From positions 1 through 64,000 of the forward strand of contig OMWC01000020.1 of NCBI GenBank assembly GCA_900314655.1: a stretch of 64,000 nt of DNA, read 5' to 3'. Under the pieces are notes generated by a model. The model saw only the letters and a list, made by a program, of their open reading frames with translations. It was not told where the DNA came from and did not search any database. The translations under genes were made by a program, and so were the position numbers. Below, piece by piece: positions 1 through 64,000 of this stretch. The first letter of the stretch is position 1. Each line of letters starts with the position of its first letter. The DNA comes from an uncultured Prevotellaceae bacterium. Its GTDB lineage: Bacteria; Bacteroidota; Bacteroidia; Bacteroidales; Bacteroidaceae.

Positions 1-202
1 TGGGGCATCTTGATGGATTGAATATGAACGGTGACACTTCCGGACTGCCTTCTCCAATAATAGCAGTGGTCCGCTGAGCCATAGCGACTGCACGTGTATA
101 ATCCTTAGTCAGATAGAAACCACGACCAAAGTCCTTGAAGTCCTTGCTCTTTGACAAGTCTATTCTGGTAATCAGTTGGTTACTGCCGTGATAGAGAATC
201 AT
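1..202 (-). CDS. DUF3990-family toxin, N-terminal part (cut by window edge)
   Basis: The reverse strand opens with ATG at 202, sharing an ATGA overlap with the stop of the upstream XRE gene, and stays open to the window edge (67 codons). The start reads MILYHGSN, followed by DLSKSKDFKDFGRGFYLT. This is the opening I associate with DUF3990 proteins, thought to have an ADP-ribosyltransferase-like fold and to be found in toxin-antitoxin contexts. The ATGA overlap implies translational coupling with the antitoxin. Family assignment is from motif memory, and toxin activity is inferred. The last visible residues (SPFIFNPSRCP) fit the family less well than the start, so a frameshift near position 45 is possible but cannot be judged without the rest of the gene. 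Confidence 0.75.
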   Translation of the reverse strand, partial: MILYHGSNQLITRIDLSKSKDFKDFGRGFYLTKDYTRAVAMAQRTTAIIGEGSPEVSPFIFNPSRCP

Positions 203-618
203 AGACGACCACCGTTATTTGCACATACACGTGAGACATCATTGACAATCTCATGATTGCTGAGGGTCTTCTCAATGTCTTGGTATTGGCGCATGAAGTC
301 CATCCCCTTGAAAGTCACGATATAGTTGTAAGCCTTAGTGAGAGGAATCTTCTTCTCATAGGCAAAGTTGTTGATAACAGAAACAATAAATTCGCTTTCC
401 TCTTGGTTAAAGCCAGCTTTGTCAACAACGTTAATCTGCAATGCCGACCCCATCTTGCCAAGAATGAAAGATGCCACCTCTGGCGTTATCGGTGCTCCAT
501 GCTCAATCTTTGACACACGAGACTCCTTCAAACCTATCAGCTTACCAAGCTGGGTTTGCGTAAGGCCTTTCCTCTTTCGCTCCTCGCGTATAATCATTCC
601 TAAGCTCTTGTTCTCCAT
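199..618 (-). CDS. XRE-family antitoxin with DUF3791-like C-terminal half
   Basis: This 139-residue protein has an N-terminal helix-turn-helix of the Cro/CI (XRE) type at about residues 7-60 (GLTQTQLGKLIGLKESRVSK). The C-terminal half, about residues 68-130, contains EESEFIVSVINNFAYEKKI and AYNYIVTFKGMDF, which resembles DUF3791, a small domain usually encoded beside DUF3990. Its probable role is to neutralise the overlapping DUF3990 toxin and repress the operon. A TAnnTTTG box lies 26 bp upstream and a palindrome covers the expected -33 region, which fits autorepression. The HTH is clear in the sequence; the antitoxin role is inferred from gene order and the ATGA overlap. Confidence 0.8.
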   Translation of the reverse strand: MENKSLGMIIREERKRKGLTQTQLGKLIGLKESRVSKIEHGAPITPEVASFILGKMGSALQINVVDKAGFNQEESEFIVSVINNFAYEKKIPLTKAYNYIVTFKGMDFMRQYQDIEKTLSNHEIVNDVSRVCANNGGRL

Positions 619-644
619 ATCTAACTATCTATTGTTGTTCACCG

Positions 645-679
645 CAAAGATAAGCAAAACTTTCCAATTATGGAAAGTT
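645..679 (-). promoter_or_regulatory. Promoter and operator of the XRE/DUF3990 operon
   Basis: The reverse strand carries TATCTTTG (645-652), a match to the Bacteroidota -7 box. Just upstream, 658-679 is a perfect inverted repeat with 9-bp arms AACTTTCCA / TGGAAAGTT around ATTA. The palindrome covers the expected -33 element, so a dimeric XRE protein bound there would block transcription of its own operon. Confidence 0.65.
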
Positions 680-708
680 ACGGATAAAAAATGCACTTAT
701 AAAAAGTT

Positions 709-724
709 AAAGACTAGAGTCTTT
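709..724. terminator. Possible terminator after the truncated Cas12a gene
   Basis: Arms AAAGAC and GTCTTT flank a 4-nt loop, and on the + strand the hairpin runs into a T-rich stretch. It lies between the toxin-antitoxin promoter and the stop of the truncated Cas12a gene and could end the latter's transcript. The stem is short, so the call is tentative. Confidence 0.35.
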
Positions 725-833
725 TTCTTAATATTTCATAACAAGAAGTGGAATAACTGCCTTAGCAGTAGTTTACCATAGTCTTTTTGGTCATGCATAT
801 TTTTGTATCATTTACCTCGTAACTATTTGAAAA

Positions 834-2750
834 TCAAGCAACATTATATTTCCGCATGAACTTTTTATCGAAAGTTTCCCCCTTCTTATATTTTCCTTGC
901 ACACGTCCGTCAAGAATATACCTTGAAGGATGATATGTGTCTATTCCTTTTTTCGAGAAGAAGGTATGAGGAAAATCCTTGGCAGGGTCAGCAAGCAGTT
1001 TGTATATCATCTTCTTATAGGATGATGGAGTACTTTCGTCACTTTCTTTTATCATAGGCATATTCTTTGCGTTCATGATGCCCAAATAAGATTTACCATC
1101 TTTGAAAAGAATGATGGCTTTGTTGTCTCGCTCTTTGTTTTGGTCCCAGCCATCTCCTAACGAAGATACGCCAAAATTTAATTTGAATTTCTTTGTATCA
1201 GAAGGCTTCTTCGTCAGGAAATTGCGCACACGATTATAAACTATGACAACATTCTCCAGTTCGCCATAAAGAGGCAAGAAGTCATTATAGAAATCCTTAT
1301 CTAAATCATGTTCTACAGAAACAATAAGCACAGAACATTTATGCAAGATTTCCATTACAGAATCAAGGAAGTTCTTAACGATTTCCGTGCCATCGGCATT
1401 GTTGAGGAAAAGTTGTTTGCTCTCTCCTTTGCACCATTCCATAAATTGTAGCCAGTTGCTGCCAACATTTTCTATAGTTTTTGGAAGCTCTGCAAAGAAC
1501 ATAGACAATGAATGGTCATTGTCGAGGGGTATTTCTGAAAGCGTATAAGCATCTTTCGACAGATAAGCGTTAATCTTCTTTTTATTCTTAGTTATCGATA
1601 CATCCCCAAATCTTTTTATTGCCTCTTCAGAAAGTCTTTCTGTAATGACGTTCCATTTACTAAACAACTTTTGTGAAACGTCTGTCAAAGACTTGGCAGA
1701 AAGATATATGCCATCAGGATTGTAATTGCTGATATTACCTGATAATTTTGTCAATTCTTTAAGAACATCAACAGTCTTGCCATTATAGTCAAAGGCCGTG
1801 ATGTGGGAATAGAACTGTTTTAATAGTTCTATCAATTGTTGCTCTGATTCTATCTGCTGTGGAATATAAGAAAGAGTGTCTCTGTCTGACAGAATCTGCT
1901 TAAAAAGCGGAATCATTGTGAGGGCTTTTTTCTTTGCTGCAAGCTCAGGATGTTGCTGGCGATACAAATTGGAAAACTCGTTGACGCCGCGATACTTTTG
2001 CTTGCCTTCTTCTGCTACTCCACCCAATACTTGATTAAAGAAATCTATTCCATCTTGTGTAAGAAGGGAGTTGTAAAAGTCAATCGAAAAAATATCCTCA
2101 ATCATTACTCCTTCAAGGAATGGCTGTAATTCTGTTGCTGCCTGTTCTATGACTTCAGGGCAGTTCGCCTTAATACCTTCAAATACTTCTATGTCTGCCA
2201 AAAACTTTGGGAAATTGTCATGAACAAGTCTATAAGGTACACCAGTACTGATTGCTTCTGCACTATAGATATTATTGCGGTTCTCTTGAAAGCCTCTAAA
2301 ATAAATAGAGAATCTATAGAAAGACTTTAATGCATCACTCTCGTAAATGTCAGGAAAAACATTATCAATAAGCTTCTGTGGTGTTGGGGCTGTTAGCTCC
2401 TTATAGTGCCGAAACTCCTTTATGGCTGCAGCAACCTGTTTCCGCATAAGAGTCTGTTCCTTCTCCAAGATGGCTTTATCTTCATCGCTCTTGCTCTTTT
2501 GGTATTTTTCCAAAGCCGACCTAAGTGGCATCCAATCAAAATGAGCACCTTTCAATGACTCACGAATACAGACTTTATGATATTCGTCAATCAATGTTTT
2601 TACTTTTGGATAGTCCTCTGCTTTTTGTTCATCACTTTCTAAGACTTTGTTCTTTTCTATCCATTCAAGCGTTTTGCCAACAGGTCTCAACTCAAAACGC
2701 AATGTTTTTGAGACTGGATATATACCGATGAATTGTTTTAGACTTTTCAT
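834..2750 (-). CDS. cas12a: Truncated Cas12a (recognition lobe only, no RuvC/Nuc)
   Basis: The 638-residue product starts like Cas12a (IYPVSKTLRFELRPVGKTLE), the first wedge segment and start of REC1. It continues through the helical recognition lobe. From residue 522 (FKLNF...GDGWDQNKERDN...SYLGIMN) it matches the second wedge segment, and TFFSKKGIDTYHPSRYIL with KKGETF places it in the PAM-interacting region. The protein stops there. Complete Cas12a proteins are about 1200-1300 residues, so the third wedge segment with the pre-crRNA-processing residues, the RuvC domain and the Nuc domain are all absent. The next 200 bp downstream show no RuvC-like reading frame. The frame is open for 638 codons, so this is a clean half-gene rather than a decayed one. 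No cas1, cas2, cas4 or Cas12a-type direct repeat is visible nearby. The gene is visibly AT-rich next to its GC-richer neighbours, suggesting acquisition. It may be a deletion remnant or a nuclease-free guide-RNA-binding protein. Confidence 0.85.
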   Translation of the reverse strand: MKSLKQFIGIYPVSKTLRFELRPVGKTLEWIEKNKVLESDEQKAEDYPKVKTLIDEYHKVCIRESLKGAHFDWMPLRSALEKYQKSKSDEDKAILEKEQTLMRKQVAAAIKEFRHYKELTAPTPQKLIDNVFPDIYESDALKSFYRFSIYFRGFQENRNNIYSAEAISTGVPYRLVHDNFPKFLADIEVFEGIKANCPEVIEQAATELQPFLEGVMIEDIFSIDFYNSLLTQDGIDFFNQVLGGVAEEGKQKYRGVNEFSNLYRQQHPELAAKKKALTMIPLFKQILSDRDTLSYIPQQIESEQQLIELLKQFYSHITAFDYNGKTVDVLKELTKLSGNISNYNPDGIYLSAKSLTDVSQKLFSKWNVITERLSEEAIKRFGDVSITKNKKKINAYLSKDAYTLSEIPLDNDHSLSMFFAELPKTIENVGSNWLQFMEWCKGESKQLFLNNADGTEIVKNFLDSVMEILHKCSVLIVSVEHDLDKDFYNDFLPLYGELENVVIVYNRVRNFLTKKPSDTKKFKLNFGVSSLGDGWDQNKERDNKAIILFKDGKSYLGIMNAKNMPMIKESDESTPSSYKKMIYKLLADPAKDFPHTFFSKKGIDTYHPSRYILDGRVQGKYKKGETFDKKFMRKYNVA

Positions 2751-2859
2751 TCAAATGATCTTTATTGTTTGGGCTGTAAAGTTAATAAAAAATCTTCGTC
2801 TCTCAGCGGTTTTCTGTATCGGTGATTGTTCCTCGTGACCTATGAGAATATCACTTGAA

Positions 2860-4653
2860 TTATGTTGATTTGTTGTATTTGATGGCCAGCATCGTCAGGT
2901 CGTCACTTTGCTCGTTCCCGTTGACGAAGCGATTCTTGGCTTCTGCCATCATTCTGATGGTCTGTTCGGGTGCGGTCTTTCCTTCTTCGATGGCCTTGCG
3001 GATTACGTCATTCATCCGTTGTTTGCCAAACATTTCCTTTTCTGCATTCCGGGCCTCGGTCAGTCCGTCGGTATAGAGGAAGATGGAAGTCTGCGGGGGG
3101 AGCATGATCTGCTGCGATGTGTATTGCCATTCGGCCAGGAATCCCACGGGGATATTGGTGTCCACGGGGAGGAGCGTCAGTTCGTTACCGATAAGCAGCG
3201 GCGGACAATGGCCTGCGTTGCAATAGTGGAGACGGCCGGTGGAGAGGTCGAGTGCTCCCACAAAGAGCGTGACAAACATACACGACTCGTTCATCTCGGT
3301 CATCGCCTCGTTCAACTTCATGACGATATTGCTGGGATTGTCTTCATGGGCAGAAACCGTTCGGAAGAGGCTTCGCGTCACGGCCATCACCAACGAGGCG
3401 GGTACGCCCTTGCCACTTACGTCGCCGATGCAGAAGAACAGTTTCTCGTCGCGGATATAGAAGTCGTAGAGATCGCCTCCCACTTCCTTTGCCGGAACCA
3501 GCGAGCCGTAGATGTCCATGTCGTCACGGTCGGGGTAGGGTGGGAATATCTTGGGCAGCATCCCCATCTGTATGCCGTTGGCAATGCGCAGTTCGCTGCC
3601 TATGCGTTCCTTCTCGGCGTTCACGGCCTGCAGGCGCTTGAAGTTACGGATGGCGCGTGCGATGATGTAAGCCATCAGCGCCAGTCCGAAAAGCATCAGC
3701 AGGAGCAGGTTGAATCCCACTTGCCGCAATCCGTAGTAGATTTCTTTGTCAGAGCAGACCACGGCCATCGACCATCCTGTGGCTCCCTTGATGGGCGAGT
3801 AGAACACGTAGTTCTTCTCCCCATTGTCGTCGGTGACCGCCGTTTGTCCGCTTCGTCCGGCCAGCATCTCGCGGTTGATGCTTTGCATCGTGGTGTCTTT
3901 CATGCCTGCCGTGGCTTCCTGGATGTTCTGTCGCATCACCAAGCTTTCCACCGGACAAACCATCAACTGCCCCGTGCGCGATATCATCATGTTGTAGGAA
4001 GAAGGGTAGATATGCGAAGCGTTGATAAGCTGTTCAAGCCAGTCGAGCGAAACGTCGGCTCCCATGATGGCCACCACCTTACCTGTTTTGTCGCGTAGCG
4101 GATAAGCGTAGGTCGTCACCATGGCATGCGCCCCGTCGCTGTCCAGATAAGGCTCGCTCCAGTAAGGCTCTCCGCTCTTCATCGTCATGGTGTAGAAATC
4201 CATCTGCGTATAGTCGTGCGTCTCGCTTCCCAGCTGGCTCATCACGGCAGCCTTGCCTTTTTCTGCCTTCACATACGGTTCAAACCAGCGTCCCATCTTC
4301 GGATAGAAATTGGGCACGAACGAGATGCCTGTGCCCACAATCTGATCGTTCTGCTCAGCCAGACGCCTTGCCACGCTATACATCGAATCAGGCAAGGCCA
4401 GCATTTGCTCTGCTTCCCAGGCATGATTCTTCATGGCCACTTCCACGGCTGTCAGGATGTTCTGGATCTCAAGACCCTTCACCTTCAGTTCGCTCTTGGC
4501 CCTCTGTTCCACCTGTTCGCGGATGCCTTTCTTGGCATACCAGTATTGCACGGCCGACGTCAGTTCTATCAGTACGGCAGCCGTGACCAGCAGGGCCAGA
4601 CTCGATTTGGTCTGCAACGATTTGATCCAATTCTTGAATTTGAAGTCTCCCAT
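2860..4653 (-). CDS. Membrane sensor with SpoIIE-type PP2C phosphatase domain
   Basis: This 597-residue protein has a membrane segment at about 18-36, a periplasmic double-Cache-like region at about 45-300 (including GEPYWSEPYLDSDG and GKVVAIMGADVSLDWLE), a second membrane segment at 313-333, and a cytoplasmic SpoIIE/RsbU-type domain at about 375-592. Metal-binding signatures are visible: GGDLYD at 392-397, GDVSGKG at 410-416 and a C-terminal QSDDLT. Such proteins dephosphorylate anti-sigma-factor antagonists in response to an extracellular ligand. No partner kinase or STAS protein is visible in the window, so the output is unknown. A consensus promoter shares the upstream gap with the divergent repeat-protein gene. 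Confidence 0.9.
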   Translation of the reverse strand: MGDFKFKNWIKSLQTKSSLALLVTAAVLIELTSAVQYWYAKKGIREQVEQRAKSELKVKGLEIQNILTAVEVAMKNHAWEAEQMLALPDSMYSVARRLAEQNDQIVGTGISFVPNFYPKMGRWFEPYVKAEKGKAAVMSQLGSETHDYTQMDFYTMTMKSGEPYWSEPYLDSDGAHAMVTTYAYPLRDKTGKVVAIMGADVSLDWLEQLINASHIYPSSYNMMISRTGQLMVCPVESLVMRQNIQEATAGMKDTTMQSINREMLAGRSGQTAVTDDNGEKNYVFYSPIKGATGWSMAVVCSDKEIYYGLRQVGFNLLLLMLFGLALMAYIIARAIRNFKRLQAVNAEKERIGSELRIANGIQMGMLPKIFPPYPDRDDMDIYGSLVPAKEVGGDLYDFYIRDEKLFFCIGDVSGKGVPASLVMAVTRSLFRTVSAHEDNPSNIVMKLNEAMTEMNESCMFVTLFVGALDLSTGRLHYCNAGHCPPLLIGNELTLLPVDTNIPVGFLAEWQYTSQQIMLPPQTSIFLYTDGLTEARNAEKEMFGKQRMNDVIRKAIEEGKTAPEQTIRMMAEAKNRFVNGNEQSDDLTMLAIKYNKST

Positions 4654-4691
4654 ATTTTAAGGCGGCAATTAGCATCGGTAATTTGTCAGGG

Positions 4692-4723
4692 CAAAAATAC
4701 GAAACTTTCACGAAACCTCCAAA
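4692..4723 (-). promoter_or_regulatory. Promoter of the PP2C sensor gene
   Basis: On the reverse strand, TTTG (4720-4723) and TATTTTTG (4692-4699) are separated by 20 bp, the Bacteroidota -33/-7 arrangement. The start codon is about 38 bp downstream. Confidence 0.7.
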
Positions 4724-4761
4724 CTTTTCTTCAACAGGTTTTTAAAATAATTGACAAAATG

Positions 4762-4793
4762 TTTGGAAGTGTCGGAATTTTTGTTTACTTTTG
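4762..4793 (+). promoter_or_regulatory. Promoter of the amphipathic repeat protein gene
   Basis: TTTG (4762-4765) and TACTTTTG (4786-4793) are 20 bp apart and 52 bp upstream of the ATG at 4845. They lie back to back with the divergent PP2C promoter. Confidence 0.75.
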
Positions 4794-4844
4794 GGGCATA
4801 TTAAGACAATATAACAGTTTATTAACTCTTTAATACTTAAGACT

Positions 4845-5369
4845 ATGGGATTTTTCAGTAAATTAATCGATGCCATCCGTGGTGGCAACAAGGAGGAACT
4901 CGAAAAGTTGAAGGACGAAGCTCTCGACAAGGTGAACGACGTGGCAAAGGATCTCGGCGAGAAGATAGATGATGCCAAGGACGCCATCAATGAGAAATAC
5001 GGCGACGATATCAAGGCTGCCAAGGAGAAATTCAACGAGGTGACCGATGTTATCGGCGACAAGATTGACGATGCTAAGGAGGCTATCAACGAGAAATACG
5101 GCGACGACATCAAGGCCGCCAAGGAGAAGCTGAACGACGTGGCGAAGGATCTCGGTGAGAAACTTGATGATGCCAAAGATGCTATAGCAGAGAAGTTTGG
5201 CGATGCCAAGGAGAAGGCTGCCGAAGTTAAGGAAGAAGTATGCGAGACAGCTGCCGAAGTGAAGGAAGCCGCCGCAGAGAAAGTGGATGCCGCTTGTGAT
5301 GCTGCTGCCGAAGTGAAGGATGCAGCCGCAGAGACGGTCGCAGAAGTGAAGGAAGAAATTACGGAATAA
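4845..5369 (+). CDS. Amphipathic 33-residue-repeat protein (LEA/apolipoprotein-like)
   Basis: The product is 174 residues, Lys/Glu/Asp/Ala-rich, with no signal peptide or hydrophobic segment. From about residue 26 it is built of 33-residue units (three 11-mers each) containing DDAKDAINEKYGDDIKAAKE-type sequence. Two units are nearly identical, the third is degenerate, and the rest becomes shorter AAEVKE repeats. The 11-residue period gives an amphipathic helix like those of LEA proteins and apolipoproteins, so a role in stress protection or membrane-surface binding is plausible but not shown. The repeats are also visible in the DNA (about 99-bp period), suggesting growth by tandem duplication. 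It has its own consensus promoter and a convergent neighbour. Confidence 0.75.
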   Translation: MGFFSKLIDAIRGGNKEELEKLKDEALDKVNDVAKDLGEKIDDAKDAINEKYGDDIKAAKEKFNEVTDVIGDKIDDAKEAINEKYGDDIKAAKEKLNDVAKDLGEKLDDAKDAIAEKFGDAKEKAAEVKEEVCETAAEVKEAAAEKVDAACDAAAEVKDAAAETVAEVKEEITE

Positions 5370-5378
5370 GAAAGAAGC

Positions 5379-5858
5379 CTAGAGCGTGGGCACCAGCTCC
5401 TGGAGCAGGCCCTCGCAGGCGTCTTCGATAAGATCGAGTGCAAACTCGAAATCCCTTTGTGAGCCGTAATAGGGGTCGGGCACCGTGGTCTGACCCTTAT
5501 GGTTACGCAGGTAGTTGGCCAGGCAGATGAGTTGTGCCCTGGACTCCGGCTGCCTGTTTTTCATGCGCTGGAGTGTGGTCATGTTTTCGTTGTCCATACC
5601 TACGATATAGTCGAAACGCTCAAAGTCATATTCGCGGATTTGGCGGGCACGATGGTTGAAGTTGTAGCCGCGCAGGGCTCCGCATTGGCGCATGCGGCGG
5701 TCGGGCAATTGCCCCTCATGCCAGGAACCGATGCCGGCGGAGTCTATTTCGAAGAGATGTTCCACGTTGTGTACTTCCAGCAGGTGGCGCATCACGCCCT
5801 CTGCTGCCGGAGAGCGGCAGATGTTGCCGAGGCAGATAAAGAGTATTTTCTTCTTCAT
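5379..5858 (-). CDS. Low-molecular-weight protein tyrosine phosphatase
   Basis: This 159-residue protein carries the LMW-PTP active-site loop CLGNICRS near its N-terminus (residues 8-15; CX5R with nucleophilic Cys and phosphate-binding Arg) and the general-acid motif DPYYG near the C-terminus. It hydrolyses phosphotyrosine or arginine phosphate on cytoplasmic proteins. The ATG at 5858 (MKKKILFICLGN) is chosen because homologues begin there; the reading frame extends 36 codons further up, but that stretch is repeat-derived. A TACCTTTG box ends only 5 bp before this ATG, which predicts an almost leaderless mRNA. Confidence 0.92.
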   Translation of the reverse strand: MKKKILFICLGNICRSPAAEGVMRHLLEVHNVEHLFEIDSAGIGSWHEGQLPDRRMRQCGALRGYNFNHRARQIREYDFERFDYIVGMDNENMTTLQRMKNRQPESRAQLICLANYLRNHKGQTTVPDPYYGSQRDFEFALDLIEDACEGLLQELVPTL

Positions 5859-5863
5859 GGCTG

Positions 5864-5871
5864 CAAAGGTA
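5864..5871 (-). promoter_or_regulatory. -7 box of the tyrosine phosphatase gene, 5 bp before ATG
   Basis: The reverse strand reads TACCTTTG followed by 5 bp and the ATG. Initiation at the usual distance from this box would start the mRNA at or within a few bases of the start codon. Confidence 0.6.
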
Positions 5872-5953
5872 ATGAAAAATTTAGAATTAAGGATTTTGAA
5901 TGAAGATTTATTCTCGCTTCGCTGTGATTCAGAATGAAGAATTAGAAAAAATT

Positions 5954-5981
5954 CTTCACTCTTCACTCTTCACTCTTCACT
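5954..5981. repeat. Heptamer array, 4 x CTTCACT
   Basis: Four perfect CTTCACT units lie between the divergent -7 boxes of the phosphatase and trmB genes. An identical four-unit array sits in the equivalent place upstream of mrp (13774-13801). Confidence 0.85.
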
Positions 5982-5989
5982 TAATTTCG

Positions 5990-5997
5990 TACCTTTG
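5990..5997 (+). promoter_or_regulatory. -7 box of trmB
   Basis: TACCTTTG lies 17 bp before the trmB ATG. No TTTG is seen at the usual -33 position; the heptamer array occupies that region. Confidence 0.6.
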
Positions 5998-6014
5998 CAG
6001 TCAAAACAGAAACT

Positions 6015-6824
6015 ATGGGAAAAGGAAAACTGGCGAAGTTCGCCGATATGGAGCGTTATGAGAACGTGTTTCAGTACCCCTATGGGGTGATTTCCGACGT
6101 GCCTTTCGAGATGCAGGGGCATTGGCGGGAGATGTATTTCAAGAATGAGAACCCCATCGTGCTCGAACTGGGTTGCGGCAAGGGTGAATATACCGTGGGA
6201 TTGGCTCGACTGTTTCCTGACGTGAATTTCATCGGCGTTGACATCAAGGGCGCACGCATGTGGACGGGAGCCACAGAAGCCCTGAAGGAAGGACTCCGGA
6301 ATGTGGCCTTCCTGCGAACGAACATCGAGATCATCGACCGCTTCTTCGGCGAGGATGAGGTGCAGGAGATATGGCTCACTTTCAGTGACCCGCAGATGAA
6401 GAATCCCCGTAAACGTCTCACCAGCACCTATTTCATGAATCGCTACCGCCGATTCCTCATCGACGGGGGAGTGATCCATCTGAAGACCGATTCCAACTTC
6501 CTCTTCACCTATACCTCTTATATGGTGGACATGAACCATCTGCCGTTGCTTTATCGCACGGAGGATTTATATGGGACCCACCCTCAATCCCTCCCAAAGG
6601 GAGGGAAGTCTGATGCCTCACTCCACGAAGAGTCGGATCTTGGTTTTCTCTCCATCAAGACCTATTATGAAAAGATGTGGATGGACCGCGGACTGAATAT
6701 CCGATACCAGAAGTTCCGCCTGCCTCACGAGGGAGAACTGGCGGAACCCGATGTGGAAATTGAATTGGATGACTACCGCTCTTACCGTCGCGACAAGCGC
6801 AGCGGGGCAGAGAAGCATATATAA
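6015..6824 (+). CDS. trmB: tRNA (guanine-N7)-methyltransferase TrmB with repeat-derived insert
   Basis: TrmB transfers a methyl group from S-adenosylmethionine to N7 of G46 in tRNA. The 269-residue protein has the SAM-binding loop ELGCGKGEY (about residues 51-59), FIGVDIKG, and the catalytic/tRNA-binding [16 protein letters not shown]. The C-terminal half carries the family's [14 protein letters not shown]. Between EDLYG and that motif lies an extra stretch of about 20 residues (around 190-212), encoded by a GC-rich palindrome at 6588-6606. Bacteroidota homologues as I recall them pass directly from DLYHSG to the TYYE motif. The insert is in frame and probably forms a surface loop, so the enzyme may still work. 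A terminator hairpin follows the stop. Confidence 0.92.
6588..6606. repeat. GC-rich palindrome inside trmB
   Basis: Arms TCCCTCCC (6588-6595) and GGGAGGGA (6599-6606) flank AAA. The same arm type recurs at 6836-6886, 12902-12919 and 13004-13021. Confidence 0.8.
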
Positions 6825-6835
6825 CCCCCTCCCAA

Positions 6836-6851
6836 CCTCCCCGAGGGGAGG
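6836..6851. repeat. GC-rich palindrome after trmB
   Basis: Arms CCTCCCC / GGGGAGG flank GA, 12 bp after the trmB stop. It belongs to the same palindrome family and is followed directly by the terminator hairpin. Confidence 0.75.
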
Positions 6852-6864
6852 CTTTTAAAATTCC

Positions 6865-6891
6865 AATCCTCCCCGCGGGGAGGATTTTTTT
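6865..6891. terminator. Bidirectional terminator between trmB and a convergent gene
   Basis: A perfect stem AATCCTCCCC / GGGGAGGATT with a 2-nt loop (6865-6886) is followed by a T run. It sits between the stops of trmB (+) and the secreted-protein gene (-). Its core is the same palindrome as the dispersed GC-rich repeats. Confidence 0.8.
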
Positions 6892-7546
6892 AATTCCAAT
6901 CGTCTTGCGACGCAGGGATGCGGATGTCGGAGAGGAAATTGAAATCTACCACAAACCACTGCCCTGTGCTTGGCTTCTTTCTCAACTCGATACCGCGCTC
7001 TGTGTCGGCACCTCCCGATTTCAGGTAAAGCGTGGCATGTGTCTTGTCGGGATAGGAATACTGCGTGGCATGCACGTTGATTTTCAGCGGCTCCTTCGGG
7101 GTGTAGTTGTTTTTGGGCGTGGCTCCCTGGAAGAAGGAGAACGTCTTGTACTGCTTGTTTTCCAACCGCTCTTCAATGAAGAACTTTCCGGCGTTGGTGA
7201 GTGGGTCAGGTCCGCGAAGGGCATCAATCATCTTAAACGTTTCCTCGGGGTTGCTCTCATAGTTGCAGAGCACGGCCACCACCAATGCAGCCACTTCAAA
7301 CTCGTCCTTGAGTTCGAATTCCGGCATCTGCTGGAGTTCGCTGAGGTTCTTCGGAAGTTTCGAAATCTTGATGGTCTTGGTCTTGGCCTTGGCCAAACTG
7401 TTGATTTTATCTACTGTCCTGGCAGCCGATTCTGCACGCCATTTGGCACGATTGATTTTACCCCTAATGCTGTAGATGTCCTGTGCTGATACAGAGGTGG
7501 CGCAGAGGAGCATCACGCTGAGTGCGAAAATAATCTTCTTTTTCAT
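6890..7546 (-). CDS. Secreted protein of unknown function (DUF6935-like)
   Basis: This 218-residue protein has a signal peptide (residues 1-21, ending VSA before QD). The mature part contains EVAALVVAVLCNYESNPEETFKM, then DALRGPDPLT and FFQGATPKNNYTPKEPL. This pattern reminds me of the Bacteroidota family DUF6935, but I cannot confirm it. No catalytic motif is visible. It is first from the 3' end of a same-strand cluster of exported proteins (7572-10971). The stop codon lies in the T run of the terminator hairpin. Confidence 0.75.
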   Translation of the reverse strand: MKKKIIFALSVMLLCATSVSAQDIYSIRGKINRAKWRAESAARTVDKINSLAKAKTKTIKISKLPKNLSELQQMPEFELKDEFEVAALVVAVLCNYESNPEETFKMIDALRGPDPLTNAGKFFIEERLENKQYKTFSFFQGATPKNNYTPKEPLKINVHATQYSYPDKTHATLYLKSGGADTERGIELRKKPSTGQWFVVDFNFLSDIRIPASQDDWN

Positions 7547-7571
7547 AATAGTTTGAGTTATAAATTATTGT

Positions 7572-8714
7572 TTAATCTATCCGTGAATAAATGCTGTAGA
7601 AGGCATGGTAGAGGTTGTAGCCATAGCGTGCCGTGTTGTACCAGTCGATGGCAGCCGGTAGCGGCGTATTCATATTGAAAGGCTTCTCTTGCTCGCTGGC
7701 AGGTTTCGTAGCTTCATCGCCGTAGTAGCGGATGATGTGCCAGAAGGGCACGTTGGTGTCGTCGTCGTTGAGGTAGAAGCGGAATTCGCCCTTCTTGTAG
7801 CCACTGACGTTCTTGGCCGTGGCAAAGGCGAAGACGAGTCTCCCTTGGTCGAATAGAAATTCGTTGTAGCCATTCTCTTCCTTGGCGCGTATAAATTTCA
7901 GCACGGGCATATACACATCGAAGGTTTCGTCCATTTCCATGCCGATGATGTATTCTGCCGTGCGATGGCGCTGCACGCTGGGATACTTGATATGGATGTC
8001 TGCAAAGCCGTAGGTCTGCTTCGTGCCCGTGAATCCTTTCTTCGAGAGCTGCTGGGCTTCGGCATATTGCTTCCGCAGTTCGGCGATGCGTGCCTGCTGC
8101 TGGGCGTCGGTCATCTGCTTCTGGCGGGTGTCGAGCTCGAAGAGCTGGCGGTCTTCGTTGACGAGCGAGTGGAATCCGCCTTCCAACTGTTCGCCTTCGG
8201 CCTGAGTGAACATCCACATGTCGTCGGTCATTCCGTTGCTCGCAGCCGAATGTTCGCTGATGGTCTTCTTGGTCTTGGCGTTGCTCATCTTGGTCATGCG
8301 CCAGAAGGGGGTGCCGTCGGTCAGGTAGTAGCGGTCTTCGCCGATCTCTACGTCGAAGTTCGTGCGGTTGTATGTGAAGACTATCTTACCGTCCTCGAAG
8401 AGGTATTCGCGGTAGAATTCGCCGTTGTTGTCGTTCTTTCGGATCATCAGCAGCTGGCATTCGTTGCCCTTCACGTCGAAGATGTATTCCACGTGTTTCG
8501 TCTGCACCTCGCCGTTGGGCGTGGTCTCCTTGGTGTCGAGCGTGATATAGTTTTGCTTCGCTTTCTGCTGCTGGTTGGCTTTTTCCACAGCTTTGGCGTA
8601 GCGCGCCCGTATCTGTTGCATCCGTGCTTTCTGCGCATTGCTCTGTGCGCAGATGGAGTGGGGGGCGCATAGCAGCATGGCTGCCATAAGTATGGTATAG
8701 GCAAAATTTCTCAT
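7572..8714 (-). CDS. Secreted protein with two related halves, unknown function
   Basis: The start at 8714 gives MRNFAYTILMAAMLLCAP and a signal peptide ending ICA-QS; the frame stays open 11 codons upstream but without a signal-like start. The mature protein of about 355 residues seems to have two related beta-rich halves. Each has a line such as EYIFDVKGNECQLLMIRKND / EYIIGMEMDETFDVYMPVLK, then YREYLFEDGKIVFTYN / YNEFLFDQGRLVFAFA, then RYYLTDGTPFWRM / RFYLNDDDTNVPFWHI. A Gln-rich helical segment (about 205-230) joins them. I do not recognise the family. Neighbours on the same strand are also exported proteins of unknown function. Confidence 0.7.
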   Translation of the reverse strand: MRNFAYTILMAAMLLCAPHSICAQSNAQKARMQQIRARYAKAVEKANQQQKAKQNYITLDTKETTPNGEVQTKHVEYIFDVKGNECQLLMIRKNDNNGEFYREYLFEDGKIVFTYNRTNFDVEIGEDRYYLTDGTPFWRMTKMSNAKTKKTISEHSAASNGMTDDMWMFTQAEGEQLEGGFHSLVNEDRQLFELDTRQKQMTDAQQQARIAELRKQYAEAQQLSKKGFTGTKQTYGFADIHIKYPSVQRHRTAEYIIGMEMDETFDVYMPVLKFIRAKEENGYNEFLFDQGRLVFAFATAKNVSGYKKGEFRFYLNDDDTNVPFWHIIRYYGDEATKPASEQEKPFNMNTPLPAAIDWYNTARYGYNLYHAFYSIYSRID

Positions 8715-8807
8715 TTTATGAACTTCGTTCATGAATTTCGGCTGCACTCAGCATAGCTCAAGCAAGCTTGGCTCTGCCTTCGTTTGCACGAAATTTCTCA
8801 TTTTTTC
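8715..8807. repeat. Short intergenic imperfect inverted repeat
   Basis: Two related AATTTCTCATTTT segments bracket an imperfect inverted repeat (ATGAATTTCGGCTGCAC versus GCACGAAATTTC) around a GCTCAAGCAAGCTTGGCTC core. It looks like a dispersed element but has no second copy in the window. Confidence 0.35.
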
Positions 8808-9404
8808 TCAATTTCTCATTTTCTCAATATAACTCTTCAGTTCCTTTTTTTCATCGAATACCGTTGACTCGCCTTCCACCTCGAAGGTCGTGATGAAACT
8901 GTCGATGAGCCAGTCGCCGTTCTCCAGCACCAGCGGCAGCGTCACTTCCGTAGGCCTGAAGTTCACAACGCGGATTTTGGCCGTGGCCGTCGTGGCTCGT
9001 ATGTCGCTCACGGAGATGACCTCCATGCTGACTTTGTCGTCGATGTCCTGTCCCATCACCCAGTGGTCGTAGTCGGCACCGGGAACGTCGAGCGGTGTTT
9101 CCTCTGGTGCCAGCCGTTGGGCTTCGCGGCGGAGGTTGTTGTATTCGGCCGAAGTGAACTGCTCGGTGTTCACCTGACTGTTTTGGCTGACGGTGTTTCT
9201 GCCGTAGCCTTCAAGCACGAGGTCGTAGATATGCTTCACGCGCTGGCGGATGTAGGCTTCGGTGTGGATGCTGTCGTCGATGACGGTGTCGGCCTCCACT
9301 TCCGTAGAGTCTGCATTGGCGGGTGTTGCCGTGGCCGTCTTCCGTTGGCAGCCCGTGGTGAGGAGGGCTGCCATGACGGCTGTTATGATGAGGAGCCTTT
9401 GCAT
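8808..9404 (-). CDS. Lipoprotein with DUF3828-like domain
   Basis: This 198-residue protein has a lipobox (LLTTGC, Cys at residue 19). After a Thr/Ala/Asp-rich linker the folded part begins at about residue 47 (IHTEAYIRQRVKHIYDLVLEGYG) and ends with a beta-rich half containing WVMGQDIDD, EVTLPLVLENGDWLIDSF and FEVEGESTVFDEKKELKSYIEK. The order resembles DUF3828/NTF2-like periplasmic proteins of Bacteroidota, but this is weak pattern recognition. It sits upstream of two other exported proteins on the same strand and may be co-transcribed with them. Confidence 0.7.
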   Translation of the reverse strand: MQRLLIITAVMAALLTTGCQRKTATATPANADSTEVEADTVIDDSIHTEAYIRQRVKHIYDLVLEGYGRNTVSQNSQVNTEQFTSAEYNNLRREAQRLAPEETPLDVPGADYDHWVMGQDIDDKVSMEVISVSDIRATTATAKIRVVNFRPTEVTLPLVLENGDWLIDSFITTFEVEGESTVFDEKKELKSYIEKMRN

Positions 9405-9436
9405 GGTTTTTCTGTTGTTCGTTTTTGTCGGGGACG

Positions 9437-9469
9437 GTCCCCAGGCGGCTCAGAGGCCGTCGGGGGACA
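9437..9469. repeat. GC-rich imperfect hairpin
   Basis: GTCCCC and GGGGGAC bracket imperfectly complementary GGCGGC / GCCGTC. It lies between the lipoprotein start and the TMEM43-like stop and could act as an attenuator or processing site. No sequence-identical second copy was seen. Confidence 0.4.
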
Positions 9470-9525
9470 TCCACCAAAAGTTTTTCTTGTGGTAAAAAGT
9501 TATAGATATATCTTGCGCTCAGTCA

Positions 9526-10971
9526 TTACTGAGGATTTTGCGGTTGCAGCGGCTGGTTAGGCACGGGAGCGGCAGGCGCAGCCCCGTTCTTGTCCTTGCC
9601 TTTCTTCCAGAAGAAGAAGATCACGGCTCCGGCGATGGCCAGCAGCGCGATACCTATCAGCGGACGGTAGAAGAGCCATGCCACGGCAGCCACGAGCAGT
9701 GCCCATACGAAGCCCACCACCGAGCAGATGATGTTGATACCGAACGAGAGGATGCTGCTCAGGAACGGCACCACCTTCAGGATCGTTACCAGGATTCCGA
9801 AGATACCCTTCAGTCCGCTGATGATCAGCAAGAGTCCGATGATGCGGAAGAGCCAGAGCCACATGTTGTTGGCCTGATGCTCGCTGGCAAACATCTCGTC
9901 CATTGTCTTCACGCCGTTGCTCACGGCAGAGAATTTCTTGCCGTTCTTGGCTGTATAGTTGGCGAAGGTGTTGCCCTGCACGACACCCATCAGCGAGATC
10001 TTCGTCGGCGGAGTCATCGTGAAGGTGATTCTCACGTCGCCCACCTCGGGAGCGCCCTCGTTGAGTCCGAAGTAGAGCTTTCCGTTACCCACGTGTACAT
10101 ACGTAGCCGTGTAGCCGCCCACCTTGGCGGGCTCCGTCTTCGTAGCCATGGCAATACTGTCGCGGCGTACGCTGTCGATGGCAATGGCCTTTTGCTCTGC
10201 GGTCAGCGTCGTGTCGCCATTGATGGCAGCGATGGCCTTTGCCGTCACGTCACTTGCGGCGGCAGTAACCTCGTTGGCTATCTTGCTGGTCATTTCTTCC
10301 GTCACCGTGACACGTCCGAACTGACTCTGCACGCGCTTGATCTGCTGGTCCCATGCGCGCAGCTGCTGCTCCGTGGGAGCCACCTCAGCCGCCTGCATGC
10401 CGCCGATGCTGTTGATCATGAAGTCAGGCAGCGTATAGGCACCGAAGGTCACGTTCTCGGCCGTCATCTCGGCATTCTCCGCCTGTATCACGGCCCCGTT
10501 CTTCACGTTCTGGTATGCAGGGTCCTTGAAAGTCGATGAGTTCACCGGCTGCGACACCCACTGTTTGCTGTATGTATAGGTCGTGGTGATTTCCTCCTTG
10601 CCGCCCAGTTTGTCCTTGCTTTCCTGCTTGGCATGCTCCACCCACTGGTAGAACTCCACGCGCCGCTGCAGATGGATGGCGTTGGCCTTCACGCCGAAAG
10701 CCTCGTCGCGGAGCGTGTCGGTGGTCAGTGCCATGCCGTTGGCATGGATGAGCTGCCCTTCGAGCGAAGCGTCCAGTTTGTCGATGTTGTCCACGTGTAC
10801 GGCCACTTTCTCAGCCTCCTTGAGCATTTTGTCGGTTTTCACGGCCCTGCCTTCGTTCCACCAGATGAGGCAAGTACCAGCAATAAACATCAGGAATCCC
10901 GTAGCGATTCCTCCAAACGAATTTTTCAGCCGGGTTCCGTACCCGATGGTTGTTGTCTCTTGATAAGCCAT
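9526..10971 (-). CDS. TMEM43-like membrane protein
   Basis: This 481-residue protein resembles the TMEM43 family, known mainly from animals but with bacterial members. It has an N-terminal membrane segment at about 20-39 (GIATGFLMFIAGTCLIWWNE), a large extracytoplasmic part (about 45-355), and C-terminal membrane segments between about 365 and 450. The N-terminal signature WWNEGRAVKTDKMLKEAE and the central VSQPVNSSTFKDPAYQN are typical. Bacterial function is unknown. The C-terminus is Pro/Gln/Ala-rich (APAAPVPNQPLQPQNPQ). Gene order places it at the 5' end of the exported-protein cluster. Confidence 0.85.
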   Translation of the reverse strand: MAYQETTTIGYGTRLKNSFGGIATGFLMFIAGTCLIWWNEGRAVKTDKMLKEAEKVAVHVDNIDKLDASLEGQLIHANGMALTTDTLRDEAFGVKANAIHLQRRVEFYQWVEHAKQESKDKLGGKEEITTTYTYSKQWVSQPVNSSTFKDPAYQNVKNGAVIQAENAEMTAENVTFGAYTLPDFMINSIGGMQAAEVAPTEQQLRAWDQQIKRVQSQFGRVTVTEEMTSKIANEVTAAASDVTAKAIAAINGDTTLTAEQKAIAIDSVRRDSIAMATKTEPAKVGGYTATYVHVGNGKLYFGLNEGAPEVGDVRITFTMTPPTKISLMGVVQGNTFANYTAKNGKKFSAVSNGVKTMDEMFASEHQANNMWLWLFRIIGLLLIISGLKGIFGILVTILKVVPFLSSILSFGINIICSVVGFVWALLVAAVAWLFYRPLIGIALLAIAGAVIFFFWKKGKDKNGAAPAAPVPNQPLQPQNPQ

Positions 10972-10998
10972 AGTCTTTTTTAAATAAGAATTAATATT

Positions 10999-11130
10999 TT
11001 ATTTTAATGATATACTCCTGTCGCCTTGGTTACGGCTCTGCCACTCATGCATGTCCACAGTGTTGAGGAATCTGTTGAAGAATAGCAACAGCTCCTCGCG
11101 GCTCATGGTGATGTTTCCTTCGTGGTGCAT
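10999..11130 (-). CDS. Possible small protein, 43 residues
   Basis: A short frame starts MHHEGNITMSREELLLFFN and ends HEWQSRNQGDRSISLK, 27 bp upstream of the TMEM43-like gene on the same strand. The sequence is amphipathic and protein-like, but no family is recognised. It could equally be a non-coding leader. An upstream ATTTTGCAA stretch only loosely resembles a promoter box. Confidence 0.3.
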   Translation of the reverse strand: MHHEGNITMSREELLLFFNRFLNTVDMHEWQSRNQGDRSISLK

Positions 11131-11311
11131 GAATTTGGTCAGAGGTTTGATTTCGTTTGCAAAATAAGAGAAAAAAATTGAAAAGAACTTGCACTCAGGG
11201 GACAAATTCTTTTCATTTCAGGAAAAAAATACGGTTTTCCCGATATTTTCCCGATATTTATTCGCTTTGTCAAGAAGCCTCCCCTTGGGGAAAGGCTACG
11301 GGTAGGCGAGC

Positions 11312-12988
11312 TTACTCGGGAATGGCTTTGGAGGAGGTTTCCCCTCTGAAAGTCTTCCGATACACCGATGGCGACATATCGGTAGCCGCCTTGAAGGCCC
11401 TCGAGAAATAGCTTGGCGAGTCGAATCCGCATTTCATGCAGATTTCTGCCACGGGCAGCTGCGTCTCGGTGAGCATGCGGCGTGCCGCCTGTATGCGGAA
11501 CTCACGTATGTAACTGGCCGTGTCGATGTTGGTGATTTCCTTCACGCGCCGGTTCAGCGTGCGCTTGCTCATATACATCTCGTCGGCCAGCATCTCCGAG
11601 TTGAACGCGGTGTCCTGCAGTCTGCTCAGGATGATCTGGTTCAATCGTGTCAGCAGGATATGCGCCTCCTGGTCGTCCGTGACTGTCGGCTCTGCGGCCT
11701 CACCGCTCGCCTCGTCCATGTTCTTGCGGAGCAGTTGGCTGATGCTCTCGTCGTATTGCGAGCGCAACAGGTTCACCGAAGTTTGGTAAGCCTTGCTCCT
11801 TGCCCGCATCACGTAGGCCAGTATGATGCTGAGAATCAGCAGGAAGGTGGCCGCCAGCAGTCCCAGCAGCAGCCATATCGTCTGCTTCTCCAGCCTGTAT
11901 TGCTGTTCGCGGATGGTCTGCTCCTTCTGCAGCGTTTCGAAGCGCGCCGCCTGACTGCCCATCATCTGGCTCGTCTTCTCGCTATACACGCTGTCGCTCA
12001 GGTCGTGGCTCTCCCTCAGCAGCAAGAGCGCCTGGTGGTCGTTGGGCTCTATCGTCGAGAGCGTCTTCAGCGTCTGTTGCAGCACGTATCGGTTCCCCAT
12101 GTGGCGCGCCATGTCGGCACTCTTTTCCAGATGCCTCCTTGCATCCGCCGTGCGGTTCATCTTCAGGTAGAGGTTACCCAGCTGCTTGTGGTTGATGCAG
12201 AGCGAAGCCAGCGAGCGTTTCGCTTCCAGCAGCAGGTTGGCCTGTTGGTAGCTTTTCTCCGCCTTCACGTACTCCTTCGCTGCCGTCAGCGCATCCCCCT
12301 GCTGCGAGAGTCGGCGAGCCATTTTCACCGAGTCCTTTGCCGCAGAGTCCAGCGCGTAGGCCTTTCTGATGTATTCCAGCGCCTTTGCCGTGCTGTCCAG
12401 CTTCGTGTATATCTCGCAGGCCATGCCGTAGCGGATGGAGAGCTTTTCCGGTATCTCCAGCCCCTCCTCCGTCTCGATGGCCTTTTGGATGAAAGGCAGC
12501 GCCTGTCGTGCGTTCTGCGCCGTCAGGTAGAGCGCTGCCAGGTTGTTGTAGTCGCTGCTCATCCGGGCACGGTCCTTGCGCAGACTGTCCAGATGGAGCC
12601 CTTTCAGCGTCTGCTCGATGCCCGATTCCACGTCGCCCATCCTTTGGTGGCAGGCCGTCATGTGCGAGTAGCAGTCACTCTCGCTTGCCGAGTCGCCGAT
12701 GGCCTGATAAGCCCTGAGCGCCTCCTGTCCCGCGAGGATCGCCTGTTCGAAGCGGCAACTGTCGTAGAGCGCATAGCTCCTGTCCAGGAGCGAGTCGGCA
12801 GCTGCCTTCTTCGTCTCATCGGCACTTCGCCGCTGTATCACCTGCGAGCAGGCACATAACAGCGTGAGGAGGAGAAGAATAAAAGCACGGCCCCTCCCCA
12901 ACCCTCCCCTTGGGGAGGGGGTAAGAATACCTTTTTCTATATTGTAGCGATTAAAACTCATATTCATTTTGTGATCATCCAATTTCAA
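11312..12988 (-). CDS. TPR sensor with membrane segment and AraC-type DNA-binding domain
   Basis: This 558-residue one-protein regulator has a lipoprotein-like signal (FILLLLTLLCACSQ, about 36-49), tetratricopeptide-like repeats (about 60-330), a membrane segment (about 372-394, IWLLLGLLAATFLLILSIIL) and a cytoplasmic AraC HTH (about 450-545, with NIDTASYIREFRIQAARRML and GFDSPSYFSRAFK). Related Bacteroidota proteins link a periplasmic TPR sensor to transcription. The N-terminal extension before the hydrophobic core contains GILTPSPRGGLGRG, encoded by the GC-rich palindrome at 12902-12919, so either the true start lies further in or the repeat has lengthened the signal peptide. The M15 peptidase gene ends 2 bp upstream, suggesting co-transcription. 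Confidence 0.85.
   Translation of the reverse strand: MKLDDHKMNMSFNRYNIEKGILTPSPRGGLGRGRAFILLLLTLLCACSQVIQRRSADETKKAAADSLLDRSYALYDSCRFEQAILAGQEALRAYQAIGDSASESDCYSHMTACHQRMGDVESGIEQTLKGLHLDSLRKDRARMSSDYNNLAALYLTAQNARQALPFIQKAIETEEGLEIPEKLSIRYGMACEIYTKLDSTAKALEYIRKAYALDSAAKDSVKMARRLSQQGDALTAAKEYVKAEKSYQQANLLLEAKRSLASLCINHKQLGNLYLKMNRTADARRHLEKSADMARHMGNRYVLQQTLKTLSTIEPNDHQALLLLRESHDLSDSVYSEKTSQMMGSQAARFETLQKEQTIREQQYRLEKQTIWLLLGLLAATFLLILSIILAYVMRARSKAYQTSVNLLRSQYDESISQLLRKNMDEASGEAAEPTVTDDQEAHILLTRLNQIILSRLQDTAFNSEMLADEMYMSKRTLNRRVKEITNIDTASYIREFRIQAARRMLTETQLPVAEICMKCGFDSPSYFSRAFKAATDMSPSVYRKTFRGETSSKAIPE
12902..12919. repeat. GC-rich palindrome in the TPR/AraC gene
   Basis: Perfect arms CCCTCCCC / GGGGAGGG around TT, translated in frame as part of the N-terminal extension. 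A second half-copy (CCCCTCCCC) lies directly beside it at about 12891-12899. Confidence 0.85.
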
Positions 12989-12989
12989 T

Positions 12990-13751
12990 TTATCTTAAGG
13001 TCTCCCTCCCCAGGGGGAGGGTCGGGGAGGGGCTGTATTCAAAATGCTGATAGTCCTTCACGCTTTTCCAGTCGCCTCCCCAGATGAAACCCTCCGCCTT
13101 GAAGAGCTTGTAGGCCAAGTCCTGGTGGTCTATCTTGTAGGGAATATCCTTCCGTCGGTTGCGGTTGAAGGCATAGGGCTTGCCGTTTTTGGGCGACACC
13201 CCCCTTTTTGTCACGTACGGGTTATACCTCGTATTCAGGTCTATGGCCAGTCCGCGTGCATGGTTCGAGAGCTTCGTCGTCCCCGCCACCTTTCGGAAGT
13301 TGAATGCCGACGTGTTGTTGTCCTCCATCGAGCGTTCATCATCCCCGTCATAGTCATCTATGAGCACCATCTTCTCGATGCGGTAGCCCGCCTCGTAGAG
13401 TTTGCGGAACACCCGCACCACGCGCTCCGCGATGCTCGCGTTCACCACCATCTCCCCCAGCTGCGTCTGTCCCTTCGCGTTGCGGTGCAGCAGTCTCAGG
13501 TAGCGCAGTTCGCTTCGTTTCAGCGTGCAGTCCTTTTTCCATGATTTCCCCTGCATCCGTTGGAACGTCTCGTCGCTCAGCGGTTCCGCCGAGAAGCATT
13601 TCTCCACGCCCACGCGCTTCACCTCCTCGTCCGTCACCACCGTCTTCGCCACCCATCGTTCCGGGAAGCCCAGACTCCCGTCACCAGTCCTTGCCAGCAT
13701 CGTCATCATCATGCTTCCCGCCAGCAGTAAAGTCATGAATATTCTTTTCAT
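12990..13751 (-). CDS. M15-family D-Ala-D-Ala carboxypeptidase-like protein with repeat-derived tail
   Basis: This 253-residue exported protein has a signal peptide (about 1-20). The zinc-peptidase signature SNHARGLAIDLN (about 165-176) supplies the His and Asp ligands, and WGGDWKSVKDYQHFEY (about 223-238) supplies the C-terminal ligand His. It should act on peptidoglycan peptides in the periplasm. Family members usually end just after the HFEY motif. Here about 15 further residues (SPSPTLPLGRETLR) are encoded by a GC-rich palindrome at 13004-13021. The TAATTTTG promoter box ends 5 bp before the ATG, predicting a nearly leaderless mRNA. The TPR/AraC gene follows 2 bp after the stop. Confidence 0.87.
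   Translation of the reverse strand: MKRIFMTLLLAGSMMMTMLARTGDGSLGFPERWVAKTVVTDEEVKRVGVEKCFSAEPLSDETFQRMQGKSWKKDCTLKRSELRYLRLLHRNAKGQTQLGEMVVNASIAERVVRVFRKLYEAGYRIEKMVLIDDYDGDDERSMEDNNTSAFNFRKVAGTTKLSNHARGLAIDLNTRYNPYVTKRGVSPKNGKPYAFNRNRRKDIPYKIDHQDLAYKLFKAEGFIWGGDWKSVKDYQHFEYSPSPTLPLGRETLR
13004..13036. repeat. GC-rich palindrome at the 3' end of the M15 peptidase gene
   Basis: Arms of the CCCTCCCC / GGGAGGG type are followed by a further GGGGAGGGG. It codes for the last residues of the peptidase. Confidence 0.8.
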
Positions 13752-13756
13752 CGGGA

Positions 13757-13764
13757 CAAAATTA
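13757..13764 (-). promoter_or_regulatory. -7 box of the M15 peptidase gene, 5 bp before ATG
   Basis: TAATTTTG on the reverse strand is followed by TCCCG and the ATG. The spacing equals that upstream of the tyrosine phosphatase gene. Confidence 0.6.
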
Positions 13765-13773
13765 CAAAAAATT

Positions 13774-13801
13774 CTTCACTCTTCACTCTTCACTCTTCAC
13801 T
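13774..13801. repeat. Heptamer array, 4 x CTTCACT
   Basis: Four perfect units lie between the divergent promoters of the M15 peptidase and mrp, occupying the -33 region of the mrp promoter. Sequence, unit number and placement match the array at 5954-5981. Confidence 0.85.
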
Positions 13802-13809
13802 TTTTTTTG

Positions 13810-13817
13810 TACTTTTG
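13810..13817 (+). promoter_or_regulatory. -7 box of mrp
   Basis: TACTTTTG, 22 bp before the ATG at 13840. The usual TTTG at -33 is absent. Confidence 0.6.
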
Positions 13818-13839
13818 CACGCAAAATACAAAAAAACAA

Positions 13840-14934
13840 ATGACACTCTATCCCAAACTCATTATGGATGCCCTGGCAACCGTCACCTATGCCGGCACCA
13901 AGAAAAACCTCGTTGAGAGCGGCATGGTAGCCGACCAACCCGCCATCGACGGCATGAAAGTGAAAGTCGTACTCGAGTTCCCCCGCGATACCGATCCCTT
14001 CCTCAAATCCACCGTCAAGGCCGCCGAGGCCGCCATCCACTACCACGTGTCCCCCGACGTAGAGGTCGAGATCATCACCGAGTTCAAGTCCAAGCCCCGT
14101 CCCGAGGTAGGGCAGCTGCTCCCGGGCGTGAAGAACATCATCGCCGTCAGCAGCGGCAAGGGCGGCGTCGGCAAGAGCACCGTCTCCGTCAACCTCGCCA
14201 TCGCCCTCGCGCGCTTAGGCTATAAGGTAGGCCTCCTCGATGCCGACATCTTCGGCCCTTCCGTTCCCAAGATGCTCCATGTGGAAGATGCCCGTCCCTA
14301 TGCCGTCCATGAAGACGGCCGCGACCTCATCGAGCCCATCGAGCGCTACGGCGTGAAGATGCTCTCCATCGGCTTCTTCGTCAGTCCCGACACCGCCACC
14401 CTCTGGCGTGGCGGCATGGCCTCCAACGCCCTGAAGCAGCTCATTGCCGATGCCCACTGGGGCGAGCTCGACTATTTCATCCTCGACACCCCTCCCGGCA
14501 CCAGCGACATCCATCTCACCCTCCTTCAGACCCTTGCCATCACCGGAGCCGTCATCGTCTCCACCCCCCAGCAAGTCGCCTTGGCCGATGCCCGCAAGGG
14601 CGTCGATATGTACCGCAACGACAAGGTCAACGTCCCCATTCTCGGCTTGATTGAGAACATGGCGTGGTTCACCCCCGCCGAACTCCCCGACAACCGTTAT
14701 TACATATTCGGCCGTGAAGGCTGCAAGCAGTTAGCCCAGGAGCTTGGCGTTCCCCTTCTGGCTCAGATACCCCTTGTGCAGAGCATCTGCGACAGCGGTG
14801 ATCAGGGCGAGCCCGCAGCCTTGAGTGACACCATGACCGGTCTCTCCTTCTTGAATCTGGCCCAGGCCGTAGTCACCGTTGTCAACCGTCGCAACCGCGA
14901 GCAGCCCGCCACCAAGATTGTCGGCACCCATTAG
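13840..14934 (+). CDS. mrp: Mrp/ApbC family P-loop iron-sulfur carrier
   Basis: This 364-residue protein has an N-terminal DUF59/MIP18-like domain (about 1-75) and a P-loop NTPase with the deviant Walker A SSGKGGVGKS (104-113), GLLDADIFGPSVPKML and FILDTPPGTSD. Mrp/NBP35 proteins carry or insert Fe-S clusters in the cytoplasm. The CxxC found near the C-terminus of many Mrp proteins is not seen: the equivalent region reads IENMAWFTPAELPDNRYY, which I recall as usual for Bacteroidota members. The ATG at 13840 is chosen because it follows a promoter box and starts the conserved region; the frame is open 105 codons upstream. The 3' end overlaps the convergent lipoprotein gene by 4 bp. Confidence 0.93.
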   Translation: MTLYPKLIMDALATVTYAGTKKNLVESGMVADQPAIDGMKVKVVLEFPRDTDPFLKSTVKAAEAAIHYHVSPDVEVEIITEFKSKPRPEVGQLLPGVKNIIAVSSGKGGVGKSTVSVNLAIALARLGYKVGLLDADIFGPSVPKMLHVEDARPYAVHEDGRDLIEPIERYGVKMLSIGFFVSPDTATLWRGGMASNALKQLIADAHWGELDYFILDTPPGTSDIHLTLLQTLAITGAVIVSTPQQVALADARKGVDMYRNDKVNVPILGLIENMAWFTPAELPDNRYYIFGREGCKQLAQELGVPLLAQIPLVQSICDSGDQGEPAALSDTMTGLSFLNLAQAVVTVVNRRNREQPATKIVGTH

Positions 14935-15803
14935 TTTACCGCAATTGTCCCCGACCAATCGCCGGAGGCTTTAACTTTGATGGAAGGTGATGTGCTTGTC
15001 TCTGCCCCTTCGAAAAGAACACCCTCATAGCGCGAAATCTTATTGACTTCTACGGGGATATTCTCCATAACCGTCTCTGTGATCTCGGTACCATTGCCAT
15101 CAAGAGCGGTTATGGTCACTTTTATTTGACCTGTCTGGGCGTGGGGGAAGGTATAGATTTCGAAGGTGTTTTGGTTCTCTGATACGTCGCGTATTTCTGT
15201 CTGTTTAGAGTTTACAGAACCATAACCTGTGATAGCACTGAAGGTACTGGAACCTCCAGTATAGTAGAATTTCAGTTGCTTAACGTTGTTGGCTAAAGGC
15301 TTGTTCAGACTGAAGCGTAGCATGGCCACAGCACGTTTTAGTTCCAGCTCTACTGTTTGTGAGCTGCTGCCCACCGTGAAAGTCCCGTAATAGTAAAAGG
15401 TGTCGGTTACCTTGTTGCTTGGGAATGTAATCTTCTCAAGGTCAGTGATGGTGGCCGTTCCTGTGCAACTATGTCCTATCACTACGAGTTGATATTCGCC
15501 TTCGGCCAATGTGATGGTGGTTTCGCCAAAATTGGCGTCACTTTGTTGCTGTGAGATGTTCTTGACTTTCTCGCCATCCTTGAAAACGGCAAACTGCAGA
15601 CGGCTGCATAGTTTGTCGATTGTTGTGCTGGCTCTGCTTGTGTTTTCGAAAGGAATCATCTCGATACTTTTGACACGCAGGATGACGTTTCCTTTTTGTT
15701 CTTCTTGTAAGGTTTCTTCTTCGGCTGTATAGCCCTTTTCGCATGCTGTAATCAGCATCAATGCCAGTGCTAGTGGCAAAACCCATAATAGATTCTTTTT
15801 CAT
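14931..15803 (-). CDS. FimB/Mfa2-like fimbrial anchor lipoprotein
   Basis: The 290-residue product has a lipoprotein signal (LALMLITAC, Cys about residue 21) and a beta-rich body. Features such as SRLQFAVFKDGEKV, EGEYQLVVIGHSCTG, VELELKRAVAMLRFSLN and QIKVTITALDGNGTEI are typical of the FimB/Mfa2 family, which anchors fimbriae or related polymers to the outer membrane of Bacteroidales. No fimbrillin gene is nearby. It follows the second ABC permease gene by 24 bp on the same strand, so it may be the last gene of the export operon. Its stop overlaps that of mrp. Confidence 0.78.
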   Translation of the reverse strand: MKKNLLWVLPLALALMLITACEKGYTAEEETLQEEQKGNVILRVKSIEMIPFENTSRASTTIDKLCSRLQFAVFKDGEKVKNISQQQSDANFGETTITLAEGEYQLVVIGHSCTGTATITDLEKITFPSNKVTDTFYYYGTFTVGSSSQTVELELKRAVAMLRFSLNKPLANNVKQLKFYYTGGSSTFSAITGYGSVNSKQTEIRDVSENQNTFEIYTFPHAQTGQIKVTITALDGNGTEITETVMENIPVEVNKISRYEGVLFEGAETSTSPSIKVKASGDWSGTIAVN

Positions 15804-15827
15804 AGTTGTAGTATTTTGTTTGTATTT

Positions 15828-17087
15828 TTACCCTTCACTTATTTTCTTCTTTGCAGCATTGATGTGGGCCTTCATCTCTTCGAGACGATTGAGGGCATGA
15901 CGGCGGGTGTGCAAGAGTTGGTAACGGTAAACAAGGCAGGTGGCAAAGAAATAGACAACGACCTGAATCCAAAGGGCTTGATACTCGGGACGGATGTCAT
16001 AGAGGGTGGCATCCATGGCGTTGAGACGGATAAAGGCGCGACAGCCAAAGGTGCTGGGGAAGAGCCAGGAGATGCCTTGCCAGGCTCCGGGGATGGCACT
16101 CTGGGGCCAGCTGACGCCGGTGAGGAACAGCAGGGGGACGGAGGTGAATACAATGAGGAGGATGACGTTCTCGCGATAACGGACAATACAACTGACGAAC
16201 ATGCCGAAGAAAATGCAGGCGAGGAGATAGGGGATGAGGAGCCCGGTGAGCTCGCGGATGTCGGCAAGGGTGGTGAAATGGAACAGTCGGGGTACGACCA
16301 GGCAGATGTAGGCGGCCAAGATGCTATAGATCATGAAATAGCAAAGGGACTTGCCGCCGACAATGCGGAAGATGCCGTTGTAATGGCGGGAGATAGGGAC
16401 AAGGTCCTGATAGCGGTTGTTCTCGCGGGCGGTACCGGCGGAGAGGCCGATGCCGAGGAGAAGGGTCTGCTGGAGGATGAGCATGAGGACGGGGGGCAGG
16501 ATGAAATTGCCGTAGCCGCCGGTGGTGTTGAATATCTGTACTTCATCGACGGCGAGGGGCTGGACGAGGATCTGGTCTTCGCGGTCGGTGTAGTTGCCGG
16601 AGAGCTGCCGCTGGAACTGGGCATTGATCTGCTGGGAAACGGCGGTGGCGGTGGAGAAGATGGCTTTATAAGTGAGCATGAGGCTCATGTCGCAATAGAC
16701 GCTGACATGGGACTGCTCCATGCGCATCAGACGGGTCTCGAAATCGGGGGGGAAATAGAGGATGCCGTGGGCTACTTGCTTCTCGACGAGGTCGCGGGCG
16801 TCTTCCATATCGTTGCAGCGATAGGCTACATGGACGTCGGGGGAGGCGTCGTAGAGGCGGATGAACTGGCGCGACTGCTGGCTGTTGGACATATCGACGA
16901 CAACGACGGGCACTTCGCGCACGACTTCGTTGTTATAGATCCAGGAGTAGAGGAGGGGATAGACGAGGGGGACGACGATGAAGAAGAGCAATACGCCTTC
17001 GTCCTGGAACACGGATTTCATCTCCTTGGCCCAGATGTAGCACATATCGTGCACGCCTTCGATGATACGGTTAAGGAATGTAGACAT
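15828..17087 (-). CDS. ABC-2 type transporter permease (second of two)
   Basis: The 419-residue product has one N-terminal membrane segment (about 31-51, VLLFFIVVPLVYPLLYSWIY), a large extracytoplasmic domain with DVHVAYRCNDMEDARDLVEKQ, and five C-terminal membrane segments (about 210-390). This is the ABC-2/YhhJ-like permease plan, often paired with HlyD and TolC for drug or lipid export. It overlaps the upstream permease gene by 17 bp, so translation is coupled. No ATP-binding subunit is encoded in the operon. Confidence 0.88.
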   Translation of the reverse strand: MSTFLNRIIEGVHDMCYIWAKEMKSVFQDEGVLLFFIVVPLVYPLLYSWIYNNEVVREVPVVVVDMSNSQQSRQFIRLYDASPDVHVAYRCNDMEDARDLVEKQVAHGILYFPPDFETRLMRMEQSHVSVYCDMSLMLTYKAIFSTATAVSQQINAQFQRQLSGNYTDREDQILVQPLAVDEVQIFNTTGGYGNFILPPVLMLILQQTLLLGIGLSAGTARENNRYQDLVPISRHYNGIFRIVGGKSLCYFMIYSILAAYICLVVPRLFHFTTLADIRELTGLLIPYLLACIFFGMFVSCIVRYRENVILLIVFTSVPLLFLTGVSWPQSAIPGAWQGISWLFPSTFGCRAFIRLNAMDATLYDIRPEYQALWIQVVVYFFATCLVYRYQLLHTRRHALNRLEEMKAHINAAKKKISEG

Positions 17088-18249
17088 ACTCGAGCATTGC
17101 TTTACGGATATTCTTCATGACAAAGAGGGGCAGGACGATGAAAATACCGAGTGCCATATAGTTGAACCAGGCTATCTCCATGGGGTAGCCATTGAAGACG
17201 TTGAGCTGGTAGATCATGTAATAGTGGCGGAGGGGGAAGAGCTGGGCAAGGGCGATGATGGGCTTGTCCATGGCCATGAGGGGGAAGGCTGCGCCGCAGG
17301 TGGAGAAACTGAGCACGCCCCAGAGGGAGCAGATACTCATGGACATGCGGAGGGAGGGCATGAGGCCGAAGATGAGAATGCCGAAGCTCTGGGAGGAGAG
17401 GACGGCGAGAAGGCCGAGGAGCATGATGAGCCACGTGCCGCCGGGGTGGGGGAAATTGAGGTAGCCGAAGAGGTACCAGAGGTAGCCGTAGAAGATGGTG
17501 AGCCAGATGAGGGTCTGGGGGAGGAACTTGCCTATCATGGCGGCATAGATGTCGCCTCCGGCGAGCTTCATGAGTTCGTGGGAACGGTGGAACTTGAGTT
17601 CGGTACCGATGCTATAGGCGGAGATGAGGAAGACGAAGAGGAGGATGATGCCCGGGATGAGGAAGGTGGAGAGATAGACGTTGTAGTTGATCCAAGGGTT
17701 GCCCACGGGATGGAGGTCGATGGTGATGGGCTGGAGGAAGGTGCGGATCTGACGGTCGGTGAAGCCGCGGGCTTGCATGGTGGCCTGTCCGACGGCTGCG
17801 GAGCCGAGGGTGGTGATGGTCTTGAGGTCGCGCATGAGGAGGGCTCCGGCGGTGAAATAGACGGAGCTGTAATAGTAGGACACCTTGGGCTGACGGGAGG
17901 AGAGAAGGTCGTCGGTGGTTCCCTTGGGGATATAGAGGAAGGCGTAGATCTTGTTCTTCTGGATGGCTTGTCGGGCTTCGGTGAGGTTGGTGTAGTGGGC
18001 CACGACGCGGGATGTCTGGAAGGCATCGAGACGGCGGACGAGGGCGCGGGTGGTGGAGGTGTTGTCGAGATCGACCACGCCGACGGGCATCTCCTGGGGC
18101 TGTCCGCTATGGAGCATAGAGGTGAAGAAGAAGACGGTGAAGATGGGGAAGATAATCATGCAGAACAGGTAAATAGGTGTGTTTATCAGGATGCCGCACT
18201 CGCGCTGCGCCACTCTGAGAATCCTTTTTACTGCACTGACCTTTTTCAT
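17071..18249 (-). CDS. ABC-2 type transporter permease (first of two)
   Basis: This 392-residue permease has the same plan as its downstream neighbour: an N-terminal membrane segment at about 25-45 (IYLFCMIIFPIFTVFFFTSM), an extracytoplasmic domain including VARRLDAF-type and LTEARQAIQKNKIYAFLYIP sequence, and C-terminal membrane segments from about 185. The two permeases probably form a heterodimer. The start is separated from the hlyD-like gene by a heptamer repeat array (18250-18347), unusual inside an operon. GC content is high and codon use resembles the neighbouring efflux genes. Confidence 0.88.
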   Translation of the reverse strand: MKKVSAVKRILRVAQRECGILINTPIYLFCMIIFPIFTVFFFTSMLHSGQPQEMPVGVVDLDNTSTTRALVRRLDAFQTSRVVAHYTNLTEARQAIQKNKIYAFLYIPKGTTDDLLSSRQPKVSYYYSSVYFTAGALLMRDLKTITTLGSAAVGQATMQARGFTDRQIRTFLQPITIDLHPVGNPWINYNVYLSTFLIPGIILLFVFLISAYSIGTELKFHRSHELMKLAGGDIYAAMIGKFLPQTLIWLTIFYGYLWYLFGYLNFPHPGGTWLIMLLGLLAVLSSQSFGILIFGLMPSLRMSMSICSLWGVLSFSTCGAAFPLMAMDKPIIALAQLFPLRHYYMIYQLNVFNGYPMEIAWFNYMALGIFIVLPLFVMKNIRKAMLEYVYIP

Positions 18250-18347
18250 GGTTTATGGTTTATGGTTTATGGTTGAGGGTTTATGGTTTATGGTTTATGG
18301 TTTATGGTTGAGGGTTTATGGTTTATGGTTGAGGGTCACTCTTCACT
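18250..18347. repeat. Heptamer array of GGTTTAT / GGTTGAG units
   Basis: Twelve consecutive 7-bp units (nine GGTTTAT, three GGTTGAG) run from 18250 to 18333. They are followed in phase by GGTCACT and CTTCACT. The array fills the gap between the hlyD-like gene and the first permease, and the last units overlap the hlyD stop codon at 18336. Confidence 0.9.
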
Positions 18348-19346
18348 TTTAACTTCCTTCACTTCCTTGATAATCAGGGACATGCCGGGACGGAGGCCTT
18401 CGAACTTCTCTACGGGACGGGCCTTGACCTCGAAGGTCTTGAGGTCGTACTGACCGGTGGTCTTCGTGGCCTTCCATACGGCGAAGGAGCCTTGGTCCTT
18501 GACGTTGAAGATGCGGAGACGGAAGTTCTTGTTGAAGGCGGGACTGAAGGCGGTAATCTCGTCGCCGACCTTCATGCCATGGAGCTGGTCTTCGCGGACG
18601 TTGAATGTGCCCCACATGTCGCTCATGACGGCTACGGACATGATGGGGGAACCGGTGCCTACGAGCTCGCCGACCTTGGGATAGACGTTGGTGACTTCAC
18701 CTTCCATCTGGGCTGTCTGAACGGTCTCGTGCATATAGGAGCGGACTTCGGCCACGGCACCACGGGCGCGGTTGACTTGTGCCTGGGCGGCAGCCTTGTC
18801 TTCCTGACGGGCTCCTTCGACGGCCATGTCGTACTGGCTCTTGGCGGCTTTCTCCTGTGCCTCCATGGCCTTATACTGGGCAAGGACTTCATCGCGCTTC
18901 TGGGCGGTCATGACGCCCTCGTCGAAGAGGCGCTGCACGCGGTCGTAGCTCTTCTTGGCAATCTCAGTGCCGGCCTTGGCCTGCTGCCAAAGCTGATAGG
19001 CGCCCTGAATCTGCTGCTGGCGGGCTCCATGCTGGGCCTTGGCACTGAGGGCTGCGGCTGCGGCCTCTGCGCTCTGGGCCTGCTGGGCCTTGGCCTGAAT
19101 CTCAGGGGCATCGAGGATGGCGAGGGTATCGCCTACCTTCACGTAGTCGCCCTCCTTGACGCGCAGTTCGAGGATGCGCCCGGGAACCTTGCTGGAAACG
19201 CGGTATTCGGTTACTTCCACTTCACCCTGGATATCGTCGGGTGTGCGGCTGAGGGTGAAAAAGCCGATGAGGGCTACGATAACTACTACGGCCACGAATC
19301 CGATGATGGCCAGGAGTATGTTGTTATGTTGTTGTTTTGCTGACAT
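18336..19346 (-). CDS. HlyD-family membrane fusion protein
   Basis: This 336-residue periplasmic adaptor has an N-terminal membrane segment (about 10-30), a lipoyl-like half (VPGRILELRVKEGDYVKVGD, about 53-72), a long Ala/Gln/Lys-rich coiled coil (about 80-205), then the second lipoyl half and beta-barrel (about 208-330). It links an inner-membrane exporter to TolC. The order tolC-hlyD-permease-permease supports this. The last residues (KEVKSEE) and the stop codon are encoded by heptamer repeat sequence, so the repeat defines the C-terminus. Confidence 0.92.
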   Translation of the reverse strand: MSAKQQHNNILLAIIGFVAVVVIVALIGFFTLSRTPDDIQGEVEVTEYRVSSKVPGRILELRVKEGDYVKVGDTLAILDAPEIQAKAQQAQSAEAAAAALSAKAQHGARQQQIQGAYQLWQQAKAGTEIAKKSYDRVQRLFDEGVMTAQKRDEVLAQYKAMEAQEKAAKSQYDMAVEGARQEDKAAAQAQVNRARGAVAEVRSYMHETVQTAQMEGEVTNVYPKVGELVGTGSPIMSVAVMSDMWGTFNVREDQLHGMKVGDEITAFSPAFNKNFRLRIFNVKDQGSFAVWKATKTTGQYDLKTFEVKARPVEKFEGLRPGMSLIIKEVKEVKSEE

Positions 19347-19356
19347 GATCAGTTAT

Positions 19357-19398
19357 GGTTTATGGTTTATGGTTGAAAGTTTCAAGTTTCAAGTTTCA
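19357..19398. repeat. Heptamer array, mixed GGTTTAT / AGTTTCA units
   Basis: Six 7-bp units: two GGTTTAT, one GGTTGAA, three AGTTTCA. It lies between the tolC-like and hlyD-like genes and touches the stop of the former (19396). Confidence 0.85.
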
Positions 19399-20895
19399 GT
19401 TGAGGATGCCGAGGGCTTTCTTGAGTCCTACCTGCGAGAGCTGCACTTCGGTTTGGGCGTCAATCTTCTGACTGAGGGCTTGCACCCATGCGGTCTGTGC
19501 TTCCATCACTTCGGTGGCGGTGAGCACTCCCTCATGGAAGCCGAGGTTGGCGCAACGCAGGTTTTCTTCTGCCTTTTCTACATTCTTGGCGGCCATAGCC
19601 AGTTTCTTGTTGGCTTCGCGCAGCTTGAATTTGCATTGAGTGACCTGAAGCTCAATCTTCTCTTGAGCCTCGGTGAGTTCCAGATTGGCCATGGAGGTGG
19701 CTGCCTTCGTGGCGCGCACCTTGTATTCGCCTTCGAACCAGTTCCAGATGGGCACGTGTACGAGTACGCCTATGTTCCAGACTCCGCCGAACTTGTTGCG
19801 GTAGCCGTCATAGACGTTGGGGTTGGTGGCGAGATAGCCTCCGGTGAGTGCGATATGGGGGAGATAGGCTGCACGCACGAGCTTGGTGGTCTGGCGGGCG
19901 ATATCGACGGTGTTCTGGAGGAGTTTCAGTTCCGGACGGTTCTCGATGGCCGTCTGTACGTTCATGTCGTCAGCCGTAGAGGCGATGGCGATGTCGTCCT
20001 TATCTTCGTCGGCAAGTTTGATGTCGGAATCGAGGGGAAGTCCGCAGAGCTGGCAGAGGAGCATCTTGGAGAGCACGAGTCCGTCTTGTGCCTGGGTGAC
20101 ATTCATCTCGGCCTCGTTGACCTTCACCTTCACCTTCAGACCGTCGGCGCGCGTGGCTACTCCCTCGCGGATCATCTTCTCAACATCGTCGTCGAGCTTC
20201 TTCACCACTTCGAGGAAGCTGTTGGCCAGGCGTTCCTTCTGACGGACGCTAACTACCTGCCAGTAGGCCTGGTCGATGTTGTAGAGGGTGTTCTGAAGGG
20301 TTGACTCTGCGCTGACGGCCATCATGTTCTCAGCGATGTCGGCCATCTTGTTGGCGGCGGTGATGGCACCACCCATATAGATGGGCTGTCGGACCATGAC
20401 GGAAACGGCAAACATGTTGCGGTTGTCGGTACGGAAGGCATTGGTGATGCTCTGTCCGATGCCGTCGAGGGCGTTGGCCGCGTGAGAGCCGAAGGTAGGA
20501 GCATACTGGCTGAACATCTGGCTGAGCTGCTGGGCTTGCTCCATGGTGATGAGTCCCTGCTGCACCCAGTTGGTGATCATGGAAGGAGCCTGCTGGTTGA
20601 TGTTGCCCACGAGATTGGAGCCCAGATTGTTGAGTGCTGATTTCTGTTCGCTGTTGAGCAGGGAAATCTCCTTGCTGACGAACTCATATCCTCCGATGGC
20701 ACTCACCTTGGGAAGGTATTTCGTGCGCAAGGCCTTGCGGGTGTTGGCTGCAATGTCCTGCTTCAATTTTGAAATGCCCATCTGCTTGTTGTTGCGCAGA
20801 GCCATAGACCGGCAACTGTCGAGCGTGAGCAACTGCTGCGCCTCAGCCGGTAGGAGAGAGGCTGCCAGCATACAAATGGTTAAGACCTTTTTCAT
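19396..20895 (-). CDS. TolC-family outer membrane efflux protein
   Basis: This 499-residue protein has a signal peptide (about 1-19) and two structural repeats of outer membrane efflux proteins. Typical are LTLDSCRSMALRNN, ALRTKYLPKVSAIGGY, YWQVVSVRQKERLANSF, VRAAYLPHIALTGGY and ELTEAQEKIELQVTQCKFKL. It should form the trimeric outer-membrane channel of the export system encoded immediately downstream. An internal stretch (about 60-130) is Gln/Asn/Ala-rich and looks like an insertion relative to E. coli TolC. Confidence 0.93.
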   Translation of the reverse strand: MKKVLTICMLAASLLPAEAQQLLTLDSCRSMALRNNKQMGISKLKQDIAANTRKALRTKYLPKVSAIGGYEFVSKEISLLNSEQKSALNNLGSNLVGNINQQAPSMITNWVQQGLITMEQAQQLSQMFSQYAPTFGSHAANALDGIGQSITNAFRTDNRNMFAVSVMVRQPIYMGGAITAANKMADIAENMMAVSAESTLQNTLYNIDQAYWQVVSVRQKERLANSFLEVVKKLDDDVEKMIREGVATRADGLKVKVKVNEAEMNVTQAQDGLVLSKMLLCQLCGLPLDSDIKLADEDKDDIAIASTADDMNVQTAIENRPELKLLQNTVDIARQTTKLVRAAYLPHIALTGGYLATNPNVYDGYRNKFGGVWNIGVLVHVPIWNWFEGEYKVRATKAATSMANLELTEAQEKIELQVTQCKFKLREANKKLAMAAKNVEKAEENLRCANLGFHEGVLTATEVMEAQTAWVQALSQKIDAQTEVQLSQVGLKKALGILN

Positions 20896-20898
20896 ATA

Positions 20899-21771
20899 TC
20901 AGTTAAACGAAAAACTTTTCGATCCGATGAGGCTTCCGTCGGCGAAGATACTCACCTGATAGGAGCCGTTGCTGAGGAACTCTTTCACGTTCCAGTAGGT
21001 GGTGAGGGGTGTCTCCTTGCCGGTGTATTCCACCTGTTTGCGCATGGAATACTGCAGGGCGCGGTTCTCGAAGGGGAATGTTCCGCCGTCGGTGAGTACC
21101 GTTCCGCTGGGGGTCTTGATGCGCACGTAGATCTGGCGCACGCCATTCTGGGCGGTCACGTTCTTGGCGAGCGAGAAATCCACCTGCAGATTCTTGGCCT
21201 TGCTTACGCGCTTGGTGGGCTTGCCGCGCTTGTCGAGGAGTTGCATCTGGATGTTGATGGCGTCGAGCTGCGAGGCGATGGCCACTTTCTGCGAGAGGTC
21301 CTCGTTGTTGGCGCTGAGGGAGTCGAGCTGCTTGGCAGATTCCTCCAGCTGTCCCTTCACCATGAGGTTCTCGGCCTGCAGGTTCTGGTTGAGACGGTTG
21401 AGGGAGTCTATTTCGAGCACATAGCTGCGGATGACGGCGCGGCAGGTGGCGAGTTCTTTCTTCAGTCGCGTGATTTCGGCGGCATCGGTAGCCTTCACCT
21501 GCTGGAGTTCCTTGAGGAGTTCCTGCGTGCGGAGCTGCTCCTTGGTGAGTTGTGCCAGGATGGAGTCGTTATTGATTTGAGTCTTGAGTTCACTATACTG
21601 CCTAGTGAACTGCTCATATTCGTTTTCCATTTCCTTTTTGTCGAGTTCGGCAAGTTCCTGCATGGCTGCATTTTCCTGTTTCTGCTCATTGAGTTGAAGG
21701 GCGAGCCACGTAGCTCCTCCTGCGAGCAGGAGCAAGGCGATGATCAGCGGAATGAGAATTTTTTTCTTCAT
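20899..21771 (-). CDS. Membrane-anchored coiled-coil protein of unknown function
   Basis: Starting at 21771 (MKKKILIPLIIALLLLAGG) gives a 290-residue protein with one N-terminal membrane segment, a long coiled coil (about 30-180, Glu/Gln/Leu-rich), and a C-terminal beta domain (LQVDFSLAKNVTAQNGVRQIYVRIKTP; SNGSYQVSIFADGSLIGSKSF). The topology resembles a periplasmic accessory of envelope complexes, but I do not recognise the family. It ends 3 bp before the tolC-like gene and has a consensus promoter upstream, so it is the first gene of the export operon. The frame extends 9 codons further up without a better start. Confidence 0.72.
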   Translation of the reverse strand: MKKKILIPLIIALLLLAGGATWLALQLNEQKQENAAMQELAELDKKEMENEYEQFTRQYSELKTQINNDSILAQLTKEQLRTQELLKELQQVKATDAAEITRLKKELATCRAVIRSYVLEIDSLNRLNQNLQAENLMVKGQLEESAKQLDSLSANNEDLSQKVAIASQLDAINIQMQLLDKRGKPTKRVSKAKNLQVDFSLAKNVTAQNGVRQIYVRIKTPSGTVLTDGGTFPFENRALQYSMRKQVEYTGKETPLTTYWNVKEFLSNGSYQVSIFADGSLIGSKSFSFN

Positions 21772-21800
21772 TTTAAAAAGATGTTTCTGAATTTCCATTG

Positions 21801-21831
21801 CAAAAGTATCTTTTTTCTCTTAAATTGCAAA
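21801..21831 (-). promoter_or_regulatory. Promoter of the export operon
   Basis: On the reverse strand TTTG (21828-21831) and TACTTTTG (21801-21808) are 19 bp apart, 29 bp before the coiled-coil gene. This is the only strong promoter-like match found upstream of the five or six co-directional genes. Confidence 0.7.
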
Positions 21832-21912
21832 GAAAATTGTTTTCGCATTCCCCTCAGAATTGAAAATTTAATATTTTTACGGAAAAAATGGACAAAATTA
21901 AAAATATTTTTA

Positions 21913-21920
21913 TATATTTG
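21913..21920 (+). promoter_or_regulatory. -7 box of the DUF4492-cydAB operon
   Basis: TATATTTG, 20 bp before the DUF4492 ATG. No clear -33 element is seen upstream. Confidence 0.5.
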
Positions 21921-21940
21921 TCGCATTAAATCGGCAGCTT

Positions 21941-22165
21941 ATGGGAAAACATAGTTTTTGGTATGAAGCGTTCCATCTCTATTATGATGGATTCCGGCAG
22001 ATGACGCTGGGCAAGACCTTGTGGCTGATTATCGGCATCAAACTCTTTATCATGTTTGCCATCCTGAAGGTATTCTTCTTTCCCAATTTCCTGAAGCAGA
22101 ACACGGAAAAGGGTGGGGAGGCAGATTTCGTGACTTCGGAGTTTGTGGAGCGCGTTGGAAAGTGA
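21941..22165 (+). CDS. DUF4492 small membrane protein
   Basis: This 74-residue protein reads WYEAFHLYYDGFRQMTLGKTLW followed by one membrane segment (LIIGIKLFIMFAILKVFFFPNFL). It is the small DUF4492 protein found directly upstream of cydA in many Bacteroidota and is probably an accessory of cytochrome bd. The stop codon coincides with the start of a heptamer repeat belonging to the dispersed repeat at 22161-22305. Confidence 0.88.
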   Translation: MGKHSFWYEAFHLYYDGFRQMTLGKTLWLIIGIKLFIMFAILKVFFFPNFLKQNTEKGGEADFVTSEFVERVGK

Positions 22166-22305
22166 AAGTGAAGAATGAAGAGTGAAGAGTGAAGAATATC
22201 GGAGATATCGCGAGCGAAGCGAGAACGAAGTGGCAATTTCTTGCCTTGCAAGCGTCCAAGGACGATTAGCTACCGCGCGGGCTTTTTCTGAAACTTGAAA
22301 CTTGA
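22161..22305 (+). repeat. Dispersed ~140-bp repeat, copy A
   Basis: The element runs from four AGTGAAG-type heptamers (22167-22194), through AATATCGGAGATATCGCGAG, a CGTCC / GGACG hairpin and GATTAGCTACCGCGC, to GAAACTTGAAACTT. Copy B at 26851-26990 on the opposite strand matches nearly base for base, with a few substitutions and one 1-bp indel. Confidence 0.9.
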
Positions 22306-22403
22306 ATTTTCGATTAAGCGAGAGCATGATGCTTGCATCAATGGCCGAGCGTGAGAAAAATCATCAACGGAGTTGATAAATTATAAATTTAAAACCTAAT
22401 GAT

Positions 22404-23966
22404 ATGATGAACAATTTATGGTTAGCAGTTGATGCCAGTACGATTGACTGGTCGCGGGCACAGTTTGCCTTGACGGCTATCTATCACTGGCTTTTTGTTC
22501 CGCTTACGCTGGGACTGGCTGTCTGTATGGGTATTATGGAGACCTGTTATTACCGCACGAAAGATGAATTCTGGAAGCGCACGGCCAAGTTTTGGCAGAA
22601 GCTCTTCGGCATCAATTTCGCCATGGGCGTAGCCACGGGCATTATCCTGGAGTTCGAGTTCGGTACGAACTGGAGTAACTATTCTTGGTTTGTGGGCGAC
22701 ATCTTCGGTGCGCCTCTGGCCATCGAGGGCATCGTGGCTTTCTTCATGGAGAGCACCTTCGTGGCCGTGATGTATTTCGGATGGAATAAGGTGTCAAAGG
22801 GATTCCATTTGGCTTCCACCTGGCTGACGGGTATCGGTGCCACCATTTCGGCATGGTGGATTCTGGTGGCCAATGCCTGGATGCAGTGTCCCGTAGGATG
22901 CGAGTTTAATGCCGATACGGTCAGGAATGAGATGGTGTCGTTCCTGGATGTGGCCCTTTCGCCTTTTGCCGTCGTGAAGTTCTGCCACACGGTGATCTCG
23001 GCATGGATCATCGGTGCCATCTTCGTGGTGGCCGTGAGTTGCTGGTATCTGATGAAGAAACGCGAGACCAGACTGGCACTGGAGAGTCTTCGCATCGGGG
23101 CCATCGTGGGACTCGTGGCATCCCTGCTGGCTGCTTTCACCGGACATATTTCAGGTGAGCAGGTGGCAGAAAAGCAACCGATGAAACTAGCTGCGATGGA
23201 AGCACTCTACAATGGAGGCACGGACCAGAGCCTGACGGCTGTAGCCTGGGTGAATCCTTTCCGACAGCCCGATTATACCGTTGAAGAAGAACCGCCATTG
23301 CGCATCGCCATGCCTTACGCCCTCTCCATTATGGCTACACGCGATCCTCATGGCTACGTGCCGGGCGTAAACGAACTGCTGAATGGCTATACACGTCCTG
23401 ACGGTACCCGTGAACCATCTGCCGACGAGAAGATAGCCATGGGAAAGAAAGCCATCATGGCGCTTGCTGCCTATCGTCAGGCTAAGGCCAAGGGTGATGA
23501 GGCCACTGCAGCTGCGCAAGGGCAAGTCATCAAGGACAACTTCAAGTATTTCGGTTATGGCTACATCAAGGACAAGGCGGAGCTGGTACCCTATATCCCG
23601 GTCAATTTCTGGGCTTTCCGTCTGATGGTGGGATTGGGCTGCGTGTTCATCCTCTTCTTTGCCGTCATCCTCTTCATGGACTGGCGAAAGAAAGACCTTG
23701 CCAATCTGCCCAAGTGGCATTATGTGGTGGCCATCATCCTCGTGCCGCTGGCTTATGTGGCATCAGAGAGCGGATGGCTCGTCGCTGAGTTTGGCCGTCA
23801 GCCATGGACCATTCAGGATATGCTGCCTGTATCTGCTTCGGTCAGTGACATTCCTTCCGGTAGCGTAGCCCTCACGTTCTTCATCTTCCTGGCCCTCTTC
23901 ACGACGATGCTTATCGTGGAAATCAATATTCTCTTTAAGCAGATTAAGCGTGGACCGGAGGAATAG
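22404..23966 (+). CDS. cydA: Cytochrome bd oxidase subunit I
   Basis: CydA, 520 residues, is the haem-bearing subunit of the inner-membrane quinol oxidase that reduces O2 to water at very low oxygen. Visible signatures include the N-terminal AIYHWLFVPLTLG (haem-ligand His), FCHTVISAW (second His), GHISGEQVAEKQPMKLAAME at the start of the quinol-binding loop, and GRQPWTIQDMLP. Nine or so hydrophobic segments are seen. It suggests a nanaerobic lifestyle typical of gut Bacteroidota. cydB follows after a 63-bp gap containing a heptamer array. Confidence 0.96.
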   Translation: MMNNLWLAVDASTIDWSRAQFALTAIYHWLFVPLTLGLAVCMGIMETCYYRTKDEFWKRTAKFWQKLFGINFAMGVATGIILEFEFGTNWSNYSWFVGDIFGAPLAIEGIVAFFMESTFVAVMYFGWNKVSKGFHLASTWLTGIGATISAWWILVANAWMQCPVGCEFNADTVRNEMVSFLDVALSPFAVVKFCHTVISAWIIGAIFVVAVSCWYLMKKRETRLALESLRIGAIVGLVASLLAAFTGHISGEQVAEKQPMKLAAMEALYNGGTDQSLTAVAWVNPFRQPDYTVEEEPPLRIAMPYALSIMATRDPHGYVPGVNELLNGYTRPDGTREPSADEKIAMGKKAIMALAAYRQAKAKGDEATAAAQGQVIKDNFKYFGYGYIKDKAELVPYIPVNFWAFRLMVGLGCVFILFFAVILFMDWRKKDLANLPKWHYVVAIILVPLAYVASESGWLVAEFGRQPWTIQDMLPVSASVSDIPSGSVALTFFIFLALFTTMLIVEINILFKQIKRGPEE

Positions 23967-24008
23967 AGTTTATAGTTGAGGGTTTATAGTTGAGAGTTTA
24001 TAGTTTTT
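23967..24008. repeat. Heptamer array between cydA and cydB
   Basis: Six 7-bp units alternate AGTTTAT/GGTTTAT and AGTTGAG and end in AGTTTTT. The array begins directly after the cydA stop codon. Confidence 0.85.
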
Positions 24009-24029
24009 GAGAATTTAGAATTAAGCATT

Positions 24030-25172
24030 ATGACATACGAATTTCTGCAACATTATTGGTGGTTCCTGGTTTCTCTGCTCGGTGCGCTGCTCGTCTTTCT
24101 GATGTTCGTTCAGGGAGCTAATTCGCTCATTTCTTCTCTTGGTCGTACGCCAGAGGGAATGCGGATGGTGCTCAATTCCACGGGGCGCAAATGGGAGATC
24201 ACCTTCACCACGCTGGTTACTTTTGGCGGCGCTTTCTTCGCCTCCTTCCCGCTGTTCTACAGCACCAGTTTCGGCGGTGCCTATTGGGTGTGGATGCTGA
24301 TCTTGCTCACGTTTGTGCTGCAAGCCGTGAGCTATGAATTCCAGAACAAACTGGGCAACATCCTTGGCCCCAAGACGTTCCGCTTCTTCCTCGTGCTCAA
24401 CGGAGTGCTTGGTCCTTTCCTCATCGGAACGGCCGTGGCCACTTTCTTCAATGGCTCCAATTTCCTTATTGAGAAGGCTTCATTGACAGACCAGCTGCAG
24501 CCCATCATCAGCCGTTGGGCCAATGCCTCCAACGGATTGGATGCCGTGCTCGACCCCTGGAACCTGATACTTGGCTTTGCCGTGCTTTTCCTGGCTCGCG
24601 TACTTGGCATTCTCTATGTGATGAACAATGTGAACGATGAGGATGTGCGCTGTCGGGGATCGGTGCGCCTCGTCGGCAATTCGGTGGCATTTCTTATCTT
24701 CTTCCTGGCATTTCTCATCCGCACCCTGCTGAAAGACGGCTATGCCTATAATCCGCAGGATGGAGAAATCATGATGCAGCCGATGAAGTATCTCACCAAT
24801 CTGGTGGAGATGTGGCCCCTGCTCATCTTGTTGCTTGTGGGTGTGGGCGGAGTGCTCTATGGCATTGGCCGTACCATCTGGAGCAAGACCTACGTCAAAG
24901 GAATATGGCCCGCAGGTATCGGAACGGTACTCACGGTACTCGTGCTGCTGCTTCTTGCGGGGTGGAACAATACCGCTTACTATCCCTCGAATGCAGACTT
25001 GCAGAGTTCGCTGACCATTCAGAACAGTTGCTCCTCTGAGTTCACGTTGCGCACGATGTTCTATGTGTCGCTGCTCATCCCGTTTGTTTTGGCCTATATT
25101 GCCTATTGCTGGTATTCGCTCGACAAGAAGAAGATCACCAAGGAAGAAATCAGCGAGGGTGAGGTGTATTGA
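24030..25172 (+). CDS. cydB: Cytochrome bd oxidase subunit II
   Basis: CydB, 380 residues, is the structural partner of CydA. It begins MTYEFLQHYWWFLVSLLGALL and has hydrophobic segments along its length, with family motifs such as QGANSLISSLGRTPEGMRMVLNS and GGAYWVWMLILLTFVLQAVSYEF. It is longer than minimal CydB because of extracytoplasmic loops. It is co-directional with cydA and followed 27 bp later by the cyclophilin gene. Confidence 0.95.
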   Translation: MTYEFLQHYWWFLVSLLGALLVFLMFVQGANSLISSLGRTPEGMRMVLNSTGRKWEITFTTLVTFGGAFFASFPLFYSTSFGGAYWVWMLILLTFVLQAVSYEFQNKLGNILGPKTFRFFLVLNGVLGPFLIGTAVATFFNGSNFLIEKASLTDQLQPIISRWANASNGLDAVLDPWNLILGFAVLFLARVLGILYVMNNVNDEDVRCRGSVRLVGNSVAFLIFFLAFLIRTLLKDGYAYNPQDGEIMMQPMKYLTNLVEMWPLLILLLVGVGGVLYGIGRTIWSKTYVKGIWPAGIGTVLTVLVLLLLAGWNNTAYYPSNADLQSSLTIQNSCSSEFTLRTMFYVSLLIPFVLAYIAYCWYSLDKKKITKEEISEGEVY

Positions 25173-25199
25173 AGATTAAGATATTTGTATTTTCGGAAA

Positions 25200-25877
25200 A
25201 TGAAAAGACTATTATTGATGACAATGCTGTTGCTGGGTGTGCTCAGGATGCAGGCCCAGGAACAGCGCCCCGTGGTGGCTTTGCAGACAGACAGCGGCAC
25301 CATCAAGATTGCACTCTACAATGAGACACCGCTCCATCGTGATAACTTCCTGAAACTGGTGCGTGAAGGATTCTACGACGGCGTACTATTCCACCGTGTC
25401 ATTTTCAGCTTTATGATTCAGACGGGCGACAGCCTTTCGCGCCATGCAGAGCCAGGCAAAGTCTATGGCGACGGATTCTACGAAAAGTATAAGATTCCTG
25501 CCGAGATACGCTATCCGCAGCTGATTCACCGCCGTTGGGCCGTGGCTGCCGCGCGTGAGGGCGATGAGAAGAATCCGCAGATGGAGTCATCGATGTGTCA
25601 GTTCTATATCGTCTATGGCCGTCGCTTCAACGACGATATGCTCGACGAGCAGCAGGAGCGGCTGGATGAATACACGAAGGGTCGCATCCAGATGTCGCCC
25701 GAAACGCGTGAGATCTACAAGAAATACGGAGGCACGCCCCATCTTGACGGACAATACACCGTCTTCGGAGAGGTAATCGAGGGAAAGGAAGTGGTTGACA
25801 AAATCCAGCGCGTAGAAACAGATGCGAATGCCCGCCCCGTGGGTGACATCCGCATTTTGAAGGCTACCGTTGAGTAA
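25200..25877 (+). CDS. Periplasmic cyclophilin-type peptidyl-prolyl isomerase
   Basis: This 225-residue protein starts MKRLLLMTMLLLGVLRMQAQ, a signal peptide. The cyclophilin fold is recognised from GTIKIALYNETPLHRDNFLKL, FYDGVLFHRVIFSFMIQTGD, FYIVYG and GQYTVFGEVIEGKEVVDKIQ. It probably helps fold exported proteins. The arginine of FHRV is present, while the usual Q of FMIQGGD is followed by TGD. The ATG at 25200 is preferred to the in-frame TTG 15 bp upstream. The TAA stop is the first unit of the hexamer array that follows. Confidence 0.9.
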   Translation: MKRLLLMTMLLLGVLRMQAQEQRPVVALQTDSGTIKIALYNETPLHRDNFLKLVREGFYDGVLFHRVIFSFMIQTGDSLSRHAEPGKVYGDGFYEKYKIPAEIRYPQLIHRRWAVAAAREGDEKNPQMESSMCQFYIVYGRRFNDDMLDEQQERLDEYTKGRIQMSPETREIYKKYGGTPHLDGQYTVFGEVIEGKEVVDKIQRVETDANARPVGDIRILKATVE

Positions 25878-26030
25878 CCCTAACCCTAACGATAACCCTA
25901 ACCTTAACCCTAACCCTAACGATAACCCTAACCTTAACCCTAACAATAACCATAGCGATAACCCTAACCCAAACCTTTATTTGAATAATGTAAAAAGGTT
26001 AAGGTTAGGGTTAAGGTTGACGTTGACGTT
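25875..26030. repeat. Telomere-like hexamer array with inverted second block
   Basis: Sixteen consecutive hexamers of TAACCC type run from 25875 to 25970. The first ten form two identical 30-bp superunits, TAACCC-TAACCC-TAACGA-TAACCC-TAACCT. After a short AT-rich spacer, six hexamers of the complementary sense (AAGGTT, AGGGTT, GACGTT) fill 25995-26030. The two blocks could pair as a long hairpin. The array supplies the stop codons of both convergent flanking genes. Confidence 0.92.
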
Positions 26031-26832
26031 AGAACGTGCAGGGCAGCGCCAGCAACTGGTAATACAGCGTGCGAGCCATGCGCTGCTGCCCTTTGTCGTT
26101 GGGATGCAACCGGTCGTAATCGTGTCCGAAGTATTCCTGCCCCTCATGCATGGGGTAGAGTCCGCTTGTGGCATTCCAGTCAATGACTGGCACGGCCCAG
26201 ATGTTGCCGGCTTCTTTCACGCAATTGACGAAGTCGCCGATGAAGTTGCCTTTGTCGTTGGCAAAGTCTTCCGTGGGTTGCCAGTTCTTCTCGTTGGCAT
26301 AGAAACGTGCACGATGGATGGGCGTGAGCAGCACAATCTGCTTCTCGGGATACATTCGCTTCACGGAGTCCAGGGCCGTATTGATGCGTCCGCGGAAGGT
26401 TCCTTCATCGAAGTTCAGCGTGCGGTGACGCCGTTTTTCCCAATGCCTCGTTGAACCGCCGTGGGCATATTCCACACTGTCGCAGGTCGTCTGATACCAC
26501 TGTCCCAGGGGGACGCCGTTGTTCCAGTCGTTGGTTCCCATGAAGATGATGATGGCATCTACGCTGTCGTCATATTCCTCTTTCAGCTGGTTAGCCTGCC
26601 GTATCACGTCATTCCATTGGCGTCCGCTTACGCCATACACATAGGGCGTGATGCCGAGCCATTCTTGCAGCCATGCCCAGTATTTCTTCTGTGCGGCTTT
26701 GTTTCGTGGGTCGGTGATGGAATCGCCCAGATAGGCCACTCGCTTCCCCTGCCAGGGATGTTGAATCAGAGTCTGTGCTGCGGCTGGCATTGCCAATGCG
26801 AAGCACAGCGCTAAAGTCAGGATTTTCTTCAT
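26029..26832 (-). CDS. Secreted SGNH/GDSL-family hydrolase
   Basis: This 267-residue protein has a signal peptide (about 1-19). The SGNH blocks are all present: GDSIT with the nucleophilic Ser (about 36-40), the Gly of block II near GVSGRQW, GTND (block III, about 99-102) and DRLHPN with catalytic Asp/His (block V, about 245-250). Such enzymes are esterases or lipases, often deacetylating carbohydrates or peptidoglycan. It stands alone between two repeat elements; its substrate is unknown. The final codon and stop lie in the inverted block of the hexamer array. Confidence 0.9.
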   Translation of the reverse strand: MKKILTLALCFALAMPAAAQTLIQHPWQGKRVAYLGDSITDPRNKAAQKKYWAWLQEWLGITPYVYGVSGRQWNDVIRQANQLKEEYDDSVDAIIIFMGTNDWNNGVPLGQWYQTTCDSVEYAHGGSTRHWEKRRHRTLNFDEGTFRGRINTALDSVKRMYPEKQIVLLTPIHRARFYANEKNWQPTEDFANDKGNFIGDFVNCVKEAGNIWAVPVIDWNATSGLYPMHEGQEYFGHDYDRLHPNDKGQQRMARTLYYQLLALPCTF

Positions 26833-26850
26833 ATATGTTTAAGTTTTATA

Positions 26851-26990
26851 GGTTTCAAGTTTCAGAACAAGCCTGCGCGGTAGCTAATCGTCCTATGGAC
26901 GCTTGCAAAGCAAGAAATTGCCACTTCGTTCTCGCTTCGCTCGCGATATCTCCGATATTCTTCACTCTTCACTCTTCACTCTTCACTTTT
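26851..26990 (-). repeat. Dispersed ~140-bp repeat, copy B
   Basis: This is the reverse-strand copy of the element at 22161-22305, again with four heptamers (4 x CTTCACT, 26960-26987) at one end and the GAAACTTGAAAC end at the other. It lies between the SGNH hydrolase start and the AlkZ-related gene stop. Confidence 0.9.
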
Positions 26991-26991
26991 A

Positions 26992-27651
26992 TCACTCAAT
27001 CAGCCGTTTGATTTGGGCATCCGTTGCTTCGGGCACTATCTTGCGGAACTGTGCCCAGAGGCGTTCAAGCGATTCCTCAGCACTGCGCTCACACTGGCAG
27101 GCCTCCTTGCCATAGAGTTGCTCGGGCGTGGTCAGCAATGACCAACCCCAACCGTATTCGCGGTTATGGCGATCGCGGGGATACACGAAATCTTCCGTCA
27201 CGATATGGCAGCCCATCTGCAGACGGGTGACATAGCCGTCGAACTTACTGCGCATCTTCGGCCCCGTGAAACCGCAGGCAGCCCGCAGTTCGCGGGTGAT
27301 GAGACTGCCGTTCTCGCGGAGGATGTTGAGGATGCTGTCCTCGATGCTGCCTTCTTCGGGAATGGGATGGCGGCTTCGGCGGTAGTTGCAGAAGTCAGGC
27401 CACCATTCGCGGCTGATGAATCCCGCTTTCTTGTTGAAGAACTTGCCATACACCAGTCCTCCGTCTGTGACGGCCGGACCTTTCCATTTCCACATGGGCC
27501 AATCCCATCCGCCATCGGGAAACACCACGTAGCGGCAGTCGCTGTCCACGATGCTTTCTGCCGAGTATCCCCATATCCCGCTGTCCAACAGGGGCAGGAA
27601 TCCTATCTTCTTAACGTGGGCAATGAGTTGTGCACAAGAACTGATAGCCAT
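26992..27651 (-). CDS. AlkZ-related winged-helix protein
   Basis: This 219-residue cytoplasmic protein contains WKGPAVTDGGLVYGKFFNKKAGF and WWPDFCNYRR in its first half. An HTH-like region, SIEDSILNILRENGSLITRELRAACGF, and GYVTRLQMGCHIV follow at about 100-150. This arrangement matches the proteins annotated in Bacteroidota as AlkZ-related (HTH_42 superfamily of DNA-interstrand-crosslink glycosylases such as YcaQ). It is shorter than true AlkZ, and the catalytic QxQ motif is not seen, so glycosylase activity is doubtful. A TAATTTTG box lies 23 bp upstream. Confidence 0.7.
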   Translation of the reverse strand: MAISSCAQLIAHVKKIGFLPLLDSGIWGYSAESIVDSDCRYVVFPDGGWDWPMWKWKGPAVTDGGLVYGKFFNKKAGFISREWWPDFCNYRRSRHPIPEEGSIEDSILNILRENGSLITRELRAACGFTGPKMRSKFDGYVTRLQMGCHIVTEDFVYPRDRHNREYGWGWSLLTTPEQLYGKEACQCERSAEESLERLWAQFRKIVPEATDAQIKRLIE

Positions 27652-27674
27652 ATTAATTATACGTTATTTCGTTG

Positions 27675-27682
27675 CAAAATTA
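27675..27682 (-). promoter_or_regulatory. -7 box of the AlkZ-related gene
   Basis: TAATTTTG on the reverse strand, 23 bp before the ATG. Confidence 0.5.
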
Positions 27683-27765
27683 CGATTTTCCGCTCAATTG
27701 GCATACTAAATATTGCTTAAAGATGATACTTTTATGCTTTTTTCTAAAACTTCTGTCCGCCAAAA

Positions 27766-27796
27766 TTGGATTTTTGTAAAATAATTATTAGTTTTG
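27766..27796 (+). promoter_or_regulatory. Promoter of the stand-alone GH2 gene
   Basis: TTG (27766-27768) and TAGTTTTG (27789-27796) are 20 bp apart. The ATG is 46 bp downstream. Confidence 0.6.
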
Positions 27797-27842
27797 TAGC
27801 AACTATTTGATAAAAACCTTTACATATTTTAAATCGTAAATC

Positions 27843-30299
27843 ATGAAGACCATTAACCTGAAGTGCGTAGTGGCTTTTGTGTCGCTGCTTTTCCCCGTTG
27901 TCCTTTCGGCACAGTCACAGCGTGAGACCATCCGTTTCAATGATGACTGGAAGTTCGCTTTCGGCCATGCTGCCGATGCCACCAAGGACTTTGGTTGCGG
28001 AACGGAGTATTTCAACTATCTCACCAAGGCCAATTCCATCCACAACGAAGGCCCTTACTGCAAGAAGTTTGACGATAGCCAGTGGCAGTCCGTGCAGTTG
28101 CCTCACGACTTTGTGACACTCCTTGGATTCGACCGTAAGGCCAGCCATTCCCATGGCTATAAGACCGTGGGCTACCGTTATCCCGAGCATAGCGTGGGAT
28201 GGTATCGCAAGCAGTTCAACATTCCCAAGGAAGACCTCGGCCGCCATATCATGCTCCGTTTCGATGGTATCTTCCGCAACGCCACGGTGTGGTTCAATGG
28301 TTTCTACATGGGCACGGAGCCCAGCGGCTATGCTTCGCAGGTGTACGACGTGACCGACTATGTGAACTATGGCGGCGACAATCTGATCTGCGTCCGTGCG
28401 GACGCTTCCCTCGAAGAAGGATGGTTCTACGAGGGTGCTGGCATCTATCGTGATGTGTGGCTTGAGAAAATGGCCATGCAGCACGTGGCTCCCTTCGGCA
28501 CGTTCGTCTATGCCGAGCTGCAGTCGCCCTATCAGTCAGCCTCTATCCACGTAGAGACGGAAGTCGCCAACAGCGCGCTGACCACTGCTGGGTGTGAAAT
28601 CCGTCATCAGTTGCTCGATGCTGAAGGCCACGAAGTGGCTCACACCTCCGCCGAGACCCTTTCGCTGGAGGCTAAGCAGACGGGCAGTAACCATCAGGTG
28701 ATGACGCTCCAGAACCCCCATCTTTGGAGTCCGGAGCATCCTTATATATATAAGGTGGTGACCACGGTGAGCGTCCGCGGAAAAGTCATTGACCAATACA
28801 CCACCAACACTGGCATCCGCTCCATTGCCTTTGATGCAGATCGCGGCTTCCTGCTGAATGGTAAGCCCCTGAAACTGAAGGGCGTGAATATGCATCAGGA
28901 CCATGCCGGCGTGGGTGCTGCCATCCCCGATGCCTTGCTTTCATGGCGAATCCGCCAGCTGAAGCAGTTGGGATGCAACGCCTACCGTTCGTCTCACAAT
29001 CCCATGACGCCCGCCCTCTTGGATATCTGCGACCGCGAGGGAATACTCGTAATCGACGAAAATCGCCTGATGGGCATCAACGACGAGCATCTGCGACTTC
29101 TGGAACGCATGATCAAGCGCGACCGCAATCATCCCAGTGTCATCCTCTGGAGTGATGGCAACGAAGAGTGGGGAATTGAGAACAACGAGCAAGGCATCCG
29201 CGTGGCTGCTTCCATGCGCGCCTTTACCCGTAGGCTGGACCCCACACGTCCATCCACGGTAGCTAATGCCGGAGGTACCCAGCTCCTGAAGTCGCTCGAC
29301 GTGGTGGGCTACAACTATATCATGCAGAACAACGTGGAAAACCGCCGTCGCGAGCATCCCGAATGGAAAATCGTGGGCACGGAGGAAACCACCGGTTGCG
29401 GCACGCGCGGCATCTATTTCAACGACCCGCAGCAACCTGGCCGCATGCCCTCCATGAACTATCGGCAGCCAGCCGACACGAAACATCCTTACGAGAATGT
29501 CATTGAGCGTGGCTGGCAGTTCTATGCCGATCACGACTGGGCTTCAGGCATTTTCTATTGGACGGGTTTCGACTATCGTGGCGAGCCTAATCCCCTGTCG
29601 TATCCCGCCGTCATCTCAGAGTTCGGCATCCTCGACTATTGCGGATTCCCCAAAGACGAAGCCTGGTATCTCAAGTCGTGGTGGACCGAAGAGCCTGTGC
29701 TCCACATCTTCCCCCACTGGAATCTGCAGGGACATGAGGGCGAGCCCGTTGAAATATGGGCTTATAGCAACTGCGACGAAGTGGAACTTTCGGTCAATGG
29801 CCGTTCTTTGGGCCGCAAGCCCATGCCCCGTAACGGTCATCTGAAGTGGGAGGCTGTCTATCAGCCTGGAAGCCTGAAGGCTGTAGGCTATAAGAACGGA
29901 AAGAAAATCCTTACCCAAACGATCCATACCACCGGTAAGGCTGCCCGCATGCAGCTCGCGGCCGACCGTCAGCAGATTGCAGCCGATGGGCGCGACGTGA
30001 GTGTGGTCACCGTCAGTATCCTTGATTCCAAGGGTAGGGTAGTGCCCGATGCCTGTCCGGTGCTGAAACTCCGCTTGCAGGGCGAGGGCCATATCCTCGG
30101 TGTAGGCAATGGCAATCCCTCATGGTTAGGCAGCGATCATCCTGCTGATGCCGACTGTCATGAGTTTCAGGTGGAAGCTTTCAATGGCTACGCCCAGGTG
30201 CTCATTCAGAGCAACAAGACAGCAGGCCCCCTCACGCTGGAGTGCTCTTCCGCCGACATGAAGCCCGCCGTCCTGCATCTGGCGACTGTCTCTCAATAA
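27843..30299 (+). CDS. Glycoside hydrolase family 2 (probable beta-galactosidase)
   Basis: This 818-residue secreted enzyme has a signal peptide (1-24), a GH2 sugar-binding domain (about 80-215), an immunoglobulin-like domain (about 215-330), a TIM barrel (about 335-610) and C-terminal Ig-like domains (DUF4982-type and invasin-like, about 640-815). The catalytic acid/base is in SDGNEEW (Glu 441), and the nucleophile is probably in VGTEETTG (about 514). Beta-galactosidase is the most common activity, but GH2 also includes mannosidases and glucuronidases. It stands apart from the utilisation locus at 41-64 kb and has its own promoter and terminator-like hairpin. Confidence 0.9.
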   Translation: MKTINLKCVVAFVSLLFPVVLSAQSQRETIRFNDDWKFAFGHAADATKDFGCGTEYFNYLTKANSIHNEGPYCKKFDDSQWQSVQLPHDFVTLLGFDRKASHSHGYKTVGYRYPEHSVGWYRKQFNIPKEDLGRHIMLRFDGIFRNATVWFNGFYMGTEPSGYASQVYDVTDYVNYGGDNLICVRADASLEEGWFYEGAGIYRDVWLEKMAMQHVAPFGTFVYAELQSPYQSASIHVETEVANSALTTAGCEIRHQLLDAEGHEVAHTSAETLSLEAKQTGSNHQVMTLQNPHLWSPEHPYIYKVVTTVSVRGKVIDQYTTNTGIRSIAFDADRGFLLNGKPLKLKGVNMHQDHAGVGAAIPDALLSWRIRQLKQLGCNAYRSSHNPMTPALLDICDREGILVIDENRLMGINDEHLRLLERMIKRDRNHPSVILWSDGNEEWGIENNEQGIRVAASMRAFTRRLDPTRPSTVANAGGTQLLKSLDVVGYNYIMQNNVENRRREHPEWKIVGTEETTGCGTRGIYFNDPQQPGRMPSMNYRQPADTKHPYENVIERGWQFYADHDWASGIFYWTGFDYRGEPNPLSYPAVISEFGILDYCGFPKDEAWYLKSWWTEEPVLHIFPHWNLQGHEGEPVEIWAYSNCDEVELSVNGRSLGRKPMPRNGHLKWEAVYQPGSLKAVGYKNGKKILTQTIHTTGKAARMQLAADRQQIAADGRDVSVVTVSILDSKGRVVPDACPVLKLRLQGEGHILGVGNGNPSWLGSDHPADADCHEFQVEAFNGYAQVLIQSNKTAGPLTLECSSADMKPAVLHLATVSQ

Positions 30300-30306
30300 G
30301 AAAATC

Positions 30307-30338
30307 AGAGGTGCCTTCATGTCTTCATGGGCACCTCT
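30307..30338. terminator. Hairpin after the GH2 gene
   Basis: Perfect 9-bp arms AGAGGTGCC / GGCACCTCT lie 8 bp after the stop. The T tract is not immediate, so this may be a processing or stabilising hairpin instead. Confidence 0.5.
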
Positions 30339-30551
30339 CCTCGCTGATAATGTGCACTTTTTATTCAAATTATATTATTACTCTGTTGAAAACTTTTTGA
30401 ACCATTCACAATATCTCACAACGGTTTACCCCTCAACGTTTTACGGTGAAGGGTTCAGAGACGCGCCCTTCCATCCCCCTGAGAGTGGGAGCGGATTCTA
30501 AAAGTTTGGTTTGCTTTCACTTTTTTTCTACAGGCTTCCACATCGGGGAAT

Positions 30552-30612
30552 CAAAACATCATCGGAAGGACTTCAAAACATCATCCGTTGCCCTTCAAAG
30601 TATCATCGAATG
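30552..30612. repeat. 22-bp-period repeat, locus 1 (three units)
   Basis: Units start at 30552, 30574 and 30596 and read CAAAACATCATCGGA, CAAAACATCATCCG and CAAAGTATCATCGAA, each followed by variable bases to an exact 22-bp period. The same motif and period recur at 54892-54976. Confidence 0.85.
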
Positions 30613-30740
30613 AAAAGAATTTTCTAGAAAAAAACTGAGTAATTAATGCTAAATTATTCAAGTATCTTTTGTGCTTAGACTAAAACATGCATCCTACATA
30701 AAATTCCAGGGAAGCCCTTTTTACAAAGGGATTACTAGCA

Positions 30741-30798
30741 ATGTATGTTTGTCAAAAACATACATAAACCTACATACATTCATGAATGTAGGTTTATG
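30741..30798. repeat. Overlapping palindromes (ATGTATGTTT and CATAAACCTACAT)
   Basis: Arms ATGTATGTTT (30741-30750) and AAACATACAT (30756-30765) flank 5 bp. Overlapping this, CATAAACCTACAT (30763-30775) pairs perfectly with 30786-30798. The two hairpins share bases and are mutually exclusive. Confidence 0.85.
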
Positions 30799-30844
30799 CT
30801 GATGGCAGGCGGCTCACTCCTGATTATTTTTCGCGTTCAGTTTA

Positions 30845-30910
30845 ATGGGCGAAACTAACGGTTTTTATGGGAAAAACTATTAGTTTCTATGGGAAAAACT
30901 GTTAGTTTCT
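30845..30910. repeat. Three 22-bp direct repeats
   Basis: Consecutive units begin at 30845, 30867 and 30889. Units 2 and 3 begin ATGGGAAAAACT and end TTAGTTTCT, differing by one base. Unit 1 is more diverged (ATGGGCGAAACTAACGG). Confidence 0.88.
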
Positions 30911-30954
30911 GACTTTAAAACTACGGAAACTGCCGGTTGCATGAATGTATGTTC

Positions 30955-30979
30955 ATGTATGTTTCAAACAAACATACAT
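30955..30979. repeat. Second ATGTATGTTT palindrome
   Basis: Arms ATGTATGTTT / AAACATACAT again flank 5 bp (CAAAC), giving the same 25-bp architecture as 30741-30765. A further half-site follows near 31021. Confidence 0.85.
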
Positions 30980-31266
30980 ACGCCAAACTGCCCATAAACA
31001 CAGGCGATTTGGAGGTTTTTATGTATGATGTATGTTTTTTGTGGTTATAAACAGAGAATTGCGATGTCCAGGAACCGGCATCTGCCACCCTGCTCACAAG
31101 GGCCATTTTCAAACCCTTCACCGCAACCCCTTACTATAATGCAAGTTACATATTTTCGTGAAGTGTTTTATTTTTCTGAAGCACTTTGAAAATACTTATA
31201 TATGCGCTCCTGTTACCGTAGCAACAGTTTCACTTCTTGAAGTCAAGGAGCAATCCTGCTGATTCT

Positions 31267-34200
31267 TCACTTTGATCTGCTATTTCTATCCGCCGCCATA
31301 CTATACTGATTCATAGTGACCTCCATTATCTTCCGCTTGGCGGCGTCTCTTACCATTGGGGTGTATGCCTCAATAATATGGCGCCAGTCATTTGGTTTCA
31401 TTCCACCGTATTTTTCGCCAAACTTGCTGACGACCTCTCTTTGAATCTGCAAGTCACTAATGCCAGCATCCATGTGAAGCATGTCAAATATGAAGTTGCG
31501 CACCTCTTTGTCTTCTTCTATATCCTTGAGTTTAGCCGTCAATCCTTTATAGACAGTCTCAAACACCCGCTGATTGATGAAGTTCATAAAGTCCGGATTA
31601 TCCAGATAGTTCCTGCAGAATTCCGTATTCTCGCTAAGCATCTGCGCAACAATCATCATAAGCGATGATGCGCATTGCTGCATGGCAGTTTCCTTGTTGC
31701 TGTTTTTTGCAGCATTCACGAAGGTGTCGTCTGTGGCCAGCCGCTCCGGCAGTTCGTCGAGTTGTTTTTTCGCCAACTCAATATTCTGCCAGTTAATGCT
31801 ATTGAACTCATCCAATATGTCACTCAGTTTGGCCAAGTCAGGCTCTTGCGGTGCCTTAGGACCTCCCACGGGGATGGGGTCAATCTCAGCGTTTTTATTC
31901 TCCAGCTCTATTTTCTGCTCCTCATTCTTGATGATGCGATACTGGTCGAAATCAATAGCATCGATAAGTCCCTCTGTAAAATTTTCTGTCTTCAGTTTCG
32001 GCAGTTTGGTTATCAAGAGCGCATAGAAGGTATTCAGTTTTTCCCATTCAATACTTTTGAATGGCATAACGGCTGCGATAAATGGATATGTTCTGCAGAA
32101 GCTTTTCATACTGCTTTTGCATCTGATTTTGGCATTGTCGTCAAGCGCCTTGAATCTCTCGACCGCCACATTCACCACAGGGTCTATTTCTTCTCTGGGT
32201 GCACCTTTCCAGTATTTCTCGTTTATCTCTGTGACTTCCTCTTCTGTGTAGATGTTGGCCTCTTCTATCTCTGCGATGAGGTCATTCAGTTTGTTGGGAT
32301 CCGTCTCTTTAGAAAGGATTGTCGTCTTATAGAATCGCTGGAAACTTTGCTGTATCATCTCTGCATCGTTACAGAAATCCAGTACAAAGGTATCCCTTTT
32401 CTTCGGATGGCAACGGTTCAGGCGTGAGAGTGTCTGTACGGCTTTCACATCCGTCAGCACCTTGTCCACATACATTGTGTGCAAGAGTGGCTGGTCATAG
32501 CCCGTCTGGAACTTATCGGCCACTACCAGAATGCGATAAGGGTCATGTTCCATATTCTCCTCAATATTTTTTGAGGGGAATCCGTTGATGTCTGCCTCGG
32601 TCACGGTCTTGCCACCATACTCTTTTGAACCAGAGAAAGCCACGATGGCCTTGTAGGGACTCTTGCGTTCTTCCAGCAGACGGGCTATCTCATAATAGAA
32701 CTCAATGGCTCTCAAGATGCTGCTGGTCACTACCATTGCCCTGGCCTGACCGCCCACTTTCCCTTTGTCTATCACTTGCGTATGGAAGTGCTCCACAATG
32801 ATGCTGGCCTTCTGCTGTATGGTTTCAGGCTGCGACTCCACAAAGGCACGGAGTTTCTTCGATGCCTGCTTTTTGTCGAACTCGGGATCATCCTCCACAG
32901 CCTTGATAATCTTGTAGAAACTGTTATAGGTGGTATAGTGGGCCAAAACGTCCATGATAAATCCCTCTTCGATGGCTTGTTTCATGGTATATTCGTGGAA
33001 AGGCCGATGTTCTGTCTCCCCGTCAGGTTTCTGATAGGGCGTGCCAAACATCTGCAGCGTCTTGTTCTTGGGTGTTGCCGTAAAAGCGTAGTAGTTGGCA
33101 TTCTTCACCATCTCTCTGCCCTCGATGATTTTGGTCAGCCGGTCTTCCAGGTCCTCCTCATCACTACCGGCATTACCGCTCAGCGCGATGTTCATCTTTG
33201 CACTCAGCGAACCGTTCTGGCTCGAGTGTGCCTCGTCGATGATAATGCCAAAACGTTTATGCTTCAGTTCCGTGCCGATGGCTTCCAGAATAAAGGGGAA
33301 CTTATGCACGATGGTGATAATGATCTTCTTGCCACTTGCCAGATGATTCCTCAGCGACTCAGCGCTGTCGGCCCAAGCCACCAAGTTTTGCAGCCGTTTG
33401 AATGCCACGATATTGTTTCTGATCTGAGTGTCCAGATTCACACGGTCGGTAACAACAATCACACTATCCAGCAATGCCTGCGTGCCATCCAGCAAGCCCA
33501 CCAACTGATAGGCCAACCAAGTGATGGAGTTTGATTTTCCGGAACCGGCAGAGTGCTGTATCAAGAACCTTTGTCCGACACCTTTTGCCTTTGTCTCTGC
33601 CAGTAACTTACGAACACAGTCCAACTGATGATATCGGGGCCAGACAACGCTCTGCTTTTCCGCATTCGTTTTAGGGTCACGCCGTTTCACCACTTGTGCA
33701 TAGTTCTCAATGATGTCGCTCAGCGATTCCTTCTTCAGAATGTCTTCCCATAGATAGGCCGTGCGCACCCCATTGGGGTTGACAGGATTACCGGCCCCGC
33801 CATTCACACCTTTATTAAAAGGCAAGAACCACGAACTTTTTCCACAGAGCCATGTGCACATCTTGATATCGTCGTCGTCCACGGCGAAATGTACGGCACA
33901 TCGCTTTGGAGCCAGCAGTGGGTCTTTCGGGTCGCGGTCGGTCTGATATTGCTTCACGGCATTCTCCACGGTCTGCCCCGTATAGTGGTTCTTCAGTTCC
34001 ATCGTTATCAGGGGCAGACCGTTGAGTGACACCATCAGGTCAATGCGGTTGTCGTTCTCCTTGCTATATGCCAACTCCTTCGTGATGCAGAATAGGTTCT
34101 TCCCATACATTTCCTGTGCTGTGGGATTCAGTTCCGATGGCAAGGGATAATACATGTCGAAGAGTTCCGAGATAAAGCGGAATCCCTTGCGCAGCACGTC

Positions 34201-34452
34201 TGTCACACCGCGATTGGCCAACTGTTTCGCCAATTCCGTGAAGAACTTTCTTTCCGAATACTCATTGGCGAAGCAAGCCGTGTTCTCCACCTTTTGCTTT
34301 TGGGTGGAGAGCAAGAAACGCTTCACTCGCTCTGTGTCCAAAGCGTAGTCTTTCACATAGTCGTTGCTCGCTCCCTCTTCATACCCCTGCTTGTCCCTAA
34401 GATATGCAAGAATCATGTCTTCGAGGTTCATTTCACTCACATTTGTCGGCAT
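31267..34452 (-). CDS. hsdR: Type I restriction enzyme, R subunit (HsdR)
   Basis: HsdR is the translocating and cleaving subunit of a type I restriction-modification complex. The 1061-residue protein has an N-terminal nuclease domain (IDLMVSLNGLPLITMELKNH, a PD-(D/E)XK site), a Walker A motif (HSAGSGKSNSITW), a DEAH box (IIDEAHSSQNG), helicase motif III-like FTATPKNKT and motif VI-like QTLSRLNRCHP, then a C-terminal helical domain. The ATG at 34452 (MPTNVSEMNLEDM) is preferred; an in-frame TTG lies 57 bp upstream. A toxin-antitoxin pair separates it from hsdS. Confidence 0.95.
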   Translation of the reverse strand: MPTNVSEMNLEDMILAYLRDKQGYEEGASNDYVKDYALDTERVKRFLLSTQKQKVENTACFANEYSERKFFTELAKQLANRGVTDVLRKGFRFISELFDMYYPLPSELNPTAQEMYGKNLFCITKELAYSKENDNRIDLMVSLNGLPLITMELKNHYTGQTVENAVKQYQTDRDPKDPLLAPKRCAVHFAVDDDDIKMCTWLCGKSSWFLPFNKGVNGGAGNPVNPNGVRTAYLWEDILKKESLSDIIENYAQVVKRRDPKTNAEKQSVVWPRYHQLDCVRKLLAETKAKGVGQRFLIQHSAGSGKSNSITWLAYQLVGLLDGTQALLDSVIVVTDRVNLDTQIRNNIVAFKRLQNLVAWADSAESLRNHLASGKKIIITIVHKFPFILEAIGTELKHKRFGIIIDEAHSSQNGSLSAKMNIALSGNAGSDEEDLEDRLTKIIEGREMVKNANYYAFTATPKNKTLQMFGTPYQKPDGETEHRPFHEYTMKQAIEEGFIMDVLAHYTTYNSFYKIIKAVEDDPEFDKKQASKKLRAFVESQPETIQQKASIIVEHFHTQVIDKGKVGGQARAMVVTSSILRAIEFYYEIARLLEERKSPYKAIVAFSGSKEYGGKTVTEADINGFPSKNIEENMEHDPYRILVVADKFQTGYDQPLLHTMYVDKVLTDVKAVQTLSRLNRCHPKKRDTFVLDFCNDAEMIQQSFQRFYKTTILSKETDPNKLNDLIAEIEEANIYTEEEVTEINEKYWKGAPREEIDPVVNVAVERFKALDDNAKIRCKSSMKSFCRTYPFIAAVMPFKSIEWEKLNTFYALLITKLPKLKTENFTEGLIDAIDFDQYRIIKNEEQKIELENKNAEIDPIPVGGPKAPQEPDLAKLSDILDEFNSINWQNIELAKKQLDELPERLATDDTFVNAAKNSNKETAMQQCASSLMMIVAQMLSENTEFCRNYLDNPDFMNFINQRVFETVYKGLTAKLKDIEEDKEVRNFIFDMLHMDAGISDLQIQREVVSKFGEKYGGMKPNDWRHIIEAYTPMVRDAAKRKIMEVTMNQYSMAADRNSRSK

Positions 34453-34517
34453 TGTCTTTATCTTGTTTATATTTTCTTCTTTACGCTGTTCAAGACAATA
34501 GCGACACAAGGAAAAAA

Positions 34518-34817
34518 CTATTTCTTTTGGTAAATCTTCAAAGGTTTGCGTGCTGATGAACGGATGCTAAGAACAGTCAGTTTGCGGGTGTTATACCGAA
34601 AAATGATGGTAAACCCCATCATATAGAAGAAACGCACATCATTTCTTGTCGATGGGCTGCTGGCTGTGGGAATCTGGGCCAAACGTTGCAAGTCCTCTAA
34701 CAGACAACGCACCAAACGGCGACTATATAAGTCGCTGCCATTGCGCTCATCATAAAAAGTTAGAATCTTCTGTAACTGGATGGTGCTACGACGGCTGAAC
34801 TCAATCGTTAGAGCCAT
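34518..34817 (-). CDS. RelE/ParE-family toxin
   Basis: This 99-residue basic protein has the RelE/ParE order: FSRRSTIQLQKILTFYDERNG helix, VRCLLEDLQRLAQIP helix, then strands with DVRFFYMMGFTIIFRYN and KLTVLSIRSSARKP. Such toxins cleave mRNA at the ribosome or poison gyrase; the sequence does not decide which. Its ATG lies inside the antitoxin gene (10-bp overlap). The pair sits inside the type I restriction operon, where it could stabilise the island. Confidence 0.85.
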   Translation of the reverse strand: MALTIEFSRRSTIQLQKILTFYDERNGSDLYSRRLVRCLLEDLQRLAQIPTASSPSTRNDVRFFYMMGFTIIFRYNTRKLTVLSIRSSARKPLKIYQKK

Positions 34818-35056
34818 TTTGCGAACATGTTTTTGAATTCACCTAATGATACGACCTCACCTCGATCCACCTCTGCAATTTCGTCCTCAATATCTGGTGT
34901 TACCTGTAGTACACCATCTACGATATGGGCATAATCCATATCTTCAGGCATGTCGGGTGCATCGCATGCATAAGCCAAATTTGCAGAAGGCTCCTGTGCC
35001 ATCAGGTTGTTGGTGTCCTCTTCATCAATCAGTGGATATGGTTTATTCTCTTTCAT
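34808..35056 (-). CDS. Antitoxin partner of the RelE/ParE toxin
   Basis: This 82-residue acidic protein starts MKENKPYPLIDEEDTNNLM and ends AEVDRGEVVSLGEFKNMFAKWL. Small, acidic and immediately upstream of the toxin, it fits an antitoxin, although no standard DNA-binding motif is visible at the N-terminus. The ATG at 35056 is used because the longer frame begins with a TTG that is part of the TAACTTTG promoter box and could not be in the transcript. Confidence 0.75.
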   Translation of the reverse strand: MKENKPYPLIDEEDTNNLMAQEPSANLAYACDAPDMPEDMDYAHIVDGVLQVTPDIEDEIAEVDRGEVVSLGEFKNMFAKWL

Positions 35057-35074
35057 CTTCGCAAGTATTTTCTG

Positions 35075-35106
35075 CAAAGTTATGTCAAATTTTCGAGACT
35101 TCCAAA
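35075..35106 (-). promoter_or_regulatory. Internal promoter of the toxin-antitoxin pair
   Basis: On the reverse strand TTTG (35103-35106) and TAACTTTG (35075-35082) are 20 bp apart, 18 bp before the antitoxin ATG. The pair, and perhaps hsdR behind it, can be transcribed independently of hsdM-hsdS. Confidence 0.72.
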
Positions 35107-35182
35107 GATTTTTTCAGTTTTCTTGTGCCACTATGTCAAGGAGCGCTGTTTCCAAGCGGTATTTAGCCGCACTCTATTATAA

Positions 35183-36475
35183 TTATATTGTTTCGTTCTG
35201 AACGTTTACTTGTCCTGTCACGCAGTCGGCAATGAGCCGCTGCTTGTATTCTTTCATATAGTCTATCTCTGCCTGGAGTTCCGTCATCAGCCTGTCTATC
35301 TTCTTGCACTTCTCATCGATGTAGGCTACGATGGCGCATTGCTCATCTTGAGGTGGAACAATGACTAATTGCTTCTTCAACTCATCAAAAGAAAGAGTCA
35401 GTCTGATGCCTGTTCCCATTCCATGAAAGAGTTTCATGCTATCCATTGTTTTAAATAGATATGTGTAGTAATGAGCATTGGTTCCCGCTCTTGGCCTTGC
35501 AACAACATAGGCAGATGTAATGATGCCATCCGAAGGAGCAATTGCCACTCTTTGAGAAATAAAGTCGTAATTGAGGTTTAATCCATTAATCAGAATGTCA
35601 CCCTCTTGTAAAACAGAGTATTTGACATAAACATCTCTGTACTCTTCAGCATCGCCAACTTCATTTTTAGGCACAAGCGTACCATAATTGAATTTAAAAG
35701 CATGTTTATATCTAAAGTCTGAGTTGGCGTTCACTTTTCCTGTGAATAAACTTGCAATACGTTTTGTCTCCCAATGTTCAGGAATCATGCCAATCCATGA
35801 GATGCCGCTGTCTTTCATTTTCACAATGGGGTTCAAGCCCTTGGTGACGGCATCAGCGATTGTTTTTTGCTTTAGTTCTTGAAGGAGCAGTATCTCTTTT
35901 TCCTTCTCTGCCACGTACGCATCTATCTTCGAGGTCTTACCTTTCAAATAACTTACGATCTTCTCTTGTTCGGCAAGAGGGGGAAGTGGGATGACGAAAT
36001 TCTTGAATTTGTCATTGGTTAGCTGATTTATGGTAGATGTAGAAAACAATGTTTTATAACTTTGAATAGCAACACTTAACACGTTTTCCATAAAAGGTGC
36101 CCACATATTTGTTCGATAAACCATCATAAAAGCACCAAATGAAGCCTTTATATCTTTATCTATTAGTGTTAATTTTCCAACTAAATCTCTACTTCCATTT
36201 CTTGAGCAGATTAAGATGTCTCCATATTTAACCATCAAATCAGAGGGAATTTCTTTTTTTACGAAAACATTATCATCTAAAGTGAGTTTTCCTTCTTTTA
36301 TATTAGAAGAACGAAGTACTAATGTCCCCTCCCCATCTTCATTAACATCATAAGGTGAATAAGTTAATCCGTTTCTACTTTTACCCGTATAACGGACTCG
36401 TCTTGTATCCCAATGGCTGGGAATCTCTCCAATCCATTGGACACCACTATCCTTATATTCACTATACCTCTCCAT
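35183..36475 (-). CDS. hsdS: Type I restriction enzyme, specificity subunit (HsdS)
   Basis: The 430-residue specificity subunit has two target-recognition domains, each opened by a similar motif: YKDSGVQWIGEIPSHWDTRR (residues 6-25) and MKDSGISWIGMIPEHWETKR (about 218-237). Each half ends in a conserved helix (PPLAEQEKIVSYLKGK; PPQDEQCAIVAYIDEK). It sets the bipartite DNA sequence recognised by the complex. It follows hsdM by 1 bp. No second hsdS fragment, inverted repeat or recombinase is seen, so specificity switching by inversion is not indicated. Confidence 0.93.
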   Translation of the reverse strand: MERYSEYKDSGVQWIGEIPSHWDTRRVRYTGKSRNGLTYSPYDVNEDGEGTLVLRSSNIKEGKLTLDDNVFVKKEIPSDLMVKYGDILICSRNGSRDLVGKLTLIDKDIKASFGAFMMVYRTNMWAPFMENVLSVAIQSYKTLFSTSTINQLTNDKFKNFVIPLPPLAEQEKIVSYLKGKTSKIDAYVAEKEKEILLLQELKQKTIADAVTKGLNPIVKMKDSGISWIGMIPEHWETKRIASLFTGKVNANSDFRYKHAFKFNYGTLVPKNEVGDAEEYRDVYVKYSVLQEGDILINGLNLNYDFISQRVAIAPSDGIITSAYVVARPRAGTNAHYYTYLFKTMDSMKLFHGMGTGIRLTLSFDELKKQLVIVPPQDEQCAIVAYIDEKCKKIDRLMTELQAEIDYMKEYKQRLIADCVTGQVNVQNETI

Positions 36476-36476
36476 A

Positions 36477-38339
36477 CTACCTTCCTAAGATTTCGTCCAA
36501 CAATCCGTCGGTGCGCTCTTCGATGGCACGGATATCTCCGCTGATTTCTTCGATGGTGCGCAGTTGCTTCGGCTTATAGAAATACTTTGTGAACGAGAGT
36601 TCGTAGCCCGTCTCGATACTTTTCTCGTCGAGGATGGCATCAGGCGAATAAGGCAATATCTCGTTTTGGAAGAAGCCCTCGATGCCGCCTTCATAGCGGA
36701 AGGGGATGATCTCGGTGTCCTTCGATTTCTTGTTGACGACGGGCTTTCCCTTCTTGTCGCGGACAATGTTGCCCTGCTCGTCGCGCTGCGGCTGATACAC
36801 GTTCACGCTCCAATAGCCAAACTCGTTGTTCGGGAAAATCTTGCTTTGAGGGGTTTCCTTGAAGTCCATCAGGAGTTGCAGAATCTTTGCCCGGTCTTCC
36901 TCTGTCGTCTCACAGTTCTTCTCGCCGAGGTTCTTGCGAAGTGGAGTCTTGATTTCCGTGGCATCGATGAGTTGCACATATCCCCTGCGTCGCTCCTCCT
37001 TGCGATTGGTAATTACCCAGATAAAGGTACCGATACCTGTGTTGTAGAAGTCTTTCTCCGGCATCGCCACAATGGCTTCCAGCAGGTCGTTCTCTATGAT
37101 AAACTGACGCAGGTTGCTGGCACCCTTACCGGCATCGCCAGTGAAGAGGCTGCTGCCGTTGTGCACCTCAACGATGCGGGTTCCAAGAGCGGTGTCCTCA
37201 CGCATACGACTCAGGTTGTTGGCAAGGAACATCATCTGAGCATCGCCAATGTCGGGAATAAACGAGAGTTCTTTGCCCTCGCGGTCTAAAACGGTAAACC
37301 GGCTGTCGGTAAACTTCTTCTTGTCTTTTTCGCTCAGGCCACGCTTCTTCAGGTCTTCTTTCCAAGGCGTACCGAAGGGGGGATTCGAGATGCAGAAGTC
37401 GAAGGTCTCGCCAGCATGCCCGTCGCGCGAGATGGTGCTGTCGAAGGCAATGTATTCGCGAGGCTCTGCGCCATATTGATACTTGAAGGCCTTGATGTTG
37501 CCACTTATCATAAGGTCGGCCTTGCAGGTGGCGTATGTATCGGGCTGCAATTCTTGTCCGAAGATGTTCACTTGCACTTGCTTGCCGCGCTCACGGGCTA
37601 TTTCCAGAATGCGGTCTTGGGCAATGGTCAGAATGCCACCCGTACCGCAGGCTCCGTCGTATATATGATAGGTGTTGTCTGTAATCTTGTCAGCGATGGG
37701 CAGTACGGCCAGGTCGGCCAGCAGTTTCACATAGTCGCGAGGCGTGAAGTGCTCACCGGCTTCGGTGACGTTGTTTTCCTCATTAAACTTTCGGAGCAGT
37801 TCCTCGAAGATGGTTCCCATGGTGTGATTGTCGAGTCCTGGCAGCAGCACATTGCCGTTGTCATCCTTCACTGGCTTGTTAGAGAGGTTGATCTTATCGT
37901 CGGTAAACTTCTCGATAATGCTGCCCAGGCGTTCTGCTTCCGTCAGGTTGTCCACCATCTGGCGCAGGTGGAACTTGTCGATAATGTCCTGCACGTCTCG
38001 GCTGAATCCATTCAGATAGTCGGTGAAGTTCATCTTCAGGCGCAGCGGGTCGGTCTCGCTCTTCAACGTCTTCATGGTGAACTTCGAAGTGTTGTAGAAT
38101 GGATAGCCTGTTACGCTATGCAGGATGGGGTCCTGATTCTGGATGTTGCTCTCGTCAAGTTTCTGTTTCATTGTGAGCAACGCTTCCTTGGTAGGCTCCA
38201 GCAACACGTCGATACGGCGGAGCACCATCATGGGCATGATGATCTTCTTATATTCGCCTTTCTCGAAGGCATAAACCAGTACATCTGTCGCTATGTTCCA
38301 GATGAACGAGAATAGTTGGTTATATTGACTCTGATTCAT
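36477..38339 (-). CDS. hsdM: Type I restriction enzyme, M subunit (HsdM)
   Basis: This N6-adenine methyltransferase subunit of 620 residues has an N-terminal helical domain (residues 1-150), the SAM-binding motif YDGACGTGGILTIA and the catalytic NPPFGTPW. With HsdS it protects host sites; with HsdR it restricts foreign DNA. The ATG at 38339 (MNQSQYNQLFSFIW) is preferred to the in-frame GTG 9 bp upstream. The gap upstream contains a predicted structured RNA with a consensus promoter on the same strand, so this RNA may be the operon's leader. Confidence 0.95.
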   Translation of the reverse strand: MNQSQYNQLFSFIWNIATDVLVYAFEKGEYKKIIMPMMVLRRIDVLLEPTKEALLTMKQKLDESNIQNQDPILHSVTGYPFYNTSKFTMKTLKSETDPLRLKMNFTDYLNGFSRDVQDIIDKFHLRQMVDNLTEAERLGSIIEKFTDDKINLSNKPVKDDNGNVLLPGLDNHTMGTIFEELLRKFNEENNVTEAGEHFTPRDYVKLLADLAVLPIADKITDNTYHIYDGACGTGGILTIAQDRILEIARERGKQVQVNIFGQELQPDTYATCKADLMISGNIKAFKYQYGAEPREYIAFDSTISRDGHAGETFDFCISNPPFGTPWKEDLKKRGLSEKDKKKFTDSRFTVLDREGKELSFIPDIGDAQMMFLANNLSRMREDTALGTRIVEVHNGSSLFTGDAGKGASNLRQFIIENDLLEAIVAMPEKDFYNTGIGTFIWVITNRKEERRRGYVQLIDATEIKTPLRKNLGEKNCETTEEDRAKILQLLMDFKETPQSKIFPNNEFGYWSVNVYQPQRDEQGNIVRDKKGKPVVNKKSKDTEIIPFRYEGGIEGFFQNEILPYSPDAILDEKSIETGYELSFTKYFYKPKQLRTIEEISGDIRAIEERTDGLLDEILGR

Positions 38340-38399
38340 AGTCTGCACGATTGTATTAGGAGCGAAAGGACTATCTCGGATGATAATGGGTTATACAAA

Positions 38400-38666
38400 G
38401 GAACCTTAGGACATGATAAAAGCGTGAACCGCCCTTATCGATGTCCCAAGGTCCTTGCAAAACCCACTACGAAGATAAGTCCAGCCCACGCTATCGCGTA
38501 GGCGCTGGTACTTATTCGTTTCGTAGGTGTCATTTGAAGTTGCAAGGTTCAGGGACATCACCGAATATAGCACTAACGCTATGATTAATTTTCCACGAAA
38601 GTTATACCGCCACCCTTCGCTCAGGGAATCTGCCTTAGCTTGCCGTTTACGGCGTTTCGGCGGTAG
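38400..38666 (-). ncRNA. Highly structured RNA upstream of hsdM, class unknown
   Basis: About 265 nt on the reverse strand begin just after a consensus promoter and contain at least seven mutually compatible stems. In + coordinates they are: a three-way junction closed by 38605-38611/38659-38665 with inner hairpins 38642-38653 and 38613-38626; a small hairpin 38567-38582; and a long nested hairpin with arms 38440-38447/38552-38559, 38453-38460/38540-38547, 38467-38473/38520-38526, 38476-38480/38510-38514 and 38481-38485/38504-38508. A last hairpin is at 38415-38439. The stems are perfect or nearly so. It lacks tmRNA, RNase P or SRP hallmarks that I can recognise. It could be a stand-alone small RNA (6S-like or the Bacteroidales-1 motif are candidates to test) or a leader of hsdM. 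A 98-codon frame across it looks fortuitous. Confidence 0.7.
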
Positions 38667-38672
38667 TTGGTG

Positions 38673-38703
38673 CAAAATTACAAAAAGTAAATTGTAAAAC
38701 AAA
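38673..38703 (-). promoter_or_regulatory. Promoter of the structured RNA
   Basis: On the reverse strand TTTG (38700-38703) and TAATTTTG (38673-38680) are 19 bp apart. Transcription should begin within a few bases of the first stem at 38665. Confidence 0.75.
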
Positions 38704-38878
38704 AGATTTCGTCCTTTTTTTTGTAGAAAAGGGTTCTATAACAAAGTGATCCGGCTCACTCCACTATGAAAGATATGAAAGAAGAAAACGCAACTTTCTC
38801 CATAGGAAATTATTTACCCCCAACCTAAATGTTTTCCTATATACGAAAGTCGCTATTTTGCGATTTTTGCGGAAATAT
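38704..38878. other. Gene-free gap upstream of the LuxR-type gene
   Basis: AT-rich sequence between the divergent promoters of the structured RNA and the LuxR-type regulator. I see only a weak AGTGA / TCACT hairpin near 38745-38760. Confidence 0.4.
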
Positions 38879-38910
38879 TTTGCGCGTGTGGTAATTTATT
38901 CTTACTTTTG
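38879..38910 (+). promoter_or_regulatory. Promoter of the LuxR-type regulator
   Basis: TTTG (38879-38882) and TACTTTTG (38903-38910) are 20 bp apart, 36 bp upstream of the ATG. Confidence 0.75.
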
Positions 38911-38946
38911 CAGCCGAGATTGATATAATAATAGGTGTAAGAGCGT

Positions 38947-39591
38947 ATGCGGAAAATCATTTTGGCAGACAGACAGGATATCACGCGCGCCGGCATGCAG
39001 TTCGTGTGCCAGGCAATGGATGGCGTTGACACGAAATATACGGAAGATAAGGCCGAACTGATGTTGGCGCTGAGGGATTGTGAGGATGCGGTGGTGGTGC
39101 TTGACTACACGACTTTTGACTTTAATGATGCCGACGAGCTGCTGATCTTCAATCTCCGTTATCCAGAAGTGAGGTGGATTCTATTCAGCGAAGACTTGAG
39201 CCTGGAGTTCGTGAAGCAGATCATCGCTTCGAGCGGACAGTTCTCGGTGGTGCTGAAGGAGAGTCCGATGAGCGAGATTCGCGAGGCGCTCCGGTATGCG
39301 CTTCGCGGACAGCGCTATATCTGCCAGCGCATGGCGGAGATGCTGTTGTCGCCGCAGGCTGCTGCGAATGATGACGATGTGAAGCTGACGAAGACGGAAA
39401 CGGAAATCCTGAAGGATATTGCGCTGGGCATGACGACGAAGGAGATTTCGGAGAAGCGTTTCTCGAGTTTCCATACGGTGAATACGCACCGCAAGAATAT
39501 CTTCCGCAAACTGGGCGTGAACAACGTGCACGAGGCCACGAAGTATGCGCTGAGGGCGGGACTGGTGGATTCGGCGGAGTATTATATTTAG
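38947..39591 (+). CDS. LuxR/NarL-type response regulator with atypical receiver
   Basis: This 214-residue protein has a receiver-like domain (about 1-120) and a LuxR-type HTH (about 145-205; LTKTETEILKDIALGMTTKEI and HTVNTHRKNIFRKLGV). The receiver starts KIILADRQDITRAGMQF, so the acidic pocket has one Asp. The position of the phospho-acceptor reads VVVLDYTTFD, and the switch region contains VVLKESPMSE with the conserved Lys. No partner histidine kinase adjoins it. It probably regulates transcription, but its target is unknown. A strong terminator follows. Confidence 0.88.
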   Translation: MRKIILADRQDITRAGMQFVCQAMDGVDTKYTEDKAELMLALRDCEDAVVVLDYTTFDFNDADELLIFNLRYPEVRWILFSEDLSLEFVKQIIASSGQFSVVLKESPMSEIREALRYALRGQRYICQRMAEMLLSPQAAANDDDVKLTKTETEILKDIALGMTTKEISEKRFSSFHTVNTHRKNIFRKLGVNNVHEATKYALRAGLVDSAEYYI

Positions 39592-39611
39592 TATGGTCTT
39601 TAAGGGTATAA

Positions 39612-39648
39612 AAAAACCAAGATTGTTTCACAACAATCTTGGTTTTTG
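39612..39648 (+). terminator. Rho-independent terminator after the LuxR-type gene
   Basis: A perfect 15-bp stem (AACCAAGATTGTT and its complement) with loop TCAC is followed by a T-rich stretch, 21 bp after the stop. Confidence 0.85.
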
Positions 39649-39748
39649 TTTTCTAACTAACTTATTATCAACTATTCATTACTCATTTGCGGGTGCAAAA
39701 TTACGATGAATTATGCAAAGATGTATCATTTTCTTGCAAATTTCTCAC

Positions 39749-39760
39749 GTAAACGTTTGC
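39749..39760. promoter_or_regulatory. Putative LacI-family operator
   Basis: GTAAACGTTTGC has the palindromic core AAACGTTT with central CG, typical of LacI-family sites. Its TTTG is also the -33 element of the downstream promoter, so bound repressor would block the promoter: an autoregulatory arrangement. Confidence 0.65.
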
Positions 39761-39787
39761 AGAAATGGAAATAAAGTTGTAATTTTG
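39756..39787 (+). promoter_or_regulatory. Promoter of the LacI-family gene
   Basis: TTTG (39756-39759) and TAATTTTG (39780-39787) are exactly 20 bp apart. The ATG at 39845 is 57 bp downstream. Confidence 0.72.
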
Positions 39788-39844
39788 CATATTAGAATAG
39801 AAAATGCTGACATGTCGGCATCTACTTATTATCGGCTACTCATT

Positions 39845-40858
39845 ATGAACAAGAGAAGAACTTCGCTGAAAGACTTGGCTGCCCGTCTGGGTGTCAGTAT
39901 TGCTACGGTTTCGCGTGCCCTGCGCAATTCCCATGAGGTGGGTGACGAGATGAAGGAAAAGGTGCAGGCGCTGGCGAAGGAGATGAACTATCGTCCGAAT
40001 CCTTTTGCTCAAAGTCTGCGCAAGGAGGCTCCGCGGATTATTGGTGTGGTGGTGCCTAATCTGGTCACTCATTATTATGCGGCTGTGCTCGACGGGGTGG
40101 AGGATTTTGCGGTGAAGAACGGCTATTCGGTGATTAGCGCGAACTCTCACGAAAACCATGAACGCGAGGCGAGGGCCATCGACAACTTTATCAATCTGCA
40201 TGTGGAGGGCATTATTGCCTGTCTGGCTCAGGACACCGTGGACTACAGTCATTTCAAGGAGATTCACGAAATGGGCATTCCGCTGGTGTTCTTCGCACGC
40301 ACTTGTCTGCCGGAGTTGTTTTCGTCGGTGGTGGGTAACGGCGATGTGGCTGCACAAGAGGCTACGCAGCACTTGATAGAGACGGGTTCGCGGCGCATTG
40401 CCTTCATCGGAGGACCGAATCATCTTGACATGGTGCGCCGCCGAAAGCATGGCTATCTGGAGGCTTTGCGGGAGAACAGGATTGAGATAGACCGCACGCT
40501 GGTGGTCTGCGACAAGATTGACTACGACGTGGCTCGCGAACAGACTATGGGGCTGCTCAGGCGCGAAGACCGCCCAGATGCTATTCTGGCGTTCAACGAT
40601 ATCATTACCTACGCTGCCTTTGATGCCATTAAGGCCAGCGGGCTCCGGATTCCGGAGGATGTGGCCATCATCGGTTTTACGGATGGTGACACTTCTGCCC
40701 ACGTGACTCCGAAGCTTTCGGTCATCATGGACCAGGCGCATGCTCAGGGCACGAAGGCCTGCGAACTGCTGCTGAAGCATATTGCGGGAGAGAAGAAAAT
40801 CTCGAAGGAGGTGGTGCCCATGATTCTGAAGATCAGGGAATCGAGCGAAAAACATTAG
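39845..40858 (+). CDS. LacI-family transcriptional regulator
   Basis: This 337-residue protein has a LacI helix-turn-helix and hinge (residues 1-60: TSLKDLAARLGVSIATVSRA and MNYRPNPFAQSLR) and a periplasmic-binding-protein-like sensor domain (about 62-330). It probably senses a sugar or sugar phosphate in the cytoplasm and controls itself and possibly the adjacent carbohydrate locus. The ATG at 39845 (MNKRRTSLKDLAARLG) is chosen because it begins the HTH region; the frame is open 44 codons further up, but that part covers the promoter. An ideal LacI-type palindrome overlaps its promoter. Confidence 0.93.
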   Translation: MNKRRTSLKDLAARLGVSIATVSRALRNSHEVGDEMKEKVQALAKEMNYRPNPFAQSLRKEAPRIIGVVVPNLVTHYYAAVLDGVEDFAVKNGYSVISANSHENHEREARAIDNFINLHVEGIIACLAQDTVDYSHFKEIHEMGIPLVFFARTCLPELFSSVVGNGDVAAQEATQHLIETGSRRIAFIGGPNHLDMVRRRKHGYLEALRENRIEIDRTLVVCDKIDYDVAREQTMGLLRREDRPDAILAFNDIITYAAFDAIKASGLRIPEDVAIIGFTDGDTSAHVTPKLSVIMDQAHAQGTKACELLLKHIAGEKKISKEVVPMILKIRESSEKH

Positions 40859-40880
40859 TTTCATAATAGCGACATATTGA

Positions 40881-40912
40881 AAATCCTCCAACACGTTGGG
40901 GGATTTTTTTTA
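40881..40912 (+). terminator. Rho-independent terminator after the LacI-family gene
   Basis: Stem AAATCCTCCAAC / GTTGGGGGATTT with a 2-nt loop and a run of eight T. It separates the LacI gene from the HTCS gene. Confidence 0.85.
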
Positions 40913-40941
40913 GCAATAAAAGGTAAAAATGTATTAAAAAA

Positions 40942-40972
40942 TTGCTTTTTTCATCTATACTTATTATATTTG
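40942..40972 (+). promoter_or_regulatory. Promoter of the first HTCS gene
   Basis: TTG (40942-40944) and TATATTTG (40965-40972) are 20 bp apart, 19 bp before the ATG at 40992. Confidence 0.65.
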
Positions 40973-40991
40973 CAGCGTCATCATCGCTGTT

Positions 40992-43900
40992 ATGGGTATG
41001 AAGCAAATTCTTTTACTGAAATGGCTTGTTCTGGGACTTGTTGTTCTACTCGGCATGGACACCCATGCACAGGTGGAACGTGAGTTCAGAAAAGTGCTGT
41101 CGAACGGTGAGGTGTCGAATGCGAGCGTACATTGCATGCTCCGCGACCGTCAGGGATTTATCTGGTTCGGAACGACTTCAGGACTGGAACGTTTCGACGG
41201 CTATCACTTCAAGACATTCCATTCGCGATCCTCCGATCCCGAGTCGCTTCTTGACGATGGCGTTGACGAGATACATGAAGACCAGTACGGACTGCTCTGG
41301 GTACACACATCGTCGGGCTATTGCGTCTATAATCCTGAAACTGAAAAGTTCGACCGCACGCCCGAAGAGTGGATGAAAGGCGTGGGGATGTATGGCCGGC
41401 CCAATCGCCTCTTCATAGATTCGCGAAAGAATATCTGGTCGGTGGTGGATGGCAAGGGATGTTATTACTTTGACGCCAAGACAGACAAACCGTTTCTTTT
41501 CAAGATGGGCCGCAAGAAAGACGCTATTCCCAACGGAACGGTGACTGACATCACGGAGATAGAAGGCACGGTGGTGCTGATCTACAACGACGGTACGATG
41601 GTGCGCCTGGATGCCCATAAGCGGAAACCTCTCTGGATCAGCACTTACTTCCCCGATCATCATTCGCCCAAGGGTTACGATTATAAATTGCTTATTGACA
41701 CACGGGGCAACTACTGGGTGACGGTAGCGGGAATGACGAAGATCTACTCGCCGAGCCTGAAGAAGTGGTTTGACACCGTGCCGCAATGGCTGAAGGCCAA
41801 CGGGGCAGAAACCTCGCTGGAGCATATCCTCGTGCGGGATATTCGGGAAGATAATCACGGTCGCCTGTGGATAGCCACCGACCACGACGGCCTGATGATG
41901 TTCAACTGGAATACGAAGGAATGCCTATCGTTCAAGAACGATAAGAACAATCCTACGTCGTTGCCCGAAAACGCGCTGAATGCCCTGATGCTGGATCCCA
42001 ATGGCGCGCTCTGGGTGGGTACCTACAAGAATGGTGCGGCCTATTCGTGGGACTATCTTTCCATCTTTGAATTTAGGGAAATAGGCGATATAAATGGCAT
42101 CACGGAGGATGCTGACGGCAACTGGTGGCTGGGAACCAACTATCAGGGCGTGATCTGCTACAATCCACTGACGGGAGAGCGCAAGCATTTCAGGCGCGAT
42201 CAGACCCACCTCACCACAGATGTCATCGTCTCGGTGAAACGAGCGAAGGACGGGGCGTTGTGGTTTGGCAGTTTCAATGGTGGACTGGCGTGCTATAAGA
42301 ACGGCGTTTGGAAGGCTTACCACAAGCAGGACGGACTGGCCGGTGAGAGTGTATGGTCGCTGGCCGAACTTCCTTCGGGCCATCTGGTTATCGGTACGTT
42401 GGGCTCGGGCGTGCAGATTCTGAATCCGCAAACGGGCGAATTCCGCACTTTCAACAGAAACAATTCAAAGCTGGAGTCTGACTTTGTGTCGTGTGTGTCG
42501 CTATCAAAGCAAGGTCGCGTCATGATTGCCCATTCGCAAGGGTTCTCCTTGCTGGATCCCACGACAGACAAACTGGAGAACTTCACGAAGACGAGGTCGG
42601 GCAAGCTGTTCCTGAATCCGCAGATTAACCAGATGTACGAGGACTCTCGCGGACTGGTCTGGATTGCCACCAATTCAGGTCTTAATATTCTTGACAAGCT
42701 GAATGATGACCTGTACGAACTGACCATAGACAACGGACTGGGCGGAAAGGTGGCCTGTGGCGTTACTGAAGACCATCATGGAAACATCTGGATTACCACG
42801 GATAAAGGCGTGGCACAAGTGACAGTCTCGCGCCAAGGCAAGCGTTGTGATTTCTCCATCGTGAACTACAACCATCTCGACGGATTGCAGGGAAGGCAGT
42901 TCAACTTCCGTTCCATCTTCACGAACCGCAAGGGCGACGTGCTCTTTGGCGGACAGGATGGTGTGAACATATTCCCCGAAGGCCGCAAGGAACCGGTTCA
43001 GACAAAGTCGGAAGTCATCTTCAGCGGCCTGATTCTCTTTGACCATCCGCTGGCGGTGGGAGAGGAGTATGACGGACATGTGGTACTGGAAAAAGCCCTC
43101 AATATCACCCGCGAGATAGAACTCAGCTCGGATGATAATTCTTTTACCATACAGCTGGCTGCCACGACGATTGTGGTGCCTTCGCGCAAGCGCTTCTACT
43201 ATAGGCTGAAAGGGCTGTCGGACAAATGGATGATGACACCGCCTAACCGCAACGAGGTGACGTTTACCAATCTCTCGCCCGGAACCTATACGCTCGAAGT
43301 GAGCATCGTAGGCCGTGACGGGCGTATCTCCAAGGAGGTCAGCACGTTGAAGATCAAGGTGAATCCTCCTTTCTACTTGTCGGCTTGGGCATTCCTGATC
43401 TATACCCTGCTCATAGCCACAGGCCTGATTTATGCCTATAGGTTGTCGGTGCGTCGTCAGGAAGAGCGCTTCCGTGTGGAACAACTGGAGCGTGAGCGCA
43501 TCAGGGAAAAGGAACTCGACGAGAAGAAGATGAAATTCTTCACCAACGTGAGCCATGATCTCAGGGCTCCGCTGATGCTGGTTCTCCAGCCCCTGAACCA
43601 ACTGCTGAAGAAAGAAGAGAATCCCAAGAAGAAGAACACCCTCGAAATCGTAAACCGTAACGCTACCAAACTACTTGGACTTGTTGACCAGCTGCTCGAT
43701 TTCCGCAAACTGGAAGACAGTCAGGTGAAACTCAATCCCGTGACGGGCGACATCGTGAACTATCTGCGCAGTATCTGCCGCTCGTTCAGGCTGTTGCAGG
43801 ACCGAAACATCCATCTCACGTTCTACTCGCCCATGGAGTCGCTGGTGATGTCGTTTGATGATGACAAGATTGAAAAGGTGATGAATATACTCCTTTCCAA

Positions 43901-45107
43901 TGCCTATAAGTTTACGAAAGACGAAGGTCGAGTGGATGTTTCCATTCAGCTGATGCCCAAGGCGGATGAACCCTCACAGGCCGAGGACCTCTTGCAGATC
44001 AAAGTGTCGGATACGGGCGTGGGCATTTCGGATGAAGACAAGAAGCATGCCTTCGATCGTTTCTACCAGGTGGAGGGACAGGATATGCCTTCGTATGGTG
44101 GCAGCGGACTCGGTCTTTCGATGGTGAAAGACTTTGTGGAGCTTCATGATGGAGAAGTCTTTGTGAACGACAATGCCGGACAGGGCACGGTGTTTACCAT
44201 CAGGATACCCGTGCGCCACGATTTCAGTCTGTCGCAACTGAAGACCGACGAAGCTGCAACAGCCGTGGATGCCGGCGCTCCTGAAAGCGAAACTGCTATG
44301 CAGGAAGATCAGACAGAAGGTCAGGCCGCTGCTGCCGGTGAGCCCATCGGTAACGGAAAATATGAAGTGCTGCTGGTGGATAGCAACCGTGAGTTTATCA
44401 ACTTCTTGATTGCTACGATGAGCGATTTCTATCGTTTGCGCGTGGCCTACAACGGCAAGGAAGCGCTGAAACTGATAGAAGAAAGCAAGCCTGACGTCAT
44501 CGTCAGCGATGTGGAGATGCCCGAGATGAACGGTCTGGAACTCTGCCGGGCCCTGAAAAGCAATATCGAAACGGCAAAGATTCCGTTCGTGCTGCTTACG
44601 ACCCGAGTGTCGCCTGAGCAGAAGATTGAAGGCATGGAGAGCGGTGCTGACGACTATATCACTACGCCGTTTAACTTCGACCTGTTCAATCTGCGTGTCT
44701 CCAACCTGATCAAATGGCGTAAGTCGTCGGAGCAGACAAAGCTCGATCCTCAGGTGAAGCAGATAGAGATTACGTCGCTCGATGAAAAGCTGGTGCAGGA
44801 CGCCACTGCCTATGTGGAAGACAATATCAATAATCCTGACCTTTCGGTGGAGACGCTGAGCGAGGCCATGAATATGTCGCGCGTGCATCTTTATAAGAAG
44901 TTGCTACAGCTGACAGGCAGTACGCCTTCGGAGTTTATCCGCCTGATTCGTCTGCGCCGCGCAGAGCAGTTGCTCCGCCAGAGTCAGTTGAGCGTGGCAG
45001 AGGTGTCCTATATGGTTGGCTTCAATAATCCGCGCTATTTCTCCAAGTATTTCAAGAACTTGTACGGCATGATGCCTTCGCAATACAAAGAGGCTAAAAA
45101 AAGATAA
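40992..45107 (+). CDS. Hybrid two-component system regulator (HTCS) with degenerate receiver
   Basis: This 1371-residue single-chain sensor and regulator has a signal peptide (about 1-27), a periplasmic two-propeller sensor of reg_prop repeats (about 35-720), a Y_Y_Y domain (about 735-795), a membrane segment (about 800-822), a histidine kinase (SHDLRAP with His 855; ATPase with NILLSNAYKFT, DTGVGIS and GGSGLGLSM), a receiver and a C-terminal AraC HTH (about 1270-1370). HTCS proteins activate carbohydrate loci when an oligosaccharide binds outside. The receiver keeps the phospho-acceptor (SDVEMPEMNG, Asp 1173). However, it has Ser 1131 where the second acidic-pocket residue is expected (VDSN) and Thr 1225 in place of the near-invariant Lys (YITTPFN). 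The second HTCS in this window has the normal residues. Confidence 0.95.
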   Translation: MGMKQILLLKWLVLGLVVLLGMDTHAQVEREFRKVLSNGEVSNASVHCMLRDRQGFIWFGTTSGLERFDGYHFKTFHSRSSDPESLLDDGVDEIHEDQYGLLWVHTSSGYCVYNPETEKFDRTPEEWMKGVGMYGRPNRLFIDSRKNIWSVVDGKGCYYFDAKTDKPFLFKMGRKKDAIPNGTVTDITEIEGTVVLIYNDGTMVRLDAHKRKPLWISTYFPDHHSPKGYDYKLLIDTRGNYWVTVAGMTKIYSPSLKKWFDTVPQWLKANGAETSLEHILVRDIREDNHGRLWIATDHDGLMMFNWNTKECLSFKNDKNNPTSLPENALNALMLDPNGALWVGTYKNGAAYSWDYLSIFEFREIGDINGITEDADGNWWLGTNYQGVICYNPLTGERKHFRRDQTHLTTDVIVSVKRAKDGALWFGSFNGGLACYKNGVWKAYHKQDGLAGESVWSLAELPSGHLVIGTLGSGVQILNPQTGEFRTFNRNNSKLESDFVSCVSLSKQGRVMIAHSQGFSLLDPTTDKLENFTKTRSGKLFLNPQINQMYEDSRGLVWIATNSGLNILDKLNDDLYELTIDNGLGGKVACGVTEDHHGNIWITTDKGVAQVTVSRQGKRCDFSIVNYNHLDGLQGRQFNFRSIFTNRKGDVLFGGQDGVNIFPEGRKEPVQTKSEVIFSGLILFDHPLAVGEEYDGHVVLEKALNITREIELSSDDNSFTIQLAATTIVVPSRKRFYYRLKGLSDKWMMTPPNRNEVTFTNLSPGTYTLEVSIVGRDGRISKEVSTLKIKVNPPFYLSAWAFLIYTLLIATGLIYAYRLSVRRQEERFRVEQLERERIREKELDEKKMKFFTNVSHDLRAPLMLVLQPLNQLLKKEENPKKKNTLEIVNRNATKLLGLVDQLLDFRKLEDSQVKLNPVTGDIVNYLRSICRSFRLLQDRNIHLTFYSPMESLVMSFDDDKIEKVMNILLSNAYKFTKDEGRVDVSIQLMPKADEPSQAEDLLQIKVSDTGVGISDEDKKHAFDRFYQVEGQDMPSYGGSGLGLSMVKDFVELHDGEVFVNDNAGQGTVFTIRIPVRHDFSLSQLKTDEAATAVDAGAPESETAMQEDQTEGQAAAAGEPIGNGKYEVLLVDSNREFINFLIATMSDFYRLRVAYNGKEALKLIEESKPDVIVSDVEMPEMNGLELCRALKSNIETAKIPFVLLTTRVSPEQKIEGMESGADDYITTPFNFDLFNLRVSNLIKWRKSSEQTKLDPQVKQIEITSLDEKLVQDATAYVEDNINNPDLSVETLSEAMNMSRVHLYKKLLQLTGSTPSEFIRLIRLRRAEQLLRQSQLSVAEVSYMVGFNNPRYFSKYFKNLYGMMPSQYKEAKKR

Positions 45108-45149
45108 TTTAACAGATTGGGCGTAAATTCTTAACGCTAACATTTTAAT

Positions 45150-45174
45150 AAACGGTTTTTTAGTGCTATCTTTG
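45150..45174 (+). promoter_or_regulatory. Promoter region of the GH31-GH2 operon
   Basis: TATCTTTG (45167-45174) lies 36 bp before the GH31 ATG. No TTTG is found at -33. The spacer contains AAACGGTTT (45150-45158), similar to the AAACGTTT core at the LacI promoter. The weak -33 fits an activator-dependent promoter. Confidence 0.5.
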
Positions 45175-45210
45175 CAAGCAAATTAAATCTATAAGACAAA
45201 ATAAGCCGAA

Positions 45211-48153
45211 ATGAAAATTGCTAGATTATTTGTTTCTGCCGTGCTGCTTACGTGTGTGAGTCTGGCACAGGCAGCAGTGACGAAAGACGGTAACCGCGTG
45301 ACGGTTCAGTTGGACAATCCTGTGGCTAACGGTGCCAAGATTGTTTCTTTACAAGTGATTAACGACAACATTATCCGCGTGCAGGCCACTTCTGAGGCCC
45401 AGCTGCCCCAGAAGCAGCAGAGCCTGATGATTGTGCCCCAGACGGCCAAGCCACAGTTCTCTACTTCAGAGGAAGGAAACGACTTTGTGGTGAAGGCAAA
45501 GAATGTCACCGCACGCATCGACAAGCGCAACGGCCGCGTCACTTTCTTCGATGCCAACGGCAAACAGCTGGCAGCCGAGACCCAGGACGGAAAGACTTTC
45601 AGCAAATTCCGCGTTCCCGAGCGTGAGATTGGCGTGGGCACTATTCCTGAGCAGCAGCGCAACGGCCTTTCGTGGACGCTGAAGTTCGAGAACCAGCCCG
45701 AAGCACTCTACGGACTCGGACAGCACCAGGCCGAAGAACTCAACATGAAAGGCAAGAACGAAGATCTTTTCCAATACAACACCAAGGTAAGCATCCCCTT
45801 TGTGCTCTCCACCAAGGGCTATGGCATCCTGTGGGATTCCTATAGCTATTGCCGCTTCGGCAACCCCAACGATTATCTGCAGCTGAACCGTGCGTTCAAG
45901 CTCTACGACAAGAACGGCAAGCCAGGCCATCTGACCGGAACCTATACCGACAAGGATGGCCAGAAGATTGTGCGCGGCGAAGATTCCATCTACTATGAAT
46001 TCGATACGCCTGCTGCCTCTGCCATTGCCAACCAGACGGAGCCCGGCGGCATCAAGAATCTGCCGAAGGGTTTCAAGATGAAAGGTGCCAAGGTGGTCTA
46101 TGAGGGCTTCATGGAGGCTCAGGAGACCGAACTCTATCAGTTCATTCTCTACTATGCCGGCTACATGAAGGTGTATGTGGGTGGCGAAGAGGTGGTTCCC
46201 GAGCGCTGGCGCACAGCCTGGAATCCCAACACCTGGAAGTTCACGGCTCCGCTGAAGAAGGGCGTGAAGACCCAGCTGCGCATCGAATGGCTGCCCGATG
46301 GCGACGTGTCGTATTGCGGACTTCGCGTATCGGAGCCACGCAGCCGCGAGGAGCGCGATCAGCTCTGCATCTGGAGCGAGATGAGTCGCGACATGGACTA
46401 CTATTTCATTGCCGGTGAAAACTTCGACAAGATTATCTCAGGCTATCGCACGCTGACGGGCAAGGCTCCCGTCTATCCCAAGTGGGTGCTCGGTTTCTGG
46501 CAGAGCCGCGAGCGCTATAAGACACAGGCCGAAATCGAAGAGACACTGGCCGAGTTCCGCAAGCGCCAGATTCCCGTTGACAATATCGTGCAGGACTGGA
46601 ACTACTGGAAGCTCGACTCATGGGGCGACCACACCTTCGAGGCTTCGCGCTATCCCAATCCGCAGCAGATGCTCGACAACGTTCACAAGATGGGCGGTCG
46701 CTTCATGATCAGCGTATGGCCTAAGTTCTACGACACCGTAGCCAACTACAAGGAGCTCGATGCCAAGGGCTGGATGTATCATCAGGCCATCACCGACGAC
46801 ATTCATGACTGGCTGGGCTTCCGCGGTTCGTTCTACGATGCCTACGCCGAAGGTGCGCGCAAGATGTTCTGGCGCCAGATGGACGAGAATCTCTATACGA
46901 AATATAATCACGGCATCGATGCCTGGTGGATGGATGCCTCGGAACCCAACGTGCGCGACTGCACGCCCATGTGGTATCGCAAAGCCCTGAGCGGCCCCAC
47001 GGCGATGGGTTCTTCTACAGAATACTTCAACGCCTACAGCACGGTGAATGCCGATGCCATCTACAACGGACAACGTTCGCTCTTCAAGGGAAAGGCCAAT
47101 GAACCCCGCGTGTTCCTGCTCACCCGTAGCGGTTTTGCCGGAGAACAGCGTTACTCCACGGCTACCTGGAGCGGAGACATCGCAACCCGCTGGGAGGATA
47201 TGCGCGCCCAGATGACCGCCGGACTGAACTATTCGATGTCGGGCGTTCCCTTCTGGGGAATGGACCAGGGCGGTTTCTGCGTGGAAGACCGCTATGTGGC
47301 TGCCCAGCAGGAGTTCGACAAGACCGGCGTGGAGAATAGCGACCTGACGGAGTGGCGCGAGTTGCAGGCCCGTTGGAACCAGTTTGGCTGCTTCATTCCT
47401 CTCTATCGTGCCCACGGCCAGTGGCCTCTGCGCGAAGTGTGGAACATTGCCCCCGAGAATCATCCCTGCTATCAGACCATCGTCTATTACGACAAACTGC
47501 GCTACCGCATGATGCCATATCTCTACTCGATGGCCGGCTGGGCACATCTGAAAGACTACACGCTGATGCGTGCCCTCGTGATGGATTTCCAGGGCGACGA
47601 GAAGGTGTACGACATCAAGGACCAGTGGATGTTTGGCCCGGCATTCATGGCCTGCCCCGTAGGTCAGTATAAGGCCCGCAATCGCAAGGTGTATTTCCCG
47701 AAAGCCAGCGGCTGGTATAATCTCTACGACGGTGAGTTCATCGAAGGTGGACAGAGCCTGATTGTGGATGCTCCCTTCGAGCGTATTCCCGTCTTCGTGC
47801 GCGAAGGTTCCATCGTTCCCTTCGGTCCCGAGATTCAGTATTCCGACGAGAAGCCTGCCTCCGAGATTACGCTCTATATCTATGCTGGCCGCAACGGCGA
47901 GTTCCAGCTCTACGAGGACGAGGGCACCAACTACAACTACGAGAAAGGCAAGTTCGCCACCATCGACATCCGCTACGATGATGCCTCGAAGACCGTCACC
48001 TTCGGCAAGCGTCAGGGCAGTTTCAACGGCATGCTGAAGAAACGTTCGTTCAACATCGTACTCGTTTCGAAGGACAATGTCCAGCCGCTCGACTTCAACG
48101 CCAAGGGCAAGAGTGTTACCTATAGCGGCAAGGCCGTCAGCGTGAAGCTCTGA
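45211..48153 (+). CDS. GH31 enzyme with PA14 insert (probable alpha-xylosidase)
   Basis: This 980-residue secreted enzyme has a signal peptide (1-21), an N-terminal beta-sandwich (about 25-230), a PA14-like insert (about 230-385, with YEGFMEAQETELYQFILYYAGYMKVYVGGE), and a GH31 TIM barrel with nucleophile Asp 575 (WWMDASEPN) and acid/base Asp 656 (ATWSGDIATRW). A beta-sandwich C-terminus follows. This architecture is that of characterised alpha-xylosidases of xyloglucan systems (Cellvibrio Xyl31A and the Bacteroides ovatus locus enzyme), in which PA14 extends the active site toward longer oligosaccharides. Activity is inferred from family and architecture. GH2 follows 32 bp later. Confidence 0.92.
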   Translation: MKIARLFVSAVLLTCVSLAQAAVTKDGNRVTVQLDNPVANGAKIVSLQVINDNIIRVQATSEAQLPQKQQSLMIVPQTAKPQFSTSEEGNDFVVKAKNVTARIDKRNGRVTFFDANGKQLAAETQDGKTFSKFRVPEREIGVGTIPEQQRNGLSWTLKFENQPEALYGLGQHQAEELNMKGKNEDLFQYNTKVSIPFVLSTKGYGILWDSYSYCRFGNPNDYLQLNRAFKLYDKNGKPGHLTGTYTDKDGQKIVRGEDSIYYEFDTPAASAIANQTEPGGIKNLPKGFKMKGAKVVYEGFMEAQETELYQFILYYAGYMKVYVGGEEVVPERWRTAWNPNTWKFTAPLKKGVKTQLRIEWLPDGDVSYCGLRVSEPRSREERDQLCIWSEMSRDMDYYFIAGENFDKIISGYRTLTGKAPVYPKWVLGFWQSRERYKTQAEIEETLAEFRKRQIPVDNIVQDWNYWKLDSWGDHTFEASRYPNPQQMLDNVHKMGGRFMISVWPKFYDTVANYKELDAKGWMYHQAITDDIHDWLGFRGSFYDAYAEGARKMFWRQMDENLYTKYNHGIDAWWMDASEPNVRDCTPMWYRKALSGPTAMGSSTEYFNAYSTVNADAIYNGQRSLFKGKANEPRVFLLTRSGFAGEQRYSTATWSGDIATRWEDMRAQMTAGLNYSMSGVPFWGMDQGGFCVEDRYVAAQQEFDKTGVENSDLTEWRELQARWNQFGCFIPLYRAHGQWPLREVWNIAPENHPCYQTIVYYDKLRYRMMPYLYSMAGWAHLKDYTLMRALVMDFQGDEKVYDIKDQWMFGPAFMACPVGQYKARNRKVYFPKASGWYNLYDGEFIEGGQSLIVDAPFERIPVFVREGSIVPFGPEIQYSDEKPASEITLYIYAGRNGEFQLYEDEGTNYNYEKGKFATIDIRYDDASKTVTFGKRQGSFNGMLKKRSFNIVLVSKDNVQPLDFNAKGKSVTYSGKAVSVKL

Positions 48154-48185
48154 GGTAGATAAATATAATAGAAAAGTAAATACTT

Positions 48186-50615
48186 ATGAAAAGATACTTT
48201 GTACTGCTGCTTGCGATGGCAGCACTTCATACAAGTCAAGCACGTGAACGTCAATGCTTTGATGCTGATTGGCGTTTCATACTGGCAGATTCCACTCAGA
48301 TGGCAAATGCCGACTATAATGATTCCCATTGGCGGAAACTTTCCTTGCCCCACGACTGGGCTATAGAAGGTGACTTCTATGCCGGCAATCCCTCGGGAGC
48401 GGGTGGGGGAGCGCTACCTGGAGGCGTGGGATGGTACAGAAAAGAGTTTAGTATTCCCCAGACGCCTTCTATAGATAGTGGCACTTCCTACTTCGTGGAG
48501 TTTGATGGCGTGTATATGAACTCCACCGTCTATGTGAATGGGCAGCAGGTGGGATTCCGTCCCTATGGTTACAGTTCTTTCGAGTATGATATCACCAAAT
48601 ATCTGAAGAAAGGAGAGAATGTCATTGCCGTCCGGGTGGATAACAGCGACCAGCCCAACTCCCGCTGGTATAGCGGATGTGGTATCTATCGCCATGTGTG
48701 GCTGACGCAGACAGACCATACGCATGTGGCCCATTGGGGAACTTATGTCACATCTACCTTGTCAAAAAATAATAAAACGGCTACTTTCAACGTTATGGTA
48801 GAAGTAGCGAACAAGACGAAAGACACCCGGATCACCAATATCCTCCTGGATGCTGGTGGAAAAGAAGTGGCTAGAACCAACGGTTCTGCGCTGAAGGTGA
48901 AAAATCCTCGTTTGTGGACACTTGACGATCCTTATATTTATAAGGTACGCACCGAAATACGTGTTGGTGAAAAAATTGTTGATGTATATGAAACTAACAC
49001 GGGAGTGAGGAGCTTCCGCTTTGATCCCAAGGCGGGCTTCTCACTCAATTCTGTACCAGTGAAGATTAACGGCGTATGCGAGCATCACGACTTCGGTTGC
49101 CTTGGTGCAGCTCTCAATGAAGATGCCCTTCACCGTAAACTGGTGAAACTGAAGGCAATGGGCGTGAATGCCATCCGCTCTTCTCACAATCCTCCAGCCC
49201 CTGAACTGCTGAATATGTGCGATACGATGGGACTCATCGTGATGGACGAGTCGTTTGACATGTGGCGGCGCAAGAAGACGAAGAACGATTATGCCCGCTT
49301 CTTCGACGAATGGCATGAGCGCGACCTTTCCGATTTGGTGAAGCGCGACCGTAATCATCCCTGTATCGTGATGTGGTCGATTGGTAATGAAGTGCTTGAA
49401 CAGTGGTCGTCGGCAGATGCCGATGAACTGACGTTGGAGCAGGCTAACCTGATTCTGAACGCAGGGCATGATGCCTCTACGCTGGCTCACGGCGAAGAGA
49501 TGACGCCTAATGCCTTGCTTACTCAGCATCTGGCCAATATCGTAAAGCGTTATGATAAGACGCGCCCGATTACTGCCGGCTGTAATGAGCCTGATCCCAA
49601 GAATCATCTCTTCAAGAGCGGAGCTATCGACATTATCGGCTTCAACTACCACCATCAGTGGATAAAAGATGTGCCTAAGAACTTCCCCAACAAGCCGTTC
49701 CTGATGACTGAAAGTGTATCGGCCTTGCAGACTCGCGGCTACTACATCATGCCTTCCGACAGTATCATCGTGGCACCAAAGGAATGGTGGATGCCTTATA
49801 CCGATCCCTCGTTTATGTGTTCGGCTTATGATAATATGCACGCTTCATGGAGCAGTACCCATGAGCAGACCTGGGACGTGGTGAAGCATACTCCCTATGT
49901 CAGCGGACAGTTCATCTGGACTGGTTTCGACTATATCGGTGAGCCTACGCCATACGGTTTCCCTGCACGTAGTTCCTATTTCGGTATTATCGACCTTGCA
50001 GGTTTCCCGAAAGACATCTATTATATGTACCAGAGCGAATGGACGCAGAAGCCTGTGCTTCATCTGTTCCCCCACTGGAATTGGATGCCAGGCCAGGAGA
50101 TAGATATGTGGTGCTACTACAACAATGCCGACGAGGTGGAGTTGTACGTGAACGGTAAGTCTCAGGGCGTTCGCCGTAAGGCCGACGGTCATGTGTACCA
50201 TGTTTCCTGGCGGGTGAAGTATGAGCCGGGAGAAGTTAAGGTGATTGCCCGTAAGGCAGCCGTGAAAAACGGTTATCCGGAGATTGTGGCTACGCAAACC
50301 ATCAAGACTGCAGGACAGCCCGACCATCTGCGTCTGACTACCGACTATCAGGGAAAGACCACGACCTTTGTCAATGTGGAGGTAGTAGATAAGGACGGCA
50401 ATCTGTGTCCTTGGGCGGAAGATCAGGTGTTCTTTGAAACTTCCGGCGGACTGGAGATTGTCGGCGTGGATAACGGTAGCCAGTTCTCGATGGAGCGTTT
50501 CAAGGATACCAAGCGCAAAGCCTTCAAGGGCAAGTGCATGGTGGCCGTCAATGGAAAGGGTGAGCTGAAGGCCCGCACTTTCGGGATGAAAGAGACTACC
50601 CATATCATCAAATAG
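48186..50615 (+). CDS. Glycoside hydrolase family 2 (probable beta-galactosidase)
   Basis: This 809-residue exported enzyme has a signal peptide (1-19), a jelly-roll sugar-binding domain (about 45-180), an Ig-like domain (about 190-280), and a TIM barrel with acid/base Glu 402 (MWSIGNEVLEQW) and nucleophile Glu 509 (FLMTESVSAL). C-terminal Ig-like domains begin at about 620. The N-terminal LPHDWAIEGDF and SGCGIYRHVWL are typical of Bacteroidota beta-galactosidases. In this locus it could remove galactose from xyloglucan-type side chains. It is in the operon between GH31 and the oxidoreductase gene, 11 bp before the latter. Confidence 0.92.
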   Translation: MKRYFVLLLAMAALHTSQARERQCFDADWRFILADSTQMANADYNDSHWRKLSLPHDWAIEGDFYAGNPSGAGGGALPGGVGWYRKEFSIPQTPSIDSGTSYFVEFDGVYMNSTVYVNGQQVGFRPYGYSSFEYDITKYLKKGENVIAVRVDNSDQPNSRWYSGCGIYRHVWLTQTDHTHVAHWGTYVTSTLSKNNKTATFNVMVEVANKTKDTRITNILLDAGGKEVARTNGSALKVKNPRLWTLDDPYIYKVRTEIRVGEKIVDVYETNTGVRSFRFDPKAGFSLNSVPVKINGVCEHHDFGCLGAALNEDALHRKLVKLKAMGVNAIRSSHNPPAPELLNMCDTMGLIVMDESFDMWRRKKTKNDYARFFDEWHERDLSDLVKRDRNHPCIVMWSIGNEVLEQWSSADADELTLEQANLILNAGHDASTLAHGEEMTPNALLTQHLANIVKRYDKTRPITAGCNEPDPKNHLFKSGAIDIIGFNYHHQWIKDVPKNFPNKPFLMTESVSALQTRGYYIMPSDSIIVAPKEWWMPYTDPSFMCSAYDNMHASWSSTHEQTWDVVKHTPYVSGQFIWTGFDYIGEPTPYGFPARSSYFGIIDLAGFPKDIYYMYQSEWTQKPVLHLFPHWNWMPGQEIDMWCYYNNADEVELYVNGKSQGVRRKADGHVYHVSWRVKYEPGEVKVIARKAAVKNGYPEIVATQTIKTAGQPDHLRLTTDYQGKTTTFVNVEVVDKDGNLCPWAEDQVFFETSGGLEIVGVDNGSQFSMERFKDTKRKAFKGKCMVAVNGKGELKARTFGMKETTHIIK

Positions 50616-50626
50616 CACAAACCTTT

Positions 50627-51613
50627 ATGACAGAAAATAATGAAATGCGTGTCGGCATCATCGGTGCCGGCACAATAGCAGGGAAAATCGCTTCCACCTT
50701 GAAGGAACTTGACGGAGTGGTCAACTTTGCCGTGGCCTCCCGTTCGAAGGAAAAAGCGCAGGCTTTTGCCCGTGAATGGGGCTTTGAACGGGCTTACGGT
50801 TCTTATGATGAGTTGCTTGATGATGGCGATGTGGATTTGGTTTACATCGCTACGCCCCACAGCCATCATTACGATGTGACGCGCGAAGCCATCCTCAAAG
50901 GCAAGCCTTGCTTGGTGGAGAAAGCCTTTATGGCTAACTATCGAGAGAGTAAGGAAATCGTGGACTTGGCTCGTAATCACAAGGTGTTTGTTGCTGAAGC
51001 TATCTGGACTCGCTATCAGCCTGCCGTTCAGATGATTCGCAAGTTGATAGCCGACGACCGCATCGGAACTCCCCAGTTGATATCTGCTACCATCGGTTAT
51101 CCGATGCTTCATAAGGAGCGCCTGCTGAAACCAGAACTCTGCGGAGGTGCTTTGCTTGACGTGGGTGTCTATGCCATCAATTTCTTCCGTATGTTCTGTG
51201 ATGCGAAGGTGGAGCGAGTATTCTCCAGTTGCATGAAATCCGACCTCGGCGTGGATTTGCAGAATGCAGCATCGTATGTTCTTGAGAACGGCGTGATGGC
51301 CAACATCCAGTCGTCGGCGCTCTGCGTAAGCGATAATCAGGGCATCATAAGCGGAACCAAGGCCTGTCTGGCCGTTGATGACATCAATAATCCGCAGGTA
51401 ATCAGTATCTATGGCCGCAATCATGTGCTGGAAGAAGAGTTCCGCGTGCCAGCTCAGATTACGGGCTATGAATACGAGTTCCTGGCTTGTAAAGAGGCTT
51501 TGGAAAACAATCTGACCGAATCTCCCATGATGCCGCTCGATGAGACTTTGACGGTCATGAAGATGATGGACGACTTGCGGATGGAGTGGGGCGTCAGATA
51601 TCCTATGGACTAA
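50627..51613 (+). CDS. Gfo/Idh/MocA-family oxidoreductase
   Basis: This 328-residue cytoplasmic enzyme has an N-terminal Rossmann fold (VGIIGAGTIAGKIA, residues 7-20), the family's YIATPHSHHYD and the EKAF variant of the usual EKP motif (CLVEKAFMANY, with catalytic Lys). The C-terminal half carries GGALLDVGVYAINFFR. These enzymes oxidise or reduce sugars or polyols with NAD(P). The position among secreted glycosidases suggests it handles a sugar released by them. No signal peptide is present, so it acts after uptake. An alternative start is Met 7 (50645). Confidence 0.9.
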   Translation: MTENNEMRVGIIGAGTIAGKIASTLKELDGVVNFAVASRSKEKAQAFAREWGFERAYGSYDELLDDGDVDLVYIATPHSHHYDVTREAILKGKPCLVEKAFMANYRESKEIVDLARNHKVFVAEAIWTRYQPAVQMIRKLIADDRIGTPQLISATIGYPMLHKERLLKPELCGGALLDVGVYAINFFRMFCDAKVERVFSSCMKSDLGVDLQNAASYVLENGVMANIQSSALCVSDNQGIISGTKACLAVDDINNPQVISIYGRNHVLEEEFRVPAQITGYEYEFLACKEALENNLTESPMMPLDETLTVMKMMDDLRMEWGVRYPMD

Positions 51614-51626
51614 ATCATAACCTGAA

Positions 51627-52442
51627 ATGAAAAGACTATTCATCGTCTTGATCGCATTCATGCTGACAGGGTTTGCGCTTCATGCACAGACTTATCAGCA
51701 AGTGAACGACATCAGCTATACGGCTAAGAAAGACGGCTATGCACAGGAACGCCTGAAACTGGACGTCTATTATCCCGAGAACTTGAAGGGCTGTCCTGTC
51801 GTGGTCTGGTTTCATGGTGGTGGCCTGGAAGCAGGCAATAAGGAAATCCCCCAGAAACTGAAGAACAAGGGTTATGTCGTGGTAGGTGCCAACTATCGTT
51901 TGCTGCCCAAAGTGACCGTCAAGGAAACGCTCGACGATGCGGCAGAAGCCGTGGCTTGGGTGTTCCGCAATATCGGGAAGTATGGGGGTGACACGAAGAA
52001 GATCGTGGTGACAGGCCATTCGGCTGGTGGCTATCTGAGTATGCTGCTCTGTCTGAATAAGGCGTGGCTTGGCAACTATGGCGTCGATGCCGACTCCGTG
52101 ATGCTCTATGCTCCTTTCAGCGGACAGGCTATCACGCATTATAATGTTCGTAAGATGCAGGGTCTCAGTCCCTTGCAGCCCACTATCGATGAATACGCGC
52201 CGCTCTATTGGGTGCGCAAGGATTGTCCTCCGTTCCTGCTGATATGCGGCGACCGCGAGCTGGAACTCTTTGGTCGCTATGACGAGAACCAGTATCTGGC
52301 GCGTATGATGAAACTGGCTGGACACGAAAAGACCTGGCTTTATGAACTCGACGGTCATGGACATGGAGGCATGGTGGAACCTGCTTTCCATATCCTGGAG
52401 ACTCACATGCGGCAACTACTCGGTTTGCCCGTAAACCCTTGA
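51627..52442 (+). CDS. Secreted alpha/beta-hydrolase (carbohydrate esterase-like)
   Basis: This 271-residue protein has a signal peptide (1-20, ending LHA-QT). The oxyanion motif WFHGGGLEAG (about 59-68) and nucleophile elbow VTGHSAGGY (about 129-137) are followed by an Asp (ICGDREL) and a His (DGHGHGG) of the triad. The HGGG type resembles acetyl esterases of hormone-sensitive-lipase/xylan-esterase families. In this operon it may remove acetyl groups that block the glycosidases; this is inference from context. Confidence 0.85.
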   Translation: MKRLFIVLIAFMLTGFALHAQTYQQVNDISYTAKKDGYAQERLKLDVYYPENLKGCPVVVWFHGGGLEAGNKEIPQKLKNKGYVVVGANYRLLPKVTVKETLDDAAEAVAWVFRNIGKYGGDTKKIVVTGHSAGGYLSMLLCLNKAWLGNYGVDADSVMLYAPFSGQAITHYNVRKMQGLSPLQPTIDEYAPLYWVRKDCPPFLLICGDRELELFGRYDENQYLARMMKLAGHEKTWLYELDGHGHGGMVEPAFHILETHMRQLLGLPVNP

Positions 52443-52462
52443 CAGAAAGCTTTTAAAACTCA

Positions 52463-54814
52463 TTGATGATGAAAAAGATATCCATTTGCGTGATATGCGC
52501 AGTCTGTTGTGTGCTGACGACTCAAGCACAGATCCAGACGAATGCGGGTGTTCAGTACTTGATGAACATCCAGAAAGACATGTCAACCGATTTCTCTGAC
52601 TTGTCCAACACCTATTTCCTGGCTGATAGTGTGGCATCCTTCGATGCAGCCAAGGCTACGGGAACCGTAAAGTGGAATCGCTACCGCTTGTCTCCGAGAC
52701 AGGCTTTCAATCTCAACGGCTACTGGCCGGTGAGGATGGAGATGCTCGATTTCCCCTCCACGGAATATGATAACGATCCGCAACTGAAACTGCAACTCCG
52801 CTTCATCTCTCCCCGTTGCATCCGTCTGACAATGCTCACCACTCCGGTAGAGCCTCAGAATGAAGATGCAACAGACCCGATGTTTGCCCCCGAATTCCTG
52901 AGTAAACTGGCGGAAGCAGCCAATGGCTCACTCTCGAAGGCTTGGCGTTCGGTGAGTGACGGCCAGATCATTGCTTATAAAAGCGAATACGGCTCACTTG
53001 AAATCCAGCGCTATCCATTCCGAATCTTGCTTCGCGACAAGCATGGAAAGATTCTGACACAGACGCGCCATATCATCGATAACGACTCTTCGCAAATCAA
53101 GCTCTTGCCGTTCTCGTTTATCAAGCGCGGCAGCGATAATTCGCGTTCTGTGAATCCTGTCTTTACTTTGGCACCTGGCGAGCACATCGTTGGTTGTGGA
53201 GAATCATTCACCAAACTTGATAAAGTGGGGCAGAAGGTTCATCTTTATGTCACCGACCCTCAGGGACCCGAGAGCGACGGTATGTATAAGCCTGTTCCCT
53301 TCTTCTTCTCTAACAGGGGCTATGGCATGTTTATGCACACCTCAGCCCCCGTCACCTGTGATTTCGGGGCTTCATATATCGGAGCTTCCCGCCTGTTTAT
53401 GGGCGACGAGAAGATAGATTTATTCCTTTTCTTCGGCGAACCCAAGGAGATTCTTGATGAATATACCAATATCACGGGCAAGTCGCCCATGCTGCCGCTT
53501 TGGACTTTCGGCACGTGGATGAGTCGCATCACCTATTTCTCGCAAGAGGAAGGCTTGGATATCGCCAACAAACTCCGTCAGCACCGCATCCCGTCGGATG
53601 TGATTCACTTTGACACCGGATGGTTCGACGTGGACTGGCAGTGTGACTATGAGTTCTCCAAGAACCGTTTCAAGGACCCCGTTGCGATGCTGAAAAAGAT
53701 GGATCGTATGGGTTTCCATACGTGTCTTTGGCAGTTGCCCTATTTCACTCCCAAGAACCGTTATTTCAAGGAAATCGTGGAGAAGGGCATGCATGTGAAG
53801 AATGCCAATGGCGGTATGCCCTACGAGGATGCCGTTCTTGACCTCAGCAACCCGCAGACCGTGGAATGGTATCAGTCTAAGATAGGTGGTCTTATTCGTC
53901 AGGGCGTGGATGTCATCAAGTGCGATTTTGGTGAGGCAGCTCCCTTCAATGGCGTGTATGCCAGCGGAAAGGGCGGTTTCTATGAGCACAATCTCTATCC
54001 CCTGCGTTACAACAAGGCGCTCTTTGAGGGTATTGCCAAGAATGGTTCGGAACCGGTTATCTGGGCGCGTTCCGCATGGGCTGGCTCTCAGCGCTATCCC
54101 CTTCATTGGGGCGGTGATGCAGCCACGACGAATATCGGTATGCTTGGTGACCTTCGCGGTGGTCTTTCCTTTGGGCTCAGCGGTTTCTCTTTCTGGAGTC
54201 ACGACATGGGCGGATTCGTCACCGCTTCCCCGGAAGATATCTATCGCCGCTGGTTGCCATTCGGCTTCCTGAGCAGTCATACGCGTGCCCATGGTGCACC
54301 TCCTACGGAACCCTGGCTGATTTCAGAGTCGTTCACGGAGGCTTTCCGCGATTGCGCCGAATTGAAATATAAACTCATGCCTTACGTCTATGCGCAGGCC
54401 AAGGACTGTAGTGAGCGTGGACTTCCGATGGTTCGTGCGCTCTTCGTGGAGTTCCCCAGTGATCCTGGTTCATGGCTGGTGGAGGATGAATATCTCTTTG
54501 GTTCCCAGTTGTTGGTGGCACCCTTGTTGGAAAGTGGCAACAGCCGCACGTGCTATCTGCCGAAGGGCAAATGGATTGACTACCAGAGTGGGAAGGTCTA
54601 TGAGGGCGGCTATCAGGAGATTCAGGCCGGAAAGATACCTGCCATTATCCTGGTGCGCGATGGTTCACTCATTCCCCATGTTCCCGTAGCTCAGTATACG
54701 GGGGATATCGATTGGAACAAGGTAGAGTGGAAGGCCTTCAAAGCTGATGCCCAGACTTGCCGAGGATTGCTCTTCAAGCCTGGCGACAGCAAGATTCAAG
54801 AGGTTACGCAATAA
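52463..54814 (+). CDS. Second GH31 enzyme (YicI-like alpha-xylosidase candidate)
   Basis: This 783-residue exported enzyme has a signal peptide (about 1-22), an N-terminal beta-sandwich (about 25-330) and a GH31 barrel with nucleophile Asp 488 (VIKCDFGEAAP, like the KTDFGE of E. coli YicI) and acid/base Asp 552 (LHWGGDAAT). It lacks the PA14 insert of the first GH31 and has only modest similarity to it, so the two are not recent duplicates. They may act on oligosaccharides of different length or linkage. Last gene of the operon, followed by a terminator. Confidence 0.92.
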   Translation: MMMKKISICVICAVCCVLTTQAQIQTNAGVQYLMNIQKDMSTDFSDLSNTYFLADSVASFDAAKATGTVKWNRYRLSPRQAFNLNGYWPVRMEMLDFPSTEYDNDPQLKLQLRFISPRCIRLTMLTTPVEPQNEDATDPMFAPEFLSKLAEAANGSLSKAWRSVSDGQIIAYKSEYGSLEIQRYPFRILLRDKHGKILTQTRHIIDNDSSQIKLLPFSFIKRGSDNSRSVNPVFTLAPGEHIVGCGESFTKLDKVGQKVHLYVTDPQGPESDGMYKPVPFFFSNRGYGMFMHTSAPVTCDFGASYIGASRLFMGDEKIDLFLFFGEPKEILDEYTNITGKSPMLPLWTFGTWMSRITYFSQEEGLDIANKLRQHRIPSDVIHFDTGWFDVDWQCDYEFSKNRFKDPVAMLKKMDRMGFHTCLWQLPYFTPKNRYFKEIVEKGMHVKNANGGMPYEDAVLDLSNPQTVEWYQSKIGGLIRQGVDVIKCDFGEAAPFNGVYASGKGGFYEHNLYPLRYNKALFEGIAKNGSEPVIWARSAWAGSQRYPLHWGGDAATTNIGMLGDLRGGLSFGLSGFSFWSHDMGGFVTASPEDIYRRWLPFGFLSSHTRAHGAPPTEPWLISESFTEAFRDCAELKYKLMPYVYAQAKDCSERGLPMVRALFVEFPSDPGSWLVEDEYLFGSQLLVAPLLESGNSRTCYLPKGKWIDYQSGKVYEGGYQEIQAGKIPAIILVRDGSLIPHVPVAQYTGDIDWNKVEWKAFKADAQTCRGLLFKPGDSKIQEVTQ

Positions 54815-54818
54815 GAGC

Positions 54819-54853
54819 ATGCGGGCGTGTCATCATGGACACGCCCGCATTTG
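54819..54853. terminator. Terminator hairpin after the second GH31 gene
   Basis: Perfect 12-bp arms ATGCGGGCGTGT / ACACGCCCGCAT around 8 nt, 4 bp after the stop. It is followed by TTGATT, so the T tract is weak, but the stem is very stable. Confidence 0.75.
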
Positions 54854-54889
54854 ATTAATGCAAGTTTCCCATACTATCATTGGCTCGGG

Positions 54890-54976
54890 TACAAAGTAAT
54901 TTACTTTGTACTTCAAAGTATCATCGGAAGCCATGCAAAACATCATCGGATGAAGTACAAAGTAATTTACTTTGTA
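54890..54976. repeat. 22-bp-period repeat, locus 2 (four units) with flanking palindromes
   Basis: Units begin at 54892, 54914, 54936 and 54958. The inner two read CAAAGTATCATCGGA and CAAAACATCATCGGA as at 30552-30612. The outer two are parts of identical 21-bp palindromes with TACAAAGTAA arms (54890-54910 and 54956-54976). The second palindrome contains the stop codon of the second HTCS gene. Confidence 0.88.
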
Positions 54977-57900
54977 GTCTGCCTGTTTTGCTTAATGAAT
55001 TCAGAGGGCAAGCAACCGTATTCGTCTTTGAAATACTTGGAGAACTGTTTGCTGGAATATCCCACGGCATAAGCCACTTCAGAGATGTTCGTCTTACCCT
55101 GTTCCAGCAGGCTGCGTCCGCGTTTGATCTTGAGGATGCGGATGAATTCTACGGGCGATTTGCCTGTGATGGCCATCATCTTCTTGTATAGATGTCCGCG
55201 GGTCATACCGATGGCACTACTCAGTTCACTTACCGAGAAGTTTCCGTCCTGCATGTTCTTTTCCACCAGTTGGATAGCCTTGCTGATGAGTTCCTCATCC
55301 ACGGAACTGACGGTAATCTTGCTTGGTTCTATTTCTATTCCGTTGGCAATGCGTTGATGTACATCGTCAGTCCATTGAAGCACTTTCTTGATGCGTAGCT
55401 TCAGAATATCCAGGTTGTAGGGTTTGGTGATATAGTCGTCGGCACCGTCGCGGAGTCCTGCCATGATGTTGTCTTCGGTTGATTTGGCGGTCAGCAGGAT
55501 GACTGGAATGTGCGAATACTTTATGTCGGTCTTGATGCGGTTGCAGAGTTCCAGGCCGTTCATCACGGGCATCATCACGTCGCTGATCACGAGGTCCACG
55601 TCGTGTTTTTTCAGCACGTCGAGGGCTTCTTTTCCGTTGGTAGCGGTGAGCACTTCGTATTCGTCGCTGAGGCTGCGCTCCAGGAAGTGGCGGGAGTCGA
55701 AATTGTCTTCTACTACGAGGACAGTAGTCTGGTCGGATTCCTGTCTGGTTTCTTCTGTATCCTCACCGTTGTTTATCTGCTGTCGTTCCATACCATTGTC
55801 TTGGATGGCCAGCGCTTCTTCTTTTGCTTGAACCCCTTCCTCGATAGGTATGGTGACCACGAAAACAGAGCCTTCGGGATGGTTGTCCTTGACCGTCACT
55901 TCTCCTCCGTGCATGTTTACATATTCCTTCACGATATGGAGGCCGATGCCGCTGCCTATATATTCTCCGTCGTTGCTCTCCTGATAGAAACGCTTGAAAA
56001 TGTGCTCCTTGTTTTCATCGCTGATACCCTTGCCGGTATCAGCTACCTGCAGCTCCATCATTTTTCGTCCGTTCTGATGTCGCACGCCAAGCGTCACGTT
56101 CACCGTTCCGTTCTCCTTATTATATTTATAGGCATTTGAGAGCAGGTTATTGATGATACGCCGCATCTTGTTCTCATCGAAATCCATTTCCAACGACTGC
56201 ACGTTGATGCGCAGGTTGGTATGGATGTTGCGGTTCTCGGAATAATAGTTGAATCCTTGTATCAGTTGCTGCACCAGTGAAACCATATCACCATGCGACT
56301 TGTAAAGTTTCTCGGAACCCACGTCGAGCCTGCGGAAGTCAAGCAGTTGGGTAATCTCGTCGAGCAGCAGTTTTGCGTTCTTCCATGCCACGTTCAGTTC
56401 TGTTCTTACGGGCTTTTCTATGTTTCCGGAGAGCACTTTCTCCAGCGGCGCGATGATGAGGGATAGGGGAGTCTTTAGGTCATGGCTGATATTGGTGAAG
56501 AATTTGATTTTCTTCTCTTCCATTTCATATTGTTGAGCCAGTTCCATTTCCACTTTTTGTACGGCCATCGTCTCCTTCTGCTTCTTCTTGAGCTTACGGA
56601 TGTAGAACCAAAGGACACCCAAAGCCAACAGTCCGTAGAGTATCCAAGCCGGAACAGACAACCAGAACGGCGGCTTTACTACAATTTGAACCGTGGATAT
56701 CTCACTGCTCCATCCTCCTGGTGCCACGGCTTTCACCTCAAGCGTGTAGCTTCCGGAAGATAGTTCGTTGAAATAAATATAGTTTCCGTTCACTTTAGTC
56801 CAGTTTTCACCGTGACCTTTCATTCGGTACATATAGCTTACTCGCTGCTTCATGTCCTGGTTCATGCAGGAAACCGCGATGGCGAAGTTGTTGACGCCGT
56901 GACGGATGATAACCTTCTTGGTAAGGTGCATGCTCTCTTTCAGGGCATGGGTGTCATCGCCTACCGTTACGGCTTTGCCATCGATATACAGTTCTGTGAA
57001 CAAAACCTTCATCTCAGGATAACTGATGGATGACTGGCTGGGCTGAATTTGCAGGTAACCTTTGAAACTGCCTATCAGGCATCTGCCGTCTTTTGTTGCG
57101 CAAGAGGCATTGTTGTAGAAATTAGCTTGTTGCAGCCCGTCTTCATCGAAATAGGGCTGGCAGACGAATCGGGCAGCGTCGTCTCCTTCCTTTACCTGTA
57201 TTCTGGTGATGCCATTGTCGGAACTCAGCCACATATAGTGGAATTCGTCTTCCACGATGGCACGTATGTAGTTGTTGGAGAGACCGTCGGCAGTCTGTAG
57301 GTGATAAAGCTCTCCGTTATTCCGCTGATATACCCACACGCCGTTACGGCTTCCGGCCCATATCAGGCCGCGTGAATCGACGAAGATGGAGGTAAAATAT
57401 TCGTTTTGCAGGGTTTCGGTAACCTTTTTAGGAGTGATGAAAGTGTGTTTGCGCGTGTCGTACATAAACAAGCCATGACTGTTTCCGATGTACAGACATC
57501 CGTTTTCATCAATAGCCAGACTCATGATGCTCTTTGATGCCATCGGAGAGTTTTTATTGTTCAGAATGCTCTGGCGACCGTCTTTGCCAATACAGATGAC
57601 GCCGTTGTCAACCGTGCCGATCCAGATGTTTCCATCGTAGTCGGCAATCATACATTTCACCAATGCCTCTGCGTTGTCAGGCTTTATTTTATCTAAATGA
57701 ATCCTTCTGAACTGATTCCCTTCGAGCCGAGCCACGCCTTCGCCGTAGGTTCCCAGCCATACGGCTCCTTCCGAGGTGATGGCCATTGAGGTTATGATAT
57801 TCGAAGGGGCACCTCCGTTCTCTACATTATAATATATAAAGTTGCCATCGGGCGACTGTCGTGCCACACCATCACCGTCAAAGCCCATCCAGATATTTCC

Positions 57901-58956
57901 TTGTTTGTCCTCGGTGATATAGTTGATATCTTCGCGGTTGCCGGTGCTCACCAGGGAGAAAAGCGTGTTGTTCAGATTCGTATAGGCCACACCTTGTTTG
58001 GCAGATCCCATCCACATCTGACTTCCAGACTTGTAGAAACAGTTGATATGGCTGTTATAGGAGAGAAATGGACTGATGCCATAGGGAGCGAGTGCCTTAT
58101 TCTCGTCCGCGTTGCATACGAAAACGCCCCTGTTCTCGGTAGCAATCCACAGGTGTCCGTCGTTGTCGTCATAGACAGCTGTGATGTTTATGTGCTGGAG
58201 TTGTTCAGTCAACGGATTCGTTACCCATTTGTTTTCTTTCAGAGAATAGCAGAGCGGGCGTTCCACAGGTGTGTGTGCCGTGTAGATCCATAGCCGCATC
58301 CGGCTGTCTAAATACAAGCGGTTATATCGGGATATATTTGAAAGTTTTGTTTCACCTTCGTAAATAAGTTTCTTCCTATTGATATCTACACGATAGAATC
58401 GGCCGTCATTTGTCAATATCGCAGTCATATCTCCTCGCGATTCTATTTCTATGACGTCTGGTTTTTGGTTGAGCGGAATCTCCGTTAGGCTTTTCTTGGT
58501 GTAGTTGTAGTGGTAAAGTGATTTCTCGGATGCAACCCAGAGATGATGGTTCTCATCGATATAAACCTTGTTTGTCGCGTTCTTGATGCCCAGTTTTTTC
58601 AAGATGTCTTTTCCGTTATTCTCTAAAGCATCTTTCTGGCGGTTGTAGGTAAGTATGTTATCGCCGGAAACAATCCACAGTGTCCCATCTGCCGTTTCCA
58701 TCACTCGGTTGATGTCGCTATAGTGAATTCCAGCTTCGTTGAGCAAGAAATTCTTATAGATATAACCATCATAGCGGCTAAGGCCGTTTATGGTTGAAAT
58801 CCACATGAAACCATAGGAGTCGCGCATAATATCGCGAACATAGTTGTCTGCTAATCCACTTTTTACGTCAAGTGTTTTGAAATATAGATTTTGCTGGCTC
58901 CAAGCAGAAGTTAATAGGCCGCAACAGATTAGGAATATCAGAAAAGTTCTCTTCAT
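54967..58956 (-). CDS. Second hybrid two-component system regulator (HTCS)
   Basis: This 1329-residue protein has a signal peptide (about 1-20), a reg_prop propeller sensor (about 25-700), a Y_Y_Y domain (about 715-770), a membrane segment (about 775-795), a histidine kinase (FFTNISHDLKTPLSL; NNLLSNAYKYN; GSGIGLHIVKEYV), a receiver with the normal acidic pocket (VVEDNFD), phospho-acceptor (SDVMMPVMNG) and Lys (YITKPYN), and an AraC HTH at the C-terminus. It lies between the glycosidase operon and susC, pointing away from susC, and is the better candidate for activating this locus. The last residues and stop come from the 22-bp repeat. Confidence 0.95.
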   Translation of the reverse strand: MKRTFLIFLICCGLLTSAWSQQNLYFKTLDVKSGLADNYVRDIMRDSYGFMWISTINGLSRYDGYIYKNFLLNEAGIHYSDINRVMETADGTLWIVSGDNILTYNRQKDALENNGKDILKKLGIKNATNKVYIDENHHLWVASEKSLYHYNYTKKSLTEIPLNQKPDVIEIESRGDMTAILTNDGRFYRVDINRKKLIYEGETKLSNISRYNRLYLDSRMRLWIYTAHTPVERPLCYSLKENKWVTNPLTEQLQHINITAVYDDNDGHLWIATENRGVFVCNADENKALAPYGISPFLSYNSHINCFYKSGSQMWMGSAKQGVAYTNLNNTLFSLVSTGNREDINYITEDKQGNIWMGFDGDGVARQSPDGNFIYYNVENGGAPSNIITSMAITSEGAVWLGTYGEGVARLEGNQFRRIHLDKIKPDNAEALVKCMIADYDGNIWIGTVDNGVICIGKDGRQSILNNKNSPMASKSIMSLAIDENGCLYIGNSHGLFMYDTRKHTFITPKKVTETLQNEYFTSIFVDSRGLIWAGSRNGVWVYQRNNGELYHLQTADGLSNNYIRAIVEDEFHYMWLSSDNGITRIQVKEGDDAARFVCQPYFDEDGLQQANFYNNASCATKDGRCLIGSFKGYLQIQPSQSSISYPEMKVLFTELYIDGKAVTVGDDTHALKESMHLTKKVIIRHGVNNFAIAVSCMNQDMKQRVSYMYRMKGHGENWTKVNGNYIYFNELSSGSYTLEVKAVAPGGWSSEISTVQIVVKPPFWLSVPAWILYGLLALGVLWFYIRKLKKKQKETMAVQKVEMELAQQYEMEEKKIKFFTNISHDLKTPLSLIIAPLEKVLSGNIEKPVRTELNVAWKNAKLLLDEITQLLDFRRLDVGSEKLYKSHGDMVSLVQQLIQGFNYYSENRNIHTNLRINVQSLEMDFDENKMRRIINNLLSNAYKYNKENGTVNVTLGVRHQNGRKMMELQVADTGKGISDENKEHIFKRFYQESNDGEYIGSGIGLHIVKEYVNMHGGEVTVKDNHPEGSVFVVTIPIEEGVQAKEEALAIQDNGMERQQINNGEDTEETRQESDQTTVLVVEDNFDSRHFLERSLSDEYEVLTATNGKEALDVLKKHDVDLVISDVMMPVMNGLELCNRIKTDIKYSHIPVILLTAKSTEDNIMAGLRDGADDYITKPYNLDILKLRIKKVLQWTDDVHQRIANGIEIEPSKITVSSVDEELISKAIQLVEKNMQDGNFSVSELSSAIGMTRGHLYKKMMAITGKSPVEFIRILKIKRGRSLLEQGKTNISEVAYAVGYSSKQFSKYFKDEYGCLPSEFIKQNRQTTK

Positions 58957-58976
58957 ATAGCGTTTGATTTTCTTTG

Positions 58977-58984
58977 CAAAATTA
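58977..58984 (-). promoter_or_regulatory. -7 box of the second HTCS gene
   Basis: TAATTTTG on the reverse strand, 20 bp before the ATG at 58956. No clear -33 element. Confidence 0.5.
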
Positions 58985-59151
58985 GTGTAAAATGTTCATT
59001 TATCCCACTCTACCGCCTAATTTATGTCTTTAAATGTATTTTTTTAACTTTTAAACCGAATTATTGTATCATATTTAGGAGTAAATGTATTTTGGATACA
59101 TTTTTTCTTTTATTTGATTTATTCATTCTTTTTCATTTGTTTTTTTTTGTT

Positions 59152-59159
59152 TACTTTTG
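59152..59159 (+). promoter_or_regulatory. -7 box of susC
   Basis: TACTTTTG, 58 bp before the susC ATG. The -33 region lacks TTTG at the right distance. The 260-bp HTCS-susC gap is very AT-rich with long T runs and probably contains the HTCS target site, which I cannot identify. Confidence 0.55.
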
Positions 59160-59217
59160 TGCAAATTTATTTTAATAACCTAAGCATTAATTCATTATTC
59201 TATAACCTATAATATCA

Positions 59218-62200
59218 ATGAAAAGTAAATGTAGTTTTATTCTCTTTGCGCTACTGACACTACTGTGTTGGTTGCCAAGTGTGTCTTCTGCCCAGAATAT
59301 CAGGGTAGAAGGTACAGTGCAAGATGAGTCTGGAGAAGCTATGATCGGTGTGTCTGTTCTGATCAAGGGGCAAGGCACCGGTACAGTGACTGACTTCGAC
59401 GGAAATTACGTTCTTCCTTCCGTTCCTCAGGGAGCGACACTGGAATTCAGTTATGTCGGCTACCTGAAGCAGGAAGTGAAAGTCAGCGGCCGTCGTGTGA
59501 ATGTTACGATGCGTCCAGACGCTCAGAATCTTGAAGAAGTGGTGGTCATTGCCTACGGTCAGCAGAAGAAGGTAACTATTACTGGTGCTGTCTCGCAGGT
59601 TGGTGGTGATGAACTCCTGAAGGCTCCTGTGGCCAGCGTGGCCAATGCCTTGCAAGGTAAGCTGCCCGGTATGTCGGTGGTTCAGCCTTCTGGTATGCCT
59701 GGTGCCGATGAGCCAGTTATCCGTGTGCGTGGTACAGGTTCTTTGAATAGTGCCGAACCGCTGGTACTCGTTGATGGTGTAGAGCGCTCTTTCGGACAGC
59801 TCGACCCCAATGAAATCGCAGACATCTCCATTCTGAAGGATGCCTCGGCAACAGCCGTGTTCGGTGTGCGTGGTGCTAACGGTGTTATTTTGGTTACGAC
59901 CAAGCGTGGTACCCCTGGCAAGGCCTCGGTGACTGTTTCTGCAAGTGCCGCCGTTCAGCAGATTGCTAAATTCATTGATTTCGCAGACTCCTATACTTAT
60001 GGAAAAATGTGGAACTATTCAGCTATCACCGACGCCCTGCCTATGAGCCAGTGGCCAGGCAGTGCCACGATTGCTGACTATACGCCATACGCCGATACGG
60101 GTATCCGCTTCAGTCAGGATGTTATGGAGCATTTCCGTAAAGGTGATATGCCAACCACATTTCCTAATACAGACTGGATCAATTACATTATGAACGACGC
60201 CGCATGGCAGGAACAGGTCAATGTGAATGTGAACGGCGGTACGGAGAAGATGAGATATTTCGTCTCTGCTGGTTTCCTGAATCAGAATTCACTCTTTAAG
60301 ACATTCTCAAATAACGATGATGAGACCTTTAAATATAAAAGGTTTAACTATCGTGCCAACTTGGATATCGATGTGTCTAAGTATAGTCAGCTGTCGCTGA
60401 CCTTAGGCGGACGCGTTCAGAACCGTACTACGATGGGTGGCGGTGAAGGTTTCCTTTTCCGTTATCTCCAAGGTGCCACTCCATACGCTGGTATCGGAGT
60501 TGATAGTCAGGGACGTCATATTGTTTCCGATGAGGCTCTCGTAGGTCCTTACGACCGTGACGCTCTTTCCAACTATTATGACTTGGGTTATGTTACCGAG
60601 AGCACCAACGTGCTGAACCTCGACCTTCAGTATAAACTCGATATGAGTTTCCTGACTCCTGGTCTCGATTTCAAAATCAAAGGTTCTTACAACACTGAAT
60701 ATACAGCTCAGAAGAACCGTCAGAACGGATTTGGCACAGGTGTAACTTATGTGGCTACACTCGACGGCGGTGAAGAGGTGTTGCGTAAGACGGGTGTCAC
60801 TTGGCCCCTTCCCTATGGCGAGGGCAAATGGGGCAGCCGCAACTGGTATGCTGAGGCCAGTTTCAACTATGCCCGCAAGTTCGGTTTACATAATGTGGGT
60901 GCCCTATTGCTTTACAACCAGAGCAAGACCTATTATCCTTGGGACTCTGATGGCAGCCTGTATCAGTCGATTCCAAAAGGCTATGTAGGACTTGTCGGAC
61001 GTGTGACATACGACTATGACACGCGTTATTTGGTTGATTTCAATATTGGCTACAACGGTTCTGAAAACTTTGCAGAAGGCAAACGCTACGGCTTCTTCCC
61101 CTCCTTCTCTTTGGGTTGGGTTCCATCCAACGAAAAGTTCTGGGAGCCTATCAAGAAATATATAGGCTATTTGAAGTTGCGCGGATCGTGGGGTAAGGTA
61201 GGTAACGACAACACAAACGGAGCTCGTTTCCTTTATCTTCCCGGAGCTTGGCAGTTCTATCAGGGCTCGATGACCACGAACCCACAGGTGCGCGGTGCCA
61301 ACTTCGGTACCAGCGGCAACTGGCTGCAGGCCGTGAGAGAGCTGACCGCAGGTAACCCCGACGTTACCTGGGAGACTGCAACGAAGATCAACGTCGGTCT
61401 GGATGCCGCCTTTATCGGTGATCGTCTGTCTGTGAATCTTGACTTGTTCTGGGAAGACCGTAAGGACATCCTCGTGTCGAACGCCTCGCTGCTACCGGCA
61501 GTGACGAGTCTCCCGTCGAGCTATGTCAATCAAGGTCGAGTAAAGAATCATGGTTATGAACTTACTTTGAAATGGGCTGATAAGGTGGGCGATCTGCGCT
61601 ATAGCATCAGCCCCAGCATAGCCTTCGCTCGCAACAAGGTGATTGAGATGCTCGAGGTACCGCCATTGTACGACTACCTGAGTCGTACTGGACTGCCAGT
61701 AGGACAACGCTTTGGCTATGACCTCTTTGAGTTCTACCAGCCAGGTACCGAGGAGCGTTACAAGGCAGCCTACGGCGCGGACATGCCCGACCAGAACATC
61801 ACACTGAAATATGGTGATGCCGTCTATGTGGACTTGAATGGTGACGGCATTGTTGACCAGAACGACCAGAAACCTCTTGGCTATACCGATAACCCAGAAA
61901 TCACTTGGTCTGTCAATGCCAGCTTGAACTGGAAGGGGCTCGACTTCTCGATGCTTTGGGTAGGTGCCGATAACACTAGCCGTGCACTGAACGGATACTT
62001 CCGCGATCAGTTCGGTTCAACGAACACCTCAGCCTTGGCACAGTGGGTGGCCGACAATTCCTGGACAGAGGACAATCCTAATGCTATCCTTCCGCGTATT
62101 TCGTTCACTAACCGTGTTCACAATAACCGCGACTCGCAGGCTTGGATAATCAACTCTAAATACGTGCGTCTGAAGAATTTGGAGATCGGATATACCATTA

Positions 62201-62379
62201 ACAAACCCAAGTGGCTCTCGCTGCTCAACTATGTAAGAGTCTATGCTTCTGGACAGAACCTTTTGACTTTTGCCGACTTCAAGGGTAATGACCCGGAAGC
62301 TCCCGGATCAGGTCTCGACTTTGGTGTGCGTTATCCTATGACACGCGTGTACAACTTTGGTCTGCAAGTGAATTTCTAA
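59218..62379 (+). CDS. SusC/RagA-family TonB-dependent transporter
   Basis: This 1053-residue outer-membrane transporter has a signal peptide (1-25), a carboxypeptidase-like/CnaB extension (about 28-110; VEGTVQDESGEAMIGVSVLI), a TonB box and plug region (EEVVVIAYGQQKKVTITGAV; VRGTGSLNSAEPLVLVDGVE; DASATAVFGVRGANGVILVTT) and a beta-barrel ending LQVNF with the terminal Phe. SusC imports oligosaccharides captured by SusD using TonB energy. susD starts 28 bp later. Confidence 0.96.
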   Translation: MKSKCSFILFALLTLLCWLPSVSSAQNIRVEGTVQDESGEAMIGVSVLIKGQGTGTVTDFDGNYVLPSVPQGATLEFSYVGYLKQEVKVSGRRVNVTMRPDAQNLEEVVVIAYGQQKKVTITGAVSQVGGDELLKAPVASVANALQGKLPGMSVVQPSGMPGADEPVIRVRGTGSLNSAEPLVLVDGVERSFGQLDPNEIADISILKDASATAVFGVRGANGVILVTTKRGTPGKASVTVSASAAVQQIAKFIDFADSYTYGKMWNYSAITDALPMSQWPGSATIADYTPYADTGIRFSQDVMEHFRKGDMPTTFPNTDWINYIMNDAAWQEQVNVNVNGGTEKMRYFVSAGFLNQNSLFKTFSNNDDETFKYKRFNYRANLDIDVSKYSQLSLTLGGRVQNRTTMGGGEGFLFRYLQGATPYAGIGVDSQGRHIVSDEALVGPYDRDALSNYYDLGYVTESTNVLNLDLQYKLDMSFLTPGLDFKIKGSYNTEYTAQKNRQNGFGTGVTYVATLDGGEEVLRKTGVTWPLPYGEGKWGSRNWYAEASFNYARKFGLHNVGALLLYNQSKTYYPWDSDGSLYQSIPKGYVGLVGRVTYDYDTRYLVDFNIGYNGSENFAEGKRYGFFPSFSLGWVPSNEKFWEPIKKYIGYLKLRGSWGKVGNDNTNGARFLYLPGAWQFYQGSMTTNPQVRGANFGTSGNWLQAVRELTAGNPDVTWETATKINVGLDAAFIGDRLSVNLDLFWEDRKDILVSNASLLPAVTSLPSSYVNQGRVKNHGYELTLKWADKVGDLRYSISPSIAFARNKVIEMLEVPPLYDYLSRTGLPVGQRFGYDLFEFYQPGTEERYKAAYGADMPDQNITLKYGDAVYVDLNGDGIVDQNDQKPLGYTDNPEITWSVNASLNWKGLDFSMLWVGADNTSRALNGYFRDQFGSTNTSALAQWVADNSWTEDNPNAILPRISFTNRVHNNRDSQAWIINSKYVRLKNLEIGYTINKPKWLSLLNYVRVYASGQNLLTFADFKGNDPEAPGSGLDFGVRYPMTRVYNFGLQVNF

Positions 62380-62407
62380 GGTTAATATAATAATAAGGAA
62401 TAATAAT

Positions 62408-64000
62408 ATGAAGAAGATATTTAATTACATATTGGCTTTAGGGATGCTGTCAGGCATCTTCACGGCATGTGTCGATGACATCAATGTGGGTAATGCTTTC
62501 TTAGAGAAAGCCCCTGGCGTGGATGTCAACATCGACACAGTGTTTAACAAAGCCGAATACGTCCGCAATTTCCTATGGAGTGCCTACGGACAGCTCTATT
62601 GTACCTACACTTCAGGAAACATGATGAACGGTGCACCCATCGACGTGCTTTCCGACTCCTACCACTGTTATGTGGGGTGGGGCGGACCTATTCAGAGCTA
62701 TTATCCCGGTGGTCTGACTGAAGATGCCCAGGATACGGATAATGGTAACTTTATGGGTAAGTTCTCTTACTCAACGAAGGGTCTGGGCGACGTGGCTGGT
62801 GGCCGTGTGTCGATTTATGAGACCGTCCGTAAGTGCTGGCAGATTATCGAGAACATCGACCGTGTGCCCGACATGACTGACACGGAGAAGAGCTGTCTGA
62901 AGGGCGAGGCCTATACGATTATGGCCAGCCGCTATTTTGATGCTTTCCGTAATTTCGGTGGTCTCTGTCTTGTGAAGAAAGCTTTCCCTGTGGGTGAGAA
63001 TTTCACTGATGGTCGTAGTACAGCCTGGCAGACCGTTGAGTTCATCGACTCACTCATCCAGTGTGCCGTCGATGAGCCTGGATATCGCTGGAATGTGCCC
63101 GATGCAGATATCGGCCAGTGGTCAGGTCGTCTGACAAGGGCTTCTGCTCGTGCCCTTCGTGCCAAGGTATGGATGTTTGCCGCTTCACCGTTGTTCAACA
63201 ATAGTGAGCCCTACATGACATATACCAAGAAGCCCACAGGACTTGAGAATGAGCTGCATGTGTGGTTCGGAAAGGAAGATCCTTCGCTGTGGAACCGCTG
63301 TCTGCAGGCCTGTAATGACTTCTTCAATGATAATGCGGCCAATGGCAACTATTACCAGTTGGTTCAGCCGACATCACAAGACGAGGCTGGCTATCGTACG
63401 GCTTATCGTCGGGCTTACCGCTATCGTAACGATGCTACCCACCACGAGAAGATCTTCGATGCTCATCCCACGCAGCTGTTCTCCAGCTCAGTACAGGACG
63501 GTTCCGTCAGCAATGGATGGGGCTGGGGATGGAACGGCTGGACCATCGACTGTGTACGCCAAGGTGGTCAGGTGCCTACCAACGAGCTGATGGAATGCTT
63601 TGGTATGCAAGACGGTCGCAACTTCCCGTACGAGAATCTTTATGGTGCGGGCAAGAATCCAAATGGCATTGATATGTTTGCCGACCGTGATCCTCGTCTC
63701 TATGAGACAATGGTTGTGCCTCGCCACGATCTACCTGCAGGTTTCGACTATGCCGGTCAGAACTACAACGACCCCTGGGTGGGTGGCTGCCTGCAGAACA
63801 ACAGTAACTTCAACAGCAATGCCGACGATGTGGCATCAGGTTACTGTAAATTTAAATGGTTCCTCGATTATAAAGGTGGTAGCCGTTATGACGACGAGTA
63901 CATTGGCGTATCTTATATCCGTTTGGCAGAGATGTATCTCATTCGTGCTGAGGCTAAGGCCGAAACTGGAGACCTGAGAGGCGCACTTGATGACTTGCAT
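62408..64000 (+). CDS. SusD/RagB-family glycan-binding lipoprotein (3' end beyond window)
   Basis: The frame opens with ATG at 62408 (MKKIFNYILALGMLSGIFTAC) and stays open to the last base, giving 531 residues. The lipobox Cys is residue 21. SusD features include GEAYTIMASRYFDAFRNFGG, a TPR-like helix with RASARALRAKVWMFAASPLF, and near the edge SYIRLAEMYLIRAEAKAETG, the conserved C-terminal motif. It caps the SusC barrel and binds the glycan at the cell surface. Aromatic-rich WGWGWNGW (about 375-382) may be part of the binding platform. Confidence 0.94.
   Translation, partial: MKKIFNYILALGMLSGIFTACVDDINVGNAFLEKAPGVDVNIDTVFNKAEYVRNFLWSAYGQLYCTYTSGNMMNGAPIDVLSDSYHCYVGWGGPIQSYYPGGLTEDAQDTDNGNFMGKFSYSTKGLGDVAGGRVSIYETVRKCWQIIENIDRVPDMTDTEKSCLKGEAYTIMASRYFDAFRNFGGLCLVKKAFPVGENFTDGRSTAWQTVEFIDSLIQCAVDEPGYRWNVPDADIGQWSGRLTRASARALRAKVWMFAASPLFNNSEPYMTYTKKPTGLENELHVWFGKEDPSLWNRCLQACNDFFNDNAANGNYYQLVQPTSQDEAGYRTAYRRAYRYRNDATHHEKIFDAHPTQLFSSSVQDGSVSNGWGWGWNGWTIDCVRQGGQVPTNELMECFGMQDGRNFPYENLYGAGKNPNGIDMFADRDPRLYETMVVPRHDLPAGFDYAGQNYNDPWVGGCLQNNSNFNSNADDVASGYCKFKWFLDYKGGSRYDDEYIGVSYIRLAEMYLIRAEAKAETGDLRGALDDLH

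Follow-up and report, generated by a model that had tools for sequence, protein, structure and literature searches.

A putative switch-like leader RNA ahead of restriction-modification operons of several types

Ahead of a type I restriction-modification (R-M) operon of an uncultured Prevotellaceae bacterium lies a structured leader RNA that apparently represents a new RNA class preceding R-M operons and that has the architecture of a switch. We found it in a stretch of 64,000 nucleotides (hereafter the window), and the analysis of homologous loci revealed that it is common to many unrelated R-M types, beyond what the sequence of the window alone could show. That the leader is a cis-acting structured RNA we regard as very likely. 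Judging from sequence comparison, it is probably a switch that controls R-M operons in cis, attenuation being the leading candidate for its output. The best reading is that of a putative attenuator- or riboswitch-like element, and our data suggest one RNA-based control common to these R-M defence genes.

Architecture of the leader in the window

The leader is encoded on the minus strand, as are the promoter and the operon genes described here, and its ~330 structured nucleotides lie between a promoter and the start of hsdM. A first-pass annotation of the window had proposed a promoter of the type TTTG-N19, and this is indeed present: the -33 box TTTG occupies 38700-38703 and the -7 box TAATTTTG 38673-38680, with a spacer of 19 nt. 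We take TTTG-N19-TAATTTTG to be a Bacteroidetes-type promoter, from which the RNA is predicted to start a few nucleotides past the -7 box, at about 38667-38670. Downstream of the leader and on the same strand follow hsdM, encoding the type I methyltransferase as the first gene of the operon (36477-38348; Pfam N6_Mtase and HsdM_N; start at GTG 38348 or ATG 38339), hsdS for the specificity subunit (35183-36475; Methylase_S) and hsdR for the restriction subunit (31267-34509; HSDR_N and SWI2_SNF2), with two small genes in between. These form a pair at 34518-35077, between hsdS and hsdR, and one of the two products weakly resembles a ParE toxin (E 0.00088, under the cut-off).

Folding of the minus strand from 38392 to 38690 yielded -114.2 kcal/mol, compared to -80.8 ± 5.2 kcal/mol for dinucleotide shuffles (z = -6.4), and none of 200 shuffles equalled it. 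The plus strand folds with comparable stability (z = -6.6). As folding energy is thus similar on both strands, the strand was chosen by the promoter, the position of the start codon and covariation with many G-U pairs.

The 5' domain (38604-38667; covariance model match 38562-38676) is built by helix P1 (38659-38666 with 38604-38611; covariation of the 5' domain), which encloses the hairpins P2 (38642-38655), P3 (38632-38639) and P4 (38613-38626), the last of them capped by an AGNG tetraloop. The junction proposed by the first-pass annotation therefore stands, although it is four-way, consisting of P1 with three hairpins, and not three-way. Its small hairpin, long nested arm and final hairpin were all recovered. 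The small hairpin is P5 (38567-38582), as judged by alignment and fold, and the nested arm comprises Y1:X, P7, P8, P9 and P10. Here, segment Y1 (GATGTCCC, 38552-38559), which has an equivalent in relatives, is the upstream partner of the switch segment X (GGACCTTGGGACATC, 38440-38454), and X complements both Y1 and a second segment, Y2. In the model of the X:Y1 state (state A, see below), the 5' strand of P7 (38540-38547) pairs with 38453-38460. The P8-P9-P10 arm spans 38467-38526 and contains the P10 hairpin (38484-38503), whose 3' strand is GCGTGGGC (38484-38491). Further towards hsdM, we find the T hairpin (38415-38439) with a U-rich 3' side (TTTTAT, 38416-38421) and an arm, GTTCACGC (38422-38429), that is also complementary to the 3' strand of P10. 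It is followed by Y2 (ATGTCCTAAGGTTCC, 38400-38414), the downstream partner of X, and by the 3' strand of P13 (AACCCA, 38387-38392), which has TGGGTT at 38461-38466 as its partner in the X:Y2 state (state B). X, the P8-P9-P10 arm, the T hairpin with its arm, Y2 and the P13 strand are also found in relatives. An alternative pairing had been noticed from the sequence alone, and it is possible as described: ATGTCC (38409-38414) is able to displace GATGTCCC (38552-38559) in pairing with GGGACATC (38440-38447). Immediately ahead of the start codon, alignment of the window's leader class identified a conserved element, ATAGTCCTTTCGCTCC (38359-38374). The first-pass annotation was thus right about a structured RNA and set its 3' limit too early, at 38400, as the conserved leader reaches the start of hsdM (GTG 38348 or ATG 38339).

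Known RNA families and coding potential

An Rfam scan of the 64-kb window, the check suggested at the outset, gave no hits and left the leader without a match. A permissive scan of 38250-38960 with E up to 10 returned chance-level matches only, none close to the gathering threshold, and in 20 homologous loci only tmRNA was detected, outside the leader. The library presumably includes 6S, Bacteroidales-1, HEARO and the known riboswitches; the proposal of a known Bacteroidota RNA (6S-like or Bacteroidales-1) found no match in it and was abandoned. Two further proposals, an unclassified RNA and a regulatory leader of the restriction operon, have joint support, given the lack of an Rfam match, the covariation and the conservation up to the R-M start codon. 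Among the open-access titles and abstract openings listed on structured or leader RNAs, riboswitches or attenuation in connection with R-M or phage-defence genes, and on noncoding RNA of rumen Prevotella, none describes such a leader RNA. A survey of human microbiomes with candidate RNAs in the thousands (PMC8040213) could include it.

A coding role of the region, be it for a small protein (the product of a 98-codon frame) or for the leader peptide of an attenuator, is a reading to which we give next to no credence. In the window this long frame is open, but none of 85 homologues keeps any frame open over its stretch, which refutes it. The P10 arm is covered by ATG frames in 47 of 74 leaders, compared to 50% in mononucleotide shuffles. 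The short frames listed have neither starts nor stops in common, and a leader peptide found little support.

Distribution and covariation of the 5' domain

A blastn search with the leader gave matches in 30 of 199 genomes, its own included. With a covariance model of the 5' domain built from 13 sequences, we detected two copies in the window's own genome and, in a search of the genus with E up to 0.01, 232 copies in 116 of 299 genomes (own included), with up to six per genome; as the model covers the 5' domain, these counts refer to copies in which this domain is recognisable. An order-wide sample contained a model match in 3 of 295 genomes, one of them the window's own. An exact 25-nt pattern occurred in 37 stretches of named genomes. 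One of these genomes is that of a cultured strain, Xylanibacter brevis ATCC 19188; the others are metagenome-assembled, many of ruminant origin, with titles that name Prevotella, Prevotellaceae, Bacteroidaceae or Bacteroidales. From these titles, the genus of the window would be Prevotella in the broad sense. Two genomes from other families of the order (G409 and G499) also carry the 5' domain, at loci L161 and L162, upstream of a methyltransferase-cluster gene and a PLD-helicase-cluster gene, respectively (clusters are described below). These copies outside the family hint at horizontal spread.

For comparative analysis, 100 loci were fetched, comprising 98 of the 232 genus copies and two from the order sample, with the copy of the window excluded; the 98 are mostly those ranked highest by score, and matches at contig starts and some others were omitted. 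The TAnnTTTG box is found in 97 of 99 homologous loci, of which the TTTG is part of the search model and the TA is not. TTG positioned 19-21 nt ahead of it was counted 46 times over the 99 loci.

Covariation of the stems, also proposed as a check by the first-pass annotation, was confirmed for the 5' domain in two alignments. In the seed alignment, which was not fitted to the model, 93.7% of the cells are paired and two-sided changes occur in 7 of 20 pairs (reached by 2 of 500 shuffles). It contains 16 two-sided cells, compared to 5.1 in shuffles, and its covariation score was reached by none of 500; the number of pair types showed no excess over shuffles. In the alignment of 101 model matches, which is fitted to the covariance model, 97.0% of the cells are paired, 17 of 20 pairs show two-sided changes and 177 such cells were counted, compared to 46 ± 8 after shuffling. 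Sliding the partners in this alignment abolished the signal. By visual inspection, P1 and P4 alone are retained in three copies (L010, L011 and L022). By eye, the P4 loop might also form a pseudoknot with CGCTC close to the start codon; we dropped this idea without a count, as CGCTC seemed to be missing from other leader classes.

Genes downstream of the leader

The start codon of the chosen open reading frame lies 280-430 nt past the RNA start in 85 of the 100 loci. Two features of a cis-regulatory leader are thus at hand, namely a fixed place and strand between promoter and first gene (85/100 and 97/99 loci) and a conserved secondary structure with compensatory changes (for the 3' half, see state A below). 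R-M genes follow directly downstream in 87 of 100 loci and belong to type I, II, IIG, III and PLD-helicase types, some being broken. Among the first genes, 84 fall into eight clusters, assigned by their representatives: PLD-SNF2 helicase (25 loci), type IIG Eco57I methyltransferase (14), a second Eco57I-like methyltransferase (14), EcoRI-type methylase (9), HsdM (8), ResIII helicase (6), D12 methyltransferase (4) and N6_N4 type III methyltransferase (4); a few are broken or cut (e.g. L072, L086, L114 and L145). Three more loci bring the number to 87, encoding a methyltransferase (L124), a C5 methyltransferase as the next gene (L102) and a protein that by eye has the same start as the second Eco57I-like cluster (L155). 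In all four helicase-first operons tested (L067, L095, L115 and L151), a later gene matches R-M methyltransferase models. Since both methyltransferase-first and helicase-first operons carry the leader, it is tied to the operon and not to one protein. Conversely, the 5' domain was found within 1.5-kb flanks of 4 of 30 hsdM loci of the genus (those among the matches listed that were given loci), strongly in the window and a near relative and weakly in two others; the leader is therefore a feature of some R-M operons and not of all.

For comparison, none of the 34 other proteins of the window matched an R-M model at 1e-10; one resembles Cas12a, and a CARF model matches two. The Cas12a-like protein (834-2750, minus strand; 638 aa) aligns to Cas12a models over their first half alone and may be truncated. 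No CRISPR-type repeats were found in 1-9500, the region of its gene.

Thirteen of the 100 loci lack R-M genes, five of them near a contig edge (L101, L149, L150, L154 and L157) and eight not. In L123, only the first codons of a PLD-helicase are left, and in L087 and L119 the leader resembles that of the second Eco57I-like cluster, but an unrelated gene lies downstream. The leader of L120 precedes a three-gene operon (134-4784) with an HSP90-like ATPase (Pfam HATPase_c_3, under the cut-off). None of its three proteins matched the PADLOC models scanned, and it is possibly an uncatalogued defence operon. L153 shows an Abi_2 match just under the cut-off, the sole Abi-like neighbour among the 100 loci.

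Four of the 100 copies (L128, L131, L153 and L158) have the 5' domain but neither the usual 3' half nor an R-M gene. Together with the leader's own promoter, these would fit a stand-alone, trans-acting small RNA that merely adjoins R-M operons, an option also raised by the first-pass annotation. We consider this improbable as the main form, given the similar distance to the start codon, the common strand and the conservation up to the ATG, and since the 3' domain follows the family of the downstream gene (see below); the RNA may nevertheless end within the leader. In L128, the linker and half of P5 are repeated in reverse complement just after the 5' domain, which by eye gives an inverted repeat with perfect arms of 23 nt and a loop of 10 nt. 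The covariance model also matches its opposite strand, as if the copy had arisen from strand switching. In L153 and L158, which come from the same genome, another GC-rich hairpin-like element replaces the usual 3' half.

Two predicted states of the 3' half

The 3' half of the leader is, in our judgement, highly likely to be a two-state switch, in which the partner of X is Y1 in state A and Y2 in state B. We analysed 78 leaders, namely the 85 with an ATG in range minus seven set aside for a lost or broken gene (L087, L119, L123 and L114), a contig end (L149 and L157) or an unclear leader end (L136); L075, with an alternative start, was already outside the 85. We searched each leader for a segment complementary to both an upstream and a downstream stretch. 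Of these two pairings, the weaker one had a mean of -13.0 kcal/mol, compared to -9.9 kcal/mol in 468 shuffles, and 81% of the leaders did better than every one of their own six shuffles, the expectation being 14%. The segments occupy the same relative place in most leaders, while by eye X is elsewhere or weak in about nine of the 78, all kept in the counts (L086, L091, L095, L118, L120, L121, L144, L162 and L163).

X, Y1 and Y2 vary between operon families but stay matched, as in the window with Y1 GATGTCCC, X GGACCTTGGGACATC and Y2 ATGTCCTAAGGTTCC. The Y1:X pairing yields -14.6 kcal/mol with a leader's own segments and -5.0 kcal/mol with swapped ones, and X:Y2 -16.1 and -7.9 kcal/mol; as own segments were picked for pairing, these differences are flattered, and the six-shuffle test is the fair control. 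In the 18 sequences of the window's class, state A has 27 two-sided cells, compared to 7.7 after shuffling (reached by 0 of 500), and a higher score, while the number of covarying pairs (5 compared to 4.3) is not in excess. State B in the same class is paired in 94.3% of the cells, with 6 two-sided cells compared to 2.4 (reached by 6 of 500 shuffles); its covariation score was reached by 44 of 500 and shows no excess. A mutual-information scan over the mixed-class alignment of the 78 leaders was too noisy and was excluded from the evidence.

State B is predicted to be more stable in 71 of the 78 leaders, by a median of 6.7 kcal/mol, which implies that state A could win only before Y2 is made. 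The predicted accessibility of the start codon is the same with either state forced (0.468 for A and 0.464 for B). Masking of the start codon, which we had considered as an output, thus found no support, and the equal accessibility speaks against simple translational masking.

A terminator-like hairpin and its predicted pairing with P10

Under a strict rule, 44 of 78 leaders contain a hairpin with a U-tract between X and Y2, and 34 do not; the T hairpin of the window fails this strict terminator scan. Anywhere in the leader, a terminator-like hairpin occurs in 58 of 78, compared to 15% of shuffled leaders. With a relaxed rule of four T instead of five, the numbers rise to 74 of 78 and 43%, and the contrast is smaller.

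The 3' arm of T is furthermore complementary to the 3' strand of P10, for example GCATGGGC with GTTCATGC, GCGTAGGC with TTCTACGC and GCGCGGGC with GTTCGCGC. Across 64 of 76 leaders, those in which both arms were anchored by rule, own arms pair over 7.2 bp and permuted arms over 5.8 ± 0.15 bp (reached by 0 of 1000), uncorrected for relatedness and with a few anchors that look wrong (such as L105, L117 and L125). As the tested leaders are anchored by their U-tract, absolute pairing is flattering and the comparison should be read between own and permuted arms only; mismatched arms pair over 6 bp or more in 61% of cases, so that the excess alone is informative. Since P10:T crosses both Y1:X and X:Y2, it calls for a third state or a pseudoknot.

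These observations suggest how the leader, placed between the promoter and the first R-M gene, might set the expression level of the operon. State A would form first, because Y2 is made last. The T hairpin would then act as an intrinsic terminator or strong pause and P10:T as an antiterminator, while re-pairing of X from Y1 to Y2 would lock the read-through form. The 5' domain may sense a small molecule or host protein and thereby bias the choice of state. Transcription attenuation as the output is, to us, an evenly balanced call, and so, judged separately, is the role of the 5' domain as the sensor, for and against which we would give equal weight. Alternatively, the leader could control translation or mRNA stability, with the state B hairpin or P1 at the 5' end protecting the mRNA or being cut by an RNase and no termination taking place in the leader. 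The stability of state B (71/78 leaders, median 6.7 kcal/mol), the window copy without a strict terminator and a 5' domain that is predicted to begin at about +1 would agree with such a role. Against it stand the start codon, equally accessible in both states, and the recurrence of the hairpin with U-tract at the same place, between X and Y2 (44/78 leaders), and we judge it unlikely overall, although the least so of the alternatives considered here.

Modular evolution of the two domains

5' domains that precede different operon families in one genome are more alike than those of different genomes (identity 0.75 compared to 0.70, from 49 and 4328 pairs, respectively); none of 5000 resamples of the pair values was as high, with the resampling ignoring shared members. 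No such host effect was observed for the 3' domain (0.56 in both cases). This domain instead follows the operon family (0.67 compared to 0.59, sampled pairs), which the 5' domain hardly does (0.69 compared to 0.68, sampled pairs). Some pairs of loci have a near-identical 5' domain (up to 0.98) ahead of unrelated operons and within unrelated flanks. The 5' domain thus appears to be mainly the host's and the 3' domain the operon's, which fits a common sensor with operon-specific switches.

The same modularity leaves room for a role in recombination. The locus might mainly be a DNA recombination site, with the promoter and 5' domain serving as a homology or folding DNA target for the exchange of R-M cassettes and the RNA fold being secondary. 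The near-identical 5' domains before unrelated operons and the resemblance of copies within a genome (0.75 compared to 0.70) would follow naturally. For a homology tract, however, one would not expect G-U-rich covariation, a promoter fixed to the RNA start or a multi-state 3' half. Moreover, a search of viral contigs for one exact 23-nt pattern gave no match, and neither did blastn of the window's leader against plasmids and phages. We therefore regard a mainly recombinational role as rather remote and favour the cis-acting switch.

Discussion

If the leader is indeed such a switch, a new RNA class would be defined by a three-segment switch whose segments change together between operon families, and a test case would be ready in genomes with up to six copies. 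Tentatively, and with somewhat more doubt than confidence, we propose that one sensor RNA defines an R-M regulon: the host-homogenised 5' domain would read a cellular or infection-linked signal, and interchangeable 3' switches would move unrelated R-M systems together. Whole R-M sets in one cell (types I, II, IIG and III) could then answer one signal, and it would be explained how newly arrived R-M operons join host control. Such a regulon would be an RNA counterpart of the BrxR/CapW-type regulators and would add a new class of riboswitch or protein-responsive RNA.

With riboswitches and attenuators, the leader shares a structured 5' leader, a conserved upstream domain, mutually exclusive downstream helices and, in more than half of the leaders analysed, a hairpin followed by a U-tract. 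It differs in matching no Rfam class and in the genes it precedes, which are R-M operons of several types. Among RNAs that act on defence genes, the AbiF regulatory RNA of C. difficile belongs to the RAGATH-25 family. As far as the accessible part of its description goes, it is likewise an RNA-based regulator of a defence gene (PMC12373285), whereas our leader has no Rfam match and lies ahead of R-M operons, with one weak Abi-like neighbour in 100 loci. We also considered Abi-type RNA-regulated systems in general (AbiF and type III toxin-antitoxin systems), in which the RNA accompanies one toxin family; the genes downstream of the leader are instead diverse R-M operons.

To our knowledge, the known regulators of R-M systems are mainly proteins. 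The C (controller) proteins of type II systems, as portrayed in the accessible parts of two reports (PMC8053105, PMC6237814), resemble the leader in exerting dedicated control over R-M expression; they are proteins of single type II systems, whereas one family of leader RNAs is found with types I, II, IIG and III. Comparable in breadth are the WYL-domain regulators BrxR/CapW and the RptR repressor, where, according to the accessible parts of their descriptions, one type of regulator is found with diverse defence systems (PMC9122601, PMC9122588, PMC12255303). These are proteins, while the leader is an RNA acting in cis, and the likeness implies no common origin; what they have in common is one kind of regulator serving many different defence systems.
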